From Pseudomonadales bacterium (lineage in GTDB: Bacteria; Pseudomonadota; Gammaproteobacteria; Pseudomonadales; Pseudohongiellaceae): a stretch of DNA of 64,000 nucleotides. The notes below the pieces were generated by a model. That model searched no databases. It saw only the letters and a list, made by a program, of their open reading frames with translations, and was not told the DNA's origin. The translations under genes were made by a program, and so were the position numbers. This document shows positions 1 through 64,000 of the stretch, in pieces; position 1 is the stretch's first letter, and every line of letters starts with the position of its first letter. The stretch covers positions 62,001 through 126,000 of the forward strand of contig JAJDYJ010000047.1 of assembly GCA_022822865.1 (NCBI GenBank), read 5' to 3'.

Positions 1-120
1 GCCCTGGCGGTCAGTCACGGTAATGATCGTATTGTTGAAAGACGCGTGAATGTGGACAACGCCGTCGGAGACTTCGCTGCGCGCTTTCTTGCGTCCTGTC
101 TTGGCTCCTGGTGTTGCCAT
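1..120 (-). CDS. rpsK: 30S ribosomal protein S11 (N-terminal part)
   Basis: The first 40 codons of S11 are present; the rest lies beyond the left edge of the window. The readable start [20 protein letters not shown] and the following [15 protein letters not shown] stretch are the family hallmark. S11 sits on the platform of the small subunit, next to the decoding site and the 3' end of 16S rRNA. It starts 3 bases after the rpsM stop codon, as expected for the alpha operon, where rpsD, rpoA and rplQ normally follow. Only the family call is certain; the C terminus cannot be judged. Confidence 0.97.
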
Positions 121-123
121 GGT

Positions 124-480
124 TTACTTCCTGATCGGCTTGCGCGGACCCTTGCGGGTGCGGGCATTGGTCTTGGTGCGCTGTCCGCGCACCGGCAGCG
201 AACGGCGATGCCGGATGCCGCGATTGCAGCCGAGGTCCATCAGCCGCTTGATGTTCATGGAGGTTTCCCGACGCAGATCGCCCTCGGTCGGAACCTTGAC
301 GACTTCGGCCCGGATCGAATCGAGTTGTTCCGGACTCAGTTCGCTGGTGCGGGTCGAGGGCTCGATGCCGGCGGCTTCGCAGATCGCGCCCGCCAGGGTC
401 GGCCCTATGCCATAGACATATCGCAGGGAAATCACGATATGCTTGTTGTCCGGTATGTTGACTCCGGCAATACGTGCCAT
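124..480 (-). CDS. rpsM: 30S ribosomal protein S13
   Basis: A 118-residue S13 of normal length. It opens [14 protein letters not shown] and carries the signature block ending in [18 protein letters not shown] at the basic C-terminal tail. S13 lies in the head of the 30S subunit, contacts the 50S subunit through the inter-subunit bridges, and its tail reaches the P-site tRNA. It is the first gene of the alpha operon, 33 bases downstream of rpmJ and 3 bases upstream of rpsK. Nothing unusual is seen. Confidence 0.98.
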
Positions 481-513
481 AAATTCACTCCACCTCTTGC
501 TCTCGCACTTCCT

Positions 514-630
514 TTAGCCCTGTCTTTGCTTATGACGAGGCTCGGCGCTGCAGATCACGCGGATCACGCCGTTGCGCTTGATGATCTTGCAGTTCCGGCA
601 AATCTTTTTTACGGATGCTCGCACTTTCAT
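514..630 (-). CDS. rpmJ: 50S ribosomal protein L36, zinc-binding form
   Basis: A 38-codon gene. It translates to [20 protein letters not shown] and continues to a basic end HKQRQG. The zinc-ribbon ligands Cys11, Cys14, Cys27 and His33 are all present, so this is the C+ (zinc-dependent) paralogue. L36 binds 23S rRNA near the base of the stalk. It sits 15 bases after secY and before rpsM, the standard end of the spc operon. Confidence 0.97.
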
Positions 631-645
631 GATCCCGACCTCCTG

Positions 646-1971
646 CTAGATTCCCGTCCGGCCATAGGCGCCGAGCCTGGATTTCTTCATCAGCGAGTCA
701 TATTGATGGGACATCAGATGCGACTGCACCTGAGACCAGAAATCCATGGTCACGACGACTGAAATCAGCAGCGCCGTGCCGCCGAGATTGAACGGCACGT
801 TGGCCAGCATCTGCATGAAATTCGGCAGCAGGCAGACCAGCGTGATATAAATCGCGCCGAACATGGTCAGACGGGTGATTACGCCGTCGATGTATTTCGC
901 GGTCTGTTCGCCGGGCCTGATGCCCGGTATGAACGCTCCGGAGCGGCGCAGGTTGTCCGCCACGTCCCGCGGATTGAACACCAGCGCGGTATAAAAGAAA
1001 CAGAAGAAAATGATCATCGCGCTGAAAATGATGATGTATAGCGGCTGGCCGGGACCGATCAGCAGGGCCAGATCCTGCAGCCATTCGGCGCCTTCGGACT
1101 GACCGAACCATTGTCCGAGCGAGGCCGGAAACAGCAGGATGCTGCTGGCGAAAATCGCCGGAATCACGCCCGCCATGTTGATCTTCAGCGGCAGATGGCT
1201 AGCCTGGGCCTGGTACATCTTGCGGCCCTGCTGACGCTTGGCGTAGTTCACGGTAATGCGGCGCTGGGCCCGCTCGACGTATACGATGCAGCCGACCACG
1301 CCGACGGCGATCAGGCCGACCACGAGCAGCAATACGCCATTGATCTGGCCTTCGTAGGCCTGGGTCAGCGACGTTCCGACGGCAGCGGGGAAGCCCGCGA
1401 CGATGCCGGCGAAAATCAGCATGGAAATGCCGTTGCCGACGCCTTTCTCGGTGATCTGTTCGCCCAGCCACATCAGGAACATGGCGCCGGTCACCAGCGA
1501 GATGATCGCGGTGAGCGTGAACGCCAGGCCCGGATTGTAGGCCAGCGGCGTGAGCAGCCCCATGGTCATGCCGGTGCCCTGCACGGTGGCCAGGCCCAAT
1601 GCGCCCCAGCGGGTGTATTGCGTGATCTTGCGGCGTCCGGACTCGCCTTCCTTCTTCAACTGGTCGAGCTGGGGGCTGACCGCGGTCAGCAGTTGCATGA
1701 TGATCGAGGCGGAAATGTACGGCATGATGCCGAGCGCGACGATGCTCATACGCTCGAGGGCGCCGCCCGAAAACATGTTGAACAGGTCGGCGAATGTGCC
1801 TTCGTTCTGGGAGAAAAACGCCTGCAACTGGATCGGGTCGATGCCGGGCACGGGAATATGGGTGCCGACGCGATAGACGAAAATCGCGAACAGCAGGAAC
1901 AGCAGGCGCGCCTTCAGCTCGCCAAGACCGGCGCCGATATTCTCGGGACTTATTCCTGGTTTCTTCGCCAT
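646..1971 (-). CDS. secY: Preprotein translocase subunit SecY
   Basis: SecY, 441 residues, is the channel-forming subunit of the SecYEG translocon in the inner membrane. The sequence shows the typical N terminus (a short charged segment, then TM1), a plug-proximal segment after HIPVPGID, and about ten hydrophobic helices. The cytoplasmic loop around [19 protein letters not shown] matches the SecA/ribosome-docking loop between TM6 and TM7, and [23 protein letters not shown] matches the conserved TM8-TM9 loop. The gene is in its usual place between rplO (6 bases upstream) and rpmJ (15 bases downstream), so it should be co-expressed with ribosomal proteins. Confidence 0.98.
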
Positions 1972-1977
1972 TGCCGA

Positions 1978-2448
1978 TTACTCGCTTTCGCCTTCCTCCG
2001 CCGCCACATCCCAGTCGCCGATCACCTTGCCGCCAGCGGTCTCGATCGCCGCTTTCGCGCCCTTGCTCACTCGCAGGCCCTGAACGGTCACGGCCTTCGT
2101 CACTTCGCCGGAAAGCATGACCCGGGCGCGCCTGACATTGGCCCGCACCACGCCGGCCTTGCGCAGGGCGGCCAGATCGATGACTTCGGCGTCGACTCCG
2201 TTCAGTTCGCCGGTGCGCACCTCCGCGGTCACGCGGCCGACCCGCGAGGTAAAGCCGAATTTGGGCAGGCGCATCTGCAAGGGCATCTGCCCGCCTTCGA
2301 ATCCCGGCCGCACACCGCCGCCGGAACGGGATTTCTGACCCTTGTGGCCCTTGCCGCAGGTCTTGCCGTAACCGCTCCCCATACCGCGCCCGACGCGCTT
2401 TCTCGCCTTGCTGCTGCCGGGGGCCGGTTTCAATTCATTCAGTCGCAT
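1978..2448 (-). CDS. rplO: 50S ribosomal protein L15
   Basis: L15, 156 residues from [18 protein letters not shown]. An in-frame ATG lies 14 codons further upstream, but it falls inside rpmD, and family alignment favours the start at 2448. That start has a GGGAAAG ribosome-binding sequence just ahead of it. The Gly/Lys-rich N-terminal extension ([20 protein letters not shown]) threads into 23S rRNA, and the globular part follows. L15 is a late-assembling protein of the large subunit. The gene is 13 bases after rpmD and 6 bases before secY. Confidence 0.96.
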
Positions 2449-2461
2449 TTCGCTTTCCCGC

Positions 2462-2668
2462 TTAGCTTGCCTGTTTGGCTTCCACGGCAAGCAGATAGCC
2501 TATCTTGTCGATCATGCCGCGCACGGCCGGCGTATCTTCCAGTTCGACTGTATGGTGCATGCGGCGCAAGCCGAGGCCCTTCAGGCACAGCTTGTGTTTC
2601 GGCTGAATGCCGATCGGGCTGCGCACCAGCGTTACCTTGACGGTGTCTTTCGCTTTCTTTGCCGCCAT
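2462..2668 (-). CDS. rpmD: 50S ribosomal protein L30
   Basis: L30, 68 residues, starting [20 protein letters not shown] and containing the [21 protein letters not shown] block typical of the family. It has a short Lys-rich N-terminal extension and a few extra residues at the end compared with the 59-residue E. coli protein. L30 binds 23S and 5S rRNA regions on the large subunit. It is 4 bases downstream of rpsE and 13 bases upstream of rplO, the canonical spc operon position. Confidence 0.97.
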
Positions 2669-2672
2669 GGTC

Positions 2673-3182
2673 TCAGCCCAGAATCTCTTCGGGAGTCTTG
2701 CCGCGCCGCAACGCGACCTCCTCCGGTGAACGCATTTCCTTCAAGCCCTTGAACGTCGCCCGCACCACGTTCACCGGATTGGTGGAGCCGTAGCACTTGG
2801 CGAGCACGTTCTGCACGCCGGCAAGTTCCAGAATCGCGCGCATGGCGCCGCCGGCGATAACGCCGGTGCCTTCCGAGGCCGGCTGCATGTACACCTTCGA
2901 AGCCCCGTGCCGGGCCTTGATCGGATATTGCAGCGTGTTGCCGTCCAGATTCACGTTAATCATGTTGCGGCGCGCCGCTTCCATGGCCTTCTGGATGGCC
3001 AGGGGCACTTCCCGGGCCTTGCCGCGGCCGAAACCGACCCGGCCGTTGCCGTCGCCGACCGCGGTCAATGCGGTGAAGCCGAAGATCCGGCCGCCCTTGA
3101 CCACCTTGGCGACACGATTGACCTGGATCAGCTTCTCCTGCAGACCCTCTTCGTTCTTTTCCGCCTCTTCTCTGAATGCCAT
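2673..3182 (-). CDS. rpsE: 30S ribosomal protein S5
   Basis: S5, 169 residues. The N-terminal double-stranded RNA-binding domain includes [20 protein letters not shown] and the following [17 protein letters not shown]. The C-terminal beta-alpha domain contains [21 protein letters not shown]5 lines the mRNA entry channel and contributes to decoding fidelity and mRNA unwinding. The gene starts 9 bases after rplR and is followed closely by rpmD. Confidence 0.98.
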
Positions 3183-3191
3183 GTCGTATTC

Positions 3192-3542
3192 CTAGAATTT
3201 CAGTCCGCCTTCCCGCGCCGCCTCGGCCAGGGCCTTGACGCGGCCGTGGTAGGCGTAGCCGGAGCGATCGAAAGCCACGGTATCGATGCCGGCGGCCAAC
3301 GCGCGCTCGGCAATCAGCTTGCCCACCTTGCCGGCTGCCTCGACATTACCGGTTGCGTCGCCGCGCTGTTCTTTCTCGACGGTCGAGGCGCTCACGAGCA
3401 CCTCGGCGCCGCCCGGCGCGAAGATCTGGGCGTACATATGCCTGGGCGAGCGAAATACGCACAGGCGGTTCATTTCCTTCTCCCGAATCCGCGCCCTGGC
3501 TTTTCGCGCCCGGCGCAGACGGGCGTCTTTTTTCATACTCAT
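3192..3542 (-). CDS. rplR: 50S ribosomal protein L18
   Basis: L18, 116 residues, the 5S rRNA-binding protein of the central protuberance. It has a basic N-terminal tail ([20 protein letters not shown]), then the conserved [16 protein letters not shown] and a [21 protein letters not shown]-terminal segment. Two in-frame ATGs lie two codons apart; the upstream one is used here because an AAGGG sequence is correctly spaced from it. The gene is 12 bases after rplF and 9 bases before rpsE. Confidence 0.97.
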
Positions 3543-3554
3543 CGCGTAACGCCC

Positions 3555-4088
3555 TTACTTCTTCTTCGCCTCTTTCGAGAACACGCGCTCGCCCACGTAA
3601 CGTATGCCCTTGCCCTTGTAGGGCTCCGGCGGCCTGAACTTGCGAATCTCGGCGGCCACCTGGCCCACCTGTTGCTTGTCCGCGCCGCTGACCACGATTT
3701 CGGTCTGCGACGGCGTTTGCACCGTGACGCCCTGGGGTACGGCATAATCGATCGGGTGCGAAAATCCCACGGTCAAATTCAGCTTCGACCCCTGGGCTCT
3801 TGCGCGATAGCCGACGCCACGCAGCTCCAGCCGCTTCTCGAAGCCTTCGGAAACGCCGGTCACCATGTTGCGCAGCAGGGCGTGAATCGTTCCCACCATG
3901 GCGTTGGCCCGGCGCGATTCTTCCCGCGCGCGCACAAACAGACCGTTGTCCCCCTGTTCGACCCGAACCTCGACCGGCAAGGCGAGTTGCAGGTTGCCCT
4001 TGCCGCCCTTGACCGACACTTCCGCATCGCGCAGGGTCGCTTCCACTCCCTTGGGAACCTGCACCGGACTGTTGGCCATTCTCGACAT
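3555..4088 (-). CDS. rplF: 50S ribosomal protein L6
   Basis: L6, 177 residues, the normal length. Two repeated alpha/beta domains are visible. The second carries the signature [11 protein letters not shown] near the C terminus, and the first begins [20 protein letters not shown]6 binds the sarcin-ricin loop region of 23S rRNA near the factor-binding site. The gene follows rpsH after 41 bases and precedes rplR. Confidence 0.98.
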
Positions 4089-4129
4089 CTTCTACTCCTG
4101 TTTCGCTCAAGCGACCCCGTCTTCGAAAT

Positions 4130-4525
4130 CTAGAAAACCGTGCAGATCACTTCGCCGCCGATACCGGCCGCGCGCGCCTGCCTGTCGGTCATCAGGCCGA
4201 GATTGGTCGACATGATGACGGTGCCGAGACCGGCGCGATTGCTCGGCAGGTCGTCCTTGCCCCGATAGGCGCGCAGGCCCGGCCGGCTGACCCGCATGAT
4301 CTCCTCGATCGCGGGTTGGCCGTTCACGTATTTCAGCGCCACTTCCAGTTCCGGCTTGCCGTCGCCGTCGCGCACTTCATAGCCCTTGATATAGCCTTCT
4401 TCCAGCAGCAACTTCGAGATCGCCACCTTGATCTTCGAAGACGGGCAACGGATGGTTTCCTGATTCACCATCTGCGCGTTGCGGATGCGAGTCAGGTAAT
4501 CGGCGATCGGGTCGGTCATAGTCAT
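4130..4525 (-). CDS. rpsH: 30S ribosomal protein S8
   Basis: S8, 131 residues. It begins [20 protein letters not shown] and ends with the family signature region [20 protein letters not shown] and GGEVICTVF. In E. coli S8 binds the central domain of 16S rRNA and acts as translational repressor of the spc operon by binding mRNA near rplE. I did not resolve an S8 target hairpin here. The rpsN-rplE gap of 67 bases upstream is one place to look. Confidence 0.98.
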
Positions 4526-4537
4526 ATCGTATTTGTC

Positions 4538-4843
4538 CTACCAGCTCGCCTTTACCAGTCCCGGCACGTCGCCGCGCATGGCTACTTCACGCAACTTGTT
4601 GCGGCACAGGCCGAACTTGCGGAATACGCCGCGGGGCCGTCCGGTCAGCCGGCAACGGCGCACCAGGCGGACCGGACTCGAATCGCGCGGCAGTTTCTGC
4701 AATTTTTGCTGCGCTTCCCATTTGTCTTCGCTGCTGGCCCTGGAGTCGGCCAGTACCGCCTTCAGCGCGGCGCGGCGGGCGGCGTACTGCTTTACCGTCC
4801 TCATGCGCTTCGCTTCTCTGGCGATCATCGAAGTTTTTGCCAT
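4538..4843 (-). CDS. rpsN: 30S ribosomal protein S14, zinc-free long form
   Basis: S14, 101 residues, the same length as the E. coli protein. The C-terminal part [20 protein letters not shown] is conserved, but the four-cysteine zinc knuckle of the short form is absent, so this is the C- long form. S14 is in the 30S head, near S3 and S10. The gene has 67 untranslated bases upstream (after rplE), and 12 bases separate it from rpsH downstream. Confidence 0.97.
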
Positions 4844-4910
4844 TTGTCTGGTCTCCGCTAGCCTTTACTTCGGGCCCTTGCATCGGGCCCGTCTCAATTC
4901 GTGAATCCGG

Positions 4911-5465
4911 TCAGGCCGCCGCGCCCATGCCCCGGAAGGGGAAGCGCATGGCGGCGAGCAGTGCCCGTCCTTCTTCATCGGTCCCGGCGCTCGTCGTGAT
5001 GATGATGTCGAGCCCCCGGATCTTGTCTATCTTGTCGTAGTCGATCTCCGGAAAGATGATCTGTTCGCTGACGCCCATGGCAAAGTTGCCGTTGCCGTCG
5101 AACGATTTCGGGTTCAGGCCGCGAAAGTCCCTGATGCGCGGAATGGCGATGCTCACCAGCCGCTCGAGAAACTCGTACATGCGCTCTCCGCGCAAGGTCA
5201 CCTTGCAGCCGATGGGCCAGCCTTCGCGGATCTTGAATCCGGCTATGCTCTTGCGCGCCTTGGTGATGACCGGCTTCTGGCCGCTGATCGCCTGCATGTC
5301 GGCGCTCGCGTATTCGAGCACTTTCTTGTCGGCCACGGCGCCGCCGAGTCCCATGTTGAGCACTACCTTGGTCACTTTCGGCACACGCATGGGATTGTCG
5401 TAGCCGAACTGTTTCACCAGTTCCGGCGTTACTTCCTGCTTGTAGAATTCTTTGAAACGCGCCAT
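4911..5465 (-). CDS. rplE: 50S ribosomal protein L5
   Basis: L5, 184 residues, binds 5S rRNA with L18 and L25 and contacts the P-site tRNA. The family blocks [38 protein letters not shown] and [19 protein letters not shown] are all visible. Its C terminus is slightly extended ([10 protein letters not shown]). It starts 7 bases after rplX. Confidence 0.98.
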
Positions 5466-5472
5466 CTCGAAC

Positions 5473-5787
5473 CTAATCTATCGCTTCGCCGCTCGATTTG
5501 AAAAAGCGGGTCTTGCCGCCTTCTTCGTCGACCCGGATGCCCACCCGGTCGGCGGCTCCCGAATCCGGATTGAAAATCGCGACATTGGAAATATGCAGCG
5601 GAGCTTCTTTCTCCACGATTCCGCCCGGCTGGCCCAGATTGGGGTTCGGCCGGGTGTGCCGCTTGATCATGTTGACTCCGGCGACGATGACCTTGTCATC
5701 GCCCACCATGCGGGTGATCGTGCCGCGGGTGCCCTTGTCCCGGCCGGCAATCACGATCACTTCGTCATCTCTTCTCAGTTTGCGCAT
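5473..5787 (-). CDS. rplX: 50S ribosomal protein L24
   Basis: L24, 104 residues from [20 protein letters not shown], which is the KOW motif of this assembly-initiator protein. An in-frame start 11 codons upstream exists, but alignment to the family start makes the ATG at 5787 the better choice. L24 binds the 5' domain of 23S rRNA and lies at the peptide exit tunnel. It follows rplN after 40 bases and precedes rplE by 7. Confidence 0.96.
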
Positions 5788-5827
5788 AACTTTCAGTTCC
5801 GAACGGCCTCGAAAATCCACGGGCCGC

Positions 5828-6196
5828 TTACAGCACCTCCGGGGCGAGCGAAATGATTCGCATGAACCGTTCGTCGCGCAGTTCCCGCGTCACCGGACCG
5901 AATACCCGGGTGCCGATGGGCGCCTGCTGGTTGTTCAGCAGTATGGCGGCATTGTCGTCGAAGCGGATCAGCGAGCCGTCGCCGCGGCGCACGCCCTTGC
6001 GGGTGCGCACCACCAGGGCGTCGAGCACCTGGCCTTTCTTCACGCGTCCGCGCGGGATCGCTTCCTTCACGGTTACCTTGATGATGTCGCCGATATGGGC
6101 ATAGCGCCGGTGGGAGCCGCCAAGCACCTTGATGCACATGATCCGGCGTGCGCCGCTGTTGTCGGCTACGTCCAGGTAGGATTGCACTTGAATCAT
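5828..6196 (-). CDS. rplN: 50S ribosomal protein L14
   Basis: L14, 122 residues, the first gene of the classical spc operon. It begins [20 protein letters not shown] and carries the signature [21 protein letters not shown]14 forms inter-subunit bridges with 16S rRNA and is the binding site of the silencing factor RsfS. It lies 52 bases after rpsQ; I see no clear sigma-70 promoter in this gap, so the S10 and spc clusters may be one transcript here. Confidence 0.98.
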
Positions 6197-6248
6197 CGTT
6201 CGGCTCCGGCCACATATCCCATGGTTTTAACAAGCGCTCAACAAGCGC

Positions 6249-6524
6249 TCAGACCCGCGTCGCCCGCTTGTCTACGGAAACCAGCGCCCAGGATTTCGTG
6301 CGCGAAATCGGCCGCACTTCCCGGATCGTCACTTCATCGCCGGGCAGGCATTCGTTGTCCGCGTCATGGGCCGCGATCCTGGTGGACCGCTTGACGATCT
6401 TCCCGTATACCGGGTGCTTGACGCGCCGCTCCACCAGCACCACGATGGACTTGTCCATCCGGTTGCTCACGACCTTGCCCGATGCCGTGCGTCCCTTGCC
6501 CTGCTCTACATTTATCTCTGTCAT
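6249..6524 (-). CDS. rpsQ: 30S ribosomal protein S17
   Basis: S17, 91 residues, with the OB-fold blocks [38 protein letters not shown] and [17 protein letters not shown]. It binds the 5' domain of 16S rRNA early in assembly. Its ATG overlaps the rpmC stop by 4 bases (ATGA), indicating translational coupling. It is the last gene of the S10 cluster. Confidence 0.98.
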
Positions 6525-6745
6525 TCGCTTTCTTCCGTCGCCGCCAGCGCCGCCGCAGCGGCGGCCTTCTCGGCGAGCAATGTCTTGATCCTGGCGATGT
6601 CCTTGCGCACCACGGTCGCCAGGTGCGGCTGACCGAGCTGCCCGGTCGCCTTCTGCATGCGGTAGTTGAACTGCTCTTCGCGCAATTGCTCCAGCCGGCC
6701 TTGCAACTCGCCTTCTGTCAGTTCTCTCAATTCCTCCGCCTTCAT
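6521..6745 (-). CDS. rpmC: 50S ribosomal protein L29
   Basis: L29, 74 residues from [24 protein letters not shown] lies one codon upstream, but the ATG at 6745 shares one base with the rplP stop codon (TGATG), the usual coupled arrangement. The body is two long helices; an Ala-rich tail ([15 protein letters not shown]) extends beyond the E. coli length. L29 sits at the exit tunnel and helps dock trigger factor and SRP with L23. Confidence 0.96.
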
Positions 6746-7158
6746 CACATCACCGTCCGTTTCACGAAACTGGTGCGGAAAGGCAATTTGGCCGCGGCCA
6801 GCGAAAACGCGTCCCGCGCCAGTTCTTCGTCGACTCCTTCGATCTCGAACATGACCCGGCCGGGCTGAATCTGGGCGACCCAGTATTCGACGTTGCCCTT
6901 GCCCTTGCCCTGACGCACTTCGAGCGGCTTCTGGGTGATCGGCTTGTCCGGGAATACGCGGATCCAGATCTTGCCGCCCCGGCGCACCCGGCGCGTCATG
7001 GCCCGCCGCGCCGCCTCGATCTGGCGCGCGGTCAGGCGCCCGCGAGAGACGGCCTTCAGCCCGTACTGGCCGAAATCAACCGTACTGCCGCGGTGGGACA
7101 GACCGCGATTGCGGCCTTTTTGCATCTTGCGATATTTTGTTCGCTTCGGCTGTAACAC
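6745..7158 (-). CDS. rplP: 50S ribosomal protein L16
   Basis: L16, 137 residues. It begins [19 protein letters not shown] and contains the conserved arginine-rich [20 protein letters not shown] segment, which includes the arginine hydroxylated by YcfD/RoxA in E. coli. L16 organises the A-site tRNA-binding region of the large subunit and is needed for peptidyl transferase activity. It follows rpsC after 41 bases. Confidence 0.98.
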
Positions 7159-7180
7159 GACTGTTGGTTCCTGTTTCTAC

Positions 7181-7219
7181 GCCTGGCCCGTTCGGGATAC
7201 TAAGCCTGGCCCGTTCGGG
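7181..7219. repeat. 16-base direct repeat at the rpsC 3' end
   Basis: GCCTGGCCCGTTCGGG occurs at 7181-7196 and again at 7204-7219, 23 bases apart. The second copy encodes the last codons of rpsC; the first lies in the rpsC-rplP gap. It looks like a local tandem duplication or slippage product around the stop codon. No function is inferred. Confidence 0.85.
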
Positions 7220-7883
7220 CCTGGGGCGCCGCCATGGCCTCGTCGAGATCGAGTACTTCGCCCTTGAATATCCACACCTTCACGCCGATCACGCCATAGG
7301 TCGTGCTGGCTTCCGAGGTCGCGTAATCGATATCCGCGCGAAAGGTGTGCAAAGGCACGCGGCCCTCGCGATACCATTCGGAACGGGCGATCTCGGCGCC
7401 GCCGAGGCGGCCGCTCACTTGCACCTTGATGCCTTCGGCGCCCTGGCGCATCGCGTTTTGCACCGCCCGCTTCATCGCCCGGCGAAACATTACCCGGCGT
7501 TCGAGTTGCTGGGCCACGCCATCGGCAACGAGTTGCGCATCGAGATCGGGCTTGCGGATTTCCTCTATGTTGACCTGTACGAGTTTCTGATCGAGTTCCA
7601 TCAATTTCGCCAGCGCGGCGCGAAGTTTCTCCACGTCCTCGCCTTTCTTGCCGATCACGATGCCGGGGCGCGCGGTGTGGATCGTGATCCGCGCGGTCTC
7701 CGCGGGGCGCTCTATGTCCACCTGAGAAACCGAGGCATTGGCGAGCTTCTTGCGGATGTACTCGCGCACTTTCAGGTCGACGAGCAGGTTGTCCGCGTAT
7801 TGTTCGCCTTCGGCGTACCACAGCGAAGCGTGCCGCTTGACGATGCCGAGCCGAATCCCCGTGGGGTGTGCTTTCTGGCCCAT
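7200..7883 (-). CDS. rpsC: 30S ribosomal protein S3
   Basis: S3, 227 residues. The KH domain carries [15 protein letters not shown], and the C-terminal domain contains [20 protein letters not shown] and [16 protein letters not shown]3 forms part of the mRNA entry channel and helicase centre with S4 and S5. The ATG immediately follows the rplV stop (TGAATG), so the two are coupled. The very end of the gene lies in a 16-base direct repeat whose second copy is just past the stop codon (see separate entry), so the last few residues (ARTGQA) may be a recent change. Confidence 0.98.
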
Positions 7884-8225
7884 TCAGTTCTCCTCGCCGT
7901 CGGCGACCTTGATGGTGATATGGCAGGAGCGCTTGAGAATGCGGTCCGCCCGGCCTTTCGCCCGCGGTCTGATACGCTTCAGGGTGCGCGCCTCGTCCAC
8001 GCAAATCGTCGCCACCTTCAATTCGTCTACGTCCGCGCCTTCGTTGTGTTCGGCGTTGGCGATCGCCGAATTCAGTAACTTGCGGATGATCGCGGCTCCC
8101 TTCCGGGTGCTGAAGGTCAATAGCTGCAGGGCGTCTTCCACCTGCTTGCCGCGGATCTGGTCCGCCACCAGCCGCGCTTTCTGCGCGGATATCCGGGCGC
8201 CTTTCAATCTTGCCGCAACGATCAT
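7884..8225 (-). CDS. rplV: 50S ribosomal protein L22
   Basis: L22, 113 residues from [20 protein letters not shown]. An ATG two codons upstream touches the GGAG ribosome-binding sequence, which is properly spaced only for the ATG at 8225; that start also aligns exactly with the E. coli protein. The long beta-hairpin reaching into the exit tunnel corresponds to [20 protein letters not shown]. The gene sits between rpsS and rpsC. Confidence 0.95.
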
Positions 8226-8234
8226 CACCATCTC

Positions 8235-8513
8235 CTAGCGCCGCTTCGCCTTCTTGTCGGCGACGTGACTGCGATAGGTGCGGGTCAGGGCGAACTCGCC
8301 GAGCTTGTGGCCGACCATGTCCTCGCTGACGAATACCGGCACGTGCTGGCGGCCGTTATGCACGGCGATCGTCAGTCCGAGCATTTCGGGCGAGATCATG
8401 GAACGGCGCGACCAGGTCTTGATCGGACGCTTGTCGTTGTTTTCCACGGCCTTCTGCACCTTCTTCATCAGGTGAAGATCGATGAACGGACCTTTTTTCA
8501 ATGAGCGTGGCAC
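8235..8513 (-). CDS. rpsS: 30S ribosomal protein S19
   Basis: S19, 92 residues. It begins [20 protein letters not shown] and carries the signature [20 protein letters not shown]. It lies in the 30S head with S13 and contacts the central protuberance of the large subunit. The gene follows rplB after 27 bases. Confidence 0.98.
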
Positions 8514-8540
8514 TGTTCGCTTTCCTCTACCTGTCTATAC

Positions 8541-9383
8541 TCAGCCGCGGGCCTGACGGCTCGACTTCCTGCGCCGCACGATCAACTTGTCGGTGCGCTT
8601 GTTGGTTCTGGTCTTGTAGCCCTTGGTCGGCACGCCTGTCGGAGAAACCGGATGGCGGCCGCCGGAAGACTTGCCTTCGCCGCCGCCATGAGGGTGATCG
8701 ACCGGATTCATGGCCACGCCGCGCACTGTGGGCCGTACGCCGCGCCAGCGATTCGCGCCGGCCTTGCCGAGCGAACGCAGGTTGTGTTCGGAATTGGACA
8801 CCACGCCCATGGTCGCGCGGCATTCCGCGAGCACCTTGCGCATTTCGCCCGAGCGCAGGCGCAAGGTCGCGTATTTGCCTTCCCGCGCCACGAGTTGTAC
8901 CGACGCGCCCGCGCTGCGGGCGATCTGGGCGCCCTTGCCGGGCTTCAGTTCGACGCAGTGCACGGTGCTGCCGAGCGGTATGTTGCGCATGGGCAGGCAA
9001 TTGCCGGGCTTGATCGGCGAGTCTTCTCCCGAAATCACCGTGTCCCCGGCCTGTACCCTCGCCGGCGCGACGATGTAGCGGCGTTCGCCGTCGGCGTACA
9101 GCAACAATGCGATATTGGCCGAGCGGTTGGGATCGTATTCGAGGCGCTCCACGGTGGCTTCGATATTGTCCTTGTCGCGGCGAAAGTCGATGATTCGATA
9201 CTTCTGCTTGTGGCCGCCGCCGGCATGGCGGCGGGTAATGCGGCCCTGGTTGTTGCGGCCGCCGGTCTTCGGCTTGGGCGCCGTCAGCGGCGCATGGGGC
9301 GCGCCCTTGTGCAATTCGGGATGGCGCACCTTGACGACGAAACGGCGTCCGGGCGAGGTCGGTTTACATTTCACTACCGGCAT
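8541..9383 (-). CDS. rplB: 50S ribosomal protein L2
   Basis: L2, 280 residues, close to the usual 270-280. Visible blocks are [20 protein letters not shown] in the N-terminal OB part and the C-terminal signature [20 protein letters not shown]. The signature includes the histidine that lies near the peptidyl transferase centre. L2 is required for subunit association and tRNA binding. It follows rplW after 16 bases. Confidence 0.98.
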
Positions 9384-9399
9384 GACAGCAACTCCGCTC

Positions 9400-9699
9400 C
9401 TAACCTATACCCGCCAGATCGATTTCGTCGCCTTCCTGCAGCCGCACGTAGGCCTTGCGCCAATCCGGGCGCTTGCGCGGACGGCCGCGCGCGGCGCCCT
9501 TGACCTTGCCTTTCACGTTGAGAACCTGCAGATCGGTGACGACCACGTCGAAAATGGTTTCCACCGCGGACCTGATTTCCGCCTTGGTGGCGTCCCGCGC
9601 GACCTTGAAGGCGTACTGGTTGTTTTCGTCGCCGGCTATGGCAGTCTTCTCGGACACATGCGGCGCCAGCAATACCTGATACATGCGCTCCCTGTTCAT
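9400..9699 (-). CDS. rplW: 50S ribosomal protein L23
   Basis: L23, 99 residues from [20 protein letters not shown]. It has the conserved [20 protein letters not shown] segment and the RNA-binding loop with [15 protein letters not shown]23 sits at the tunnel exit and is the docking site for trigger factor and SRP. Its ATG overlaps the rplD stop by 4 bases, fixing the start at 9699. Confidence 0.97.
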
Positions 9700-10313
9700 G
9701 ACAGCATCCCTTCGATCTGTTTCATGGCCGCGACCGTACAAAGCACTTTTTCGAAGCCGATTAGGCTGACCGGATCGATGGCCTCGGCGTCGAGCACGTC
9801 GACCTTGTGCAGATTGCGCGCGGCGAGATAGAGATTCCGTTCGACCTGCTCGGCAACGATGAGCACGTTTTCGAGTTCGAATTCCTTGAGCCTGGCCACG
9901 AGATCCTTTGTCTTGTGGGTTTCGAGAACGAAATCGTCCACCACGATCAGGCGTTCCTGCCGGATCAGTTCGGACAGGATGCATTGCATGGCCCGGCGAT
10001 ACATCTTGCGATTGAGTTTCTTGCTGTAATCCCGCGGGCGGGCGGCGAAGGCGCGGCCGCCGCTGCGCCAGATCGGAGACCGGATTGTGCCCGCCCGGGC
10101 GCGGCCGGTGCCTTTCTGCCGCCAGGGCTTGCGGCCGCCGCCGTTCACTTCGGCGCGATTCTTCTGCTTTGCGCTGCCCTGGCGCGCGCCGGCAAGATAG
10201 GTGACGACGGTCTGATGCACCAGCGGCTCATTGAATTCCCTGGCAAAGGCCTCGTCGGGAAGGGATATCTTTTTCCGGGTCTTCTTGCCCGGCACCGTCA
10301 AGGCCAGTTCCAT
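9696..10313 (-). CDS. rplD: 50S ribosomal protein L4
   Basis: L4, 205 residues, starting [20 protein letters not shown]. The extended tunnel loop contains [20 protein letters not shown] and [20 protein letters not shown]. In E. coli L4 also controls the S10 operon at both transcription and translation through the rpsJ leader. Here a terminator shape lies between rpsJ and rplC, a candidate place for such control. The gene starts 2 bases after rplC. Confidence 0.97.
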
Positions 10314-10315
10314 GA

Positions 10316-10966
10316 TCAGCTCGCTTGCGTCGATTTGACCGCGGGCCGCACGATGACCCGGGAACCTGTCGCGCCGGGCAGGGCGCCCTTGATGAGCAGG
10401 AGACAGTTTTCGAGGTCCACCCGCACCACTTCGAGGCTTTGCACGGTCTTGCGCACATTGCCCATCTGACCGGCCATCTTCTTGCCCTTGAAGACCTTGC
10501 CCGGGGTCTGGCATTGACCGATCGAGCCGGGGGCGCGATGGGACAGGGAGTTGCCGTGGGTCGCGTCCTGCATGCTGAAGTTGTGCCGCTTGACCGTTCC
10601 CTGGAAGCCCTTGCCCTTGGAGACGCCGGTCACGTCGACTTTCTGTCCGGGCTCGAACAGGTCGACCTTGATTTCGCTGCCGGCGCCGATGTCGCCGAGG
10701 TCTACTCCTTCGGTGCGGAACTCCCACAGACCTTCGCCGGCCTCGACGCCGGCCTTGCGGTAATGCCCCGCCTGGCTTTTGTTGACGCGCGAGGGCTTGC
10801 GCCCGCCCATGGTGACCTGGACCGCGCTATAGCCGTCCGTTTCGGGTGTCTTGATCTGGGTCACCCGATTCGGCTGCACTTCAACCACGGTCACGGGCAC
10901 GGAGACACCGTCATCCGTGAAGACGCGGGTCATCCCGCTCTTGCGACCGACAAGTCCTAACGACAT
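10316..10966 (-). CDS. rplC: 50S ribosomal protein L3
   Basis: L3, 216 residues from [20 protein letters not shown]. An in-frame TTG two codons upstream is rejected because the AGAGGTG ribosome-binding sequence is 8 bases from the ATG at 10966 but almost touches the TTG. The family signature is visible in [20 protein letters not shown], including the glutamine methylated by PrmB in E. coli. L3 initiates 50S assembly and approaches the peptidyl transferase centre. It is separated from rpsJ by 160 bases, unusually long for this cluster. Confidence 0.96.
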
Positions 10967-11073
10967 TTCCAATACACCTCTTTGTGCACGGGGCTGAAAC
11001 CCTCTCTGGCCGCTGCTGCGTTACACTTGGCGCGATATCAGGGATATCCGTGAAATCAGTGCGCCAATGACTT
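10967..11073 (-). promoter_or_regulatory. rplC leader with potential hairpin
   Basis: This 107-base untranslated stretch between the rpsJ terminator and rplC can fold. In transcript sense TTGGCGC pairs with GCGCCAA about 27 bases later, and two GATATC copies sit in the loop. The rplC ribosome-binding sequence AGAGGTG is at its end. I see no good sigma-70 promoter inside it. It could be a regulatory leader, perhaps for an r-protein; this is inference from position and foldability only. Confidence 0.4.
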
Positions 11074-11108
11074 AAAAAAAGGGCAACGGGGACTGATTAC
11101 CCGTTGCC
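11074..11108 (-). terminator. Intrinsic terminator or attenuator between rpsJ and rplC
   Basis: In transcript sense GGCAACGGG pairs perfectly with CCCGTTGCC (9-bp stem, 9-base loop), followed by one C and seven Ts. The stem begins 18 bases after the rpsJ stop codon. The shape is a textbook Rho-independent terminator, yet it lies inside the S10 operon with all downstream ribosomal genes on the same strand. Confidence 0.8.
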
Positions 11109-11126
11109 TGGTTTTGTTCGGTCCGC

Positions 11127-11600
<474 letters not shown>

Positions 11601-11638
11601 TTATTTGGCTTCGGTCCGTCGCATGGTGGCTTCGATTC

Positions 11639-11756
11639 GTCGCCGCCCGGTCAGGGTGCGAGTGCAACGGACGCCGTAAATACGTCCCTGTAGGCTTCGG
11701 GCTCGGCATCCATGCCTCGCACGCCCGCTGCACACGCACCCTGACCGGGCGGCGAC
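11639..11756. repeat. 118-base element with a 22-bp perfect inverted repeat
   Basis: The left arm 11639-11660 and right arm 11735-11756 are exact reverse complements (22 bp); with one mismatch they extend 6 bp further inward. The inner part contains TAAATACGTCCCTGTAGGC. The element fills much of the 376-base gap between rhlB and rpsJ, upstream of the S10 promoter. No T-run follows either arm, so it is not a standard terminator. It resembles the dispersed palindromic intergenic units of many gammaproteobacterial genomes (from general familiarity, not a search). The rest of the gap (11579-11638 and 11757-11814) shows nothing I recognise. Confidence 0.85.
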
Positions 11757-11814
11757 TTACGCTGTGCGGAATCCATTGATCTTGGCTTCGATGGCGAAGT
11801 GCTGCTCCAAGTTG

Positions 11815-13062
<1,248 letters not shown>

Positions 13063-13107
13063 GGGGCGTTATTGTATAGCGGTGCGCGGGCGATTGCGCT
13101 CGTGAGC

Positions 13108-13851
13108 CTAAACCGAGCAGGCTTCGCAGCCCGGGTCCCTGGGGAGTTTGAGTTCGCGCCATTGCATGGTGGCCGCGTCGAGGAGCAGGAGGCGGCCTAC
13201 CAGGGATCGGCCGATGCCGGCGATCGTCTTGATTGCTTCCATTGCCTGGACGGAGCCGATGATGCCGACCAGGGGCGCCATGACGCCGTTGCGGGCGCAA
13301 CTCGTGTCGAGTTCGCCGACCTGGGGATAGAGGCATTGATAGCAGGGGCTTTCAGGATCGTTCGGGTCGAAGGCGGCGATCTGGCCCTGCATGCGGATGG
13401 CGGCGGCGGAAATCAGCGGCTTGCGGTTGGCGAGGCAGGCCTCGTTGATGGCGAAGCGCGATTCGAAGTTGTCGCAGGCGTCGAGCACGAGGTCCGCGCC
13501 GGCCACGGCTTCGTCGAGCCGGGTTCCTTGCAGGCGCTCGTTTATCGCGGTCACTTCCACATCCGGATTCAGGCTCAGCAGTCGTCCGCGGGCGGATTCG
13601 ACCTTGGCCTGGCCGAGGGATTGTTCGGCGTGGGCGATCTGGCGTTGCAGATTGGTCAATTCGACGACGTCGTCGTCGGCGATAATGAGACGCCCCACGC
13701 CGGCGGCGGCCAGGTACATGGCGGCGGGACAGCCGAGGCCGCCCATGCCGACGATCAGCACGCTGGCGTCCACGAGTTTCCTCTGCCCGGCGATATCCAT
13801 CTCCGGCAACATGATCTGGCGGCTGAAGCGTAGTAACTGCTGTTCGTTCAT
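13108..13851 (-). CDS. moeB: MoeB/ThiF-family sulfur-carrier adenylyltransferase
   Basis: A 247-residue E1-like enzyme. It has the ATP-binding GMGGLGCPAAMYLAAAGVG, DDDVVELTNLQRQ and the C-terminal ACDNFESRF block. Zinc ligands are two CxxC pairs: CYQC in the middle and CEAC at the extreme C terminus. It adenylates the C-terminal Gly of a sulfur carrier (MoaD in molybdopterin synthesis, ThiS in thiamine synthesis). The placement after prmC matches the hemA-prfA-prmC-moeB order of many gammaproteobacteria, which favours MoeB; neither moaD nor thiS is in view, so carrier specificity is inferred. Confidence 0.85.
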   Translation of the reverse strand: MNEQQLLRFSRQIMLPEMDIAGQRKLVDASVLIVGMGGLGCPAAMYLAAAGVGRLIIADDDVVELTNLQRQIAHAEQSLGQAKVESARGRLLSLNPDVEVTAINERLQGTRLDEAVAGADLVLDACDNFESRFAINEACLANRKPLISAAAIRMQGQIAAFDPNDPESPCYQCLYPQVGELDTSCARNGVMAPLVGIIGSVQAMEAIKTIAGIGRSLVGRLLLLDAATMQWRELKLPRDPGCEACSV

Positions 13852-13876
13852 GAGTGATTGGGGATTATAGATGCGT

Positions 13877-14716
13877 TCAGGGGCGGCGTGTGCGCACGAG
13901 GCGGTCGTGGCCGGCGTGGTCTCCGAAACCTGCGATTTCGCGGTAGCCGGCGGCAGCGAGTATTTCGGTCACCTGGCTGCGCTGGTCGAAGCCGTGTTCG
14001 AGCAGCAGCCGGCCGCCGGGTTTCAGGCAGCGCCTTGCCCGGGCCGCGATTTCGCGAATTGCCGCCAGGCCGTCGTTGCCTGCATACAGGGCGATTGGCG
14101 GCTCCCAGGCGCAATCGGGATGCAGGTCGAGGTCACCAGGGGCTACATAAGGGGGGTTGGCGATGATCATGTCGAAACCGTCGGGCGTCAATCCTTCGCA
14201 CCAGGAACCGCGCCGGAAGCGCAAATTGCCGCCGGCGAGCGTGGCGGCATTGCGGCGCGCCACGGCAAGAGCCTCCTCGCTGATATCGATTCCCAGTACC
14301 GACCAGGCCGCATCATGGCGAGCCAGGGCGATGGCGATGGCTCCACTGCCGGCGCCCAGATCGGCAATTTGCAACGGACTGCCCCGGAATTCGGCCAATG
14401 TCTCCAACGCCAGTTCCACCAGTTGCTCGGTTTCAGGCCGGGGGATCAGCACTGACGGATTCACTTCCAGCTCGAAATCCATGAATCCCGCGCGGCCCAG
14501 CAAATAGGCCACGGGTTCGCGTTGTGTACGTCGGTCGAGCAAATGGCGGAACCTGCGCCGTTCTTCCGCGCCCAGAACCCGCTCCGGCCGCGCGTGCAGG
14601 GCGCCGCGTCCAAGTCCCAGTACATGGCCAAGCAGCAGTTCCGTATCGAGCCCGGGGCTGGCGCTGACCTCATTCAGTTCCCGGGCCAGATTCAGGGCTT
14701 CCTCCACGGTGGTCAT
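13877..14716 (-). CDS. prmC: Peptide chain release factor N5-glutamine methyltransferase
   Basis: PrmC (HemK), 279 residues, methylates the Gln of the GGQ motif in RF1 and RF2. The SAM-binding motif [14 protein letters not shown] and the catalytic NPPY ([11 protein letters not shown]) are present. An N-terminal helical domain contains the conserved [20 protein letters not shown]. The start at 14716 overlaps the prfA stop by 4 bases (ATGA), coupling the enzyme to one of its substrates. Confidence 0.97.
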
Positions 14717-15807
14717 CCGGCAACTTCGGCGGCGAGCCCGGCCAGCAGATCGGTTTGATATTCGTTCAACAGGGGCTGGATGACCGATTCCAGGCCGCCG
14801 TTCATGACCTCGGGCAAATTGTACAGGGTCAACTTGATGCGATGATCGGTCACGCGGCCCTGGGGGAAGTTGTAAGTGCGTATTTTTTCGGAGCGGTCGC
14901 CGCTGCCGACGAGCCGGCGGCGCGTGTCGGATTCTTCCTGCTGGCGATCTTCCCTGGCCGCCTCGAGCAGCCGGGCCTGCAATAGCGACATTGCCCGCGC
15001 CTTGTTCTTGTGCTGGGAACGCTCGTCCTGGCATTCCACGACGATTCCGGTCGGCAGATGGGTGAGGCGGATGGCGGAATCGGTCTTGTTGACGTGTTGT
15101 CCGCCGGCGCCGCTGGCGCGGAATGTGTCGATGCGCAGATCGTTCCGGTTCACTTCTATCTCGTCGATTTCTTCCGCTTCGGCCAGGACGGCCACGGTGC
15201 AGGCCGAAGTGTGGATGCGGCCCTGGGCTTCGGTTTCCGGCACGCGCTGCACGCGATGCGCGCCCGATTCGAACTTGAGCTTTTCGTATACGTTGCGGCC
15301 TGCGATGCGCAAGATGACTTCCTTGTACCCGCCGTGCTCACCGGGCCGCTCGCTGATCAGGGCCGCGCCCCATTGCTGCAATTCGGCATAGCGCTGGTAC
15401 ATGCGGCACAGATCGCCGGCGAACAGCGCCGCTTCGTCGCCGCCCGTGCCGGCGCGAATTTCCAGAAAGACGTTGCAGGCGTCTCTTTCGTCGCGCGGCA
15501 GCAAGAGAATTTGCAGATCCTGCTCAAGCCGGTCCAGCGCCCCGGACGACGCGGCTATTTCCTCCTCCGCCATGGCGCGGATATCGGGGTCGGCATCGCG
15601 CCGCATTTCCTCCGCCTCGCGCAAATCGCCGTCCACGGCCAGAAAGCGGCCGTAGGTCCGCACCACGCCTTCGAGTTCGGCGTATTCCTTCGACAATTCG
15701 CGGAACTGAGCCTGGTCGGCGATGACATCGGCATCGCTGAGCAGGCCTTCGAGTTCCTCGAAGCGTTCCCGCAAGCCGTCGAGTTTTTGGCGAATCGAAT
15801 CCTTCAT
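14713..15807 (-). CDS. prfA: Peptide chain release factor 1
   Basis: RF1, 364 residues, recognises UAA and UAG. The GGQ motif is in [20 protein letters not shown], and the codon-recognition tripeptide in [20 protein letters not shown] reads P-E-T rather than the P-A-T of E. coli, a variant common in other gammaproteobacteria. A long coiled-coil N-terminal domain precedes it. The gene overlaps both hemA and prmC by 4 bases. Confidence 0.98.
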
Positions 15808-17159
15808 GGCTTCTTGGCCCGCGGTTCCGGCTGCGACCCCGGGTCGAGGCCCGGTTCCCGCGGTGCGTCCTCGTCGAGTTCGAACAGTTCCTGCGTTACG
15901 CGCAGCAATTCGTCCCGGCCTTCGGCGCTGGCCTGTTTCATGCGCACGCTGGGGGCATGGATCAGCTTGTTGGTGATGGCCCGGGCAAGAGCCTCGAGCA
16001 CGGTTTCGGCATCGCCGCCCTTTTCGAGCTCGCGCCTGGCCTGGTTCAGTTCGGCTTCGCGGATAGCGTCCGCCTTGCCGCGCAGGCGGCGCAGGGTAGC
16101 GACAGCGTTGCGCGAACGCAAATGGCCGAGGAACTTTTCCATGCCCAGGTCTATAAGGCTTCCCGCCTGCACGGCGGCCTCCCGGCGGCTGTTGACGCCG
16201 TCCTCGATGACGCTGCCGATGTCGTCGATGCCGTACAGGTAGGCATCGGGAATCTCGCTCACTTCCACTTCGATGTCGCGTGGAACGGCGAGGTCGACGA
16301 GCAGCATCGGGCGATGCTTGCGCCGGCGAATCGCCCGTTCCACCACGCCCTTGCCGATCAAGGGCAATTGGCTGCTCGTGGACGAAATCACGATGTCGGC
16401 GTCGAACAGCAGTTCGGGCAGTTCCGACAGCAGGGCGCCTTCGCCGGAAATCCGGCCGGCGAGTTGCAGGGCATTGTCGAGGGTGCGATTGGCGACGACG
16501 ATGCCGCGGACCCCTTTCTCGGTCAGATGCCGCGCCGCGAGTTCTATCGTGCGGCCGGCGCCGACGAGCAGCACCTGCAAGCGCGACAGATCGGAAAAGA
16601 TGCGCCCCGCCAGGGTTACCGCGGCGTAGGCCACGGAAACCGGACTGGCGCCGATCGCGGTTTCGGTGCGTACTTCCTTGGCGACGGAAAAGGCCGTTTC
16701 GAAAGCCCTTGCCAGATTTCCCCCGGTCAGTTTCAGATCCCGGGACAGCGCGTAAGCCGACTTGATCTGGCCGAGAATCTGCGGCTCGCCCAGCACCATC
16801 GAGTCGAGTCCGGCGGCGACCCGCATCAAGTGCCGCACGGCTTCGCCGCCTTCATGGAAATAACTGCACGAGGCCAGTTCATCGGCGTTCATGTCGTGAA
16901 ATCCCGCCAGCCATTCGAGCGTGAGCCGATGCCGCCCGGCGCCTTCGTCCGTTTCGGGCCCGGGCCCGGAACCTGGCCCGGAAAAGCCCAGATACACCTC
17001 GGTCCGATTGCAGGTCGAGACGATGACGGCCTCGTTCACGTCGGGCAGTCCGATCGCTTGCCGCAGGGCATCGGTGACAATGGCCGGGGGAAAGGCTACC
17101 CGTTCACGCAGGGCTATGTTCGCGGTGCTGTGATTTATGCCTGTTACTGCCAGGTCCAT
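15804..17159 (-). CDS. hemA: Glutamyl-tRNA reductase
   Basis: GluTR, 451 residues, reduces glutamyl-tRNA to glutamate-1-semialdehyde with NADPH, the first committed step of C5-pathway tetrapyrrole synthesis. The catalytic cysteine is in [10 protein letters not shown], the conserved [17 protein letters not shown] follows, and the NADPH domain has [18 protein letters not shown] Gly/Pro-rich insert ([16 protein letters not shown]) interrupts the N-terminal domain, and the C terminus has a Pro-rich extension. It heads the hemA-prfA-prmC-moeB run and diverges from the TPR lipoprotein gene. Confidence 0.97.
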
Positions 17160-17199
17160 AAAGCTCTGCTGCGTCTCCGGGAATGAGCCTGAAAGGCCA

Positions 17200-17208
17200 A
17201 ATATACCA
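17200..17208 (-). promoter_or_regulatory. Extended -10 promoter for hemA
   Basis: On the minus strand TGGTATATT gives an extended -10 element (TG-N-TATATT, five of six matches to TATAAT) about 40 bases upstream of the hemA ATG. No convincing -35 box is seen. Placement is right for the hemA operon. Confidence 0.5.
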
Positions 17209-17260
17209 GAGTAGCCCCATCGCCCCGCAGGTTCCGCTCGAAGCTACCGGGTTCAGACAT

Positions 17261-17269
17261 TGTTATACT
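17261..17269 (+). promoter_or_regulatory. Extended -10 promoter for the TPR lipoprotein-lolB-ispE run
   Basis: TGTTATACT is an extended -10 element (TG-N-TATACT, five of six). Transcription would start near 17276, about 17 bases before the ATG at 17293. No good -35 is present, as is common for extended -10 promoters. Confidence 0.5.
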
Positions 17270-17292
17270 GCTCTTTTTGTCCGGGATCTCTG

Positions 17293-19044
17293 ATGAGAGT
17301 TTCGATGCTGCGCGCGAGTCTGCCTGCCGGCATGATTTTGCTGCTGGCGGCTTGCGCCTCGGAAACCGGGACTCGCGTAGCGGAAACGCCCGCCGCGGAG
17401 CCTCCGGCGCAAGCGTCGGCAGAGCTCGCCGCGCCGACGCCCATCGAATACGGGAATTTCACCTCCGAACAGCTTTTCCAGGCGATTACGGGCGAATTGA
17501 GCGCGCAGCGCGGCGATCTCGAACAAGCCGCCGAAATCTATTTCGACCTGGCGACCGAAACCCGCGACGTCGGCGTCATCGAACGCGCCGTACAGTTCTC
17601 TTCGGCGATCGGCGATGGCCGGAGCCTGCTGGAACTCGGTCTGCTCTGGGCCCAGGCCGCGCCGGATGTTCCGGAACCGCATCTGCTGCTGGCGTTCCAG
17701 TTGCTTGAAGCGGGCCGGCCGGGCCAGGCGCTGTCGCATATGGAGCAGGTGCTCGAGGCCGGAGGCAGTTTCGAATTCAGTATCCTGGCCTCGGCCACCG
17801 GCGGTATCGGGGGGGCGCAGCGCAGTGAACTGATCGCCGGACTGCTTTCGCTCAAGGAACGCTATCCGGATAATCGCTCGATCCGCATCGCGCTCGTGCA
17901 ATTGCTCGCCCAGAACCAGGAATTCGACGCGGCGCTGGCGGAATTCGGGCAAATGAGCGAGCGGGCGGAGTTGACGCCCGATCTGGTGCGCCTGCATGCC
18001 CAACTCCATACCAGCGTAGGGCAGGCCGACGGCGCACTCGAAGCCTTGCGCGAGGGACTCGAACGGTTTCCGGAAGAGCGCGAGCTGCGCCTGACCTATG
18101 CCCGGCTGCTGCTGCAACAAAGGGAACTTGCAGCGGCGCGGGAGCAATTCGGCATCCTGCTCGCCCAGGCGCCGGACGACTGGGAAATCCTCTTGTCCAC
18201 GGGTCTGCTCGACCTGGAGATGGAAAATTACGAATCCGCCATCGGAATTTTCGAACATACCCTGGCGGCGAGGCTGAACGAGGACGACAGCCACTTCTAC
18301 CTTGGATACGCCAACCAGCAACTCGGCGATGTGCTGGCCGCCATCGAGCACTTCCGGCAGGTGCGCCAGGGCGTCGAGAACTTCCTGCCGGCCCAGCAAC
18401 AGGCAACGCGGCTCTCGATTCAACTCGGTCAATTCGAGGAAGCGCACGACTGGCTGGCGCAACTCTCCCGCGGCAGCAGCAGGCTGGAAGTCCAGTTCAT
18501 TTCCATGGAATCGGCGATTCTGCTGCAGGAAGGCTATCCCGGGCGGGCCGGGGAATTGCTCGACGTTTCCCTGAACCGCTATCCGAACCATGCCGACCTG
18601 CTGTTCTCCAGGGTCTTCGTCCACGATACGGTCGGCGATATGGCCGGCTCGGAAGCGGACCTGCAACAGATCATCCGCATGCAGCCGGAAAACGCCAGGG
18701 CGTTGAACCATCTCGGCTACATGCTCGCGGACCGTACCGAACGCTACGCGGAAGCGCTCGACCTGATCGAGCGGGCGATCGCGCTCGAACCCGAGGATCC
18801 GGCCATCATCGACAGCCTGGGTTGGGCCCAATACAAGCTGGGAATCCTCGACGAAGCGCTGGAAAACCTGCGCCGCGCCTATGCGGCTTTCCCCGATCAC
18901 GAAGTCGCCGCCCATCTCGGCGAAGTGCTCTGGGTGCTCGAGCGGCGCGATGAAGCCGAGCGAATCTGGCAGGAAGCGCTGGTGGGAAATCCCGAAAGCG
19001 AATACGTCCTGCCCACCATGGAGCGGCTCAAGAGCCGTCCGTGA
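17293..19044 (+). CDS. Outer-membrane-type lipoprotein with TPR repeats
   Basis: A 583-residue lipoprotein from the ATG at 17293. The signal peptide ends in a lipobox LLAAC with the lipidated Cys at about residue 21. The remainder is a solenoid of tetratricopeptide-like helical pairs; clear repeats near the C terminus include NHLGYMLADRTERYAEALDL and IIDSLGWAQYKLGILDEAL. The gene directly upstream of lolB in many gammaproteobacteria is exactly such a TPR lipoprotein of unsettled function. Residues after Cys are Ala-Ser, with no Asp retention signal, so Lol-dependent outer-membrane placement is likely. It ends 7 bases before lolB. An in-frame codon further upstream is dismissed because it overlaps the -10 element. 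Confidence 0.85.
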   Translation: MRVSMLRASLPAGMILLLAACASETGTRVAETPAAEPPAQASAELAAPTPIEYGNFTSEQLFQAITGELSAQRGDLEQAAEIYFDLATETRDVGVIERAVQFSSAIGDGRSLLELGLLWAQAAPDVPEPHLLLAFQLLEAGRPGQALSHMEQVLEAGGSFEFSILASATGGIGGAQRSELIAGLLSLKERYPDNRSIRIALVQLLAQNQEFDAALAEFGQMSERAELTPDLVRLHAQLHTSVGQADGALEALREGLERFPEERELRLTYARLLLQQRELAAAREQFGILLAQAPDDWEILLSTGLLDLEMENYESAIGIFEHTLAARLNEDDSHFYLGYANQQLGDVLAAIEHFRQVRQGVENFLPAQQQATRLSIQLGQFEEAHDWLAQLSRGSSRLEVQFISMESAILLQEGYPGRAGELLDVSLNRYPNHADLLFSRVFVHDTVGDMAGSEADLQQIIRMQPENARALNHLGYMLADRTERYAEALDLIERAIALEPEDPAIIDSLGWAQYKLGILDEALENLRRAYAAFPDHEVAAHLGEVLWVLERRDEAERIWQEALVGNPESEYVLPTMERLKSRP

Positions 19045-19051
19045 TTCCTGC

Positions 19052-19666
19052 ATGCACTCGCCGATTTTCGCCCGTTGGCTCCATCCGGCCGGCGCGGCAG
19101 CGCTCCTTGCCCTGCTTGCAGCCTGCGCAAGCGCCCCACCGATAGCGGAAACCGGCGACTGGTTGCGCCAGCGCGAAAGTCTGGAAGCGCTCGACGCGTG
19201 GCAATTTCGCGGACGCGTCAACGTGCGTTACGAAAACGAGTCCCATACGCCGCGCATCCTGTGGCGGCAGCAACATCGCAATTACAGCATTCGCCTGTGG
19301 GGTTCGTTCAATGCCGGCAACACCCGCATCACCGGCGACCCTGAAGGAGTAATTCTGGAATCGGACGGTGAAGTCTTGTCGGCCGAAACGCCGGAAGACC
19401 TGATTCTGCGGCAACTCGGCTATGAACTGCCGGTATCGCATCTCGAATACTGGATCAGGGGCCTGCCGGCGCCGGGCGGCGAAGCGGAATTGCTGTTCAA
19501 CGAGCGCGACCAGTTGACCGGGATTCGGCAGGAAGGCTGGTCGGTCAGTTATCCCGACCCGCGGCAATACGGCGAAATCAGCCTGCCCGGAGAGATGGAA
19601 GTGCTGCGTTCCGCCGACGACGTCAGACTGCGATTCGTGGGACTGCGCTGGACCATCGGCGAATAG
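19052..19666 (+). CDS. lolB: Outer-membrane lipoprotein receptor LolB
   Basis: LolB, 204 residues from the ATG at 19052. Signal peptide with lipobox LLAAC, Cys at residue 25. LolB accepts lipoproteins from the periplasmic carrier LolA and inserts them into the outer membrane. WQFRGRVNVRYENESHTPRI and the exposed hydrophobic loop region RLWGSFNAGNTRI agree with the family, and the position between hemA and ispE is diagnostic. The ispE ATG comes 2 bases after its stop. Confidence 0.93.
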   Translation: MHSPIFARWLHPAGAAALLALLAACASAPPIAETGDWLRQRESLEALDAWQFRGRVNVRYENESHTPRILWRQQHRNYSIRLWGSFNAGNTRITGDPEGVILESDGEVLSAETPEDLILRQLGYELPVSHLEYWIRGLPAPGGEAELLFNERDQLTGIRQEGWSVSYPDPRQYGEISLPGEMEVLRSADDVRLRFVGLRWTIGE

Positions 19667-19668
19667 GC

Positions 19669-20547
19669 ATGACCTCGCTCAGCCTGCTCGCGCCCGCCAA
19701 GCTAAACCTGTTCCTGCACGTGACCGGCCGCCGCGCCGACGGCTATCACGAATTGCAGACGCTGTTCCAGTTGCTCGATTACGGGGATCGGCTGCGCTTC
19801 GAGCCCCAGGAGGGCGGCGTCGTTTCCCTGCACGTCGGGGACACCCACGCCAAAACATGGGACACCCATCGCAGCGCCATCCCGCCGTTGGAAAGCAATT
19901 TAATCCTGCGGGCCGCGTTCGAACTCGCCCGCCTGACAGGTTGCAAGGAAGGCGCCGCAATCACCTTGGAAAAGCGGCTGCCCATCGGCGGCGGCCTCGG
20001 CGGCGGCAGCAGCAACGCCGCCGTCACCTTGCTGGCCCTTAACGAACTCTGGCAACTGGAACTGTCCACCGACGAACTCTGCCGAATCGGCCTGAAACTC
20101 GGCGCCGACGTGCCCGTATTCATCCGCGGCCGCAGCGCCTGGGGCGAAGGCGTCGGCGAAATCCTGGAGCCGGTGAAACTCCCCGAACAACGGTATCTGG
20201 TCGTGACCCCCCCCTGCCAAGTCTCCACTGCAACAATTTTCAAAGACGAACATTTGACACGAAACTCCGCAAAGATCAGAATTGCCGACTTTCTCGCGGG
20301 CCGCTGCCGCAACGACTGCGAACCCGTCACCCGTCGCTTGTATCCGGCGGTGGACGAAGCCCTGTCATGGCTCGGCCAATTCGGCAGGGTGCGCATGTCC
20401 GGCACCGGCGCCAGCGTCTTCATAACGCTGGCCGACGGAGCCACCGGCGAACAGATCTTGACCGGCTTGCCAGCCGGCTGGACCGGATTCACCGCAAAAG
20501 GCATCGAACGCATGCAGCACGTCCGCGAGAATTGGCAGCAAGACTAA
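19669..20547 (+). CDS. ispE: 4-diphosphocytidyl-2-C-methyl-D-erythritol kinase
   Basis: IspE, 292 residues, phosphorylates CDP-methylerythritol in the MEP isoprenoid pathway. The GHMP-kinase N terminus APAKLNLFLHVTGRRADGYH, the ATP loop LPIGGGLGGGSSNAA and the C-terminal SGTGASVF are intact. Compared with the E. coli protein there are about 11 extra residues near positions 56-68, just before ESNLILRAA. They are encoded by a GGGACACCC-type double repeat (see the repeat entry), suggesting that a small repeat entered the coding sequence in frame. Confidence 0.96.
   Translation: MTSLSLLAPAKLNLFLHVTGRRADGYHELQTLFQLLDYGDRLRFEPQEGGVVSLHVGDTHAKTWDTHRSAIPPLESNLILRAAFELARLTGCKEGAAITLEKRLPIGGGLGGGSSNAAVTLLALNELWQLELSTDELCRIGLKLGADVPVFIRGRSAWGEGVGEILEPVKLPEQRYLVVTPPCQVSTATIFKDEHLTRNSAKIRIADFLAGRCRNDCEPVTRRLYPAVDEALSWLGQFGRVRMSGTGASVFITLADGATGEQILTGLPAGWTGFTAKGIERMQHVRENWQQD
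19837..19870. repeat. Paired GGGACACCCA repeat inside ispE
   Basis: GGGACACCCA occurs at 19838-19847 and 19859-19868, 21 bases apart. The core (TGGG-ACA-CCCA) is a short palindrome and recurs intergenically at 30323-30333 and 55160-55174. It codes in frame for a segment that has no counterpart in E. coli IspE. Confidence 0.6.
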
Positions 20548-20636
20548 TTTTGGCGTTTTCCGCACGATGTAAGTCGCCGCCGGATCGAAGCCGCGATACG
20601 CATATTGCGCTGCGGAAACTGGTAAAATTCGCATGT

Positions 20637-20711
20637 TGGGGTGTCGCCAAGTGGTAAGGCACAAGGTTTTGATCCTTGCATTCGTTGGTTCGAATCCAGC
20701 CACCCCAGCCA
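20637..20711 (+). tRNA. tRNA-Gln (anticodon TTG)
   Basis: A complete cloverleaf: acceptor TGGGGTG pairs with CACCCCA, the anticodon stem CAAGG/CCTTG holds loop TTTTGAT with anticodon TTG, and the T-arm has GTTCGAATC. The 3' CCA is encoded. It lies between ispE and prs; a tRNA-Gln next to prs is common in gammaproteobacteria. Confidence 0.96.
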
Positions 20712-20755
20712 ATCTTCAGGAATCCCCAGGCTAACCGGAAAGCGAAACAATAATC

Positions 20756-21706
20756 GTGGCTACAAATCTCATGGTGTTCAGCGGCAATGCCAATCCGCAA
20801 CTGTCGGATCGCATTGCCCGCTATATCGGCGTGCCCCTGGGCAACGCCAGCATAGACAAGTTCAGCGACGGCGAAATCTCGGTGGAACTGAACGAGAATG
20901 TCCGCGGCAAGGACGTTTTCATCATTCAGCCCACCTGTTCGCCCACCAACGACCATATCCTGGAACTGCTGCTGATCGCCGACGCCCTGCATCGCGCTTC
21001 GGCCAACCGCATTACCGCGGTGATTCCCTATTTCGGCTATGCCCGCCAGGATCGCCGGGTACGTTCGGCGCGGGTCGCCATCAGCGCCAAGGTGGTGGCC
21101 GACATGATCGGCGCCGTTGGGGTGGACCGCGTGCTTACCGTGGACCTCCATGCCGAACAGATCCAGGGCTTTTTCAGCATCCCCGTGGACAACGTCTACG
21201 GCTCGCCGGTACTCACCGATGAAATCGAACGCCAGGAATACGACAGCCTGACCGTGGTCTCGCCCGACATCGGCGGCGTGGTGCGGGCCAGGGCGGTAGC
21301 AAAGCAACTGAATGTGGACCTTGCCATCATCGACAAGCGGCGCCCGTCGATGAACGAAGCCCAGGTAATGCACATTATCGGGGACGTGGACGGCCGCACC
21401 TGCCTGATCGTCGACGACCTCGTCGATACCGCCGGCACGATCTGCAAGGCCGCGGACGCCCTGAAGGAAGCCGGCGCCCAACTCGTGGTCGCCTATTGCA
21501 CGCACCCGGTGCTGTCGGGCAACGCCATCGAGAACGTGGAAAATTCCAGTCTCGACGCACTGGTCGTGACCGATACCATTCCGCTGCGCGACGAAGCGAA
21601 AAAATGCAAGCGCATCCGGCAACTGTCGATGGCCAGACTGCTGGCCGAATCGATCCGCCGCGTCAGTAACGAAGAGTCCATCAGCGCCATGTTCGACAAC
21701 ACCTGA
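20756..21706 (+). CDS. prs: Ribose-phosphate pyrophosphokinase
   Basis: PRPP synthetase, 316 residues, makes PRPP from ribose 5-phosphate and ATP for nucleotide, His and Trp synthesis. The conserved [20 protein letters not shown], the ATP loop [32 protein letters not shown], and the PRPP signature [20 protein letters not shown] are all visible. The start is GTG at 20756, which gives the same N-terminal length as known Prs proteins; an ATG five codons in (before VFSGNA) is the alternative. It lies 45 bases after tRNA-Gln. Confidence 0.96.
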
Positions 21707-21781
21707 ACCGGCGAAATACGCCCCGGTCCGGCCGGTCGCAGGCCGTTCCGGGATTTCATCAACAGCCAACAGGAGACAACA

Positions 21782-22465
21782 ATGTCCACGCCTGTATTTG
21801 AACTGGATGTATCAGTGCGAACCGACACGGGGAAAGGTGCGAGCCGCCGCCTGCGCCGGTTGCACAACGCCGTCCCCGCCGTGCTGTATGGCGCGGACAA
21901 GGAGCCCGTGCCGCTCACGATCGATCACGACGCCATCCTGCACGCCACCGAAAACGAGGCATTCTTCTCCCACATCATCACCTTGAACGTGGGGAAGAAA
22001 AAGGAACGCGCCGTGATCAAGGACTTGCAGCGCCATCCGGCCAGGCCGGTGATTCTGCACGCCGATTTTCTGCGCGTGAGCGAAGGCAGCACGATCCAGG
22101 TCCGCGTGCCGCTGCATTTCATCAACGAGGAAAAGTGCGTTGGCGTCAAGACCGGCGGCGGCCGCATTCTCAAGTCAATGACCGAAATCGAGGTGACCTG
22201 CCTGCCGAAGGATTTGCCGGAATACATCGAAGTCGACATGCTCGAGGTTGAACTCGGGCATACCGTGCACTTGTCGGACATCGGCCTGCCGGAAGGCGTA
22301 TCGAGCGTGGCGCTGAGCCACGGCAAGGAAAGCGACCACTCCGTCGCCACGGTGCAGCCGCCGCGCGGAGGCGCCGACGAGGCCGGGGAGGACATTGACG
22401 TCGAAGCCGCGGAAGACGCCGGAGCGGAGGCTGACGACGAAGGCGAGGCGGAAGAAGACTCCTGA
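21782..22465 (+). CDS. rplY: 50S ribosomal protein L25, long (Ctc-type)
   Basis: A 227-residue L25 with the extra C-terminal TL5/CTC domain found in general stress protein Ctc. The N-terminal 5S rRNA-binding part includes GKGASRRLRRLHNAVPAVLY, and the second domain starts near VPLHFINEEKCVGVKTGGGR. The last 35 residues are almost entirely acidic and Ala. A good ribosome-binding sequence AGGAGA is 6 bases ahead of the ATG. The order prs-rplY-pth-ychF is the usual gammaproteobacterial one. Confidence 0.95.
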   Translation: MSTPVFELDVSVRTDTGKGASRRLRRLHNAVPAVLYGADKEPVPLTIDHDAILHATENEAFFSHIITLNVGKKKERAVIKDLQRHPARPVILHADFLRVSEGSTIQVRVPLHFINEEKCVGVKTGGGRILKSMTEIEVTCLPKDLPEYIEVDMLEVELGHTVHLSDIGLPEGVSSVALSHGKESDHSVATVQPPRGGADEAGEDIDVEAAEDAGAEADDEGEAEEDS

Positions 22466-22479
22466 CCGCACCGGAACCT

Positions 22480-23052
22480 TTGCAACTGATCGTGGGCCTC
22501 GGCAATCCGGGGCCCGCCTACGCCGGCAATCGCCACAATGCCGGGCTTTGGTTCCTGCGCCGTCTTTGCGCCGGCCATGGCGGGGAATTGCGCGCGCAGG
22601 CAAGGTTTTTCGGGGAAACCGGCACGATCCGGATCGCCGAGACGGAAATCCGCCTGCTCTGGCCGACCGCGTTCATGAATCTGAGCGGACGCTCCGTCGC
22701 CGCCCTGTGCAATTTCTATCGCATCGCGCCCGAAAGCATGCTGGTCGCCTACGACGAGATCGATCTCGAAGTGGGCGATATCCGTTTCAGGAACGGCGGC
22801 GGCCATGGCGGACACAACGGCCTGCGCAGCATCATCGACGCTCTTGGCGGACAAAAGGATTTCAGGCGGCTGCGGATTGGCGTCGGACACCCCGGACACA
22901 AGTCGCTGGTGACGAACTACGTACTCGGCAACCCGCCCGCGGAGGAAGCCGAAATCATCGAGAGCAGGATCGACGACGCGATCGCGGTTTTGCCAGGCGC
23001 GATCGCCGGCGGCTGGGAAGAAGCCATGCGCATCCTGCATACGAGGGACTGA
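22480..23052 (+). CDS. pth: Peptidyl-tRNA hydrolase
   Basis: Pth, 190 residues, releases tRNA from stalled peptidyl-tRNA. The catalytic His is in GNRHNAGLWF, and the signatures AFMNLSGRSVAAL, YDEIDLEVGDIRFRNGGGHG and HNGLRSIIDALGG are present. The start is a TTG at 22480, 14 bases after the rplY stop and preceded by GGAA; no ATG or GTG gives a full N terminus, since the conserved LIVGLGNPG starts two codons later. Confidence 0.96.
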   Translation: MQLIVGLGNPGPAYAGNRHNAGLWFLRRLCAGHGGELRAQARFFGETGTIRIAETEIRLLWPTAFMNLSGRSVAALCNFYRIAPESMLVAYDEIDLEVGDIRFRNGGGHGGHNGLRSIIDALGGQKDFRRLRIGVGHPGHKSLVTNYVLGNPPAEEAEIIESRIDDAIAVLPGAIAGGWEEAMRILHTRD

Positions 23053-23058
23053 AAGGCA

Positions 23059-24150
23059 ATGGCGGTAACCTGCGGCATCGTCGGTCTGCCCAACGTCGGC
23101 AAGTCCACCTTGTTCAATGCCTTGACCAATGCGGGGATCGCGGCCGAGAACTATCCGTTCTGCACGATCGAGCCCAACTCCGGCGTCGTGCTCGTGCCCG
23201 ACGCCAGGCTCGACCGGATCGCGGAAATCGCAAAGCCGGCGAAAGTGATTCCGACCACGGTGGAATTCACCGACATCGCCGGCCTCGTCGCCGGCGCCTC
23301 GAAAGGCGAAGGTCTGGGCAACCAGTTCCTGGCCAATATCCGCGAGACCGACGCCATCGCTCATGTGGTGCGCTGTTTCGAAGACGGCAATGTTACTCAC
23401 GTCTCGGAACGGATTCGGCCCGCGGAGGATATCGAGATCATCAATACCGAACTGGCCCTGGCCGATCTCGAAACGGTAAACCGCAACCTCGACAGGGTCA
23501 TCCGCGTCGCCAACAGCGGCGACAAGGACGCGCAGCGGCAGGCGACGTTGCTGGAAAAGGTGCAGGCCGGACTCGATGCGATGCGGCCGGTGCGGGCGCT
23601 CGATCTGTATCGCGAGGAGCGCGAAAACCTGCGCGAGTTGCATTTGCTGACCGCGAAGCCGGTGCTTTACATCGCAAATATCGATGAGGACGGTGTCGGC
23701 GGCAATCCCCACGTCGACGCCGTGCGCGCCATCGCCGAATCCGAGGGGGCCGAAATCGTGGTGATCTGCAACAAGCTCGAAGCCGAGATCGCCGAACTCG
23801 CGGACGAGGAAAAACTCGAGTTCCTGGAAGATCTGGGCATGAAAGAGCCCGGCCTCGACCGCGTCATTCGCGCCGCCTACCGGCTGCTCGGCCTGCAGAC
23901 CTTTTTCACCGCCGGTCCGAAGGAAGCGCGCGCCTGGACCGTGCGCCGGAATGCGACCGCCTCAAGCGCCGCGGGCGTGATCCATACCGATTTCGAGCGC
24001 GGCTTCATCCGCGCCGAAGTGGTTTCCTTCGAAGATTTCGTGATGCACAATGGCGAAGCCGGCGCGAAAGAAGCCGGCAAGTGGCGGCTGGAAGGCAGGG
24101 ATTACCCGGTGAAGGACGGGGATGTAATTTACTTCCGCTTCAACGTCTGA
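23059..24150 (+). CDS. ychF: Redox-responsive ATPase YchF
   Basis: YchF (Obg-family), 363 residues. G1 is GLPNVGKS at residues 9-16, the switch region [18 protein letters not shown] follows, and the G4 element reads NIDE in place of NKxD, the feature that makes YchF prefer ATP over GTP. The C-terminal TGS domain is visible around [19 protein letters not shown]. YchF binds ribosomes and affects oxidative stress responses. It starts 6 bases after pth. Confidence 0.97.
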
Positions 24151-24165
24151 AACCGGGCGGGCCGC

Positions 24166-24194
24166 TTGACATCGGAATGCCGAATCGACAGAAT
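24166..24194 (+). promoter_or_regulatory. Sigma-70 promoter for tRNA-Met
   Basis: A perfect TTGACA (24166-24171), a 17-base spacer and CAGAAT (24189-24194, four of six). Transcription would start near 24201, about 29 bases ahead of the mature tRNA. Confidence 0.65.
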
Positions 24195-24229
24195 TCGCCG
24201 CCTTTCCGGCATCCCGCGCGATACGATCT

Positions 24230-24306
24230 GGCTATGTAGCTCAGCTGGTTAGAGCACAGCACTCATAATGCTGGGGTCGCTGGTTCAAGTCCAGCCATAG
24301 CCACCA
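24230..24306 (+). tRNA. tRNA-Met (elongator, anticodon CAT)
   Basis: A full cloverleaf with acceptor GGCTATG/CATAGCC, D-arm with AGCTGGTTA, anticodon loop CTCATAA, extra loop GGGTC and encoded CCA. It closely resembles E. coli elongator tRNA-Met. The acceptor pairs at position 1-72, which excludes initiator tRNA. A lysidine-modified Ile tRNA cannot be excluded from the anticodon alone but the body fits Met. Confidence 0.92.
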
Positions 24307-24312
24307 ATCCCG

Positions 24313-25728
24313 TTACGCCATGTCGGCCCCGGCGTTCTCCGCCGCGAGAGCCTCGCGCACTTCATCGAGATTCAGCACGAGATCGGTATTCTTCTTGATT
24401 ACCTTGACCATCATGGTGGCGAGATTCGCCTGGGGCAATCCAAGGAAATCCTGGATCCTGGCCAGCGCTTCAGGGCGGGATTCGCACAGTTCCTCGTAAG
24501 TCACATGCAGGCAGCGGTGGCCCTGGAACATCTCGATGGCGGCTGCGTACCTTTGCCGATCTTCTCGTACGTAAGCGACGAAATCGGGGATATCGATGAC
24601 GAAGGGCTCCAGTTTCGGCCGCTGCTTGCTGGAACGGATGGAGAATACACCGGACTGTTTCGTCATCTGCAAGGATATGTACTTGTCCAGAATGTTCTTT
24701 CGCTGCAAGTGGATGATCTTGACGTCGGTGTCGGCGACGAGCAGATCGCGAAAGGGCTGGTACGCCTCGGCCAGCGATTCTTCCAGTTTGAATTTGAAGC
24801 CGACGCATTGATGTCCCGCGGGATTGAAGCAGACGTCGTAGAGATAGGCTCCCGGATGCTCCTGCCGGTATTTCCGCAGCCAGTCGTCGATGTCGGCCCC
24901 CTGTTTTCGCAATTCATGATACGGGCCGGCCGATTCATGGGGCGCGGCCAGAATCTCGCCGTGGCATAGCAGGCGCGGATGCGAATTCAGTAAGGTGCTC
25001 AGCATGGAACTGCCGCTACGGGCGGTGCAACTGATCATGAACTTGTCGTTGCGCTTGCGTCCGGACCTGTCGGAAGGCGGATGCGCGGCGGGACGATCCT
25101 GCCGTGGAGCGTTCCTGCCCAGATAGTCCAGGATTTCAGCGACGGCTTCATTGACGCCGAGTTTTTCCGTATCGATCCGCAACTCCGGATTGAGCGGCGC
25201 CTCGTAAGGGGAATCAATGCCCGTAAAGTCCGGCAACTCTCCCTTGCGCGCCCTTGCGTACAGCCCCTTGGGATCGCGCGATTCGCAGACGTTTAGCGGA
25301 GCGTCAATGAAGATTTCAAAAAACTCGCCTTGCGGAACCAGCGAGCGCGCCATTTCCCTTTGCGCGCGCAGCGGCGAAATCAGGGCGGCGATGACGATCA
25401 GGCCGGCGTCGATCATGACCTTGGCGACCTCCGCCACACGGCGCACGTTTTCCGCGCGGTCTTCGAGGGAAAAACCGAGGTCGCGATTCAGGCCGTGGCG
25501 CAGATTGTCGCCGTCCAGCAGATAGGTGTGCTTGCCGACAGCCTGGATTTCCTGTTCCAGACGGTTGGCGATGGTCGATTTCCCGGCTCCCGACAGTCCG
25601 GTCAGCCAGATGATCATCGGCCATTGCGCCAGATCGCGGGCCCGCTCCGCCTTGCCGATCCGGGTTTCCTGCCAGGTCACGTTGGCGCCTGGCCGTCCTG
25701 ATCGATTTTCTGGATTTTCTCCCTGCAT
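24313..25728 (-). CDS. Fused adenylylsulfate kinase-sulfotransferase
   Basis: A 471-residue bifunctional-looking protein. Residues about 20-205 are a complete APS kinase (CysC): Walker A GLSGAGKS, DGDNLRHGLNRDLGFS, the active-site Ser in LISPLRAQRE, and KGLYARARKGELPDFTGIDS. After a charged linker (about 206-228), residues 229-471 read as a PAPS-dependent sulfotransferase of the bacterial Stf0/NodH-like kind, with the 5'-phosphosulfate loop CTARSGSS at 234-241. The first module would make PAPS and the second use it. No acceptor can be named and no sulfate adenylyltransferase is nearby. The gene is convergent with tRNA-Met, only 6 bases away, and alone on its strand until mmsA. Confidence 0.85.
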   Translation of the reverse strand: MQGENPENRSGRPGANVTWQETRIGKAERARDLAQWPMIIWLTGLSGAGKSTIANRLEQEIQAVGKHTYLLDGDNLRHGLNRDLGFSLEDRAENVRRVAEVAKVMIDAGLIVIAALISPLRAQREMARSLVPQGEFFEIFIDAPLNVCESRDPKGLYARARKGELPDFTGIDSPYEAPLNPELRIDTEKLGVNEAVAEILDYLGRNAPRQDRPAAHPPSDRSGRKRNDKFMISCTARSGSSMLSTLLNSHPRLLCHGEILAAPHESAGPYHELRKQGADIDDWLRKYRQEHPGAYLYDVCFNPAGHQCVGFKFKLEESLAEAYQPFRDLLVADTDVKIIHLQRKNILDKYISLQMTKQSGVFSIRSSKQRPKLEPFVIDIPDFVAYVREDRQRYAAAIEMFQGHRCLHVTYEELCESRPEALARIQDFLGLPQANLATMMVKVIKKNTDLVLNLDEVREALAAENAGADMA

Positions 25729-25822
25729 TTCTCCGCCGCCTGGAATTTCGCCAGCGGATTCTACCCCAATTGGCCGACAGTGGCTTGATCCGCCATGGGG
25801 TGTGAAGTCTTGTCGCGCCGGC

Positions 25823-27382
25823 TCAGGAAGGAAAGGAGAATTGCGGGCCGGAAGGGTCGTCGTCCTTGCGCGGGAGCCAGCGTTGGGTCATGGTCTTGCG
25901 CCGGGTGTAGAAGCGAATCGCATCGGGGCCGTAGGCGTAATGGTCGCCGAACAGCGAACGCTTCCAGCCGCCGAAACTCTGGCTGGCGACGGGCACCGGC
26001 AAGGCCACGTTGATGCCGACCATACCGATCTTCACCCGGTTCGAGAAGTACCGGGCCGCTTCGCCGTCGCGGGTGAAGAGCGCGGCGCCGTTGCCGTATT
26101 CGTGTTCGTTGACGAGCGCCACGGCCTGATCGAAATTTTCCGTACGCACCACGCATAACACCGGGCCGAAAATCTCGTCGCGGTAAATCGTCATTTGCGG
26201 TTCCACCCGGTCGAACAGGCAGGCGCCGAGAAAGAAGCCGCTTTCGTTGCCGGGCACTTCCAGACCGCGGCCGTCGACGGCCAGGTCGGCGCCTTCGACA
26301 AGTCCCTGGCCGATGTAGCCCTCGACGCGCTCAAGGCTTTCCTTCGACACCAGCGGCCCCATGTCGTTGCCGTTGTCGCTGCCGGGTCCGACCTTCAGGT
26401 CGGCGATTCGCCGCCGCAACAGGTCGACCAGTTGATCTCCCGTTTCCTCCCCTACCGTCACGGCTACGGAAATTGCCATGCAGCGTTGGCCGCAGGAACC
26501 GTAGGCCGCGCCCATGAGCGCATCGGCGGCGGCTTCGAGATCGGCATCGGGCAGGACGACGGCATGATTCTTGGCCCCGCCGAGCGCCTGCACGCGCTTG
26601 CCCGCGGCCGTGGCCCGGCGATAGATCGATTCGGCGACCGGCGTGGAGCCGACGAAGCTGACCGCCTGCACCCGCTCGTCGTCGAGCAGAACCTCCACGG
26701 CCTCGCGGCCGCCGTTGACGACGTTAAAGACGCCGTCGGGCAGTTCGGCTTCCTGCAACAGGCGGGCGACCAGCAGGGAGGCGCCTGGGTCGCGCTCGGA
26801 CGGTTTCAGAACGAAACTGTTGCCGCAGCAGATCGCCAGCGGATACATCCACATGGGCACCATGACGGGGAAATTGAACGGGGTAATGCCGGCGACCACG
26901 CCGAGCGGCTGCAATTCCGACCAACTGTCGATGCCCGGGCCCGCGTCGCGTGAGTGTTCGCCCTTGAGCAATTCGGCGATGCCGCAAGCGTATTCGACGA
27001 CTTCGATGCCGCGTTGCAGTTCGCCGCGGGCGTCGTTCAGCACCTTGCCATGCTCGCTGGTGATGACCCGGCAGATCTCGCCGGCGTGTTGTTCCAGCAA
27101 CTCGCGGAAGCGGAACATGATGCGGGCGCGCCTCTGGGGCGGCGTCGCGGCCCAGTCCGGCGCCGCCGCGCTTGCCGCGGCGATGGCCTGCTCCACCGTG
27201 GCGCGGTCGGCCATCCGCACCCGGCCGGTAGCGACTCCGGCCGCGGGATCGAATACGTCCTGCATGCCGCCCGATCCGGCAATTTCATTGCCTGCGATAA
27301 AGTGTCCGGTTACGGGCAGCGACGCAGCCGCGGATTCGGGTGTTTCGGCCACGGCGGAATCCCGCCGTTCAGCCGATTTCAT
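25823..27382 (-). CDS. mmsA: CoA-acylating methylmalonate/malonate-semialdehyde dehydrogenase
   Basis: A 519-residue aldehyde dehydrogenase of the MMSDH branch. Catalytic Asn170 lies in PFNFP and catalytic Cys301 in GQRCMA, the MMSDH signature. The enzyme oxidises methylmalonate semialdehyde to propionyl-CoA, or malonate semialdehyde to acetyl-CoA, with NAD and CoA. The ATG lies inside the last codons of the upstream transaminase gene (14-base overlap), so the two are coupled. The pairing with a beta-alanine-type transaminase points to beta-alanine breakdown; valine or inositol routes are alternatives. The first 25 residues are a non-conserved extension. Confidence 0.92.
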   Translation of the reverse strand: MKSAERRDSAVAETPESAAASLPVTGHFIAGNEIAGSGGMQDVFDPAAGVATGRVRMADRATVEQAIAAASAAAPDWAATPPQRRARIMFRFRELLEQHAGEICRVITSEHGKVLNDARGELQRGIEVVEYACGIAELLKGEHSRDAGPGIDSWSELQPLGVVAGITPFNFPVMVPMWMYPLAICCGNSFVLKPSERDPGASLLVARLLQEAELPDGVFNVVNGGREAVEVLLDDERVQAVSFVGSTPVAESIYRRATAAGKRVQALGGAKNHAVVLPDADLEAAADALMGAAYGSCGQRCMAISVAVTVGEETGDQLVDLLRRRIADLKVGPGSDNGNDMGPLVSKESLERVEGYIGQGLVEGADLAVDGRGLEVPGNESGFFLGACLFDRVEPQMTIYRDEIFGPVLCVVRTENFDQAVALVNEHEYGNGAALFTRDGEAARYFSNRVKIGMVGINVALPVPVASQSFGGWKRSLFGDHYAYGPDAIRFYTRRKTMTQRWLPRKDDDPSGPQFSFPS

Positions 27383-28685
27383 CGAGGCTCTCTCCCACCG
27401 CGTTTACGAGGGCGCTGATCTGTTCCGGAGTCGAAACGAAAGGCGGCGCCAACTGGATCGTATCGCCCCCCCAGCGAACGTAGAAACCTTTCTCCAGGCA
27501 TTTGAGGCCGATCTCGAAAGGCCGCCGCATGGGCTCGCCGGGATGGTGGGCGATGCTCACTCCCGCCGCCAGCCCGTAGTTGCGGATATCGGCGACCAGC
27601 GGATGGCCGCGCAGGCCATGGACTTCCTCTTCCAGCACCGGCGCCAGTTTGCGCACGTTCGCCGGAAGTTCGTCGTCGACCAGCACATTGAGCGCCGCGA
27701 TGCCGGCCGCGCAGGCTACCGGATGAGCCGAATAGGTATAGCCGTGAGGAAACTCGACCATGTAGTCCGGGCCGCCATGTTCCATGAAGGTTTCGTAGAT
27801 ATCGCCCCGCACCACCGCCGCGCCCATGGGAATGCAGCCGTTGGTGATCTGCTTGGCGAGAGCCATGATGTCGGGTGTGACGCCGAACTCCTCCGCGCCG
27901 GTATTGGCGCCCATGCGGCCAAGGCCGGTGATGACCTCGTCGAAGATCAGCAGAATATCGTGTTCGTCGCAGATCTCCCGCAGGCGGTTCAGATAGCCTT
28001 GGGGCGGGGGAATCACCCCGGCCGTGCCGGACATGGGCTCGACGATTACAGCCGCGATATTGCTCGCGTCGTGCAATACGATCAGATCGAGCACCTCTTC
28101 GGCAAGATGCGCGCCCGATTCGGGCATGCCCCGGCTGAAGCGGTTTTCCTCGGTCATCGTGTGGGAGATATGGTCGGCGTCCACGGCAGGCCCGAACAGC
28201 TTGCGGTTAAAGCCGATGCCGCCGACGGCGACGCCGCCGAAATTCACCCCGTGATAGCCCTTGTGCCGGCCGATGAAGCGGGTCTTGCCGGAGTGGCCCT
28301 TGAGCGCCCAGTAGGCGCGGGCGATCTTCAGGGCCGTATCGACGGTTTCCGAACCGGAATCCGTGAAGAACACGTGGTCGAGTCCGTCGGGCATGAGTTC
28401 CACCAGCTTGTTGGCCAGTTGGAAGGAAAGCGCGTGTCCATACTGGAAGCCCGGGGAGTAATCGAGTTCGGCGAGCTGGCGGCTGACGGCATCGACGATC
28501 TCGCGGCGGGCGTGCCCTGCCCCGCAGGTCCACAGGCCCGACAGGCCGTCGAAAATGCGCCTGCCGTCGACGTCGAAGTAGTAGACGCCCTGGGCCGATT
28601 GCAGCAGCCGCGGATTGTCCTTGAACTGGCGGTTGCCGCTGAAGGGCATCCAGTGGGCTTCGAGTTCCGCACGATTCAGTTTCAT
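27369..28685 (-). CDS. Class III omega-aminotransferase, beta-alanine:pyruvate type
   Basis: A 438-residue PLP enzyme of fold type I. Asp249 (in IFDEVITG) would bind the pyridine nitrogen and Lys278 (ALAKQI) would form the Schiff base. HWMPFSGNRQF near the N terminus and FFTDSGSETVDTALKIARAY are typical of beta-alanine:pyruvate transaminases, which turn beta-alanine and pyruvate into malonate semialdehyde and L-alanine. The downstream mmsA product would convert that semialdehyde to acetyl-CoA. Taurine or other omega-amino acids are possible substrates too. The gene is 10 bases after the symporter gene, so all three are likely one operon. Confidence 0.88.
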   Translation of the reverse strand: MKLNRAELEAHWMPFSGNRQFKDNPRLLQSAQGVYYFDVDGRRIFDGLSGLWTCGAGHARREIVDAVSRQLAELDYSPGFQYGHALSFQLANKLVELMPDGLDHVFFTDSGSETVDTALKIARAYWALKGHSGKTRFIGRHKGYHGVNFGGVAVGGIGFNRKLFGPAVDADHISHTMTEENRFSRGMPESGAHLAEEVLDLIVLHDASNIAAVIVEPMSGTAGVIPPPQGYLNRLREICDEHDILLIFDEVITGLGRMGANTGAEEFGVTPDIMALAKQITNGCIPMGAAVVRGDIYETFMEHGGPDYMVEFPHGYTYSAHPVACAAGIAALNVLVDDELPANVRKLAPVLEEEVHGLRGHPLVADIRNYGLAAGVSIAHHPGEPMRRPFEIGLKCLEKGFYVRWGGDTIQLAPPFVSTPEQISALVNAVGESLDEIG

Positions 28686-28695
28686 GTCGTTCGAC

Positions 28696-30264
28696 TCACT
28701 TTACGGTGGCCGGCCGGCCTGGCGATTCCTCGGTTCCCCGGGGCGCGGCGAGGGAATCCAGTTCCGACCGGTATTCCCGCTCAAGCGGTTCGGAAGGCCA
28801 GATCAACGCTACCGCCCAGCCTACCAGCAAGGCAAAAAGGAAAGAAGGCGGCATTGTTTCCAGTGCGACGAAATACTCTCTCGTACCGTCAAGTTCCTGC
28901 AACACGAACTTGCTGACGATGGTCATCGAGAATCCGGCCAGCATGGACGCGATCGCCCCGCGCTCGGTAAATTTCGACCAGAACAGCGACAGGACGATCA
29001 TCGGACAGAATGTCGCCGCGATCCCCGACCAGCCGAAAATCACGAACCAGAAAATCGTTCGTTCGGGCGAAAGCACCGAGACCGTGACGGCCAGACCCAG
29101 CGCCAGCGCCGCCATCGCCAGCGTCACCTTGCGGCACAGACTCGCGGCGGCCGCGTCGCCGAGACCGGGATTGATCACGCGCGCGTAGAGATCGTGGGTC
29201 AGCGAACCCGCGGCCATGACGAGCAGGGAGGATACCGTGGACATGATCGCGGCCAGCACGGCGGCGACGTACAGGCCGACGACCCAGGGCGGGAACGTGT
29301 ATTCGACCATTTCCGGCAATACGTCCTGGGCGCCGTTGCCGAGCACCGTGTCCGGCTGTGCGCCGACCTCGGTGAACAGGTAGCGGCCGAGAATACCGAT
29401 GCTGACGGCGCTGAAGCCCGCCAGGAAGGTGAAGAGCAGCGCGACCCATTTGCCGCGATCGATCTGTTCGCTGCTGCGAATCGCGATCAACCGCGCGAAA
29501 ACCTGGGGAGAGCCGAGAAAACCCAGACCGATGAGCCCCATGCCCAGGATCAGGAAGAAACTCATCAGGGACGGGCCGCCGGCGCCCCAGAAGCTGACCA
29601 GGCCGGGGTCGATCGCTTGCAGGCCGGCGTAGATCGCATCAGAACTGTCGAGGGAAAACCAGGCCACCACCGGCAGCAACACCAGGCAAAGCAACATGAC
29701 CGAGCCCTGGAACATGTCGGTCCATGCCGCGGCGAGAAATCCGCCGGCGATGCAATAGGCGGCCACGACCAGAAATCCGACTATCGCCCCCGTCATGTAA
29801 TCCCAGTCCAGAAAGGAGGCGAAGGCGGAGCCGGTGGCGTCGATCTGCGCCGAGATGTAGATGAGAACGAAGAAACAAAGTGAAATCGCCGAAATCACGC
29901 GCAAGGTCTGCGTCGATGACTTGAAGCGGCTGACCAGATAGTCGATGACGGTGAGCGATTCGTAATTGTCGGTGAGCTGCTTGAAGCGCGGCGCCATGAC
30001 GAACCAGGCCACGGCCACGCCGATGACTTCGCCGACGACGATCCAGTACGCCGAAAAGCCCACCATGGCGCCCATGCCGGTGACGCCGAGCAGCAGCCAG
30101 GCCGACTCGCCGGTGGCCTGGGCGGAAAACGCGGCGACCCAGAATCCGAGGCGTTTGCCGCCGACGACGAAGTCGCTCATGTTGCGGATGCGCCGCGCGG
30201 CAAGCCAGCCGAGCACGACAAGCACGCCGAAATACAAGGTGATCATCGCGTATTTTTCAAACAT
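28696..30264 (-). CDS. Sodium:solute symporter (SSS/PutP family)
   Basis: A 522-residue membrane protein with about 13 hydrophobic helices. The PutP-like N-terminal segment FVVGGKRLGFWVAAFSAQAT, the GFLGSPQVFARLIAIRS signature and the YVAAVLAAIMSTVSSLLVMA helix all fit a sodium-coupled transporter in the inner membrane. The ATG at 30264 is taken; a GTG nine codons upstream is possible, with no clear ribosome-binding sequence at either. Operon placement before the transaminase and mmsA suggests uptake of beta-alanine or a related amino acid, which is inference. The C-terminal 35 residues are hydrophilic. Confidence 0.88.
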   Translation of the reverse strand: MFEKYAMITLYFGVLVVLGWLAARRIRNMSDFVVGGKRLGFWVAAFSAQATGESAWLLLGVTGMGAMVGFSAYWIVVGEVIGVAVAWFVMAPRFKQLTDNYESLTVIDYLVSRFKSSTQTLRVISAISLCFFVLIYISAQIDATGSAFASFLDWDYMTGAIVGFLVVAAYCIAGGFLAAAWTDMFQGSVMLLCLVLLPVVAWFSLDSSDAIYAGLQAIDPGLVSFWGAGGPSLMSFFLILGMGLIGLGFLGSPQVFARLIAIRSSEQIDRGKWVALLFTFLAGFSAVSIGILGRYLFTEVGAQPDTVLGNGAQDVLPEMVEYTFPPWVVGLYVAAVLAAIMSTVSSLLVMAAGSLTHDLYARVINPGLGDAAAASLCRKVTLAMAALALGLAVTVSVLSPERTIFWFVIFGWSGIAATFCPMIVLSLFWSKFTERGAIASMLAGFSMTIVSKFVLQELDGTREYFVALETMPPSFLFALLVGWAVALIWPSEPLEREYRSELDSLAAPRGTEESPGRPATVK

Positions 30265-30427
30265 GAGAGAAGCCTGCTTCGGAGTTCGCACGATGATAAC
30301 CCCAGCCCACGGCTCTCACCAGTGGGTGTCCCATCACCGCCATCACTGTGCGACTGGTAACCTTTGCTCCCGCCGGAATCCGGCGATATAGTTGCCGCAT
30401 CGCATCCATTTTCCCAGGAGTCGTTCC
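30265..30427. promoter_or_regulatory. Divergent intergenic region, symporter versus amidohydrolase
   Basis: A 163-base gap between divergent genes. It must hold promoters for both, but I could not pick convincing -35/-10 pairs. It contains one TGGGTGTCCCA palindrome (30323-30333) shared with 55160-55174 and ispE. The amidohydrolase ribosome-binding sequence AGGAG is near 30416-30420. Confidence 0.4.
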
Positions 30428-32122
30428 ATGGCGCGCATATCCAGAAGAAAGTTCCTCGGTTCCAGTACGGCCCTGGCGGTCGCGGGCATCGGCCTGCCGA
30501 CCCGGGAAATCCTGGCGCAGCAGGCCCCGGACAGTACCGCGGCGCCGGATTACATAGTCGTCAATGCCAGGGTTTTTACCCAGGATGACGCACAACCGCG
30601 GGCCGAAGCCTTCGCGGTCAAGGGCGATCGCTTCGTCGCGGTCGGTTCTAACGGGGACATCCGCAATCTCGCCGGACCGCGCACCGAGATCGTCGATGTC
30701 GAAGACATGACCGTGGTGCCGGGTTTCATTGACGCCCATTCCCATCCCTCGGGCGCGGGCGTAAACGAACTCGTCCAGGTCAACGCCGACCGGCGTTCGA
30801 TCGCTGAAATCCAGCAGGCCCTCGCCGAACGGGCGGCAGTTACGCCGCAAGGTGAATGGGTGCGGGCATTCAAGTACGACGACACCAAGCTGGCCGAAGG
30901 CCGGCCGATCAACCGCTTCGATATCGACGAGGTCGTGCCCGACCACCCCGTCGTGGTCGGCCATCGCGGCGGACATACCGGCGTCTACAACAGCCTGGCG
31001 CTGGCCCTTGCCGGAGTGACCGCTGAAACCCCGGACCCGGACGGCGGCAGATTCTTCCGCGACGCGGACGGCGTGCTGACCGGCCTGGTGGCGGAACGGG
31101 CGCGCTATATCTTCAATGAACTGATCCAGACCGATTCGACCCGGGAACAGCGCCGCGACGGCGTCAAGCTGATTTCCGAACTGATGACGGCGGCGGGCCT
31201 GACTTCGGTGCATCAAACCGGCGCCGGCCGCGACGATCTGATCGCCTACCAGGACGCGCGTGACGACAATGGCCTGCGTTTCCGCATGTATCTCTTCCCG
31301 CGCGGCGAGTTGTACGGAGATCTGGTCGAAACGGGAATTCGCACCGGATTCGGCGACGAGGTGCTGCGCATCGGCGCGGTGAAATACAGCGCCGACGGCT
31401 CGGCTTCCGAGCGCACCATGTACATGAGTACCCCGTTCGAGGGCCGGCCCGACGACTACGGCATTCTCACCATGTCCGCGGAAGAGATTCACGAGGTGGT
31501 GGAAGACGCCCATCGCAACGGCTGGCAGATCGGTATTCACGCCAACGGCGACCTGACCATCGCCATGGTGCTCAACGCCTACGAGCGCGTGCAAAACCTC
31601 TGGCCGCGCACCGATCCGCGGCATCGCATCGAGCATTGCTCGCTGGTGAACCCCACCTTGCTGGAGCGAATTCGCGACCTCGGCGTGGTACCGACGCCCT
31701 TCTACACCTATGTGCATTATCACGGCAACAAGTGGGTGGATTACGGCGAAGAGAAGATGCGGAACATGTTCGCCCACAAGTCCTTCCTCGACTACGGCAT
31801 CCACGTGGCGCCGGCCTCGGATTACACGCCGGGGCCCTATGAGCCGATGATGGCGTTGCAAAGCATGGTCACGCGCAAGGACTTCGACGGCCGCGTCTGG
31901 GGGCCGAACCAGCGCATCACCGTCGACCAGGCCCTGCGCATCTGCACCATGGGCGGCGCTTACGCTTCCTTCGAGGAGAACATCAAGGGCAGCGTCGCCG
32001 CGGGCAAACTCGCCGACTTCGTCGTTCTCGCCGAAGATCCCCACGACGTCGACCCCGACCGCCTCAAGGAGATCCCGATCGTCCGCACCGTGGTCGGCGG
32101 CGCGGCCATGTACGAGGCTTAG
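30428..32122 (+). CDS. Tat-exported amidohydrolase (YtcJ-like, Amidohydrolase_3)
   Basis: A 564-residue metal-dependent hydrolase from the ATG at 30428, which has AGGAG just upstream. The N terminus ISRRKFLGSSTALAVAG is a twin-arginine signal, so the folded enzyme is probably exported to the periplasm. Metal-binding motifs are the HSH in GFIDAHSHPSG, the histidines in GHRGGHTGVY, IGIHANGD, HRIEHCSL and the late Asp in ASDYTPGPY. YtcJ-like enzymes act on unknown amide or imine substrates; the actual substrate is not indicated. The next gene, an NHL protein, is 52 bases downstream. Confidence 0.88.
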   Translation: MARISRRKFLGSSTALAVAGIGLPTREILAQQAPDSTAAPDYIVVNARVFTQDDAQPRAEAFAVKGDRFVAVGSNGDIRNLAGPRTEIVDVEDMTVVPGFIDAHSHPSGAGVNELVQVNADRRSIAEIQQALAERAAVTPQGEWVRAFKYDDTKLAEGRPINRFDIDEVVPDHPVVVGHRGGHTGVYNSLALALAGVTAETPDPDGGRFFRDADGVLTGLVAERARYIFNELIQTDSTREQRRDGVKLISELMTAAGLTSVHQTGAGRDDLIAYQDARDDNGLRFRMYLFPRGELYGDLVETGIRTGFGDEVLRIGAVKYSADGSASERTMYMSTPFEGRPDDYGILTMSAEEIHEVVEDAHRNGWQIGIHANGDLTIAMVLNAYERVQNLWPRTDPRHRIEHCSLVNPTLLERIRDLGVVPTPFYTYVHYHGNKWVDYGEEKMRNMFAHKSFLDYGIHVAPASDYTPGPYEPMMALQSMVTRKDFDGRVWGPNQRITVDQALRICTMGGAYASFEENIKGSVAAGKLADFVVLAEDPHDVDPDRLKEIPIVRTVVGGAAMYEA

Positions 32123-32174
32123 ACGGCGTTCATGCCGCGTGATAACCTCGAATTTTGCCAATTCGGAGTAAGAC

Positions 32175-33269
32175 ATGAGAAAAACGCTTCGACCCTTGAG
32201 TCTGGCCATAGCCGCCAGCCTTGTTTCCATTGCCGCTCATGGCCAGTCCGATGTGACCGACCCGGCGAATGAGCCCCTGCCCAACCCGACCCCCATCGTC
32301 ATCAAGGAATGGGTAACCTTGCCCGACGACCGTGAATGGGGTTCGACCGCGGGCGTCGACATAGGCCCCGACGGACACGTCTGGGCCTATGACCGCTGCG
32401 GCGGATTCGCTCTCGCCGGCGGTTGCGACGATAACCTCGTCGATCCGATTCTCAAGATCGACCGCTTCACCGGCGAAGTCCTTACCAGTTTCGGCGCCGG
32501 CCTGTTCGTGCTGCCCCATGGCATCCACGTCGATCACGACGGCAATGTCTGGGTGACCGACTCCCAGGGCAACGAGGAAGGCACCAAGGGCCACCAGGTG
32601 TTCAAGTTCAGCCCCGAAGGCGAAGTGCTGATGACGCTCGGCATCGCCGGACAGCCCGGCTCCGGCCCCGGCCAGTTCAACGAACCCTGCGACGTGCAGG
32701 TCGCGCCCAATGGCGACATTTTCGTCACCGACGGGCACAGCGGTCAGAACGAAAACCCGCCCCCCGGCTCCACGGCGCGAATCATGAAGTTCGACAGCGA
32801 AGGAAACTTCATCATGGAATGGGGCGAGATCGGTTCGGGTCAGGGGCAGTTCCGCACGCCGCATGGGATTGAGATGGATTCCCAGGGCCGCCTGTTCATC
32901 GCCGACCGGGGCAATCATCGCATCGAGATTTACGACCAGGACGGCAACTACCTGGATTCGTATTACCAGTTCAGCCGCATCAGCGGATTGTTCATCGATG
33001 ACGATGACAATCTCTACGCCATCGATTCCGAATCCAGCCCCACCCGCCATCCGGACTGGCGTACGGGAATTCGCATCGGCCATGCCAGCCGTGACGAAGT
33101 AACGGCTTTCGTGCCGCCGCATTACGCGATCGACGGCCGCTGGGAAGGCGCCATGGGCGAAGGAGTCGCCGTGGACGCCGACGGCAACATCTACGGCGCC
33201 GAAGGTCCGATTTCCCGGCCCACCGCCGGGTCCGGCCTGACCAAGTTCGTCGCGCGGGGAAACTTGTAA
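32175..33269 (+). CDS. Secreted NHL-repeat beta-propeller protein
   Basis: A 364-residue protein with a Sec signal peptide (about residues 1-23, ending AHG-Q). The body has repeated NHL-type blades: LPHGIHVDHDGNVWVTDSQG, FNEPCDVQVAPNGDIFVTDG, FRTPHGIEMDSQGRLFIADR and GVAVDADGNIYGAEG. It resembles the peptidyl-alpha-hydroxyglycine alpha-amidating lyase-like propellers, but catalytic function is not established. It probably works outside the cytoplasm with the amidohydrolase upstream. A short YciI-like gene follows after 18 bases. Confidence 0.85.
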   Translation: MRKTLRPLSLAIAASLVSIAAHGQSDVTDPANEPLPNPTPIVIKEWVTLPDDREWGSTAGVDIGPDGHVWAYDRCGGFALAGGCDDNLVDPILKIDRFTGEVLTSFGAGLFVLPHGIHVDHDGNVWVTDSQGNEEGTKGHQVFKFSPEGEVLMTLGIAGQPGSGPGQFNEPCDVQVAPNGDIFVTDGHSGQNENPPPGSTARIMKFDSEGNFIMEWGEIGSGQGQFRTPHGIEMDSQGRLFIADRGNHRIEIYDQDGNYLDSYYQFSRISGLFIDDDDNLYAIDSESSPTRHPDWRTGIRIGHASRDEVTAFVPPHYAIDGRWEGAMGEGVAVDADGNIYGAEGPISRPTAGSGLTKFVARGNL

Positions 33270-33287
33270 AACCTGGAGCAATCACCC

Positions 33288-33578
33288 ATGCAATTCATGG
33301 TTACGGCTTATGATGGATCGGACGCCGATGCGCCTGGTCGCCGCCTGGCGGCCAGGCCGGCGCATCTGGAGCGCGTCGGAGGCGCCAGGGAAGCCGGCAA
33401 TATCATTGCCGGCGGCGCGATTCTGGACGAGGACGGCGAGATGATCGGTTCGACTATCTATGTCGAATTCGAGTCCAGGGAAGCGCTGGACGAGTGGCTG
33501 AACCAGGATCCCTATGTCAAGGGCGGAGTCTGGCAGGATATAACCGTCGTTCCCATTCGGCTGGCTGTCACGAACTGA
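33288..33578 (+). CDS. YciI-like protein
   Basis: A 96-residue single-domain protein. It opens MQFMVTAYDGSDADAPGRRL, has the family His in ARPAHLERV and the acidic GGAILDEDGEMIGSTIYVEF, and ends with the FESREALDEWLNQDPYVKGG segment. YciI proteins are dimeric ferredoxin-like folds, and a few relatives act as dehydrochlorinases; function here is unknown. It is the last gene of the plus-strand trio starting at 30428 and marks the left edge of the restriction-modification island. Confidence 0.85.
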   Translation: MQFMVTAYDGSDADAPGRRLAARPAHLERVGGAREAGNIIAGGAILDEDGEMIGSTIYVEFESREALDEWLNQDPYVKGGVWQDITVVPIRLAVTN

Positions 33579-33652
33579 TTTCGGTCGATGCTGCCAAGCC
33601 GGTTTCCTGTCTTCGCTAGTGTCCGCAGGACCGATAATGTAAGGTCAAAGCC

Positions 33653-33793
33653 ATGGCACCAGACATAGAAAGTTACGAGCGAATGCAGGAAACCATCGCC
33701 CTGTTGAGGATTCTCGCGCATGGGCAAGAACAGATTGAAGCGGGCAAAGCGCGGGACGCAGCGGATGTGATAGCGAGTCTCCGCGCACAGTAG
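33653..33793 (+). pseudogene. Small ORF resembling the C-terminal end of a Phd/YefM antitoxin
   Basis: A 46-codon ORF, MAPDIESYERMQETIALLRI onward, ending AGKARDAADVIASLRAQ. The pattern SYExMQETIALL followed by an IEAGK segment is that of the toxin-binding end of Phd/YefM-type antitoxins, while the N-terminal DNA-binding half is missing; the in-frame sequence upstream hits a stop 18 bases before the ATG. An AAGG is near the ATG, so expression is possible. No toxin gene is adjacent. It may be a relic of a lost toxin-antitoxin pair at the island edge. Confidence 0.4.
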
Positions 33794-33805
33794 TCGCATC
33801 GAAAT

Positions 33806-34936
33806 TCACGATTTCCTGCGTTTCAGATCTTCTTCCAATGCTTCCAGAAATCCTTCTGGATACTTCAGTCTACCTTTACGCGCCCGATGTACGAATCCGG
33901 ACAGCGCACGCTCGGAGAGGTCTGGCCAAGTTTCCGTCGCAAACGCCGACAGGCGGCCTCGACGCCTTTCCACTGGATGCTCCGACACATTTGCCACCAT
34001 CCGTTTCCGTCCCATACACCATGCCGCGTTCGGCCAACTGGCTCCCTGGATAAACTCGCAATCGTCCTGGCTAACGTATTCTCCCGGGTCACCAAGTCGA
34101 TTTCCGATCCATTCCGCTATTGGAACGGATACCGCGTTGCCGACCAGACGCCAACGATTCCGGCCATCCCTTTCATTCCTTAACACGGACGTCCACCTTG
34201 CCGGAAAGCCCTGGAAACGTTCAATAGCCTCTATTGTTGGCGTGGCTACGCGACCGTTCGGCAAGAGTACTGCGGGAGGAGAAGGGATGCCCAAGCCGGA
34301 ACCGGCTTTGAGCGGAGGAACGGCATCCGCTGTCAATCCATGTCCTGTCCGGCCTTCGGTCCAGAAGAATCCGATTGGCCTGGCCAAATCCAGCGAAGGC
34401 CAGTTCCTTTTTGGCGCATCGTCTGCCAACAGCACGTTTCGGGGGTCGCCATCAAGGCTGGCAACGATGAAAACTCTTCTGCGCCGTTGCGGAAGACCGA
34501 AAGCGCGGCTGTCGACAACTCGCGAAGCCCACCGATAACCCAGTCTTTCAAGATTCGAAGCAATATGTTCCATTGCCGCACCACGCCCCAAGTGCAACAT
34601 GAAATAGACGTTCTCAATCACCACCCACGGTGTTCGGCGTACTTCGAGCAGCCGAAAAAGAGCATGCACCACTCGCGACTTGTCGCCGTCAATACCTTGC
34701 TTCAGTCCCGCCATCGACAAATTCTGGCAAGGAAATCCGGCTGTTACGATTTCCGTCTCTTCCGGCAGGGCAGCGAGCTTGACCGCGTCGGCATCGACCT
34801 TCACACTCCCAAACCGATGCCGGATCACTTGCAAGGCTTCCGGATCTTTTTCACTCATCAAAAGGGTTCGGTGGCCTGACCGTTCGAATCCCAGTTCGAA
34901 ACCGCCAATGCCAGCATACAATCCCGACACCATCAT
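33806..34936 (-). CDS. DNA (cytosine-5-)-methyltransferase
   Basis: A 376-residue C5 methyltransferase. Motif I GLYAGIGGFELGFERSG, motif IV with catalytic Cys (TAGFPCQNLS), motif VI (VIENV), motif VIII (GLPQRRRRVFIV), and motifs IX-X (RLVGNAVSVPIAEWIGNR) are present. The target-recognition region between VIII and IX is fairly short. An extra C-terminal stretch of about 100 residues after motif X is unusual and holds a basic KRRKS end. No cognate endonuclease is next to it; a divergent N6-adenine methyltransferase starts 70 bases away, so it may be solitary or part of a mixed system. Confidence 0.92.
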   Translation of the reverse strand: MMVSGLYAGIGGFELGFERSGHRTLLMSEKDPEALQVIRHRFGSVKVDADAVKLAALPEETEIVTAGFPCQNLSMAGLKQGIDGDKSRVVHALFRLLEVRRTPWVVIENVYFMLHLGRGAAMEHIASNLERLGYRWASRVVDSRAFGLPQRRRRVFIVASLDGDPRNVLLADDAPKRNWPSLDLARPIGFFWTEGRTGHGLTADAVPPLKAGSGLGIPSPPAVLLPNGRVATPTIEAIERFQGFPARWTSVLRNERDGRNRWRLVGNAVSVPIAEWIGNRLGDPGEYVSQDDCEFIQGASWPNAAWCMGRKRMVANVSEHPVERRRGRLSAFATETWPDLSERALSGFVHRARKGRLKYPEGFLEALEEDLKRRKS

Positions 34937-35006
34937 CGATCAAAACTCCACATCTGTCGTCGGGACATGCGACCGTTCCTCATCAGTTGGCCCGCTGGCG
35001 TCACCA

Positions 35007-36374
35007 ATGCCGCGTTCCGCCCCCAAAGCACACGCCCCGGAATCCATTGAAATCCTGCATGACCTATGCGGTGTCTACACAAAACCGGCATTGGTCAAAC
35101 GCCTCCTTGACCGGGTTGGCTGGACACACGAAGCCGACCTTTCCAGCGCCCGCCTGCTTGAGCCGGGCGCCGGTGATGGCGAATTTCTGGTCGAAGCCGT
35201 GAGACGCCTCGTAGCCTCTTTCGTTCGATGCGGCGTTCACCTTGACATCAAGTCCCTTCGCGACCGCGTATTAGCCTACGAATTGGCGCCGGGAGAAGCA
35301 AACAAGGCCAGAACGCGCATTATCGCCGAGATGAAGGCGTTAGGTATGCACCACTCCACTGCAATCGCTTGCGCGAGGGCATGGGTCAGGACTGAGGACT
35401 TTCTTCTCGCCGAACTGCCCCATCCGAATTTCACCCACATTGTAGGCAACCCGCCCTATATCCGCTGGTCCAAGCTCCCCAAGGCCATGTCGAAGGCTTA
35501 CGCTGAGAAGCTGCCAAGTACGATAGCCCGCGGCGACTTGTACCTGCCGTTCCTCCACCGATCCTTCGAACACTTGGCCAATGACGGGCGCTGCGCTTTC
35601 ATCTGCTCAGATCGTTGGCGCTATACGGTCTATGCAAAGGACTTCCGTACAAAGTGGTTGGCATCCATGCATATAGAAACCGAGCCCGCGGGCGAGGCCA
35701 AGGAAGCTTTCGACCGCGATGTATATGTACATCCAGAGATTCTCACCGCCTCCCGCCGCAAATCGCTAAAGCCCCAGAAAGCAAGGCGGAAAAGAGGCGG
35801 CAAGACGCTCGCCGAACTCGGCTGCACGATCCGCGTCGGCCCTGCCCTGGGCGTAACGCCCGCTTTCGTGCTGGAACCGCACGAACACGATGTCGAACCT
35901 CAACTGTTACATCCGTGGGTCGATACGTCGGAAGTTCTAGCGGGTCGAGTTGACTGGTCCGGCCGTCGTGTTATCTCACCCTATGACAACACTGGCGATC
36001 TCATTGATCTGGAAAATCATCCGTTGTTCGCGGCACACATTCGCAGATTCGAGGCGCCTCTTCGCGCCCGCTACATCGTTCGCAATGGAGCCGCTTGGTA
36101 TCGCACGATCGATAAGGTTAAAGCCATCGACTGGTCGCCGCCAAAATTGCTAATTCCAGAGGTCGCCAAAATCCCCAGAGTCGCAATTGATCGAAGTGGA
36201 GCGATACCCTCCCACGGTCTCTATTGCATTTTCTCCCACCAAACTGACATCTTGGACATTTATGACCGCCTCCGGGACGGCAAGCTGGCGAAGGCTCTTG
36301 CCCCGATCGCGCCTAGGGTCAAGGGACGATACATGAGATGCTATCGCAGATTTCTAGCAATGATGACCATCTAG
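35007..36374 (+). CDS. N6-adenine DNA methyltransferase, TaqI-like class
   Basis: A 455-residue methyltransferase. Motif I is LLEPGAGDGEFLVEA and motif IV is NPPYIRW, the catalytic N6-adenine motif in gamma-class order. The C-terminal half after about residue 300 fits a target-recognition domain, ending with LAPIAPRVKGRYMRCYRRFL. The reading frame continues upstream into the divergent dcm-like gene, but that part is low-complexity shadow sequence; the ATG at 35007 gives a start just before the conserved region, with ATG 34908 as an overlapping alternative. It converges on the 206-residue gene 22 bases past its stop. No nuclease domain is seen in the protein. Confidence 0.88.
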   Translation: MPRSAPKAHAPESIEILHDLCGVYTKPALVKRLLDRVGWTHEADLSSARLLEPGAGDGEFLVEAVRRLVASFVRCGVHLDIKSLRDRVLAYELAPGEANKARTRIIAEMKALGMHHSTAIACARAWVRTEDFLLAELPHPNFTHIVGNPPYIRWSKLPKAMSKAYAEKLPSTIARGDLYLPFLHRSFEHLANDGRCAFICSDRWRYTVYAKDFRTKWLASMHIETEPAGEAKEAFDRDVYVHPEILTASRRKSLKPQKARRKRGGKTLAELGCTIRVGPALGVTPAFVLEPHEHDVEPQLLHPWVDTSEVLAGRVDWSGRRVISPYDNTGDLIDLENHPLFAAHIRRFEAPLRARYIVRNGAAWYRTIDKVKAIDWSPPKLLIPEVAKIPRVAIDRSGAIPSHGLYCIFSHQTDILDIYDRLRDGKLAKALAPIAPRVKGRYMRCYRRFLAMMTI

Positions 36375-36396
36375 TACGGTAAAACCGCTTTCTTTT

Positions 36397-37017
36397 TCAA
36401 TTCTTCAGCATCTCTTTTGTCATCTCCAGATATGTTTTCCGCTTGTTTGGTTGACCCTTGAACGCTTTATCAAGAACATCGTCAATTCCGCGCGGGTATC
36501 CATGCATTGCAACGGCCATAGCCAAAAATCTTGTAATCGGGTCATTGCTAGGAATCGGGAACGCCGGATAAGTCGTAGGTAGCTGGGTTACCGCTCCGCT
36601 CAGTGTAACCTGCCGTTGACCAAGCAACTCGTTAAGTTGTACATGATCATATCCATGGGCCGTAACGTCACGTTGCGATCCTGGTTCAAACCGAAACGCA
36701 AACGGTGAACCCCGCGGCGACAGGACAACCAAATCAAAGGACAAGGCTGCTTGGCCTGCCCGACCAACCCAAGGTGCAAAGAAGGCCGCGAACACACGAT
36801 TCTGCTTGCATGGCATGGGGATCAGCTTCATGGGGTTGCCATTTTTGGCATACGGTCGGAACGGAATGGTAACCGCACTTTCAGCAATTCCCTGTTGCGT
36901 CGCAATATCAACGCCTATTACACGCGCCCGCGCCTTGACACGAGGCGACTCGTTCGCCCAATGCTGCAATCCAAGCCTTGCGTATGCCAAAAGCAATTCA
37001 TAATTCAAAGCACTCAT
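36397..37017 (-). CDS. Unrecognised protein in the GHKL-receiver cassette
   Basis: A 206-residue soluble protein I do not recognise. It starts MSALNYELLLAYARLGLQHW and has a central segment (ALSFDLVVLSPRGSPFAFRF, then HGYDHVQLNE) likely to form beta strands, followed by a Pro/Thr-rich linker and a basic helical C terminus (KGQPNKRKTYLEMTKEMLKN). No clear PD-(D/E)xK, HNH, GIY-YIG or Walker motif is seen. It starts 3 bases after the stop of the receiver gene, so the two are translated together, and convergence with the N6-methyltransferase gene bounds the operon. It may be the effector or an adaptor of the cassette, or a divergent nuclease. Confidence 0.8.
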   Translation of the reverse strand: MSALNYELLLAYARLGLQHWANESPRVKARARVIGVDIATQQGIAESAVTIPFRPYAKNGNPMKLIPMPCKQNRVFAAFFAPWVGRAGQAALSFDLVVLSPRGSPFAFRFEPGSQRDVTAHGYDHVQLNELLGQRQVTLSGAVTQLPTTYPAFPIPSNDPITRFLAMAVAMHGYPRGIDDVLDKAFKGQPNKRKTYLEMTKEMLKN

Positions 37018-37020
37018 GGG

Positions 37021-38256
37021 TCACGTCGCACTTCCCAAGATTCGGCTACGAGGCGAGTAAAGATAGTCGTCTACATACGCGATATAGCGCCTTGTCCATG
37101 ACCCCTCGATTTCCGACTCGAACTCCTGTGGAGAGTCCTCCCCGTCGTTCACACACACGAAACGTGACACGTCCTCACAGAAAACGGCGTCCGGCCAGTC
37201 GCCTTTCGCATTGAAAAATTTTTCGCTAAGAGCATCGTCCGACTTGAGCTTAGGCCACCAAAAACATGGACCGGGTACCCACATTTCGTGATCAAAGCGC
37301 GCTGTGATCAGATGATCCTCGAACAGCCGAGCATCGAGACCAAAGGGAGACTCGTCACTTCCTAATACGGCATTCCAGCAATCAAGTCTGTGCGCGTCAT
37401 TTCCCAACAGGAACGGCATCTGTGACAGCAGATGCGGCAAGTCAATCAATACATCTTGTGTTCCCAACACATCCCGTCGCAGCCAACGATCAACCTCATA
37501 AGCCGATATTCGGTGAATGGCTTTCCTTGCCGATTCATTTCCGTTTGAGGCTAATTTCTTCAATTGTTTGATGTCAGCCGGAGGCACCGCCCTACTTGTA
37601 TCAAGAAACACTTCAAAAGAAGTTTCCCGTTCACTTTTTTCAGCTGACGACAAATGCGACTTTGCTCGCAGCGAAAGATAATCGTCTGCTTCTGAAGGAA
37701 AATTAAGTGCTTCCCACACTGGACTTTCGAAGTTTTCCTCAACAAAAACGTTTTGCTTTCTTCGTCGTGCCGCTGCATCCTCAATGCGCGGCCAATACCA
37801 AGGCGCAAAATCGCCCTCCGACTTTCCGACCCACAGACGGTGGTTAGTCAAATGCCTAGTGTTCAGCGCTAGGTCGGACAGTGATTGATAGTCACCAAAC
37901 AAATATCTCAGGTCAAAATCTACATGCGGATTCTTGTTTAGCGAAATGATGTAAGGCGTGTCGGCAAACGCTCGCAGATACCCAATTATTGTCTCCGCCG
38001 TCATCCTGGCGCCATCTAACTGCAAATCGGTGAGATTGTTGTCGACAATTAGGACATCGAACTCATCAAACGAATCCGCCGAATCATCGACTTGACTTAA
38101 GTTGCCGTCGAGGATCGTGGACACGGTACTAAGAAAATCGGTCAGAGCATCCTTCAATTTCGCGCCAGCGAGAGACTTAACAATACCCCGACTAATGATT
38201 TTTTGTTCCGTTTTCTCGGCTTGCTCCGGCTTGTCGTCACAAATCAATATCTTCAT
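37021..38256 (-). CDS. Receiver-domain protein with unknown C-terminal region
   Basis: A 411-residue protein from MKILICDDKPEQAEK. An ATG five codons upstream exists, but the one at 38256 overlaps the GHKL gene stop (ATGA) and has AGGA at good spacing. The first 120 residues are a response-regulator receiver with all key residues: acidic pocket Asp7-Asp8, phospho-acceptor Asp72 (LIVDNN), Ser105 and Lys108 (ISLNKN). No HTH, GGDEF or other standard output domain follows; the 290-residue remainder has Trp-rich patches (FAPWYWPRIED, VPGPCFWWPK) and is unrecognised. Its direct partner is the upstream histidine-kinase-like protein. Confidence 0.85.
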   Translation of the reverse strand: MKILICDDKPEQAEKTEQKIISRGIVKSLAGAKLKDALTDFLSTVSTILDGNLSQVDDSADSFDEFDVLIVDNNLTDLQLDGARMTAETIIGYLRAFADTPYIISLNKNPHVDFDLRYLFGDYQSLSDLALNTRHLTNHRLWVGKSEGDFAPWYWPRIEDAAARRRKQNVFVEENFESPVWEALNFPSEADDYLSLRAKSHLSSAEKSERETSFEVFLDTSRAVPPADIKQLKKLASNGNESARKAIHRISAYEVDRWLRRDVLGTQDVLIDLPHLLSQMPFLLGNDAHRLDCWNAVLGSDESPFGLDARLFEDHLITARFDHEMWVPGPCFWWPKLKSDDALSEKFFNAKGDWPDAVFCEDVSRFVCVNDGEDSPQEFESEIEGSWTRRYIAYVDDYLYSPRSRILGSAT

Positions 38257-40610
38257 CTTAATCCTTTCCATGAAAGCTCAATTGCTGTTGAGAATCCTTC
38301 CGGCGGGCTAACGAAGGAAACGTCTGCGTTTCTGCTGTGTGCAATCATTCGTACGATCGCCAATCCGAGACCTTGTCCTCCAATGGCGATTGATAAATTC
38401 TGCGACCTTATCGAAGTCCGCCGCTCAAACGCTTCGAACAGTATCCCGGCATCTTCCAAGGGCATTTTCAAACCGACACCCGTGTCGCTTACCCGAAGAT
38501 ACTGCCGCCGGTCGTTGCTGGGTGAACCATCGAATCGGACAATTCGTGTTTTGGAATCCAGCATCGCGTTCCAGGCATTGAAAAGCAAATTCTGGATAAT
38601 CGCGCTCCATTCGACGAATGAGCCCACTGGAAAGAGCAAATCGCGTGGGATCGACTTCTTGTAGTCGAAAATCACGCCTGACAATCTCGGCTTAAGCGCC
38701 CTGACCACTTGGCCCACAGCGGATTCCACTCCCAGCCGCTTGTCCGCGCGGCGCTCTTCCGGATTAGCAAGCGGGGAAAACAATCGTCGGAACGTGTCGA
38801 ATCGAATCTGATACTCCTGCATCGTCATCACCGCTTTCTCCATTTTGTCCGATGGATGCGACTTGGCGAGTTCACGTAACAATCCGTCCAACTCCTTTAA
38901 GAGCGCGGCATCATTAGAAAGTTCGTGATTCATTGCCAACGCTGCCATCCCTGCTGTAGCCAGCGGCGCGAGAAGCGTTGCACGGCTATCGATTGCCTTG
39001 GACTCTTTCTCTACCGCAGTGCGCGCCGCTACGACTTTCCGCTTAACGTCCTGATATGCGGCTTTTGGCATCTCAAATTTGTAGGTATTGAGAGTCGACA
39101 CGGCATTATCTAAGACTCTAGACGGTCGCTCCTTCCCCCGTTGCTGTTGCGCAACGTCGTCCGATATGGCCCGATATCTGTTCGCGTACAAATCGAGTCC
39201 AAACCGGACCAAGTCTCGAAGTTGTTTGAATGATGTGTTTGGCGCCAGCCGGTCCCGCCCAGGTTGAATCTGCAGACAGTCACCTCGGACCGGCAGCTTG
39301 GCCACCACCTTGGCCTCAAGATTGGTATCTACATCCACCGCACCAAAGATGCGACCCGGATTTGGTAGATCAAGCAGATAACGCGTCCCGGTTCGCAACC
39401 GCTCAGGTAGTAACTCAGAAGTGATCAAGCGTCGGCCCTGATCGACGCCCAAGTCTAGCCAATCCTGTCCCCCTAGATCTCGATTCCCATAGTACGGTAG
39501 TCGAAAACCGCCATCGTAGACCAATACGCCTCCATGCATTCTTAAGTATTCGCGCATTTCCCCTACGGACAGTCCACCCGGTTGCCGTCCTTCCGTCTTA
39601 AAAACGAATATCGTGAAGCGCGCCTTATCCAGCGCCGGCACCATGACGCCATCGTCTTTCTGGGTAGCTTTATCGCCATCCTTGGCTCCGTCACTCGATG
39701 CTTCGGACGAATCGCCCTCATCATCCGCTACGGCCGACCGCCGAACTACAGGAAACCTGACTGTCTCGCGGTAGGTTCTCGCGTCACCAACACCTTCAGG
39801 GTAATTCGGCACAAACTCAACCATCACCGTGGCCTCGCTCCCGCCCGAACGTTGCCGCCCATCCTCTATCACACCGGAGATTCGTGCCTTCCAGTTATTG
39901 AACAGGGCATCGTGCAGTTTGTCGAAATGCTCCCTCGCACTCTCAATTTCTGACGCGCGCAGATCTATGTGGAAATCCAGGGCAGTCTTACCTTTGGTCT
40001 TACCCCTCCCATCCCGGAACGGCGAGCGGAGCATCCAAACATCTTTGCCTAAGGCTTCGAGCGCCGAGCCATCCCATGTCGTTTTTAGTCCAGTTAGCGT
40101 TATCTTTGTACCAATGGGCGAACTATCCGGATAGGTCGATTGCTCACGGAAGTTGTCCCACTCCACTTCAACGGTTTGCAAATCCTCCCCACTACGGATG
40201 TTCCTCCAGTCCACATAAGCGTAGACCATCTGTTCCGGATTTGCTTCGCAGTTGCTCTCAAGCTCCATCTCATCTGCCAAGAACTGGACCGACAATCGAC
40301 CGAGACCTTTTGAGCCAGTCATTGCCCTGTGGAGATTTCGCGATGCACGCGCATCTACTTTGTGTGTAGTTCCGATTCGCATCCAATAGCTGATAAATTC
40401 GTCTTCCGAAATCCCGTGCCCGTTGTCGGTGATCACGATACGATCTTTCTCGAACTCGATACGGCATGTATGAGCATCGGCGTCATAGGAGTTTTTCACA
40501 AGCTCGGCTAGCGCAATGTGGGCTTGACCAATGAGCCGTTCGCCCAGTTCACGCAATAGCGCAGCGTCTACAGTGAAGTGCTCCTTATTGCGTTGCTTCT
40601 TGTCAGGCAT
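38253..40610 (-). CDS. Double-GHKL ATPase: MORC/HSP90-like plus histidine-kinase-like
   Basis: A 785-residue protein with two ATP-binding modules. Near the N terminus ALAELVKNSYDADA (Glu36, Asn40), ITDNGHGI and TGSKGLGRLS are the N, G1 and G2 boxes of the HSP90/MutL/MORC type. The C-terminal third is kinase-like: a possible phospho-accepting His near residue 562 (LAMNHELSND), an N box IIQNLLFNAWNAM near 670-683, SDTGVGL and GGQGLGLA. In between are an S5-like region and a charged acidic linker near residues 290-320. The downstream receiver protein starts in a 4-base overlap. Together they look like a two-component pair sensing something through the first ATPase. MORC-type ATPases in prokaryotic restriction loci are known; the function of this one is inferred. 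Start chosen at ATG 40610 over GTG 40631. Confidence 0.88.
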   Translation of the reverse strand: MPDKKQRNKEHFTVDAALLRELGERLIGQAHIALAELVKNSYDADAHTCRIEFEKDRIVITDNGHGISEDEFISYWMRIGTTHKVDARASRNLHRAMTGSKGLGRLSVQFLADEMELESNCEANPEQMVYAYVDWRNIRSGEDLQTVEVEWDNFREQSTYPDSSPIGTKITLTGLKTTWDGSALEALGKDVWMLRSPFRDGRGKTKGKTALDFHIDLRASEIESAREHFDKLHDALFNNWKARISGVIEDGRQRSGGSEATVMVEFVPNYPEGVGDARTYRETVRFPVVRRSAVADDEGDSSEASSDGAKDGDKATQKDDGVMVPALDKARFTIFVFKTEGRQPGGLSVGEMREYLRMHGGVLVYDGGFRLPYYGNRDLGGQDWLDLGVDQGRRLITSELLPERLRTGTRYLLDLPNPGRIFGAVDVDTNLEAKVVAKLPVRGDCLQIQPGRDRLAPNTSFKQLRDLVRFGLDLYANRYRAISDDVAQQQRGKERPSRVLDNAVSTLNTYKFEMPKAAYQDVKRKVVAARTAVEKESKAIDSRATLLAPLATAGMAALAMNHELSNDAALLKELDGLLRELAKSHPSDKMEKAVMTMQEYQIRFDTFRRLFSPLANPEERRADKRLGVESAVGQVVRALKPRLSGVIFDYKKSIPRDLLFPVGSFVEWSAIIQNLLFNAWNAMLDSKTRIVRFDGSPSNDRRQYLRVSDTGVGLKMPLEDAGILFEAFERRTSIRSQNLSIAIGGQGLGLAIVRMIAHSRNADVSFVSPPEGFSTAIELSWKGLR

Positions 40611-40704
40611 CTGGCTCAGCCCCGTAGGCACCTAGCGAACAACAGCCAGGAACGAATGTACTTACCCGAAAGGTCGGCTTTGCCAGTCTTTTCATCAGTC
40701 TTGC

Positions 40705-43700
40705 CTACTTGCTCAGAACGTCTTCAAGCACTTGCTTAAGGCTGTCACCATTCTCTCCCAGTCGATAAACCCCTTCGTCATGGTTTGCAGGCATTTCCTT
40801 GCTTACGGACAGAATGTATGAATGCAGCCGCAAGTCCGATCTGTTTAGTTTTGGCTCGATTTCCTTGATCGACTTGTGCAATCCGATTTTCGCCTGATTG
40901 TCGCCATGCACCAGTCCTTTCGGGTCGAGGAAGATCATATGGGTCTCGTCTTGTCCGATCAGCCAGCAGATGAAGTCCGGATAGTACGCATCCTTGCCAT
41001 AGAATCCGGTTCCGGATCGGGAGGCGTTGCGCATCAGGTATAGCTCGAAATCGGTGATTGGAGGCTTGCCGACCAAGGCCATCAGTTCCTCGACCGTCTG
41101 CTTTTCGCCCTTATTCAGCGGCAATGGCTGGACCGTTACCGGTGATTTGTCATGCTGATAAATCACCGGAATATACGCATGTCGCGAAGGCACCATAATC
41201 TCCAGGCCAAGAGATGCCACCTTGCGCTCTTCCATCTTCTCGCATAGTTCGCCGATATCGTCTACCAGAGCCCGCCAATCCTCTTGCCGGCTCTCGCTCA
41301 CTTTCAGAAATTCGGTTTCAACGGCAATGGTATATTCCTTGATCAAGCTGCCATCGTCCGACTGAAGCTCCCCGACCTCCTTGTTTTCCTTCTCCCAGTT
41401 CCATACACCGTTTTTCCAGTTCGCTTCGATCAGCTTGGAGGCCAAATCGATAAAGCGGTTTTCCTGTGTTCTGACATCCGCCATGGACCCCAATCGAACC
41501 GCCGTGGCAGGCGCGTAAACTTGATACCAGTCGTTGTTTCCTATCAGTTGATCCACGAAACCGGCATCCAACTCCAGATTGTGCATTTTCCGCTGCTGTT
41601 TGAAGGCCAGCAGCGAACGATAAATCCTTGGCTTGTCGAACAGGCCGACCACGGCGTCGAATCGATACGGCTGCTTGGCGTGATCTTCCAAGGTTTCATC
41701 GATTTCGCCGACAGTCTGCATCTTCGAATATAGATCCAGTTTGGCGCTTCGCTGGTAATTCGCCAAGCTCAACTTCACTCTGTCCCCATCGGTCTCGAAC
41801 GCCGCACCGGATTTGGTTCTCAGCATGGGAAGCCTGACATTATCGGGAAGCTGAGTCTTTACCGGAATCTTGAAAAGCTCCATGTCTGGCTGAATCTGTT
41901 CCTTGCCCAGCATCTCCTTGAATTTCTTCATGTAATCGGCGCGCAGCCCGAAGATGTTCAAGGTTTCGAGCAGTCCGAGTTCTTCGCTGTGCTCCGGCGG
42001 CGGCGCGTCGAGTTGCCTGTGGCGTTTCAAACTCAAGCCGAGACCTTTCAGTCGAACTCCGCGGCCGAACATCTGAATGATCTGCGGTCCCTGGCTGACC
42101 CCGACGTTCAGTAGCGTCATCGTGCTGACGCGCCAACTGTTCCACCCTGCGATGAATTTTCTGGCCCCGATGAGAATGTTCACAGGCGAATCCGGCGCAT
42201 CCACCTTGCTAAAAAGCCTGTCGGCAAATCCGGCATCCCTATGCGTGTACGCATCGATGCCCGCATCGCCCTCCTTCAACAGTTTGTGGACTTCGGCCGG
42301 AGCACCCACATTGATGACGCCGAAAACCTCGCCGTTCACGCTGTTTTTCAGGTGCAGTTCTCCCCGCCCTTGCGTCAGATACACGACATGCAAGCTGCCG
42401 CTGCCGTGAAACAGGTGATCGCAAAGGTCGTCATACAACGCCGCCGGGGGAAGTGCTTGCGAATTCAGCCAGTTCAAGCGCTCGGCAAACCAGTCGCTGG
42501 TGGCGGTATCCGACACCAATCCCGCCTTGCCGGCAAGCACGGATTCGATTTCCGCTTCCACTTCATCGCGGCTTTCCAGCACCCAATGCAGGAATCGAAT
42601 GATCTCGATAATGTCGGTTCGGCCTTTCACCGACAGTTTTCCCGTCGCCGTGGTGACGGTATGCCCGAGCATGACCCAGAGCGGCCGCGTGACGTTGTAG
42701 TCCGCCCAGTACCGCCCAAGTTGCCGGTATACCTTCATTTGCTGATAAAAGACGAGCATCGCTCCTACCTGGTAGGCGCGCTGGTTCGCGTCCTGCAATC
42801 CGGTCGCCAGATTGGCGACGCTATGGTCCTTGCCGTAGCCGTCGCGATAGAAATGGCGGTAGGAGTAATCGAACAGCAGGCACTTGCTGTAATGGCTCAG
42901 CAATTCTTCCTTCTCGACAATCTGATTGAAAGTGGCGGAATACTCCAAGGTGAAACCTTCGGCAGCGAGCCTGCCCCGCCGCTGCCGCGTAACCGCCTCG
43001 TCGCCGGCCTTGCCCAGGTGGCCTTCATCGACGAGCACCAGATTTCGCGTGCCAAGCTCGCGCACATCTACTACCACATCCTTGGTTTGATCGCCGAGTT
43101 TGTGAATGTCGATGATCTGCACCGGTTGCGTAGCCGCGAGTCCCGCGCCGGCGTCTTTCTGGAACAGTCTGGCGGCGATTCGGCTTTGGCGCAGTTCGCG
43201 CAAATGTTGCGCTGACATGTCCGCATCGGGCGTCACCAGGTAAATGTTGTCGATGGCGCGGCCGAATTGTTTGGCGTAGTGCCGATACTGCAGTAGGTGC
43301 GCGTGCATGATCAGCGTCTTGCCCGAACCCGTCGCGCTCTGAAACGCGAGCGTGGAAAGATCGCCGGTTTCGTAATCGGGCAGATGCCGGATGCTGCCGT
43401 CGGCACTGGCACTTTTGAAAAGGTTCAGCTTGCGGCACAGCTCGTCCGCATCCTCGAACCAGCTATGCAGGTAGAATTCCGCGAGCAGCAAGGCCGCATA
43501 CTGGTGTGGTTTCCAGTTGCGGGAATGTCCCGCGCCGATTTTCAGGCGCTCGCTGTGGGCGCGGATGTTAACACCGTATCGCCGCAAGGTGTCCGGGTTT
43601 ATCTTGACGTGCGCGCGTTCGGCTATGCGATTGAGTACCGGGTGCCATGAGTCGCCCGGGGTTTCGTCGCGCAATTCCTTGAATTCCGCGAGCAAATCGC

Positions 43701-43800
43701 GAGTGGTCTCAAAACCGAAGCAAGTGCACACGTATCGGTTCAGCGCCAGTTGGCTTTCCAGCACCAGGGCCGACGGTTTTTTCACCTTCCTACGCCTCAT
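40705..43800 (-). CDS. Type III restriction enzyme Res-like helicase-nuclease
   Basis: A 1031-residue SF2 translocase and nuclease. Walker A is ATGSGKT at residues 156-162, Walker B DEGH at 258-261, motif III SAT at 288-290, and motif VI lies in QMFGRGVRLKG. The C-terminal region has a PD-(D/E)xK-type nuclease core: Pro941-Asp942 in YYPDFICWL and Asp959-Pro-Lys961 in IFLDPKGL. Type III Res acts only in complex with Mod. The gene begins 3 bases after the mod stop, the usual order. The protein is cytoplasmic. Its 94-base gap before the GHKL gene means the two cassettes could be co-transcribed. Confidence 0.9.
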   Translation of the reverse strand: MRRRKVKKPSALVLESQLALNRYVCTCFGFETTRDLLAEFKELRDETPGDSWHPVLNRIAERAHVKINPDTLRRYGVNIRAHSERLKIGAGHSRNWKPHQYAALLLAEFYLHSWFEDADELCRKLNLFKSASADGSIRHLPDYETGDLSTLAFQSATGSGKTLIMHAHLLQYRHYAKQFGRAIDNIYLVTPDADMSAQHLRELRQSRIAARLFQKDAGAGLAATQPVQIIDIHKLGDQTKDVVVDVRELGTRNLVLVDEGHLGKAGDEAVTRQRRGRLAAEGFTLEYSATFNQIVEKEELLSHYSKCLLFDYSYRHFYRDGYGKDHSVANLATGLQDANQRAYQVGAMLVFYQQMKVYRQLGRYWADYNVTRPLWVMLGHTVTTATGKLSVKGRTDIIEIIRFLHWVLESRDEVEAEIESVLAGKAGLVSDTATSDWFAERLNWLNSQALPPAALYDDLCDHLFHGSGSLHVVYLTQGRGELHLKNSVNGEVFGVINVGAPAEVHKLLKEGDAGIDAYTHRDAGFADRLFSKVDAPDSPVNILIGARKFIAGWNSWRVSTMTLLNVGVSQGPQIIQMFGRGVRLKGLGLSLKRHRQLDAPPPEHSEELGLLETLNIFGLRADYMKKFKEMLGKEQIQPDMELFKIPVKTQLPDNVRLPMLRTKSGAAFETDGDRVKLSLANYQRSAKLDLYSKMQTVGEIDETLEDHAKQPYRFDAVVGLFDKPRIYRSLLAFKQQRKMHNLELDAGFVDQLIGNNDWYQVYAPATAVRLGSMADVRTQENRFIDLASKLIEANWKNGVWNWEKENKEVGELQSDDGSLIKEYTIAVETEFLKVSESRQEDWRALVDDIGELCEKMEERKVASLGLEIMVPSRHAYIPVIYQHDKSPVTVQPLPLNKGEKQTVEELMALVGKPPITDFELYLMRNASRSGTGFYGKDAYYPDFICWLIGQDETHMIFLDPKGLVHGDNQAKIGLHKSIKEIEPKLNRSDLRLHSYILSVSKEMPANHDEGVYRLGENGDSLKQVLEDVLSK

Positions 43801-43803
43801 GGA

Positions 43804-46800
43804 TCAACCGGCTCCTGCATCGAACATCTTTTCGCGAAACACCAATTCCAGAGCGCTCGTCGCCCACGCGCCACTCGGCGGAGCGAGGCGGCCCAACTCG
43901 TTGTCGCCGTTGACGTACACCAGACCGGCGTTAAATTCCTTCCGGACAGGTTCACCATGAGCCTTGAACCAGGCGTTCAGGGCATCGTTATCGGTGAATT
44001 CGATATCCCGCCAAAGAATGAGACAGCGCGTCTCATTTGCGTCAATTCCCGTAATCGCCACTACGTCTTCAATGACTCGGCGGGCGTGAACGCGCAGGCC
44101 GATCAGATAATTGAAGGTTTCCGGCAAATCGACCGCCACGTCGCGGCGGGCGCCGTCGCGAACCACGGAGAGCGTATAGCCGCGGGGGCGGGCAAAATCG
44201 CCGCCGCATAAGGTCGCGCTGTTCGCGGTTTCGTTGGTCAACTGATAGCGCAAGGCATAATCTTCGGCCAGTTCGGGGTGGGCCGCGAACAGTTCGCCGA
44301 CGCCTTCAAGCGGTTTGACTTCCAGGCTGTCGAGCGCGTCTTCGTGGCTTTCCAGCCTGATGTACTTGAAAAATTGCGACTGGCCTTTGCGACTGACCGG
44401 CTTGCCGTCCTTCCAGTCGTGGGAATAGGCAACCTTCTTGATTCGCGGCAGCAACACCGTCTCGAAATGCTCCCCCATCTCAACCATGATGTATTTTCGA
44501 GAACCGCCATCTTCACGGTTCAAGTTCATTACCGCATGGGCGGTAGTGCCAGAGCCGGCGAAGAAATCAAGAATGTGGGCAGAATGTTGGCGCGCCCCTG
44601 CGACATAAATGGAATCGGCCACTGCATGAATTGATTTTGGATATGGAAAGACTGACTTGCCGAACATTTTCTTAAGGAGCGCCGTTCCATGATCGACAGC
44701 CGAATGCTTGGCATCAAACCAGCAAGATGTGGAAACCACTCCATCGTCGTGAGGCCTTCTTTTGTAGTAAACAAAATCCCGGCCTGTTCTGTCCTTGCGC
44801 ACCATCAACTCATTGAGCGAACGCATTACAGTCTCCCAACCCCAGCGCCAAGTTTTCTCCAATCCCTGATCGTTGTCGGGAAAGACGGCATGTTCTCCTT
44901 CTAGAGGTGCTTCCTTGGTTATCCATTCTTGCTGATCATAATCCCAAGTCATGCTTGGAACCCTGAGACTGCCGTTCCCAACAAAAATCGGGTAGTAAAG
45001 CTGCCGCCGATCAGACCGGTCGGAATTAGAACCTTCTCGGCGAAGATTTCTCCATTCAAATGGCCCCGTTTCATCAGTTTCCGAAAAACGCTCCATCTGA
45101 CGGTCGGAAGGAGGTAATCGGCCTATCGAGGAACTCGAACTATTTCCAGCGAAGATGAGGTACTCATGGGAGACTGAATAGCCGCTTTTCGTAGGGCGTC
45201 CCGATGGATTCGACCTAACCAGGATGACCCCGAGAATAGGCTCGGTGAAACTGTTGGAAATCAGGAAATTCAATTCCCGGAATTGCTCATCGTCTATGGC
45301 AGCGACTAAAACTCCCTCATTCGCCATCAGATGTTTGCTTACGTTAACTCTGTTCTCTAGCAGGGAAATCCAAGCTGAAGATTTATACCCATTTTTGTAC
45401 AAGATCGGAGACGCGTCAGTATTGTAAGGAGGATCTATGTATATGCACTGTATGCGACCACTATACTGAGGTTGCAATAGATTCAGCGCCTGAAAGTTTT
45501 CGCCGTACACCAGTAAGCCATCCAAGTCGTCCTCAATCGAAGCGTCTTCCGTACCATCTGCTAACGCGGTTAGCAGACGATCGATAAAATCCCGGTTGAA
45601 GTGTCTCGTATCAACAATCATATTGGGATTGTCACGCAGAATGTCCGCAGGCGGAGGCGTTGTGAAGCCCGCGATTTCGTCCAGCGCGTACAATTCCTCC
45701 CATTCGTCGACCTGGGCTGCGTTGGCGGCGATCTCGGCGTGAAGGGACTCTGGCACCTTGTCCAAGGTGATGCCGTAATTGGTTTCCAGCACGAATTTCT
45801 TTTTCAGCCAGATTGATTTGTGGAAGTCTTCCAGTTGCGCCAGGAAATCAATGATCTTGCCGCCAATCCCGCGCACCGCGCTCATCAGGACCAAGACGCG
45901 GCTCAGGCGGGCCTGATCGTCGGAGTTATCGGGGTCGAAGTCGTCCAGCGCCATGATCTCGGTTTTCAGGTACAGGTCGAGTTCCCTGCGCAGGAAACCC
46001 CGCAGATCCTTGTGAATGAAATAGTCGAAACTGTTCTTTGCCGTGTAAACGGCGAGATGCCTGGCGAGAACGGATCGCTCGGGGTCGCTTTCCGTCGGCG
46101 CAGGCAGCGCCAGCCTTTGCGCCCAGACTGGATCGAATTTTGTCGCCAGTTCCAGAATCGACGCTTGCATTTCGTCGTTCAGCCGAGCCTGGACATTGTT
46201 TTTCCCGGGCAGGGCCGCGGCTTCGGCGTCCGTCAAGGGCCTGTGGTCAAACGACACCACGAGTTGTTCGCCGTCCGCGGAGAGTCGCGCCCGCCCTTCG
46301 CGTGTCGTCAAGACAAAGCGCCGGTCCTTGCCGTTCTGCGCCTTGATGTTATCCTTTTCAGCGTCGGCGGCGGCGATTTCAAATCGCACCTTCGCATTTG
46401 CCGGCCAATTCTCGTGGCCGAAGACGTAGGAGGAAAAGTTCTCCGTGGTCTTGATGTAATACTGATCGGCGTTGGCCCAGTGCAGCTTGACCTCTTCGCC
46501 GTTGTAGGGAATGAGATAACTGGTGTCGCCATTGGCTTTCATGCGCCGCAGGGACATGAAATCGCCGCCGTCGTAATAGCGGCTGAAGAATTGATACAGA
46601 TGGTTGTATATGTGGCCTTCGGTAGCCGCGCCATCGCGGGCGGTTTTCAGTTCGGCGCGCTTGTTCCTGACCCACGGGATTTCTTCAACGGTTTCGCGGT
46701 CCATGCCGTCGCGGTTGTATGAAACGAGCTTCTTTTCGAGTTCGGACTCTAGCTCCTCGACGCGATCCGCCGTCAACCTCCATAGATTTTTCCTTGCCTG

Positions 46801-46998
46801 GGGAAGCAGGTCGCCGCTCAGGAACGCTTCGATTTCGGCGGCCTTGAGGTTCATGACGCGGTAGAGGCCGAAATCGAGATCGCCCTTGTCGAGCTGGAAC
46901 AACTCGCGCAGCAGATCCATCAAAAGTTCGAATTTCTCGCCGACCGCTCCACTGGGGCGGTCGCTCTGCGGGCTCGGCTCCGCGGATTCCTCAGTCAT
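43804..46998 (-). CDS. Type III restriction system methyltransferase Mod-like
   Basis: A 1064-residue methyltransferase. Catalytic motif IV is DPPY at residues 522-525 (IYIDPPYNTD) and the SAM motif I FFAGSGTTAHAV follows about 300 residues later, the beta-class order of type III Mod. About 500 residues precede motif IV, far longer than phage-type Mod proteins (about 650 in total), and contain an acidic helical region (LESELEKKLVSYNRD) and a beta-rich part. The region between the two motifs is the target-recognition domain. It would make N6-methyladenine on one strand and recruit Res. The gene is the first of the minus-strand run; a 169-base gap separates it from the RND transporter. Confidence 0.92.
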   Translation of the reverse strand: MTEESAEPSPQSDRPSGAVGEKFELLMDLLRELFQLDKGDLDFGLYRVMNLKAAEIEAFLSGDLLPQARKNLWRLTADRVEELESELEKKLVSYNRDGMDRETVEEIPWVRNKRAELKTARDGAATEGHIYNHLYQFFSRYYDGGDFMSLRRMKANGDTSYLIPYNGEEVKLHWANADQYYIKTTENFSSYVFGHENWPANAKVRFEIAAADAEKDNIKAQNGKDRRFVLTTREGRARLSADGEQLVVSFDHRPLTDAEAAALPGKNNVQARLNDEMQASILELATKFDPVWAQRLALPAPTESDPERSVLARHLAVYTAKNSFDYFIHKDLRGFLRRELDLYLKTEIMALDDFDPDNSDDQARLSRVLVLMSAVRGIGGKIIDFLAQLEDFHKSIWLKKKFVLETNYGITLDKVPESLHAEIAANAAQVDEWEELYALDEIAGFTTPPPADILRDNPNMIVDTRHFNRDFIDRLLTALADGTEDASIEDDLDGLLVYGENFQALNLLQPQYSGRIQCIYIDPPYNTDASPILYKNGYKSSAWISLLENRVNVSKHLMANEGVLVAAIDDEQFRELNFLISNSFTEPILGVILVRSNPSGRPTKSGYSVSHEYLIFAGNSSSSSIGRLPPSDRQMERFSETDETGPFEWRNLRREGSNSDRSDRRQLYYPIFVGNGSLRVPSMTWDYDQQEWITKEAPLEGEHAVFPDNDQGLEKTWRWGWETVMRSLNELMVRKDRTGRDFVYYKRRPHDDGVVSTSCWFDAKHSAVDHGTALLKKMFGKSVFPYPKSIHAVADSIYVAGARQHSAHILDFFAGSGTTAHAVMNLNREDGGSRKYIMVEMGEHFETVLLPRIKKVAYSHDWKDGKPVSRKGQSQFFKYIRLESHEDALDSLEVKPLEGVGELFAAHPELAEDYALRYQLTNETANSATLCGGDFARPRGYTLSVVRDGARRDVAVDLPETFNYLIGLRVHARRVIEDVVAITGIDANETRCLILWRDIEFTDNDALNAWFKAHGEPVRKEFNAGLVYVNGDNELGRLAPPSGAWATSALELVFREKMFDAGAG

Positions 46999-47167
46999 TC
47001 CTTTTTTCCTTAACCAGTTGCCGCGCTAGGGCGCCGCGACCGTCGGTACGCGGGCGCGGCCCAAGAGAATTCGGGAACGGCGACCCCAACCTCTCGTCAA
47101 ACCGAATCTTACACAGTTTTCGGGGTAGGCCAAGCAATCGGAAAAATTAGCCGATGCTTGCCGGCGG
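46999..47167. other. Gap between the island and the RND transporter
   Basis: 169 bases upstream of mod and downstream of the RND gene. It must carry the mod promoter, but I could not select a convincing -35/-10 pair. An imperfect stem AAGCATCGG/CCGATTGCTT (minus-strand sense) lies near 47129-47162 without a U-run. There is no tRNA fragment or obvious attachment site. Confidence 0.5.
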
Positions 47168-50100
47168 TCAGCTCTGGTAGGCCAGCCTTCTTTCTTCCTT
47201 TGTGTCGGTATGGCCGATCAGGTCGTGCAGGATCAGGTACAGGCTCGGCACCAGGAACAGCGTGATGACGGTGGCGAAGAGGATGCCGAAGGCGAGGGAG
47301 ATTGCCATGGGCACGATGAAGAAGGTCGCCGGATTGCCCGAGAAAATGAGCGGCACCAGGCCCATGAAGGTAGTGAAGGAAGTAAGCAGGATGGGCCGGA
47401 AGCGCAACTCGCCAGCCTTGGCGACGGCGTTCACCATGCCCATGCCGTCGGCGCGCAGGCGGTTCACCGTCACCACGAGCACCAGGCTGGCGTTCACCAC
47501 CACGCCGCTGAGAGCGATGATGCCGAGCATGGAGAAGAACACCAGGTCGGCGCCCATGATGTAGTGGCCGCAGATCGCGCCGATGGCGCCGAAGGGAATC
47601 ACGCTCATGATAACCAGCGGTTGGGTGTAGGACTTCAGCGGTATCGCCAGCAGACTGAAAATGATCAGCATCGCCAGGGGCACCAGGTTGAAAATCTCGC
47701 CGATGGATTCCAGTTGCCGCTCGCCTTCGCCGCCGAGCACCATGGTCACGTTGAGATCCCGTTCCCAGCTTCGGGCAAAACGGGATGTCATTTCGGCGCG
47801 AATCTCATCCGGGGTCACCACCGTGCGGTCCACGTCGGCGCGTACGGTGATGATGCGGCGGCCGTTCTGGCGAAAGATCGCCGAATAGCTGTTACCCAGG
47901 GTGAAATCGGCGACGCTGAGAAACGGCACCTCGGCGCCGGACGGCGTACGGATCATCAACGATTCGAGATTGCCCAGTGAGCGCCGCTCCTCTTCCGGAT
48001 AACGCACCATGACGCGAATATCGTCGGACCCGCGCTGGATTCGCTGGGATTGGGCTCCGTAGAAAGCCTGCCGCACCTGGGTGGCCAGGTCGTTCAGGGT
48101 CAGGCCGAGGGTCTTGCCGCGCTCGAGAATGCTGATCTGTACTTCCTGCTTGCCGGCGCGGAAGGAATCGGTGATGTCGAACACGCCGGGATAGCGGGCG
48201 AGTTCTTCCTTCAACTGATTGGCCGCGATTTGCAGATTCGCGTCGTTGCGGCCTTCGAGGCGGAAATTGAGCGCATCGCCGGCGGAAAACACATCGGAAA
48301 CGAAGGTCAGTTCGAGGGCGTCGGGTATGGTGCCGACCCGGTCGCGCCATCGGTCGCGAATGCCTTCGGAGCGGATTCGACCCCGGGCTTCAAACGGCGC
48401 CAGATACATGACGACTTCCGCGGTGTTGCTCGCGCCGATTCCGCCGCCGCCCGGCCCGCCGGGACCTCCCCTGGGCGCCCGGCCGCCGATGATGGTCATT
48501 ATGCTGCTCACGGCGCGTTCGGTGGATAGCGGCGCGTCGCCGGACTCCTGCAGACTGTCGAGTTCGGCTTCCACTTGCTGGGCGATTTCAAGCGCGGCCT
48601 CCTCCACTCGTCCGATGGCCGCTTCGGTTACCTGCACCGGCACTCCCGGCGGCATTTCGACCGTAGCGTAGAGAATGTCGCCCTCCACCGCGGGCATGAA
48701 CTGGAAGATGACCCGGCCGCTGAACACCAGCGCCAGGGTCACCACGATCACGCCGGTGGCCACCGCCCAGGCCACATAGCGGTACTCCAGCACCCGCTTG
48801 AGCGCGCGGCGGTAGCCGTGTTCGGCGAAGTATTCAAGGCCTTCGGCGATGCTGCCCTGAAAGGCCTGCCATTTGTGTACGAGTACGCTCTTTTCGAGGA
48901 AGTAGCCTTCGGTCTTGCGGTGGGCGATATGCCCCGGCAGGATCATCTGGGATTCCACCAGGCTGGCGATAAGACAGAAAATCACCACACCGCCGATGGC
49001 GTTGAAAAACGATCCCATCTGCCCGCCGAGCAGCAAAATCGGCAAGAACGCCGCCATGGTTGTAAGCACGCCGAAAATCACCGGCACGGAAACTTCCAGG
49101 GTGCCTTCAATGGCGGCCTCTTCCTTGCTGAAACCCCGTTTTTCGAAGGAATAGATTCTCTCTCCCACCACGATGGCGTCATCGACCACAATGCCAAGCA
49201 CGAGGATGAAACCCATCACCGTGAGCGAACTGATGGTGAGGCCGGCGGCGGGGAACAGCGCCAGGGCGCCGGAGATTGCAATGGGAATGCCGGCGGCGAC
49301 CCAGATGGCCACCTTGAAGCGCAGGAACAGGGCCAGCAGGACGAGCACGAACATCAGGCCGGTGTAGGCATTGCGGGCGACCGTGACGATCCGGTCCTGG
49401 GTCGCCACGGCGGAATCCATAAGCACTTCCAGCGTCACTCCTTGAGGCAGATCCGCCGCGTTTTCCTCCATCCAGCCCCGCACCTGCCTCGCGGCCCGGA
49501 CGATGTCTTCCTCGCCAACCCGCAATACATCGATGATGGCGGCGTTTTCGCCGTTCACCCGGGCGTTGAGATAGCCTTCCTCGAAATCGTCGTGCACCGT
49601 GGCGATGTCGCCCACGCGCAACTGGCTGCCGTCGGGAAAGGAACGGATTACGATATCGCGGTATTCGTCGCCGCTGTACACCTGACCCTTGGTACGCAAC
49701 ATGATCTCGCCGGAATCGGCGCGGATTGTGCCGCCGGGCAGGTCCAGCGAAGCCTGGGATATCGCCCGGGATACCTGATCCAGGGTGAGACCGTACTGGC
49801 GCAGTATGTATTCGGAAACCTCGATGGAAATTTCCAGGGGCCGCAGGTATTCGATGTTGACGGTGGAGATTTCCGGGAGATCGAGAATATCGTCGCGAAC
49901 GTCCTCGGCCACCTGCTTGAGAAAATGGTCGTCGGCATCGGAAATCAGCGCGATGGTCATCACGTTGCCGCTGCTGCTGAAGGCGCGCACGATGGGTTTT
50001 TCGGTTTCGGCGGGAAAGGTGGTGATGGCGTCGACCTTGGCTTTCACATCGTTCAGCGAGCGGTTGAGGTCGGCGTCGCCGACGAGTTCCACCGTGGCGT

Positions 50101-50371
50101 CACAGCCGCCTTCCCGGGCGGTGGTGGTCAGGCGCTGGATACCCTCGGCGCCTTCGAGGGCTTCCTCGATGCGCAGGCATACCCCGGTTTCGGATTCCTC
50201 GGGAGTAGCGCCGAGATAGGGTACGCTGACCTGGATTACGCCAACGTCGATATCGGGGAATTCTTCCTGGTTCAGATTGAGATAGGCGATCAGGCCGCCG
50301 ACCAGGAAAATCCACATCAGCAGATTGGATGCGACGGGATTCCTGACAAACCAGCTGATTGGAGTGCGCAT
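47168..50371 (-). CDS. RND efflux transporter, AcrB/HAE-1 family
   Basis: A 1067-residue inner-membrane pump with two six-helix bundles and two large periplasmic loops. TM4 contains the proton-relay Asp pair ([20 protein letters not shown]), and the N terminus [20 protein letters not shown] is typical. The second periplasmic loop carries an odd Gly/Pro-rich insert ([20 protein letters not shown]), not usual for AcrB. The membrane fusion gene lies 10 bases upstream in the same operon; no TolC-type gene is next to it. Substrates are unknown. Confidence 0.93.
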
Positions 50372-50381
50372 CGGCGCCGTC

Positions 50382-51533
50382 TCAGATCATTTCCCGCACG
50401 GGCTGTACGGTCATGCCGTTGACTACCGCCTGGATCGGCGAGATACAGACGATTTCGCCCGGCGCCAGACCGCCACTGATCAGCACCCGTTCTTCCTCGA
50501 AACGAAAAATCTCGACTTCGCGGTAATACATCTTGTTTTCGGCATCGACCACGAGCACCTGGTTGTTGTTGCGGATCACCGCCCGCGGCAAAGCGATGAT
50601 GTCGTCGATCTCGCGGCCGCTGATGGATGCTTCCACGAACAGGCCGATGGGCAGGGGAATGGCGTTCTTTTCAGATTCTTGCGGCTGGGTCACGCGGACG
50701 ATGGACTGCACGGTATTGCTGTCGGGGTCGATAGTGGCCTCGGTGCGCACCATGCGGCCGAACCAGACGTGTTGCTGCCCGCCATAGAGACCTTCCAGAC
50801 GCACGACCGGGGCGACCCGGCGGTCGAGCTCGCCGCGAAAATCCAGCGGCACGTCGAGATAGCCCAACTGGCGGATCGCCAGCGGCAACCGCACTTCGAC
50901 TTCATCGGCGCCATACATGACGGCGATGTTCTGCGCCCGGTTGGCGTATTGGCCGAGTTCCACCTGCCGCGACTGGACGATGGCGTCGAACGGCGCCCGC
51001 ACTTCGGTCCGCTCGAGGTCGATCCGGGCCTGCCGCAGTTGGGTCTCGATCTCGTTGATGCGCGCGGCGGTGACGTTGGCCAGGCGTTCGGCGTTCTGGA
51101 TCTGGGATTCGCTCGCCAGGCGGCGCTCGCCGAGTTCGCGCAGGCGCTCATATTCGGAGCGGGCATGCAGTTCCTCGGCAACGGCCTGTTCCAGCGCGGC
51201 TTCGCTGCGCGCGAGCGCGATTTCGTAGTCGCTGCTGTCGAGCCGCAGCAGGGGCTCGTCTTCCACGACGTAACCGCCGGCCTCCAGCTTCGGTGAAATC
51301 CACGCCACGGTGCCCGCGACCGGCGTCGACAGATTTACCGTCCGCGCCGCCTGCACCTTGCCCTGGGATTCGACGAACAGTTTCGTCGGCTCGGAGCGGA
51401 CCTCCATGACGCGCACGGCGACGGGAACGATCTCGGGGGAAGCTTCGTCGAGTTGGGTGGGGTTAAGCACCAACCAGGCGGCAAAAAGGACGCCGCCCGT
51501 CAATATCCCTGCCGGAAGCAATACTCGCAACAT
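50382..51533 (-). CDS. RND efflux periplasmic adaptor (membrane fusion protein)
   Basis: A 383-residue HlyD/AcrA-family adaptor. One N-terminal membrane segment (LLPAGILTGGVLFAAWLVL) anchors it; no lipobox Cys is seen. Next come the lipoyl half-motif FVESQGKVQAARTVNLSTPV, a helical hairpin (about residues 105-170) and the second half-motif RAPFDAIVQSRQVELGQYAN, then the beta-barrel. It bridges the RND pump and an outer-membrane channel. The gene is first in its operon, with a promoter and palindromic operator-like sites upstream. Confidence 0.92.
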   Translation of the reverse strand: MLRVLLPAGILTGGVLFAAWLVLNPTQLDEASPEIVPVAVRVMEVRSEPTKLFVESQGKVQAARTVNLSTPVAGTVAWISPKLEAGGYVVEDEPLLRLDSSDYEIALARSEAALEQAVAEELHARSEYERLRELGERRLASESQIQNAERLANVTAARINEIETQLRQARIDLERTEVRAPFDAIVQSRQVELGQYANRAQNIAVMYGADEVEVRLPLAIRQLGYLDVPLDFRGELDRRVAPVVRLEGLYGGQQHVWFGRMVRTEATIDPDSNTVQSIVRVTQPQESEKNAIPLPIGLFVEASISGREIDDIIALPRAVIRNNNQVLVVDAENKMYYREVEIFRFEEERVLISGGLAPGEIVCISPIQAVVNGMTVQPVREMI

Positions 51534-51578
51534 TTCGTCAGCACCTGACCTTGTGTCGATGTTCCATGCAATTCCCGG

Positions 51579-51625
51579 CGTTCGTTATCTGACCTATACG
51601 AACGAAACCCCGATTTCAGTTGTAT
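51579..51625. promoter_or_regulatory. Operator-like palindromes upstream of the RND adaptor gene
   Basis: Two overlapping inverted repeats lie between the predicted promoter and the adaptor ATG: CGTTCGT/ACGAACG (51579-51585 and 51598-51604, perfect), and an imperfect 30-base palindrome at 51596-51625 with ATAC/GTAT ends. The form resembles binding sites of TetR-family efflux regulators, but no regulator gene is nearby. Confidence 0.35.
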
Positions 51626-51641
51626 CGGCGAGGAATCGTCA

Positions 51642-51669
51642 AATATAGGGACGTTTGCGCGAGAGTCCA
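51642..51669 (-). promoter_or_regulatory. Sigma-70-like promoter of the RND operon
   Basis: Minus strand TGGACT (51664-51669, four of six), a 16-base spacer and TATATT (51642-51647, five of six). Predicted transcription would run through the operator-like palindromes before the adaptor gene. Confidence 0.45.
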
Positions 51670-51772
51670 GTAATGAATTGTTACAAAACTACTCAATCGA
51701 TGCCGTCAGGCAAATGAAACCGCATGTGCCCGATGCCCCTGGCTATTCGCATCGTGGCAGATTTCAGCATTC

Positions 51773-53197
51773 CTAGTCGTCCCTGCGGGGCAGCAGCACC
51801 CGCATCTGCACGTCGCGCAGGCGTTGGCCGCGGCCTTCCTCCATGGCGGGACGGAAGCGCAGGTCGCGCGCGGCGGTTCGGGCCAGGCGGCGGGATCTGC
51901 GGTCGTCGGGCTCGGCGGCAATGATGTCGACCGATGAAACGCCGCCGCGGCTGCTGATGTTGAATTCAAGATCCACCTGGTGGTAGTTGTTTTCGTACTC
52001 CCAGAAGGCGCTGTCGGAAACGGGCTCGCGCACGTTTGGCGCCGATTCGTCCCAGGCTTTGAAAGGCGCCACGTATATCGCATCTTCCTGTTCGGGCCGC
52101 CAGGACGCCAATTCGGCTTCCTGGTGCGCTATGGCTTCTTCCAGGGTCGGATAGAAGCGGCTCACCGGCAGCAGTTGCGGGCGGCTGAAAAACAAGTCGA
52201 TGCGTTCGGCGGGAATGCCCGCCTCGCGCAACAACTCCTGCGCTTCGCGGTAACGGCTGAAGGCTGTGCCGCGATTCATCAGCAACTGGAAGTCGGAACG
52301 GTAGATCATCGCCATGGCCCGGGCTTCGGGATTTCCTTGCTCCTCGAAGATGTCGGCCATGTCGTCGATCTTGCCTATTCCCTGACGGAGGTAGAGTTCG
52401 CCTACCAGTTCGCCCGCTTCGATTACCGGCGTCACCGTACTCGACCGGAGCGGATTGTAGGAAAAGCCGCGGGCGGAAGTGCGCAGGCGCGTTGCGCCGT
52501 CGTGCCGCACGAGTTCGCGAATCGTGGGTCCGCTCGCCCCCTCCTCGGAATTGAGCAAGCCGACGAGTTGATAGGCGTTCATGGCGCTGGAATAGAGCCA
52601 GGGAACCATGGCCGGGTCGTCTTCGCCGTAAAGTTCTTCGGCCGCGTCTTCGAGATCCTCGATCAGTTCCCGGGCTTCGAAGAAGTTCGCCGCCCGCCGG
52701 CGGTTGCTGTCGCCGGCGCCGCCAGTCAGATACCAATGCGCCAACGCGTTGATTGCCTGCAAGAGGACATCGGGATCTTCGTCGTTGGCGCTGACGTTAC
52801 GAATCATTTGCAGGTTGTCGGTAACTCCATCGAATTCGCCGATGGCGACCCGGGTGAGAACCATTTCTTCCAGCAAGGGAATCAGTTGCGGATTTTCCAG
52901 GCCCAGATTGGTGCGCATCAGGGCGAGTTGGCGCTCCTGCAGTTCGGCGATGCGCTCGTGTTCGGACTGCTCTTCGAGCAGCCGGATCATGGCCTGCAAG
53001 GGTTCGATCAGGGAAGGATCGAAGGGGCCGTGGAGGGACTCCAGTTCCGCCAGGGCTGCTTCCTGGGCCTGCATCTGTTCAACCCAGCCGGTGTCCTCCG
53101 CCGCGTTGAGCGCAGTAGCGGAAATCGCCAGCCCCGCCGCGCAAATCAAGAGCTGGAGCCGTTTTGCCGACGCCCGTATCAGATAAGCGTTCTTCAT
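51773..53197 (-). CDS. Secreted protein with helical repeats and a TonB-C-like domain
   Basis: A 474-residue protein from MKNAYLIRASAKRLQLLICA, whose first 31 residues are a signal peptide ending LNA-AED. The middle is TPR-like and Leu/Glu-rich (LESLHGPFDPSLIEPLQAMI onward). The final 80 residues, around QVDLEFNISSRGGVSSVDII and ARDLRFRPAMEEGRG, fit the TonB C-terminal/energy-transducer fold. It is probably periplasmic, without an N-terminal anchor. Function unknown. It diverges from the DUF4159 gene after 74 bases; the RND operon promoter follows its stop codon. Confidence 0.75.
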   Translation of the reverse strand: MKNAYLIRASAKRLQLLICAAGLAISATALNAAEDTGWVEQMQAQEAALAELESLHGPFDPSLIEPLQAMIRLLEEQSEHERIAELQERQLALMRTNLGLENPQLIPLLEEMVLTRVAIGEFDGVTDNLQMIRNVSANDEDPDVLLQAINALAHWYLTGGAGDSNRRRAANFFEARELIEDLEDAAEELYGEDDPAMVPWLYSSAMNAYQLVGLLNSEEGASGPTIRELVRHDGATRLRTSARGFSYNPLRSSTVTPVIEAGELVGELYLRQGIGKIDDMADIFEEQGNPEARAMAMIYRSDFQLLMNRGTAFSRYREAQELLREAGIPAERIDLFFSRPQLLPVSRFYPTLEEAIAHQEAELASWRPEQEDAIYVAPFKAWDESAPNVREPVSDSAFWEYENNYHQVDLEFNISSRGGVSSVDIIAAEPDDRRSRRLARTAARDLRFRPAMEEGRGQRLRDVQMRVLLPRRDD

Positions 53198-53271
53198 GGG
53201 TTCACAATAACTTGATCTCTCGATTCTGTCGATACACACTGTCTGGTCAGGATGGCGTTCCAGGTTCATTC

Positions 53272-54039
53272 ATGAATCGGTTTTTCGCATTCACTTCTGT
53301 CTTGCTGGCCCTGATCGCGGGCAATGCCGCCGGCCAGGCCAGGTTCGGGATCGACAATTCCGACCTGTACGACATCGCCGGCGAATTCGCTTTCGTCCGC
53401 GTGCAATACGACAGCTATTACGACGGCGGTTGGTACGGCGGCCCGTGGCTGACGGATTTTCCCGCCTCGGACGAGAATTTCCTGCGCGGCGTGGCCCGGC
53501 TGACCAATGTGCGGGTGATGAGCGAGCCTATCGTTTTGCGCTTCGACGATGAGGAAATCTTCGACTATCCGTTTCTGTACGCGCTGGAAATGGGCCGCAA
53601 CGGCGGCCTTTCCCTGTCGCCGCAAGAGGTCGAGAATCTGCGCGAATATCTGCTGCGCGGCGGCTTCCTGCTGATCGACGATTTCTGGGGCGAACGGCAA
53701 TGGGACGCCTTCTATCGGGATTTCTCGCTACTTTTCCCGGACCGGGAACTGGTTGAGTTGCCGCCGAACCACGAGATTTTCCGCACCTTTTTCGACATTG
53801 ACGGCCCGCAGATGATTCCGGGGCGCGGCGGGCGCCAGGGAATCGGCCAGGCGGGCATCGACATCGCGAGCAATCACGCGGTCCTTGACGATCACGGCCG
53901 GGTCATGGTGCTGATCAACTGGAATTCGGACATGGGGGACGGCTGGGAACACACTTACGACCAGTGGTACCCCACACGCTACGCCAACGCCGCCTACCAA
54001 CTCGGCATCAATTACCTGATCTATTCGCTGACGCACTGA
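53272..54039 (+). CDS. DUF4159-domain secreted protein
   Basis: A 255-residue protein with an N-terminal signal peptide (MNRFFAFTSVLLALIAGNAA). The body matches DUF4159: FAFVRVQYDSYYDGGWYGGP, LRGGFLLIDDFWGERQWDAF and a C-terminal YANAAYQLGINYLIYSLTH. In other genomes DUF4159 proteins accompany MoxR-type ATPases and membrane proteins; here it is isolated. Start chosen at 53272 because earlier codons overlap the divergent gene. No enzyme activity is assigned. Confidence 0.82.
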   Translation: MNRFFAFTSVLLALIAGNAAGQARFGIDNSDLYDIAGEFAFVRVQYDSYYDGGWYGGPWLTDFPASDENFLRGVARLTNVRVMSEPIVLRFDDEEIFDYPFLYALEMGRNGGLSLSPQEVENLREYLLRGGFLLIDDFWGERQWDAFYRDFSLLFPDRELVELPPNHEIFRTFFDIDGPQMIPGRGGRQGIGQAGIDIASNHAVLDDHGRVMVLINWNSDMGDGWEHTYDQWYPTRYANAAYQLGINYLIYSLTH

Positions 54040-54056
54040 AGCAGCCAGGATCTGCC

Positions 54057-55052
54057 CTAGTCTTCGCCCAGCAATTCCAGGCGGCGGGCGCCGGCGAGGA
54101 TGCCTTCGAGGCCGTAGTTGCCTTCGTGGCAGGCGTACTCGTAGGGCATGGTGTCGGTGCCGTTGAAGACGATTTCGCCGCCCCACTCCTGCGTGTAATA
54201 CGCCGGATCGGTGACGCTGAACTCAAATAGTATCTGGTCGTCGGCGATCCTCGTCAGGCGCTCGACGATTCTGCCTTGCTCCGTGATCGGCGCTGCGTTC
54301 TGCGGCGCCTGCAGCGGGTGCAGGTTGATCGTCTCGACCACCAGCGTATCGCCGTCCCAGTTCGCCACCGAGTCTCCGAACCAGGGCGTGTGTTCCTCGG
54401 GGCGGCGGTGTTCGCCGCCGATGGGAATGATGCGAACGTCATGCACCATTTCCACCAGGATCATCAGATAGTCGTCGGTTTGCACGATCTGGTAGAGGTT
54501 GTTGTAAAGCACGTTATTCATCAGCGGCCCGCCGGTGCCGCCGAAGCCGATGATGCAGCGCTCGCCGAGGGAGCGGCCTTCGGGTCCGTGATTGCCGGAA
54601 AACTGCGCCCGATAGTCGCGGCGCAGCTCATTGCCCTGCTCGGAAAAGGGAATGCGGCCGTTTTCCGGATAGGTGATCCAGGAAGTGCGGGCCTGACCGT
54701 CGATGACGCCGAAACGCGAGCCGGGATCGACCCAGAAGGCGTTGTAGCCGCGGCCCCTGGCCAGGTCGCTGCCGTCGGGCAATTGCCCTTGCACCTGGTT
54801 ATCGTCGGTGGCCTGGCGCACGTTCTGGTGGTTGTTCGCCGTTACGTCGGAGAGCTGTTCGTCCGGGATCACCAGCCCGAGTTCCTCATAATTGGCGGCT
54901 CGCTGCAAGGTGGTCAGCGAGGCGTTGGTCCAGTAGCCCTGGAAGTCCGGATGGCCGGAAGGCGTGCGCGGCGGTTCATAGTCGTCCTGGGCCATGGCGG
55001 CGACGCTCGACAGCGCCAGTGCGATCACTGAAATCCTGGCGAAAAGCTGCAT
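54057..55052 (-). CDS. Secreted protein of unknown function
   Basis: A 331-residue protein with a signal peptide (MQLFARISVIALALSSVAAM, cleavage after AMA). The mature part begins with DDYEPPRTPSGHPDFQGYWT and has a Trp/Asn-rich body including WFGDSVANWDGDTLVVETIN and LGERCIIGFGGTGGP. This sequence pattern is shared by unannotated secreted proteins in marine and soil bacteria, but I cannot name a function. It is convergent with the DUF4159 gene (17 bases) and divergent from the methyltransferase gene. Confidence 0.75.
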   Translation of the reverse strand: MQLFARISVIALALSSVAAMAQDDYEPPRTPSGHPDFQGYWTNASLTTLQRAANYEELGLVIPDEQLSDVTANNHQNVRQATDDNQVQGQLPDGSDLARGRGYNAFWVDPGSRFGVIDGQARTSWITYPENGRIPFSEQGNELRRDYRAQFSGNHGPEGRSLGERCIIGFGGTGGPLMNNVLYNNLYQIVQTDDYLMILVEMVHDVRIIPIGGEHRRPEEHTPWFGDSVANWDGDTLVVETINLHPLQAPQNAAPITEQGRIVERLTRIADDQILFEFSVTDPAYYTQEWGGEIVFNGTDTMPYEYACHEGNYGLEGILAGARRLELLGED

Positions 55053-55202
55053 GTTCTACTTCCTCACTTATGGGATGAGCGCCGATGGGCGCCACTCTCG
55101 GGAACATTCGCATGAAAGCTAAAACAGAGGCCGGCATTAATCAACAGGCATCCGCTCCCGATGGGTGTCCCATCATTGGCGGATGTGTGAAAATGCGCGG
55201 CC
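55053..55202. repeat. Divergent intergenic region with a GATGGGTGTCCCATC palindrome
   Basis: A 150-base gap between divergent genes. At 55160-55174 GATGGGTGTCCCATC is a perfect palindrome (6-bp arms, 3-base centre) of the same core found at 30323-30333 and twice in ispE. No confident promoter is marked for either gene. Confidence 0.6.
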
Positions 55203-56351
55203 ATGTCCGCACCGCTCGCCGATTTCCAGCAGTCTCTGGCGCAGGAATGCCTGCGCATGCTGCAACTTCATATAGAGATTCCGCCGGTCAACGACCAGCG
55301 GCTGATCGATCATGTGGTCGGCGCGGACGGTAGCGAGGAAGGATTCCTGTCCGGTGGGTTCCTTACCGCCACGGGCCTGATGTCGGCCTTGCAACTGTCC
55401 GGCAGGCCGATTTCCTCCTTTCGCCGAATTCTGGATTTCGGCTGCGGCGCCGGACGAGTCACCCACTGGCTGCGGCATCTCGCCGACGGCGCCGAGTTGA
55501 CCGGTACGGACATCAATTCCGATGCGATCGCCTGGTGCAAGGACAATCTCGGCGCCGGCGCGAGATTCCTGTGCAATGGAGCCAGGCCGCCGCTGCCGCT
55601 GCCGGACGCGGGCATGGACCTGATCTACGGCATTTCCGTCTTGACCCATCTTGACGAGGACCTGCAGTTCGAATGGCTGCGGGAATTGCACCGGATCATC
55701 GCACCGGAAGGGCTGGTCGTGCTTACGGTCCACACCGGATACCGGGCGGCCCAGGCGCTTTCGCCCCAAGCGCAGGCCAGCTACCTTAAACATGGCTTCA
55801 TCTACCAGCGCGCGTCGGCGCAGGACAAGACCGTCGCCGGTCTGCCCGATTTCTACCAGGTCGCCTTTCATTCCCACGAGTACGTCGCCAGGGAATGGAC
55901 ACGGTTGTTCGAACCCGTGCTGTCGGTTGCCCACGGCCCGTTCTGGGCGCAGGAGGCGATCGTCCTGCGCAAGAGGGAAAGCGACGCGACGCCGCTCCGG
56001 GACCATGGCTGGGAGCGGGTCAAATTGCCTATGGGGGGCATCGACACGCCCGGTTTCGCCTGGCAGGCGGACGGGAATCTGCAGCACGTGGCCGGCTGGG
56101 CTCTGGCGCCGGATTCCGACGAACCGCTGGACCTGACCGTTTGGGTTGACGGCGTGGCGGCCGCCATGCGCTGCATCGAAGTGAAGCGGGACGATGTGAA
56201 AGCCGCGTTCCCGCACATTGCTCATGCGGGAAACGCGGGTTTCATGCTCAATGTCGAACTGCCGGATCACGACTTCGACCATCACGTGATCTGGTTTACC
56301 GCCGGCGGTTCTCCCGTACCCGTCAGCGCGACCTGCATCGCCGTATCGTAG
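55203..56351 (+). CDS. SAM-dependent class I methyltransferase with C-terminal beta domain
   Basis: A 382-residue protein. SAM motif I is ILDFGCGAGRVTHWL (about residues 76-90), followed by GTDINSDAIAW, and then YGISVLTHLDEDLQFEWLRE and APEGLVVLTVHTG. The last 100 residues form a separate domain with VAGWALAPDSDEPLDLTVWVDG and RDDVKAAFPHIAHAGNAGFM, a pattern seen in modules attached to glycan-related transferases. The substrate is unknown; sugar or polyketide-like acceptors are possible. Its stop codon lies in the left arm of an inverted repeat. Confidence 0.8.
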   Translation: MSAPLADFQQSLAQECLRMLQLHIEIPPVNDQRLIDHVVGADGSEEGFLSGGFLTATGLMSALQLSGRPISSFRRILDFGCGAGRVTHWLRHLADGAELTGTDINSDAIAWCKDNLGAGARFLCNGARPPLPLPDAGMDLIYGISVLTHLDEDLQFEWLRELHRIIAPEGLVVLTVHTGYRAAQALSPQAQASYLKHGFIYQRASAQDKTVAGLPDFYQVAFHSHEYVAREWTRLFEPVLSVAHGPFWAQEAIVLRKRESDATPLRDHGWERVKLPMGGIDTPGFAWQADGNLQHVAGWALAPDSDEPLDLTVWVDGVAAAMRCIEVKRDDVKAAFPHIAHAGNAGFMLNVELPDHDFDHHVIWFTAGGSPVPVSATCIAVS

Positions 56352-56421
56352 GGGCGAGGCATGCCTCACCCGCGATCAAGTTTTCCGGATGCCGAACGGG
56401 CGACGCATGCGTCGCCCCTAC
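56348..56421. repeat. Palindromic element spanning two convergent stop codons
   Basis: Arms GTAGGGGCGA (56348-56357) and TCGCCCCTAC (56412-56421) are perfect inverted repeats. Inside are two perfect palindromes: GAGGCATGCCTC (56356-56367) and GCGACGCATGCGTCGC (56400-56415). The TAG stops of both convergent neighbours sit inside the arms (56349-56351 and 56418-56420). It resembles REP-type intergenic elements and could stop transcription from both sides, though there are no U-runs. Confidence 0.8.
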
Positions 56422-58907
56422 AGGCGCCCGGCTATTCCCGTCAGCGTGTCGGCCAGCGCCGCCAGGCGGCTGCCTTCCATGCCGGAAGCCGAAGACGAGG
56501 CTGACTCGTATTCCTCCGCCAGATCTTCCAGCCGATCGGCCACGGCATTGTCGTTCGCGCCGCTGTCCAGCGCCTCCTGGGCGTCGTCAAGCGCTTCGCT
56601 CAGATCCTGTTGCTGCGCCGCGGACAACGTATCGCCGCGCGCCAACTGGTCGAGATAGGCGCGGGCCACTACGGGTTCCGCCGGCCAGCGGAACATGGTC
56701 TGCTGCTGGGCGTTGAAGGTCACCGTGGCATGGGGCAGCGAGGCCGCGGCGATTTCGTTCTCGGTCAGAAAATCGCTCGGCTGCAGTTGCAATACGTCCA
56801 GGCCGCGGGCGATTTCGGTGCCGTAGATGTAGCCGTTGTAGAAGTACGTCGACCAGTAGCCTCCGGAAATCAGCTCTTCCTCGTCAATGGGTCCGCGGTC
56901 AAAAAAGGCGATTTCCACCGGATTGGAACTGTCGGTGAAATCGACCACGGAAACTCCGCCCTGATACCAGGCCTGGACGAAAATGTCGCGGCCGGGCACG
57001 GGCACGAGCGAGCCGTTATGCGCCACGCAATTCTCGGTTTCGGTCTGGGGCGCCGCCATCTTGTAATGGCTGCGATATTCCATCTGGCCGTCGACGATGT
57101 CGTAGATCGCGTCGGCGCCCCAGTTCAGCGGATCCGAGGCGCGGCAGCGGGGCCGGCCGCCGCCGCCCCATTCATCGGTGAAGATGACCTTGCTGCCGTC
57201 GTTGTTGAAGGTCGCCGAATGCCAGTAGGCGAAGCCGGGGTCGATGACTTCGTCGACGCGCTCCGGATTCGCGGGATCGGAAATATCGATCAGGATGCCA
57301 TTGCCCGAGCACGCGCCCGCCGCCAGTCCGATTTCGGGGAAGGCGGTGATGTCGTGACACTGGTTCGTCATGCGCGTTTCCTGGGTATCGGGACCGTGGT
57401 CGCCGCCTTCCCAGAGTCCGGCGGCCACGCCGGTTTCGGGGTCGGAAAAGATGAACGGCCGGTTGACGATGGCGGCCTCGTCCGGGGCGTCCACCGGAAT
57501 CTGGATCACGTCGATGCGGTACAACGAGGATTCCGGGTTCTCAAACGGCGATTCGTCGCTGCAGCCGGCGAGTTCCTCTTCGTCGCGGACGAAGCTGGTG
57601 CCGGACCCGTAGACATAGATATTGCCCTCGTCATCCGGGTCGGTGACCACGGTATGCGTATGCGAGCCGCGGCAGGTCTGCACGGCGCCGACTTGCACCG
57701 GCATGCGGAAATCGCTCACGTCGAAGATGCGGATGCCGCGAAAGCGCTCTTCGCTTTCGGGTTCTGCGACGCCTTGCAGGCCGCAGTCGAGCCGGCCGCG
57801 GGTCTGTTCCACCGACATGATCAGCAGATCGTCGACGATGGAAACGTCGCCCTGCCCGCCTGGACAGACCACCGAACTGAGCAATTGCGGCATGGTCGGA
57901 TTGCTGATGTCGTAGGCGTTATAGCCGTGATAACTGCCGGCCACGAGCACGTTGCCGGTGAAGACGAGATCGGTGTTGCCGAAATTGAGCAGCGAAGGAC
58001 GCGGCTCGGAGTTTTCGTCGTCTTCCTCGTCATCCGCGACCGGGGTTTCCTGCACGTTCTGGGCGGCCGCCGGATCGCTGACCGGCTCGGCTTCGGGCTC
58101 GTCCGACGCATCAGGGTCGGGCGCCAGGGTTTCCTCCTGGTCGCGGTCGTCGCGGTTGGGCAGCCCGCTGGGATTCGCCGGGTCGAAGAATCCGTCCGGC
58201 TTGGGCAGCGAGGCGATCAGGCGCATGTTCAACGCGGCTTCGCCGGCGTCCCGGAAGCCGGGAGCCAGCGCCACGCGCGGGTCGGGCGAGAATCCGGACA
58301 GCATGGTGATCATGCGCTCGATCTCGCTGGTCTGATCCGAAGTGACGTCGGTGGTGAAGCGATACAGTTCCGAATCCTGGGCCGAACCCGGCTGGTCGAG
58401 CAGGTTTTCGACCATGACCAGCGCGCCTTCATGATGGTCGATCATGAAATTGAGGAACAGCGAATCGAACTCGAATCCCTCGGCCGCTTCGAGTTGCTCC
58501 ATTTCCTCGGGCGAGAGCATGCCGGGCATGAGATCGTAGTCGGGGTCGTGATGCGCGTCGGCCGCGGGCGCGTCGACGCCGCGGTCTTCGAGCCAGTCGG
58601 CCATCATGGAAATTTCGTCTTCCTGGGACAGTGAAATTCGCTCGGCCAGCGCTTCCACCGCCTCGCGATTGCTGCGGTCGTCCACCAGGGCGCTCATTTC
58701 CATGGCCTGACGGTGATGCGAAATCATGCCTTGCATGAATCGCACATCGGCTGCGGAAAATTGCAGTCCGGCGAGATCGGACGCCTCTTCGGCGCTGATC
58801 TGGCGGCTCGGCTGTCCGGGCGGACCGGGCTGGATAATGGGAACCTGGGCCAGGGCCGGCACGCTGACCGTCAGAATCAGGGCGGCCAATAGGAAACGGA
58901 AAGTCAT
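56418..58907 (-). CDS. DUF305 domain fused to a LVIVD-like beta-propeller
   Basis: An 829-residue secreted protein; signal peptide MTFRFLLAALILTVSVPALA from the ATG at 58907. Residues about 45-200 are a DUF305 (ferritin-like four-helix) module with the paired motifs FMQGMISHHRQAMEM and FLNFMIDHHEGALVM. An acidic Asp/Glu linker follows (ASDEPEAEPVSDPAAA and VADDEEDDENSEP). Residues about 300-700 form a propeller with LVIVD-like blades (VFTGNVLVAGSYHGYNAYDI and HSATFNNDGSKVIFTDEWGG). The last 60 residues are a helical, Ala-rich tail. Metal or redox roles are suggested for DUF305 elsewhere, and this fusion's role is unknown. Confidence 0.82.
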   Translation of the reverse strand: MTFRFLLAALILTVSVPALAQVPIIQPGPPGQPSRQISAEEASDLAGLQFSAADVRFMQGMISHHRQAMEMSALVDDRSNREAVEALAERISLSQEDEISMMADWLEDRGVDAPAADAHHDPDYDLMPGMLSPEEMEQLEAAEGFEFDSLFLNFMIDHHEGALVMVENLLDQPGSAQDSELYRFTTDVTSDQTSEIERMITMLSGFSPDPRVALAPGFRDAGEAALNMRLIASLPKPDGFFDPANPSGLPNRDDRDQEETLAPDPDASDEPEAEPVSDPAAAQNVQETPVADDEEDDENSEPRPSLLNFGNTDLVFTGNVLVAGSYHGYNAYDISNPTMPQLLSSVVCPGGQGDVSIVDDLLIMSVEQTRGRLDCGLQGVAEPESEERFRGIRIFDVSDFRMPVQVGAVQTCRGSHTHTVVTDPDDEGNIYVYGSGTSFVRDEEELAGCSDESPFENPESSLYRIDVIQIPVDAPDEAAIVNRPFIFSDPETGVAAGLWEGGDHGPDTQETRMTNQCHDITAFPEIGLAAGACSGNGILIDISDPANPERVDEVIDPGFAYWHSATFNNDGSKVIFTDEWGGGGRPRCRASDPLNWGADAIYDIVDGQMEYRSHYKMAAPQTETENCVAHNGSLVPVPGRDIFVQAWYQGGVSVVDFTDSSNPVEIAFFDRGPIDEEELISGGYWSTYFYNGYIYGTEIARGLDVLQLQPSDFLTENEIAAASLPHATVTFNAQQQTMFRWPAEPVVARAYLDQLARGDTLSAAQQQDLSEALDDAQEALDSGANDNAVADRLEDLAEEYESASSSASGMEGSRLAALADTLTGIAGRL

Positions 58908-59008
58908 CGGTTTCGCTCCAATGTCGCTTGTGCTTGAACAGACGGGAAGCATACGGGATTCCGGCGGTCAACTAAAGTCTCGATCCGTCACCGTCTGGTG
59001 TGTGGTGT
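58908..59008. other. Gap between lptG and the DUF305-propeller gene
   Basis: 101 bases on the path from lptG to the DUF305 gene, both minus strand. I see no hairpin plus U-run and no strong promoter. It ends with the long leader of the DUF305 gene. Confidence 0.4.
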
Positions 59009-60085
59009 TCAATTAATCCGTCGCAGTAGCGTCCAGCCTAGAATTGCGCAGAGCAGAATGGGCGTGGCGGCGGCGAGTAGGGGCGAAAGTCCGAACAGGA
59101 GGCTGACGGGCTCGGCGACGCGTTGGGCGATGGTGAAAATCAGGCCCACGGAAAGCGCCACGAATACGCGGTAGCCCATGGTTGCTTCGCGCAGGGGGCC
59201 GAAGACGAAAAACACGGCGACGAGTACGAGCACCAGCGTCGACAGCGGCTGTAGCAGTTTTTTCCAGAAAGCGAGGTAATGCGCGGCGCTGTCCAGGCCT
59301 TCGGCGGCGAGGAAGCCGGCCATGCGATAAAGCCCCGATATCGACTGCTGGTCCGGCTCGACGAGCAGGACGCCCAGCAGGTCCGGCGACAGGTCAACCC
59401 GCCATTCCTGTTCGTTCCGGCTGTTCGTGACCACGCGATCGCCTTCGAGCGCGCTTTCGCGCACGCCGCGCAGGCGCCAATAGGGCTCGGCTGAATCCGT
59501 GACGTATTCGGCGGTTTCGGCGAAACTCGCCGCCAGTAGTTGCTGACCCCCGTTTGTTCGATAGCGGCTTACGCCGATGAGCGAGGCGCCGTCGGGGCTG
59601 ATGGCGTTGACGTGAACGAACTCGTCGCCGGTCTTGTACCAGGCGCCCTGCTCGAAATCCGTCGCGCCGCCGGCGCTGCGCAGGGCCGCGCGGTTGCTCT
59701 GCGCCTCCCGCTCGAGCGGCGGCGCGATGTACTCCCCAAGCAGCAGGCCGAGCAGCATGATAGCCAGGGTGGGTTTGAGCACGGCGTAGACGATTCGCCC
59801 GACCGAGACCCCCGCGCTTTGCATGACGACGAGTTCATTATTTGAGGCGAGAATGCCGAGCCCGATCAGGGCGCCGCCGAGAGCGGCGAAAGGCAGCAGT
59901 TCATGGATGCTTGCCGGCGCCGTCCAGAGCACGAAAACCATCGCGTCGAGCGTCGAATAGCCTTCGTTGGTGTCCTGGATCTGGTCGATCAGGGAAAAGG
60001 TCATGTCCAGGCAGACGATGACGACGATCGCCCCGGCGGTCGCCAGGATCATCGAATTGCGCACGAGCCGGTCGAGGCGCTTCAT
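59009..60085 (-). CDS. lptG: LPS export permease LptG
   Basis: LptG, 358 residues from MKRLDRLVRNSMILATAGAI, is an inner-membrane half of the LptB2FG ABC transporter that extracts lipopolysaccharide. It has three N-terminal helices with LLPFAALGGALIGLGILASN, a periplasmic jellyroll domain in the middle and three C-terminal helices (FWKKLLQPLSTLVLVLVAVF). The ATG overlaps the lptF stop by 4 bases, so longer in-frame starts are rejected. Confidence 0.95.
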   Translation of the reverse strand: MKRLDRLVRNSMILATAGAIVVIVCLDMTFSLIDQIQDTNEGYSTLDAMVFVLWTAPASIHELLPFAALGGALIGLGILASNNELVVMQSAGVSVGRIVYAVLKPTLAIMLLGLLLGEYIAPPLEREAQSNRAALRSAGGATDFEQGAWYKTGDEFVHVNAISPDGASLIGVSRYRTNGGQQLLAASFAETAEYVTDSAEPYWRLRGVRESALEGDRVVTNSRNEQEWRVDLSPDLLGVLLVEPDQQSISGLYRMAGFLAAEGLDSAAHYLAFWKKLLQPLSTLVLVLVAVFFVFGPLREATMGYRVFVALSVGLIFTIAQRVAEPVSLLFGLSPLLAAATPILLCAILGWTLLRRIN

Positions 60086-61185
60086 GTGCCCGGTTTCCAA
60101 AAAAGCCTCCGTGACATCCGGCCCTGGCGAATCGCGATCAGCGCCAATGCGAGAAACACCGCGTGCACCAGCCAGAACGCGTAAGGCGAACCACCGTCTT
60201 CCACCGCATCGCGGCAGAATTCGAGCAAGGCGAAATAGACCACGTACAGGAATGCTGCGGGCACGAGCTTGATATAGCGGCCCTGGCGCGGCTGGACGCG
60301 GCTCATGGGCACCGCGAGCACGCCAAGCACGGGAGCGAGCAGAATCAGCGACAACCGCCATTGCAACTCTCCCGCGTGGACCGGGTCAGCCGAACCGATC
60401 AGGTCCAGGGTCGCGATCGTCGATTGCTCAAGCGTTGCTTCGAATTCCGCAGGCTGCGGCAACAGGATCGACTGGGCGTCGAAGCGGCCGACGCTGAACC
60501 CGGCGCTGCCCGGGGCGCCGTCGTACTGGGCGACGTTCTCCATGCGCATGAAGCGGGCGCCGGTCGCCTCGTCGATCATCGGCCGGGCGCTTTCGGCGAA
60601 GACGATCACCGGCGCGGCGCCGGACTCGGCGCCTGCTCCGGAAACCGCCACGAAAACGTTCCGCAATTCACGGCCGCCCGCCCCGGAATTGCCCGTGCGT
60701 TCGGTCCAGGTGACGCGGCCGCCGTCGCTGAAACTGCGGAATTGTCCCGCGACGATCAGGTCGAGTTCGGTCAGTTCTTCCTGGCCTTGCACGATGGCTT
60801 CGGCCTGGCGCATGCCCCAGGGCGCGGCGCCCAGGCTCAGGACGCCCATGAGCGCCATCGCCACGGCCGCGATGCCGAGCGTGATGCGCGTGAGGCGGGT
60901 CTGGCCGATGCCGGCGCCCATCAGGCTGACCATCTCGTTCTCGGCATACATGCGGCCATAGGACAGCACGATGCCGAGCAACAGGGCGAGCGGCAGGATG
61001 ACGAGCAGAAACTCCGGCAAGCGATACAGCATGATCAGGAACAGGGCGTCCGCCGCCTTCTGTCCGCTGGCGGCCTCCCCCAGGTATTGCATGAAGCGCG
61101 AAATCACCGCCACGGCAAGCAATATCAGCGCGACCACGGCGGTCGATTGCAACACCTGTCTGGCGAGATAACGGAAAACGATCAA
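60082..61185 (-). CDS. lptF: LPS export permease LptF
   Basis: LptF, 367 residues, partner of LptG. It starts with a TTG codon at 61185 (reading MIVFRYLARQVLQSTAVVAL), the conserved LptF start. Key features are YRLPEFLLVILPLALLLGIV, YGRMYAENEMVSLMGAGIG (the LptB-coupling helix) and LAVPMSRVQPRQGRYIKLVP near the C terminus. The insert around GNSGAGGREL lies in the periplasmic beta domain. pepA, often divergent from lptF, is absent here; an acyl-CoA dehydrogenase gene is upstream instead. Confidence 0.94.
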   Translation of the reverse strand: MIVFRYLARQVLQSTAVVALILLAVAVISRFMQYLGEAASGQKAADALFLIMLYRLPEFLLVILPLALLLGIVLSYGRMYAENEMVSLMGAGIGQTRLTRITLGIAAVAMALMGVLSLGAAPWGMRQAEAIVQGQEELTELDLIVAGQFRSFSDGGRVTWTERTGNSGAGGRELRNVFVAVSGAGAESGAAPVIVFAESARPMIDEATGARFMRMENVAQYDGAPGSAGFSVGRFDAQSILLPQPAEFEATLEQSTIATLDLIGSADPVHAGELQWRLSLILLAPVLGVLAVPMSRVQPRQGRYIKLVPAAFLYVVYFALLEFCRDAVEDGGSPYAFWLVHAVFLALALIAIRQGRMSRRLFWKPGT

Positions 61186-61229
61186 AGTACTGCCCCGCCG
61201 GCACTTCCGAAGCGGTCAGGGTAACGCCT

Positions 61230-62999
61230 TCAGATGCCGAGCGCCATGTCGTCGAGCCATTGATCGGGCAGGGAAGCGTGGCGCACGGCGCTGAAATGGG
61301 CTCTGGCCCGGGGCAGCACCTGGGCAGCGAAGAAATTGCAGACGCGAATACGCGACTGGTGAAAATGCGGGTCCTGCTCCATGGCCGCTTCCGCGGCCAG
61401 CGCCGACTTGAGCAGCAGCCAGGCGCCGATCAGCGTTCCGCAGCCCATGAGAAAATTGACCGCCCCCGCGGCGCGGGTCTCGTCACTTTCCTGCAGCAGC
61501 CATTGCGTCAATTCCTGTGCCTGTGACACGCTCTCGCCGACGAAGCCCGCCGCGTTGGCGAGCCGGTCGGACTTGGCGGCATGGGCGCAGGTTTCCCCGG
61601 CTTCCAGCAACAGCCGCGACAGTTCCGCGCCGCCGTCGCGTTGCATCTTGCGGCCGATAAAGTCGTTCGCGTGGATTGCGGTCGTGCCCTCGTAAATGGT
61701 CATGATCCTGGCGTCGCGGACGATTTGCGCCGCGCCCGTTTCCTCGACATAGCCCATGCCGCCATGCACCTGCATGCACAGGGACGCCACGTCCTGGGCG
61801 ACTTCGGTATTCCAGCCCTTGGCGATCGGGATCAGGAGTTCGTATCTGGCTCTGGCGCCTTCGGCGCCGGGCGCGCCGGCGTCGCCGGTCAGCGAGCGGT
61901 CCAGGGCGCCGGCGGCGGTGTAACTGATGGCGCGGGCGGCTTCGGTCATGGATTTCATGAACATGATCATGCGGCGCACGTCCGGATGCTGAATGATCGT
62001 GCCGTCACGCCGGCCGAGCGGTCTCCCCTGCACCCTTTCGGCGGCGAACGCGACGGCTTTCTGCGTCGCCAACTCGCTCAGGCCGACGCCTTCGAGGCCG
62101 ACATGCAGTCGCGCGCTGTTCATCATCGTGAACATGTAGGACAAACCCCTGTTCTCCTCGCCGATCAGCCAGCCGGCGGCGCCTTTCCCTTCCTCGCCGT
62201 AAACCATGGCGCAAGTGGCGCTGCCATGGATGCCCATCTTCTTTTCCAGTGCGATGGGGCCGAGATCGTTGCGTTCGCCGGGAGCGCCGCCTTCCCCGGG
62301 CACATGTTTCGGCACCAGGAACAGGGAGATGCCGTGCACGCCCTCGGGCGCTCCCTCGATACGGGCGAGCACGAGATGGACGATGTTGTCCGCCATTTCA
62401 TGGTCTCCCCACGAGATGAAGATCTTTTGCCCGAAAATTCGATAGTGATCGCCCGCGGGCACCGCCTTCGTGCGAACCGCCGCCAGATCGGAACCTGCCT
62501 GGGGTTCGGTGAGATTCATGGTGCCGGTCCAGCGGCCGCTCACCATGTTTTCGAGGTATTTCCGCTGCAGTTCCGCATCGCCGTGGGATTCGAGCGTTTC
62601 GATGGCGGCCATGCTGAGAATGGGGCAGATGGAAAAGCTGAGATTGGCCGCCGCCCACATTTCGGAAGCCGCGCTGTTGATGGCGTGGGGCAAACCCATT
62701 CCGCCGAAACGGGGATTGGCGGAACAGGCGGCCCAGCCGCCTTCGGCGAACTGGCGGTAGGCCTCGGCGAAACCAGCGGTTTCGCGCACTTGCCCATCTA
62801 CAATTTTGGGCGGGTCGGCCTCGCCGGCGCCGTTCAGCGGGGCAAGCACGTTTTCGGCCAGTTTCGCGGCCTCTTCCAGAATGGCGGGCACGAGTTCCGG
62901 GCTGGCTTCCTCGAATGGCGCCCGGCCGCAGACTTCATCGACGCCGGCCAGTTCGCGCAGCATGAACCGCATCTCCTTCAAAGGCGCCCGATACGTCAT
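61230..62999 (-). CDS. Acyl-CoA dehydrogenase, long C-terminal form
   Basis: A 589-residue flavoprotein of the FadE-like class with the extra C-terminal domain seen in enzymes of about 590 residues. Visible are TGTMNLTEPQAGSDLAAVRT, IFISWGDHEMADNIVHLVLA, HGSATCAMVYGEE and the catalytic Glu region MTIYEGTTAIHANDFIGR. It would introduce an alpha,beta double bond into acyl-CoAs in beta-oxidation. Start at ATG 62999, with GGAG 7-10 bases ahead. The gene diverges from the nitronate monooxygenase gene after 152 bases. Chain-length specificity cannot be read. Confidence 0.92.
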   Translation of the reverse strand: MTYRAPLKEMRFMLRELAGVDEVCGRAPFEEASPELVPAILEEAAKLAENVLAPLNGAGEADPPKIVDGQVRETAGFAEAYRQFAEGGWAACSANPRFGGMGLPHAINSAASEMWAAANLSFSICPILSMAAIETLESHGDAELQRKYLENMVSGRWTGTMNLTEPQAGSDLAAVRTKAVPAGDHYRIFGQKIFISWGDHEMADNIVHLVLARIEGAPEGVHGISLFLVPKHVPGEGGAPGERNDLGPIALEKKMGIHGSATCAMVYGEEGKGAAGWLIGEENRGLSYMFTMMNSARLHVGLEGVGLSELATQKAVAFAAERVQGRPLGRRDGTIIQHPDVRRMIMFMKSMTEAARAISYTAAGALDRSLTGDAGAPGAEGARARYELLIPIAKGWNTEVAQDVASLCMQVHGGMGYVEETGAAQIVRDARIMTIYEGTTAIHANDFIGRKMQRDGGAELSRLLLEAGETCAHAAKSDRLANAAGFVGESVSQAQELTQWLLQESDETRAAGAVNFLMGCGTLIGAWLLLKSALAAEAAMEQDPHFHQSRIRVCNFFAAQVLPRARAHFSAVRHASLPDQWLDDMALGI

Positions 63000-63151
63000 G
63001 CCCGTCTCCCGTCGATTAGTCTTGTCAGAGCGGCAACAAGAGTGCCGCAAGCCCACGTCAATATCAAACGGGGAGGGAGAGGAAGACAGATGACAACGGC
63101 CCCGGAGAATGAGAGCATTCGGCCCGGCTTGTGGTGCGTTGAGAGAGGATC
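63000..63151. promoter_or_regulatory. Divergent region, acyl-CoA dehydrogenase versus nitronate monooxygenase
   Basis: 152 bases holding the promoters of both divergent genes. I could not assign -35/-10 boxes with confidence. Ribosome-binding sequences are present at both ends: GGAG for the dehydrogenase and AGAGGA (63143-63148) for the monooxygenase. Confidence 0.4.
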
Positions 63152-64000
63152 ATGAAGACACGAATCACCGAAATGCTCGGAATCGAGCATCCCATCATCC
63201 AGGGCGGCATGCATTACGTCGGTTTCGCCGAACTCGCGGCGGCCGTTTCCGAGGCCGGCGGCCTCGGCATCATTACCGCGCTAACGCAGAAAACGCCCGC
63301 CGACCTCGCCAACGAGATCGCCAAGGCCCAGGGCATGACCGACAAGCCCATCGGCGTCAATCTGACCTTTCTGCCCACCGTCAGATCGGTCGATTATCCG
63401 GCCATCGTCAAGGTAATCATCGACAGCGGCGTGAAGATCGTCGAGACCGCCGGCAACAATCCCCAGCAGGTGCTGCCGTACCTGAAAGACGCCGGCGTCA
63501 AGGTGATCCACAAATGCACCTCCGTGCGGCACGCGCTCAAGGCCCAGCGCATCGGCTGCGACGCCGCCAGCATCGACGGCTTCGAATGCGGCGGCCACCC
63601 CGGCGAGGACGACATCCCCAACATGATCCTGCTGCCGCGCGCCGCGGACGAACTGGAAATCCCCTTCGTCTCCTCGGGCGGCCAGGCCGACGGCCGCTCC
63701 CTTGTCGCCTCCCTCGCCATGGGCGCCGACGGCATGAACATGGGCACCCGCTTCATGGCCACGCAGGAAGCGCCGATTCACGAGAACGTCAAACAGGCCC
63801 TGGTCGAGGCCGACGAGCTGCAGACCCGGCTGATCATGCGCCCCCTGCGCAACACCGAACGCGTGCTGAGCAATGCCGCGGTGGAAAAACTGCTCGAAAA
63901 AGAAAAGGAACTCGGCCAGGAAATCAGCTTCGAGGACATCATGGAAGAAGTCGTCGGCGTTTATCCGCGCGTCATGCTCAAAGGCGAAATGGACGCCGGC
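63152..64000 (+). CDS. Nitronate monooxygenase (cut by the window edge)
   Basis: The first 283 codons of an FMN-dependent 2-nitropropane dioxygenase/nitronate monooxygenase. It begins MKTRITEMLGIEHPIIQGGM, with an AGAGGA ribosome-binding sequence. FMN-binding and class features include EAGGLGIITALTQ, IHKCTSVRHA and GFECGGHPGE, then FVSSGGQADGRSL. The frame remains open at the window end. These enzymes oxidise alkyl nitronates such as propionate 3-nitronate. The adjacent acyl-CoA dehydrogenase suggests a shared metabolic role, but that is speculative. Confidence 0.92.
   Translation, partial: MKTRITEMLGIEHPIIQGGMHYVGFAELAAAVSEAGGLGIITALTQKTPADLANEIAKAQGMTDKPIGVNLTFLPTVRSVDYPAIVKVIIDSGVKIVETAGNNPQQVLPYLKDAGVKVIHKCTSVRHALKAQRIGCDAASIDGFECGGHPGEDDIPNMILLPRAADELEIPFVSSGGQADGRSLVASLAMGADGMNMGTRFMATQEAPIHENVKQALVEADELQTRLIMRPLRNTERVLSNAAVEKLLEKEKELGQEISFEDIMEEVVGVYPRVMLKGEMDAG

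Follow-up and report, generated by a model that had tools for sequence, protein, structure and literature searches.

The fusion gene and its genomic context

The window, i.e., the whole stretch of 64,000 nucleotides that was analysed, comes from a marine bacterium and encodes a protein of 471 amino acids that consists of an APS kinase (CysC) and, in frame behind it, a NodH/Stf0-like PAPS sulfotransferase (Table 1). The initial annotation had placed a kinase and a sulfotransferase in one polypeptide, and this was confirmed, as both domain families are matched in frame. The gene is the last of four genes on the same strand, following genes for a symporter and an omega-aminotransferase and mmsA, from which it is separated by 94 bp, and a tRNA-Met gene is located 6 bases from its stop codon. 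It had been described as isolated and without sulfate adenylyltransferase genes nearby. The second part of this description holds, since no CysD or CysN gene is found nearby and the matches of the genome to the CysD-containing family are not on contig C94, to which the window belongs, but on C43 and C53. The gene itself is not isolated. The four-gene order is kept on the same strand in all five carriers that cover it (the window and the loci L012, L014, L047 and L049); at L013, mmsA alone precedes the fusion before the contig ends, and L011 begins inside the fusion. Elsewhere in the window, a lower-GC3 block (36400-46998, reverse strand) encodes a type III methyltransferase and restriction subunit, a GHKL-ATPase protein with a weak match to a REase_II model and two proteins without a family match, and is likely a restriction-modification island.

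Table 1. Features of the fusion gene and its neighbours (positions in the window).
Feature	Position	Strand	Basis or remark
APS kinase-sulfotransferase fusion CDS, 471 aa	24313..25728	-	ATG at 25728, TAA at 24313-24315
APS kinase module, residues 15-205	25114..25686	-	PF01583, apsK, phmmer to plant and human APS kinases
P-loop GLSGAGKST, residues 44-52	25573..25599	-	alignment
DGDNLR, residues 72-77 (D72, D74, R77)	25498..25515	-	position by alignment
K154 of DPKGLY (= Lys562 of M. tuberculosis CysC)	25267..25269	-	alignment
Linker, residues 206-225	25054..25113	-	unconserved, length-variable
Sulfotransferase module, residues 226-465	24334..25053	-	PF13469/PF00685; 9vki NodH
5'-phosphosulfate-binding loop CTARSGSSML, residues 234-243	25000..25029	-	R237 and G239 invariant in rows aligned
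E258, candidate catalytic base	24955..24957	-	in all 21 rows aligned
3'-phosphate-binding segment R343...S352	24673..24702	-	R and S in all 21 rows aligned
Sodium/solute symporter	28696..30291	-	TIGR00813, 195.8 bits vs 184
Class III omega-aminotransferase	27369..28685	-	NF052567 AptA, 677 bits vs 500
mmsA, CoA-acylating methylmalonate-semialdehyde dehydrogenase, upstream neighbour	25823..27382	-	TIGR01722, 640 bits vs 448; synteny
tRNA-Met (cat), convergent	24230..24306	+	close 3' of kinase gene in 8/10 carriers

The kinase half matches the Pfam family APS_kinase over residues 37-186 (E 7.9e-67) and the NCBIfam model apsK (TIGR00455) with 244.8 bits against a cut-off of 138.7, and its nearest solved structures in a phmmer search are plant and human APS kinases. 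The sulfotransferase half matches Sulfotransfer_3 (PF13469) over residues 232-432 (E 2.4e-10, 41.5 bits against a cut-off of 27), which makes it a distant member of its family, and also Sulfotransfer_1 (PF00685; E 2.9e-5, 24 bits against 22). Its sole strong solved relative is 9vki, named 'LPS sulfotransferase NodH' (E 9.4e-6 with the single protein and 1.9e-7 with a seven-row profile). In Pfam, the Stf0 model (PF09037) gave no match for the fusion protein at E 0.001; this model is matched by a free-standing homologue of the sulfotransferase (L236). The domains found with Pfam and NCBIfam are the kinase and the sulfotransferase, with no ATP sulfurylase or CysN domain on the chain, and no NRPS module was found behind the kinase with Pfam.

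Conservation of the catalytic residues

In the CysC of M. tuberculosis, the available text of PMC4373884 describes Lys456 and Ser458 of the P-loop, Asp478 as holding the Mg water and Asp480 as the proposed base, reported to be essential in mouse APS kinase. In addition, Arg483 and Arg497 contact APS, Cys556 belongs to the lid and Lys562 acts on the transition state. Aligned with these, the kinase of the fusion has K50, S51, D72, D74, R77, R91, S118, C148, K154 and F168 all in place, in which R77, R91, K154 and C148 are the counterparts of Arg483, Arg497, Lys562 and Cys556, respectively. By the roles described in the same source, as far as its text is available, D72 would hold the Mg water, D74 would be the proposed base and R77 would bind the phosphosulfate of APS (PMC4373884).

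In the sulfotransferase half, R237, G239, E258, R343 and S352 are present in all seven fusions and in the 14 free-standing homologues aligned. From work on Stf0, E258 is presumably the catalytic base. The earlier statements that the N-terminal module has every CysC motif and that the C-terminal module has a PAPS-binding CTARSGSS loop are borne out by these alignments, and none of the residues compared is missing in either module. Both modules are intact by motif, and both are predicted to be active.

Distribution of the fusion

A query with the sulfotransferase domain matched 7 of the 84 genomes of the genus, and in all seven the domain lies in frame behind a kinase. One of the seven fusions is cut by a contig end and begins at residue 76, and two are on single-contig chromosomes, the assemblies being independent. 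Because the same in-frame two-domain gene recurs in this way, the fusion is neither a chance frame nor an assembly error; it is a real, conserved and new architecture built from two known families. Six fusion carriers consist of two chromosomes labelled 'uncultured Pseudohongiella' and four MAGs labelled 'Pseudomonadales bacterium'. The three jk18x MAGs among them are named in the way of the Caribbean Ircinia sponge metagenomes in the available text of PMC9531527.

Outside the genus, the relatives of the sulfotransferase are distant and free-standing. They were found in 10 other genomes among the 390 of the order (frames of 251-341 aa) and in 12 other genomes in a phylum sample of 398 (251-356 aa). 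A profile of the whole fusion matched 305 of the 398 phylum genomes; among the matches listed, both domains are spanned by the own genome only, and none of the other matches listed reaches beyond profile position 264. The 522 plasmid records and five phage records with a match contained no fusion, and no relative of the sulfotransferase was found in the viral contigs of IMG/VR, in which a scan with the kinase part gave two kinase relatives. The two-domain arrangement is therefore present in 7/84 genomes of the genus and nowhere else among those sampled, with queries that follow this kind of sulfotransferase and that a fusion to an unrelated kind would escape. In the open literature searched, mainly titles and the openings of abstracts, no report of an APS kinase-sulfotransferase fusion was found.

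Two sets of candidates for further fusions were rejected. Plasmid matches had a coverage of up to 76%, but in the two that were inspected (H1 and H3) the part aligned after the kinase lies behind its stop codon and matches by chance. The second set, frames of about 395 aa at other kinases in the genus, consists of a CysN barrel and CysC and is not another kind of fusion with a sulfotransferase. Such proteins occur in many genomes of the genus (L121-L149, e.g., L142:829-2013) and combine a CysN-like beta-barrel (GTP-eEF1A_C), without a GTPase domain, with a canonical APS kinase.

History of the locus

In a tree of the kinases, the free-standing kinases of the genomes G089, G036 and G094 form one clade with the fusions (support 100/99). 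The kinase of G094 nests among the fusions with a 42-aa linker (100/98), and its gene ends after the first part of the linker with a stop codon that touches the tRNA-Met gene. No sulfotransferase is left in 15 kb at this locus, and these three observations together indicate that the sulfotransferase was deleted. In G036, a free kinase is located 40 bases from the same tRNA-Met gene, behind glycogen-synthesis genes. As G094 and G036 keep the kinase without the sulfotransferase, use of the kinase does not need the fusion. The flanking genes of G089 are 95% identical to those of the window, but its kinase is only 68.5% identical; from mmsA to tRNA-Met, this locus (L224:7315-11718) encodes the kinase, a diacylglycerol kinase (DgkA), a sulfatase-fold membrane protein and a GDPD-domain protein.

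In 8 of 10 carriers, the tRNA-Met gene either overlaps the 3' end of the kinase or fusion gene or is at most 45 bases from its stop codon; the distance is about 350 bases in L049 and 3.8 kb in G089. The site is variable, with the sulfotransferase expendable and the kinase kept. One gain and two losses tie under parsimony with two gains and one loss; a single gain is favoured because both domains diverge to a similar extent from one subclade to the other. Two further observations were made around the tRNA-Met gene. In G077, the fusion frame overlaps the convergent tRNA-Met gene at the 3' end of the tRNA (L047:8720-8738), and in G021 about 4 kb of extra genes, absent from the window, lie between tRNA-Met and ychF (L011:1431-5691). 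These genes encode 2OG-Fe(II) oxygenase-domain, AAA and methyltransferase-like proteins, and the tRNA-Met region is variable here as well.

Selection on the two domains

Pairwise dN/dS was calculated by the Nei-Gojobori method for eight pairs; the kinase has values of 0.055-0.154 and the sulfotransferase values of 0.117-0.167. Both domains are under purifying selection. These values bear on the possibility that the kinase is a general PAPS supplier, above all for a TPR-sulfotransferase, and that the appended sulfotransferase is a dispensable passenger not coupled to it. The genome of the window has such a TPR-sulfotransferase (contig C52) and a Sulfotransfer_1 protein (contig C8), and another PF13469 sulfotransferase of the long-frame type is present in all seven fusion genomes and in G089, G094 and G036. 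The passenger reading is also in line with G094, where kinase and linker outlasted the sulfotransferase, and with the slightly faster evolution of the sulfotransferase half in seven of the eight pairs. A passenger would decay, however, and both the clear purifying selection on the sulfotransferase and the family invariants kept in every fusion argue against this reading, which we regard as somewhat unlikely. A sulfotransferase that works together with its kinase is preferred.

The APS kinase domain of CysNC

Apart from the fusion, one other true APS kinase domain is present in the genome; it forms the C-terminal part of CysNC, which is encoded on contig C43 next to CysD. A third PF01583 match (contig C91, 23 bits) was rejected, since it has an SRP-GTPase-like P-loop by eye and is not an APS kinase. 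The CysNC kinase domain (L015:2978-3553) has DGKT in place of DGDN and DPSGLY in place of DPKGLY, so that Asp480 is replaced by Lys and Lys562 by Ser, and the Phe of FTG is replaced by Val. In a comparison of the CysNC loci L015, L150-L177 and L193-L211, Asp480 and Lys562 were both lost in all 28 domains sampled from the genus, seven of which are from fusion carriers. In the wider order, the pair is K/S in 6/6 CysNCs of the sister genus and Q/Q in 9/9 of family f21 (Pseudomonas-like), with one Q/S and two Q/D; the remaining 10 rows examined, which are from beyond these lineages, are canonical and mostly free-standing kinases. For one f21 protein, a close match of the CysN part is chain 1zun_B, which we take to be from Pseudomonas syringae. 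A tree of kinase domains separates the pseudo-kinases from the rest by a branch with 100/100 support, and the branches on either side of it are long.

Based on these residues, the APS kinase domain of CysNC looks dead and appears to be a conserved pseudo-kinase, and the literature searched, mainly titles and openings of abstracts, yielded no description of a CysNC with an inactive kinase domain. With both catalytic residues missing from CysNC, no intact APS kinase other than the fusion was found in the genome, and the fusion is probably also the source of PAPS for the other sulfotransferases, in which case some PAPS must escape from it. The whole CysNC passes the bifunctional model (912.7 bits against 715), so the inactivity of its kinase is judged at the level of residues.

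Alternatively, the divergent CysC domain could still be active, which would make the fusion redundant for PAPS and leave it to serve its own sulfotransferase only. The P-loop, Asp478, Arg483 and Arg497 are retained, so binding of ATP and APS may survive, the domain is conserved at full length in families f1 and f21, and that of the own CysNC passes the apsK model, although barely (144.1 bits against 138.7). Against this stand the replacement of both Asp480 and Lys562 in four different patterns (K/S, Q/Q, Q/S and Q/D) and the occurrence of sulfotransferases across the genus. A sulfotransferase is present in 43 of 51 genomes with a canonical kinase and in 8 of 23 with the pseudo-domain only or no domain (84 genomes in total; Fisher p 6.5e-5, a test that ignores relatedness and incomplete assemblies), as well as in 8/10 genomes with only a weaker or partial kinase match. 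Among genomes at least 90% complete, the counts are 29/32 and 4/11 (p 9e-4, relatedness ignored). In addition, 15 of 45 canonical or weaker kinases, with the fusions left out, lie within 10 kb of a sulfotransferase, compared with none of 45 pseudo-domains (p 1.5e-5, relatedness ignored; 114 of the 124 sulfotransferase rows were used), so that TPR-sulfotransferases are frequent gene neighbours of such kinases and never of the pseudo-kinases. The eight genomes of the 23 that have a sulfotransferase without an intact or weaker kinase match speak against a simple link of kinase and sulfotransferase. Taken with its replaced residues, an active CysC domain in CysNC is considered unlikely, and the reading in which the fusion supplies PAPS beyond its own sulfotransferase is retained.

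The CysH of the genome, encoded on contig C53, has CC...CxxC and ECGLH motifs, which we take to be those of the APS type. Its score is above the cut-off of the model for thioredoxin-dependent APS reductase (252.3 against 235.3) and below that of the PAPS reductase equivalog (140.5 against 254.2). Two less strict models are passed as well, namely NF002537, 'phosphoadenylyl-sulfate reductase' (259.2 against 154), and TIGR00434 (169.1 against 165.1). The scores for the first two models indicate that cysteine synthesis need not use PAPS. CysH likely uses APS, which would leave PAPS for the sulfotransferases only.

The linker and the transfer of PAPS

The linker has dN/dS values of 0.25-0.79 in seven of the eight pairs, dS being saturated in the eighth, and a length of 18-20 aa in the subclade of the window and 42 aa in the other subclade. 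An unconserved linker of variable length agrees with a flexible tether, and a fixed channel is not favoured by it. It had been proposed that PAPS is handed directly to the sulfotransferase and that its release is thereby limited. The direct hand-over is not supported by this linker, nor by the presence of another sulfotransferase in every carrier. A limited release is doubtful in view of the two other sulfotransferases of the genome, the dead-looking kinase of CysNC and the relatives that keep the kinase after loss of the sulfotransferase, all of which fit with PAPS also leaving the protein.

Tight channelling, in which PAPS passes from kinase to sulfotransferase within one chain or dimer without mixing into the bulk solution, would agree with the covalent fusion itself and with human PAPSS2 and SULT2A1, which need a direct, transient contact according to the available text of PMC6016456. 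The freedom of the linker in length and sequence and the other sulfotransferases without a kinase of their own in the same cells make it improbable. AlphaFold models made with seven sequences (pLDDT about 52 for the whole fusion and 39.3 for the sulfotransferase alone) showed no interface, being too poor to show one. A flexible tether is preferred over such a channel.

Possible products

A dedicated sulfated product such as a surface glycan or lipid, as proposed initially, is weakly hinted at by the cluster of G089 and by two loci of free-standing sulfotransferases. In G130, a pair of distant relatives lies among polysaccharide genes (glycosyltransferase, DegT and sugar-transferase), and in G261 a homologue adjoins an acyltransferase-SGNH gene. 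No glycan cluster was seen by eye in the gene tables of two further regions, in G396 and G786, and the suggested search for neighbouring glycan genes gave no consistent answer. That the product is instead a small molecule of the symporter-aminotransferase-mmsA genes, e.g., an amino alcohol or amino acid derivative, is a remote prospect: strand and gene order are kept in the covering carriers and the gap to mmsA is 94 bp in the window, but the mmsA-aminotransferase pair occurs without the fusion in most genomes of the genus (the fusion is found at 4 of 30 mmsA loci read) and the kinase of G036 follows glycogen-synthesis genes instead, so the link to the neighbours looks positional.

Comparison with known systems

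The whole kinase module, including all substrate-binding and catalytic residues, resembles CysC and CysNC (PF01583, TIGR00455), from which the fusion differs in having a C-terminal sulfotransferase and no ATP sulfurylase or GTPase part. The sulfotransferase shares the PAPS loop, the Glu after this loop and the R...S segment with NodH/Stf0-like enzymes (PF13469, PF09037; 9vki), but carries its own APS kinase. Rhizobial NodH works beside separate NodP and NodQ proteins, and on a plasmid of S. chiapasense a sulfotransferase gene, cysD and cysN are separate genes, unlike the fusion.

The closest published precedent found is SulI of sulfazecin synthesis, in which, according to the available text of PMC11298585, an APS kinase is fused to an NRPS module and the sulfotransferase SulN is a separate protein. 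As far as this text goes, SulI is similar in that an APS kinase is fused to a biosynthetic partner for PAPS supply; SulN acts in trans, whereas in the window the sulfotransferase itself is the partner. Several unfused systems have also been described, each known here from part of its report. In the adp cluster, a PAPS cassette raises di-sulfation (PMC12135136), and dedicated unfused APS kinases are present in the cysNDC of the Vibrio capsule (CPS; PMC11641403) and as sxtO in saxitoxin clusters (PMC2679770). All three share with the fusion an APS kinase that is devoted to one sulfated product, but consist, in the text available, of separate genes in operons or clusters rather than one polypeptide. 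Human PAPSS2, a PAPS maker, works next to a sulfotransferase through direct contact with SULT2A1 (PMC6016456, text as available); this is a transient contact of two proteins, in contrast to the covalent fusion in the window.

Proposed mechanism and implications

On balance, we favour, with moderate confidence, the interpretation of the protein as a bifunctional, PAPS-making sulfotransferase with a flexible tether that would also feed the PAPS pool of the cell. In this mechanism, CysDN, encoded elsewhere, would make APS, which the N-terminal kinase would phosphorylate to PAPS. The C-terminal NodH/Stf0-like module would use the PAPS made beside it to sulfate an acceptor hydroxyl, after which PAP would leave. 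The advantage of the tether would be a raised local concentration of PAPS without a fixed tunnel, and the rest of the PAPS may be shared with the other sulfotransferases of the cell.

More tentatively, and with less than even confidence, it is suggested that the CysNC of this lineage is a pseudo-kinase that binds but does not phosphorylate APS and that PAPS is made only on demand, by separate kinases tied to sulfotransferases. If so, sulfate activation in the lineage would stop at APS for cysteine synthesis, and the tie of kinase and sulfotransferase would take the form of a gene neighbourhood, a CysN-barrel-CysC protein or, as here, a covalent fusion, which would be a one-protein station for the supply and use of PAPS. 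The pseudo-kinase would then be an APS-sensing part of the sulfurylase complex, and the pattern would extend to Pseudomonas-like bacteria.

The fusion alone is a modest finding, and it gains weight from the CysNC of the same cell, whose APS kinase activity is apparently lost. If the pseudo-kinase is confirmed, many CysNC proteins annotated as bifunctional would not make PAPS. A shared pool is the usual view of PAPS supply, and the fusion offers a simple system in which to ask whether local supply matters, with fused, split and sulfotransferase-deleted versions at one locus as natural controls. As a sulfotransferase that may regenerate its PAPS from a single gene, it could also be tested for biocatalysis.

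What the first reader, a model, noticed from the sequence alone, without database searches (positions are those of the whole stretch)
36397..40610. Two-component GHKL/receiver cassette inside a restriction-modification island
Three overlapping or abutting genes encode a double-GHKL ATPase (MORC/HSP90-like N terminus, histidine-kinase-like C terminus with a candidate phospho-His near residue 562), a receiver protein with an intact Asp72 and no known output domain, and an unknown 206-residue protein. They lie directly downstream of type III mod-res. MORC-type ATPases in bacterial restriction loci are established; a full phosphorelay pair attached to one, with an unrecognised 290-residue output region, is not something I can match to a named defence system. 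One hypothesis is that ATPase engagement of foreign DNA triggers phosphotransfer to the receiver protein, which acts with the 206-residue partner as effector.
Basis: partly seen in the sequence, partly recalled or inferred. Interest (0 to 1): 0.85.

Follow-up and report, generated by a model that had tools for sequence, protein, structure and literature searches.

The report
MORC kinase-receiver cassette beside DNA methyltransferases
A bacterial DNA-modification island carries a three-gene unit (a DNA-clamp-like kinase, its receiver and a small partner protein) that looks like a switch for attacking foreign DNA, and it belongs to a large, barely studied group found in bacteria and phage-like contigs.

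Summary

The context reading changes. The third gene accompanies the receiver in 15 of 16 loci and was found in the same 4 of 398 genomes. The conserved neighbour is a C5 cytosine methyltransferase (15 of 16), often with an Eco57I-type methyltransferase (7) or Vsr (8). Type III mod-res is there in only 2 of 16.

The general kind is published (HEF_HK/Response_reg_2, 2021, function untested), but its Pfam models miss this cassette, the receiver output differs and the third gene is extra: a new variant.

Wider relatives: in viral contigs 45 of 58 distinct genes after such kinases fit a receiver motif (8 of 281 control ORFs). The next slot holds an HNH nuclease in 9 and an MBL-fold hydrolase in 3 of 58. 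Best reading: a phosphorelay-switched effector licensed by self-methylation. No activity has been shown.

The parts
38253..40631 (-). Double-GHKL histidine-kinase-like ATPase, 792 aa (GTG 40631; ATG 40610 gives 785 aa)
   Evidence: Pfam HATPase_c_3 + HATPase_c; MutL/MORC3-like N-terminus and histidine-kinase C-terminus; homologues in the other loci
38925..38927 (-).
   Evidence: Aligned to FixL's H-box His; kept in 71 of 76 aligned ORFs
37021..38271 (-). Receiver protein, 416 aa: receiver fold about residues 4-173, then an output region of unknown kind
   Evidence: Predicted structure, fold comparison, 15-sequence alignment
38041..38043 (-).
   Evidence: Invariant in 15 of 15 receivers; end of strand 3 in the model
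36397..37017 (-). Third protein, 206 aa, unknown fold; invariant Arg109, Glu111, His121, His125, Gln127, Pro151
   Evidence: 15-sequence alignment; model pLDDT 87.7; no family or clear fold match
33806..34936 (-). C5 cytosine DNA methyltransferase, 376 aa; the conserved neighbour of the cassette
   Evidence: PF00145 E 3e-43; a C5 methyltransferase beside the cassette in 15 of 16 loci
34908..36374 (+). Eco57I-type N6-adenine methyltransferase, probable ATG start at 34908; its start overlaps the C5 gene by 29 bp
   Evidence: PF07669 E 8e-14; present in 7 of 16 loci; starts
40705..43800 (-). Type III res; neighbour, not part of the conserved unit
   Evidence: PADLOC REase_III 446 bits; 2 of 16 loci
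43804..46998 (-). Type III mod; neighbour, not part of the conserved unit
   Evidence: PADLOC MTase_III 641 bits; 2 of 16 loci

Best explanation
A methylation-licensed, phosphorelay-switched effector module. The methyltransferases mark the cell's own DNA. The MORC/MutL-like ATPase closes on DNA that lacks the mark (or on another infection signal), which turns on its C-terminal histidine kinase: His569 is phosphorylated and passes phosphate to Asp77 of the receiver. The phosphorylated receiver, through its output region and together with the 206-aa protein in the effector slot, then damages DNA or another target. Shown here by sequence: gene content, intact catalytic and phosphoacceptor residues, co-occurrence, parallel divergence, and nucleases in the equivalent slot of relatives. 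Inferred: what is sensed, that phosphate is transferred, that the third protein is an effector, and what it cuts or modifies.
For: Kinase and receiver residues conserved. Third gene in 15 of 16 loci and in the same 4 of 398 genomes as the receiver. C5 methyltransferase in 15 of 16. Pairwise identities diverge in parallel over 13 of the 16 loci: kinase-receiver r 0.95, kinase-third 0.92, kinase-C5 methyltransferase 0.81, each reached by no more than 1 of 10,000 permutations. In viral contigs the slot after the receiver holds HNH proteins in 9 and MBL-fold in 3 of 58 distinct pairs; Pfam agreed for 5 of 5 HNH and 1 of 1 MBL tested. An Eco57I-type methyltransferase like the window's serves a different kinase/receiver/third set in L071 and in a bacterial chromosome, L139 (E 2e-85 and 1e-140), as if the effector set had been exchanged beside a kept methyltransferase; in L071 the C5 gene is also of the window's type (E 4e-120). 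No separate restriction gene was seen beside most copies, by inspection of the ORF lists.
Against: No nuclease motif or fold was found in the receiver output or the third protein. Kinship of the third protein to the 'HxQ' proteins of relatives is weak (hhalign E 0.0035 in one run, 0.1 in another). Of 58 wider viral kinase loci, 39 had no detected C5 methyltransferase within 6 kb, so methylation cannot be the licence in every branch. 27 of 58 pairs had none of the recognised third-gene types. The parallel divergence could reflect shared inheritance without functional need. No experiment exists.
Confidence: 0.5

Rival explanations
1. An abortive-infection phosphorelay that does not read methylation: the kinase senses an infection signal and the receiver with the third protein acts as a toxin; the methyltransferases are fellow passengers of the island.
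For: 39 of 58 wider viral kinase loci have no detected C5 methyltransferase within 6 kb. HNH or MBL-fold partners would suit a toxic effector.
Against: In this branch a C5 methyltransferase is beside 15 of 16 copies and diverges in parallel with the kinase.
Confidence: 0.2
2. A regulator of the R-M genes: a cytoplasmic two-component system that controls methyltransferase or restriction-gene expression, as the authors of PMC8011034 speculate.
For: Two-component architecture; the speculation stands in that paper's Discussion.
Against: No known DNA-binding output domain by Pfam, though the output region was barely tested by fold comparison. HNH and MBL partners of relatives fit an effector better.
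Confidence: 0.15
3. A MutL-like repair aid for sites methylated by the C5 enzyme, working with Vsr.
For: Vsr in 8 of 16 loci; N-terminal resemblance to MutL.
Against: Vsr was not seen in the other 8 of 16, the window included; repair would not need a conserved kinase/receiver pair.
Confidence: 0.08
4. The restriction-linked reading of the first reader in its narrow form: the cassette is an accessory of type III mod-res.
For: Directly downstream of res, 73 nt from its stop to the GTG; no sigma-70-like site was found between them.
Against: mod-res is beside 2 of 16 copies, both from one genus.
Confidence: 0.05

Closest known systems
HEF_HK (PF19191) / Response_reg_2 (PF19192) two-component-like pair beside R-M genes (PMC8011034, 2021)
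   Same: Kinase with HATPase_c_3 + HATPase_c and a conserved His-acidic pair, next gene a receiver-like protein, C5 methyltransferase and Vsr as neighbours; kinases related end to end (hhalign 99.9%, E 4e-35).
   Different: Pfam's two models do not match the window proteins even at E 10; kinase 792 aa against about 1000, receiver 416 aa against 542 and more in the open frames seen; receiver profiles barely related (3%, E 0.014); separate third gene.
paraMORC ATPases of R-M loci (PMC2292703, 2008; passages seen)
   Same: N-terminal GHKL of MORC/MutL type in restriction loci with C5 methyltransferases and Vsr.
   Different: The paper describes GHKL + S5 with nuclease, TIR or other C-terminal extensions; the word 'receiver' occurs 0 times in its text.
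Detocs (two-component phage defence; recalled, no paper on it was read)
   Same: Histidine kinase and receiver used for defence.
   Different: As recalled, a TPR-sensor kinase with a separate buffer receiver and an ATP-cleaving effector; no TPR was found here.
VcSduA, GHKL-Shedu (PMC12137116; passages seen)
   Same: GHKL ATPase controlling a nuclease in phage defence, shown by mutants in that paper.
   Different: One protein with a PD-(D/E)xK nuclease, no phosphorelay.
DefensePredictor's predicted system whose figure legend lists HATPase and REC (PMC13092281, 2026; passages seen)
   Same: HATPase and receiver domains predicted as defensive.
   Different: Prediction only; the passages give no gene names, so identity with this family cannot be told.

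Membership tests
HEF_HK / Response_reg_2 system | Kinase protein matches PF19191 (HEF_HK) | tested here: not met
   Not among matches at E up to 10
HEF_HK / Response_reg_2 system | Receiver protein matches PF19192 (Response_reg_2) | tested here: not met
   No match in the protein nor in the whole genome; the same model found 7 of 299 genomes
HEF_HK / Response_reg_2 system | N-terminal HATPase_c_3 and C-terminal HATPase_c | tested here: met
HEF_HK / Response_reg_2 system | Conserved core His followed by an acidic residue; conserved receiver Asp | tested here: met
HEF_HK / Response_reg_2 system | Kinase and receiver genes adjacent, with C5 methyltransferase or other R-M genes | tested here: met
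HEF_HK / Response_reg_2 system | Receiver homologous beyond the receiver domain | tested here: not met
   hhalign aligns only 78 columns at the N-terminus, probability 3%
paraMORC | N-terminal GHKL with catalytic motifs, in R-M neighbourhood | tested here: met
paraMORC | S5 domain after the GHKL domain | not tested
   No structure of the kinase was predicted
BbrUII/HgiDII restriction enzyme | Reaches NCBIfam's NF050001 cut-off over the full length | tested here: not met
   87.8 bits against 550, residues 19-196 only
Type III R-M accessory | Travels with mod-res | tested here: not met
   2 of 16 loci
Detocs | TPR sensor on the kinase (recalled feature) | tested here: not met
   No TPR family among the Pfam matches up to E 0.1 and 10
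Transcriptional two-component system | Receiver output is a DNA-binding domain | tested here: inconclusive
   No Pfam output domain; fold comparison covered residues 4-173 only
Any two-component system | His-to-Asp phosphotransfer | not testable with these tools
   Needs purified proteins

The most novel reading that the evidence does not exclude
MORC-type ATPase kinases with cognate receivers form a large superfamily of mobile defence switches in which a His-Asp phosphorelay, not direct contact, links DNA recognition to an exchangeable effector (HNH, MBL-fold, 'HxQ' proteins such as perhaps this 206-aa one, or a long receiver acting alone). The published HEF_HK/Response_reg_2 pair would be one branch, and the window's cassette a branch that serves as the restriction half of a C5 (plus adenine) methylation system.
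Probability: 0.4. Interest if true: 0.85.

Novelty: new variant of a known kind. Interest (0 to 1): 0.68.

Why it matters
If true, bacteria use two-component signalling to fire restriction, which would separate recognition from cleavage and allow effectors to be swapped. It would make a prediction of 2021 directly testable, give MORC-type ATPases a defined output in bacteria, and name a family of candidate effectors that no library searched here describes.

Tried and rejected
Rejected: (1) mod-res as the partner (2 of 16 loci). (2) Filing under HEF_HK/Response_reg_2. (3) The third protein as a piece split off Response_reg_2 proteins: 416 + 206 is close to 590 aa, but hhalign found nothing, nor between third protein and receiver. 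(4) A known nuclease fold for the third protein: Foldseek best E 0.34, none under 0.001; best VIA Z 4.3, LegA15; E2- and XopD-like rows lie at Z 3.5 or less and I give them no weight. A barnase-like layout was considered from strand order alone and not supported. (5) Solved relatives of receiver and third protein by sequence: only E 0.67 and 0.81.

Led nowhere: phages collection, no match; a second plasmid search gave the same two records; class-wide search gave the own genome only, 1 of 369; PHROGs and PADLOC had no receiver or third-protein family. Relatives of the receiver in the 58-genome neighbour set: 2 of 58, own included.

Limits: the receiver-motif and slot-class patterns were written after I had seen the sequences, so their rates are descriptive; 13 of 58 missed the pattern though several look like receivers by eye. 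Three of 66 kinase loci had no usable next gene and 5 next genes were duplicates. Viral contigs are predictions of the collection, not checked here as true phages. Dropped rows: L009 (broken kinase and receiver) from the receiver and kinase alignments; L006 (kinase in two ORFs) from the kinase alignment and the 13-locus comparison; L030 (kinase fragment; transposase-like ORF after the receiver) from the third-protein set and the 13-locus comparison. L006's C5 gene is cut by the contig end. The 6 chromosomal kinases fetched were chosen from 16 listed places for open frames of 678-855 aa not seen before; 5 of 6 are followed by a receiver-like gene, 4 by pattern and 1 by eye.

Full report
What is there. 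On the minus strand, res (40705-43800) is followed by a 792-aa kinase-like ORF (38253-40631), a 416-aa receiver (37021-38271) and a 206-aa ORF (36397-37017); the first pair overlap by 19 nt and the second pair are 3 nt apart. The block has GC 0.49-0.59 against 0.60-0.64 in the flanks. In a genome of the same genus (G801, L122) the two flanking genes lie about 85 bp apart instead of 13.9 kb. Whether that is an insertion here or a deletion there is open, since G801 also keeps only the first 17 codons of the YciI-like ORF.

The kinase. Pfam gives HATPase_c_3 and HATPase_c. A profile of seven relatives (A3) matches solved histidine kinases over the phosphoacceptor helix and the catalytic domain (FixL chimeras E 7e-13, also CpxA, HK853) and, at the N-terminus, MutL/PMS2, HtpG and MORC3 (E 8e-5 to 0.009). 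His569 aligns with the His of FixL's 'HEL'. Over all matched ORFs, N-terminal motif residues are invariant (83 of 83) and His569 is kept in 71 of 76, followed by Glu or Asp in 70 of 76 (duplicate contigs not removed).

The receiver. No family matches the sequence. A model from 14 sequences (pLDDT 86.0) shows the alternating receiver fold; VIA-align's best rows are response regulators over residues 4-173 (Z 7-8.1), and Foldseek's first 50 rows are mainly response regulators, though none reaches E 0.001. Asp12, Asp13 and Asp77 are invariant in 15 of 15. The usual Thr/Ser and Lys positions are changed: Asn112 is invariant, and Lys113 of the window's branch is Gln or Glu in most others (by eye). 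The output region has invariant Asp277, Pro279, His280, Glu366, Arg395 and Tyr405 and no known relatives.

The third protein. Model pLDDT 87.7: helices, then an antiparallel sheet. Invariant Arg109, Glu111, His121, His125, Gln127 and Pro151 in 15 of 15 sequences sit mainly on and between two strands (residues 105-111 and 125-129), which looks like an active or binding site. No solved fold is clearly similar.

The conserved unit. Profile searches of the fetched loci found the receiver in 16 distinct loci and the third protein in 15 of them; the exception, L030, has a transposase-like ORF there and only a kinase fragment. In whole genomes of the phylum, receiver and third protein were each found in 4 of 398, the same four. 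A C5 methyltransferase is in 15 of 16 loci, an Eco57I-type one in 7, Vsr in 8, mod-res in 2. Over 13 of 16 loci pairwise identities rise and fall together: kinase-receiver r 0.95, kinase-third 0.92, kinase-C5 0.81, each with permutation p 0.0001; shared ancestry alone could give part of this. The C5 enzymes fall into two types only 22-27% identical, one seen with the Eco57I-type enzyme and the other seen without it, while kinases of both groups remain homologous.

The published kind. PMC8011034 (abstract, first four of seven text parts and Discussion read; [quoted passage not shown] The window's kinase is related end to end to such kinases (hhalign 99.9%, E 4e-35), but neither Pfam model matches the window's proteins at E 10, the receivers barely align, and the lengths and the third gene differ. 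So the cassette is kin to that system but not a member by its own models.

The wider set. A scan of viral contigs with the kinase profile alone returned 66 loci. Of 58 distinct genes that follow such kinases, 45 fit a receiver motif, against 63 of 2900 shuffles and 8 of 281 other ORFs of the same contigs. The pattern was written after seeing the sequences. The gene after the receiver falls into classes (of 58): the window's own type 6, 'HxQ' proteins 13, HNH 9, MBL-fold 3, none or other 27. HNH and MBL were confirmed by Pfam in the 5 and 1 cases tested. Receivers next to HNH or MBL genes are 209-228 aa, next to HxQ proteins 339-390 aa, and those without a recognised third gene mostly 414-613 aa: output seems to sit either in the receiver or in a separate protein. 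The window's 206-aa protein may be remote kin of the HxQ group, since motifs fall in register, but the scores are weak (E 0.0035 and 0.1). In a chromosomal sample, 14 of 150 genomes had a kinase match at E 1e-15, and 5 of 6 fetched places were followed by a receiver-like gene.

A natural swap. L071 (viral contig) has C5 and Eco57I-type methyltransferases like the window's (E 4e-120, 2e-85) around a different kinase, receiver and HxQ third gene. The same kinase set (kinase E 2e-212, receiver 1e-20, third 5e-8) beside the same Eco57I-type enzyme (E 1e-140) recurs in a bacterial chromosome (L139). This is the strongest sign that the methyltransferases and this type of kinase module work together.

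Against. 39 of 58 wider viral loci have no detected C5 methyltransferase within 6 kb, so other branches must be triggered otherwise. No nuclease signature was found in the window's own cassette. Nothing here shows phosphotransfer or defence.

Literature. Ten searches of open PubMed Central papers found no experimental study of such a pair; HEF_HK or Response_reg_2 is named in 2 papers. A 2026 figure legend lists a predicted defence system with HATPase and REC domains (PMC13092281, passages). Subscription papers and preprints were not searchable, so absence from print cannot be claimed.

Noticed in passing
window 34908-34936: The two methyltransferase genes are divergent and their start codons overlap by exactly 29 bp; the same 29 bp in L006, L010 and L032, but not in L007. 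Each promoter must lie in the other's coding sequence.
   Followed up: partly
L143 (G000:C32, 14500-22500), 1111-5398: The window's own genome has a second, different kinase (842 aa) followed by a receiver-like gene (588 aa).
   Followed up: partly
L122 (G801): Same-genus genome lacking about 13.9 kb (33.3-47.2 kb of the window) between the NHL-repeat and RND genes.
   Followed up: partly
L045, L051, L054, L055, L057, L076, L093, L095, L096: Double-GHKL kinase + short receiver (209-225 aa) + HNH-type gene in viral contigs; MBL-fold version in L044, L046, L061.
   Followed up: partly
L009 9331-13700; L006 1452-3806: Broken copies: the Ornithinimicrobium plasmid's kinase and receiver and the Nitrospinota kinase are split over several frames; decay or sequencing error.
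   Followed up: no
L009 14889-15551: A PaeR7I-family restriction enzyme is annotated between the cassette and the Eco57I-type methyltransferase on the Ornithinimicrobium plasmid, the one annotated type II enzyme seen beside a copy.
   Followed up: no
window 33601-33694: A 20-nt inverted repeat (85%, 54 nt apart) just beyond the island's left edge.
   Followed up: no
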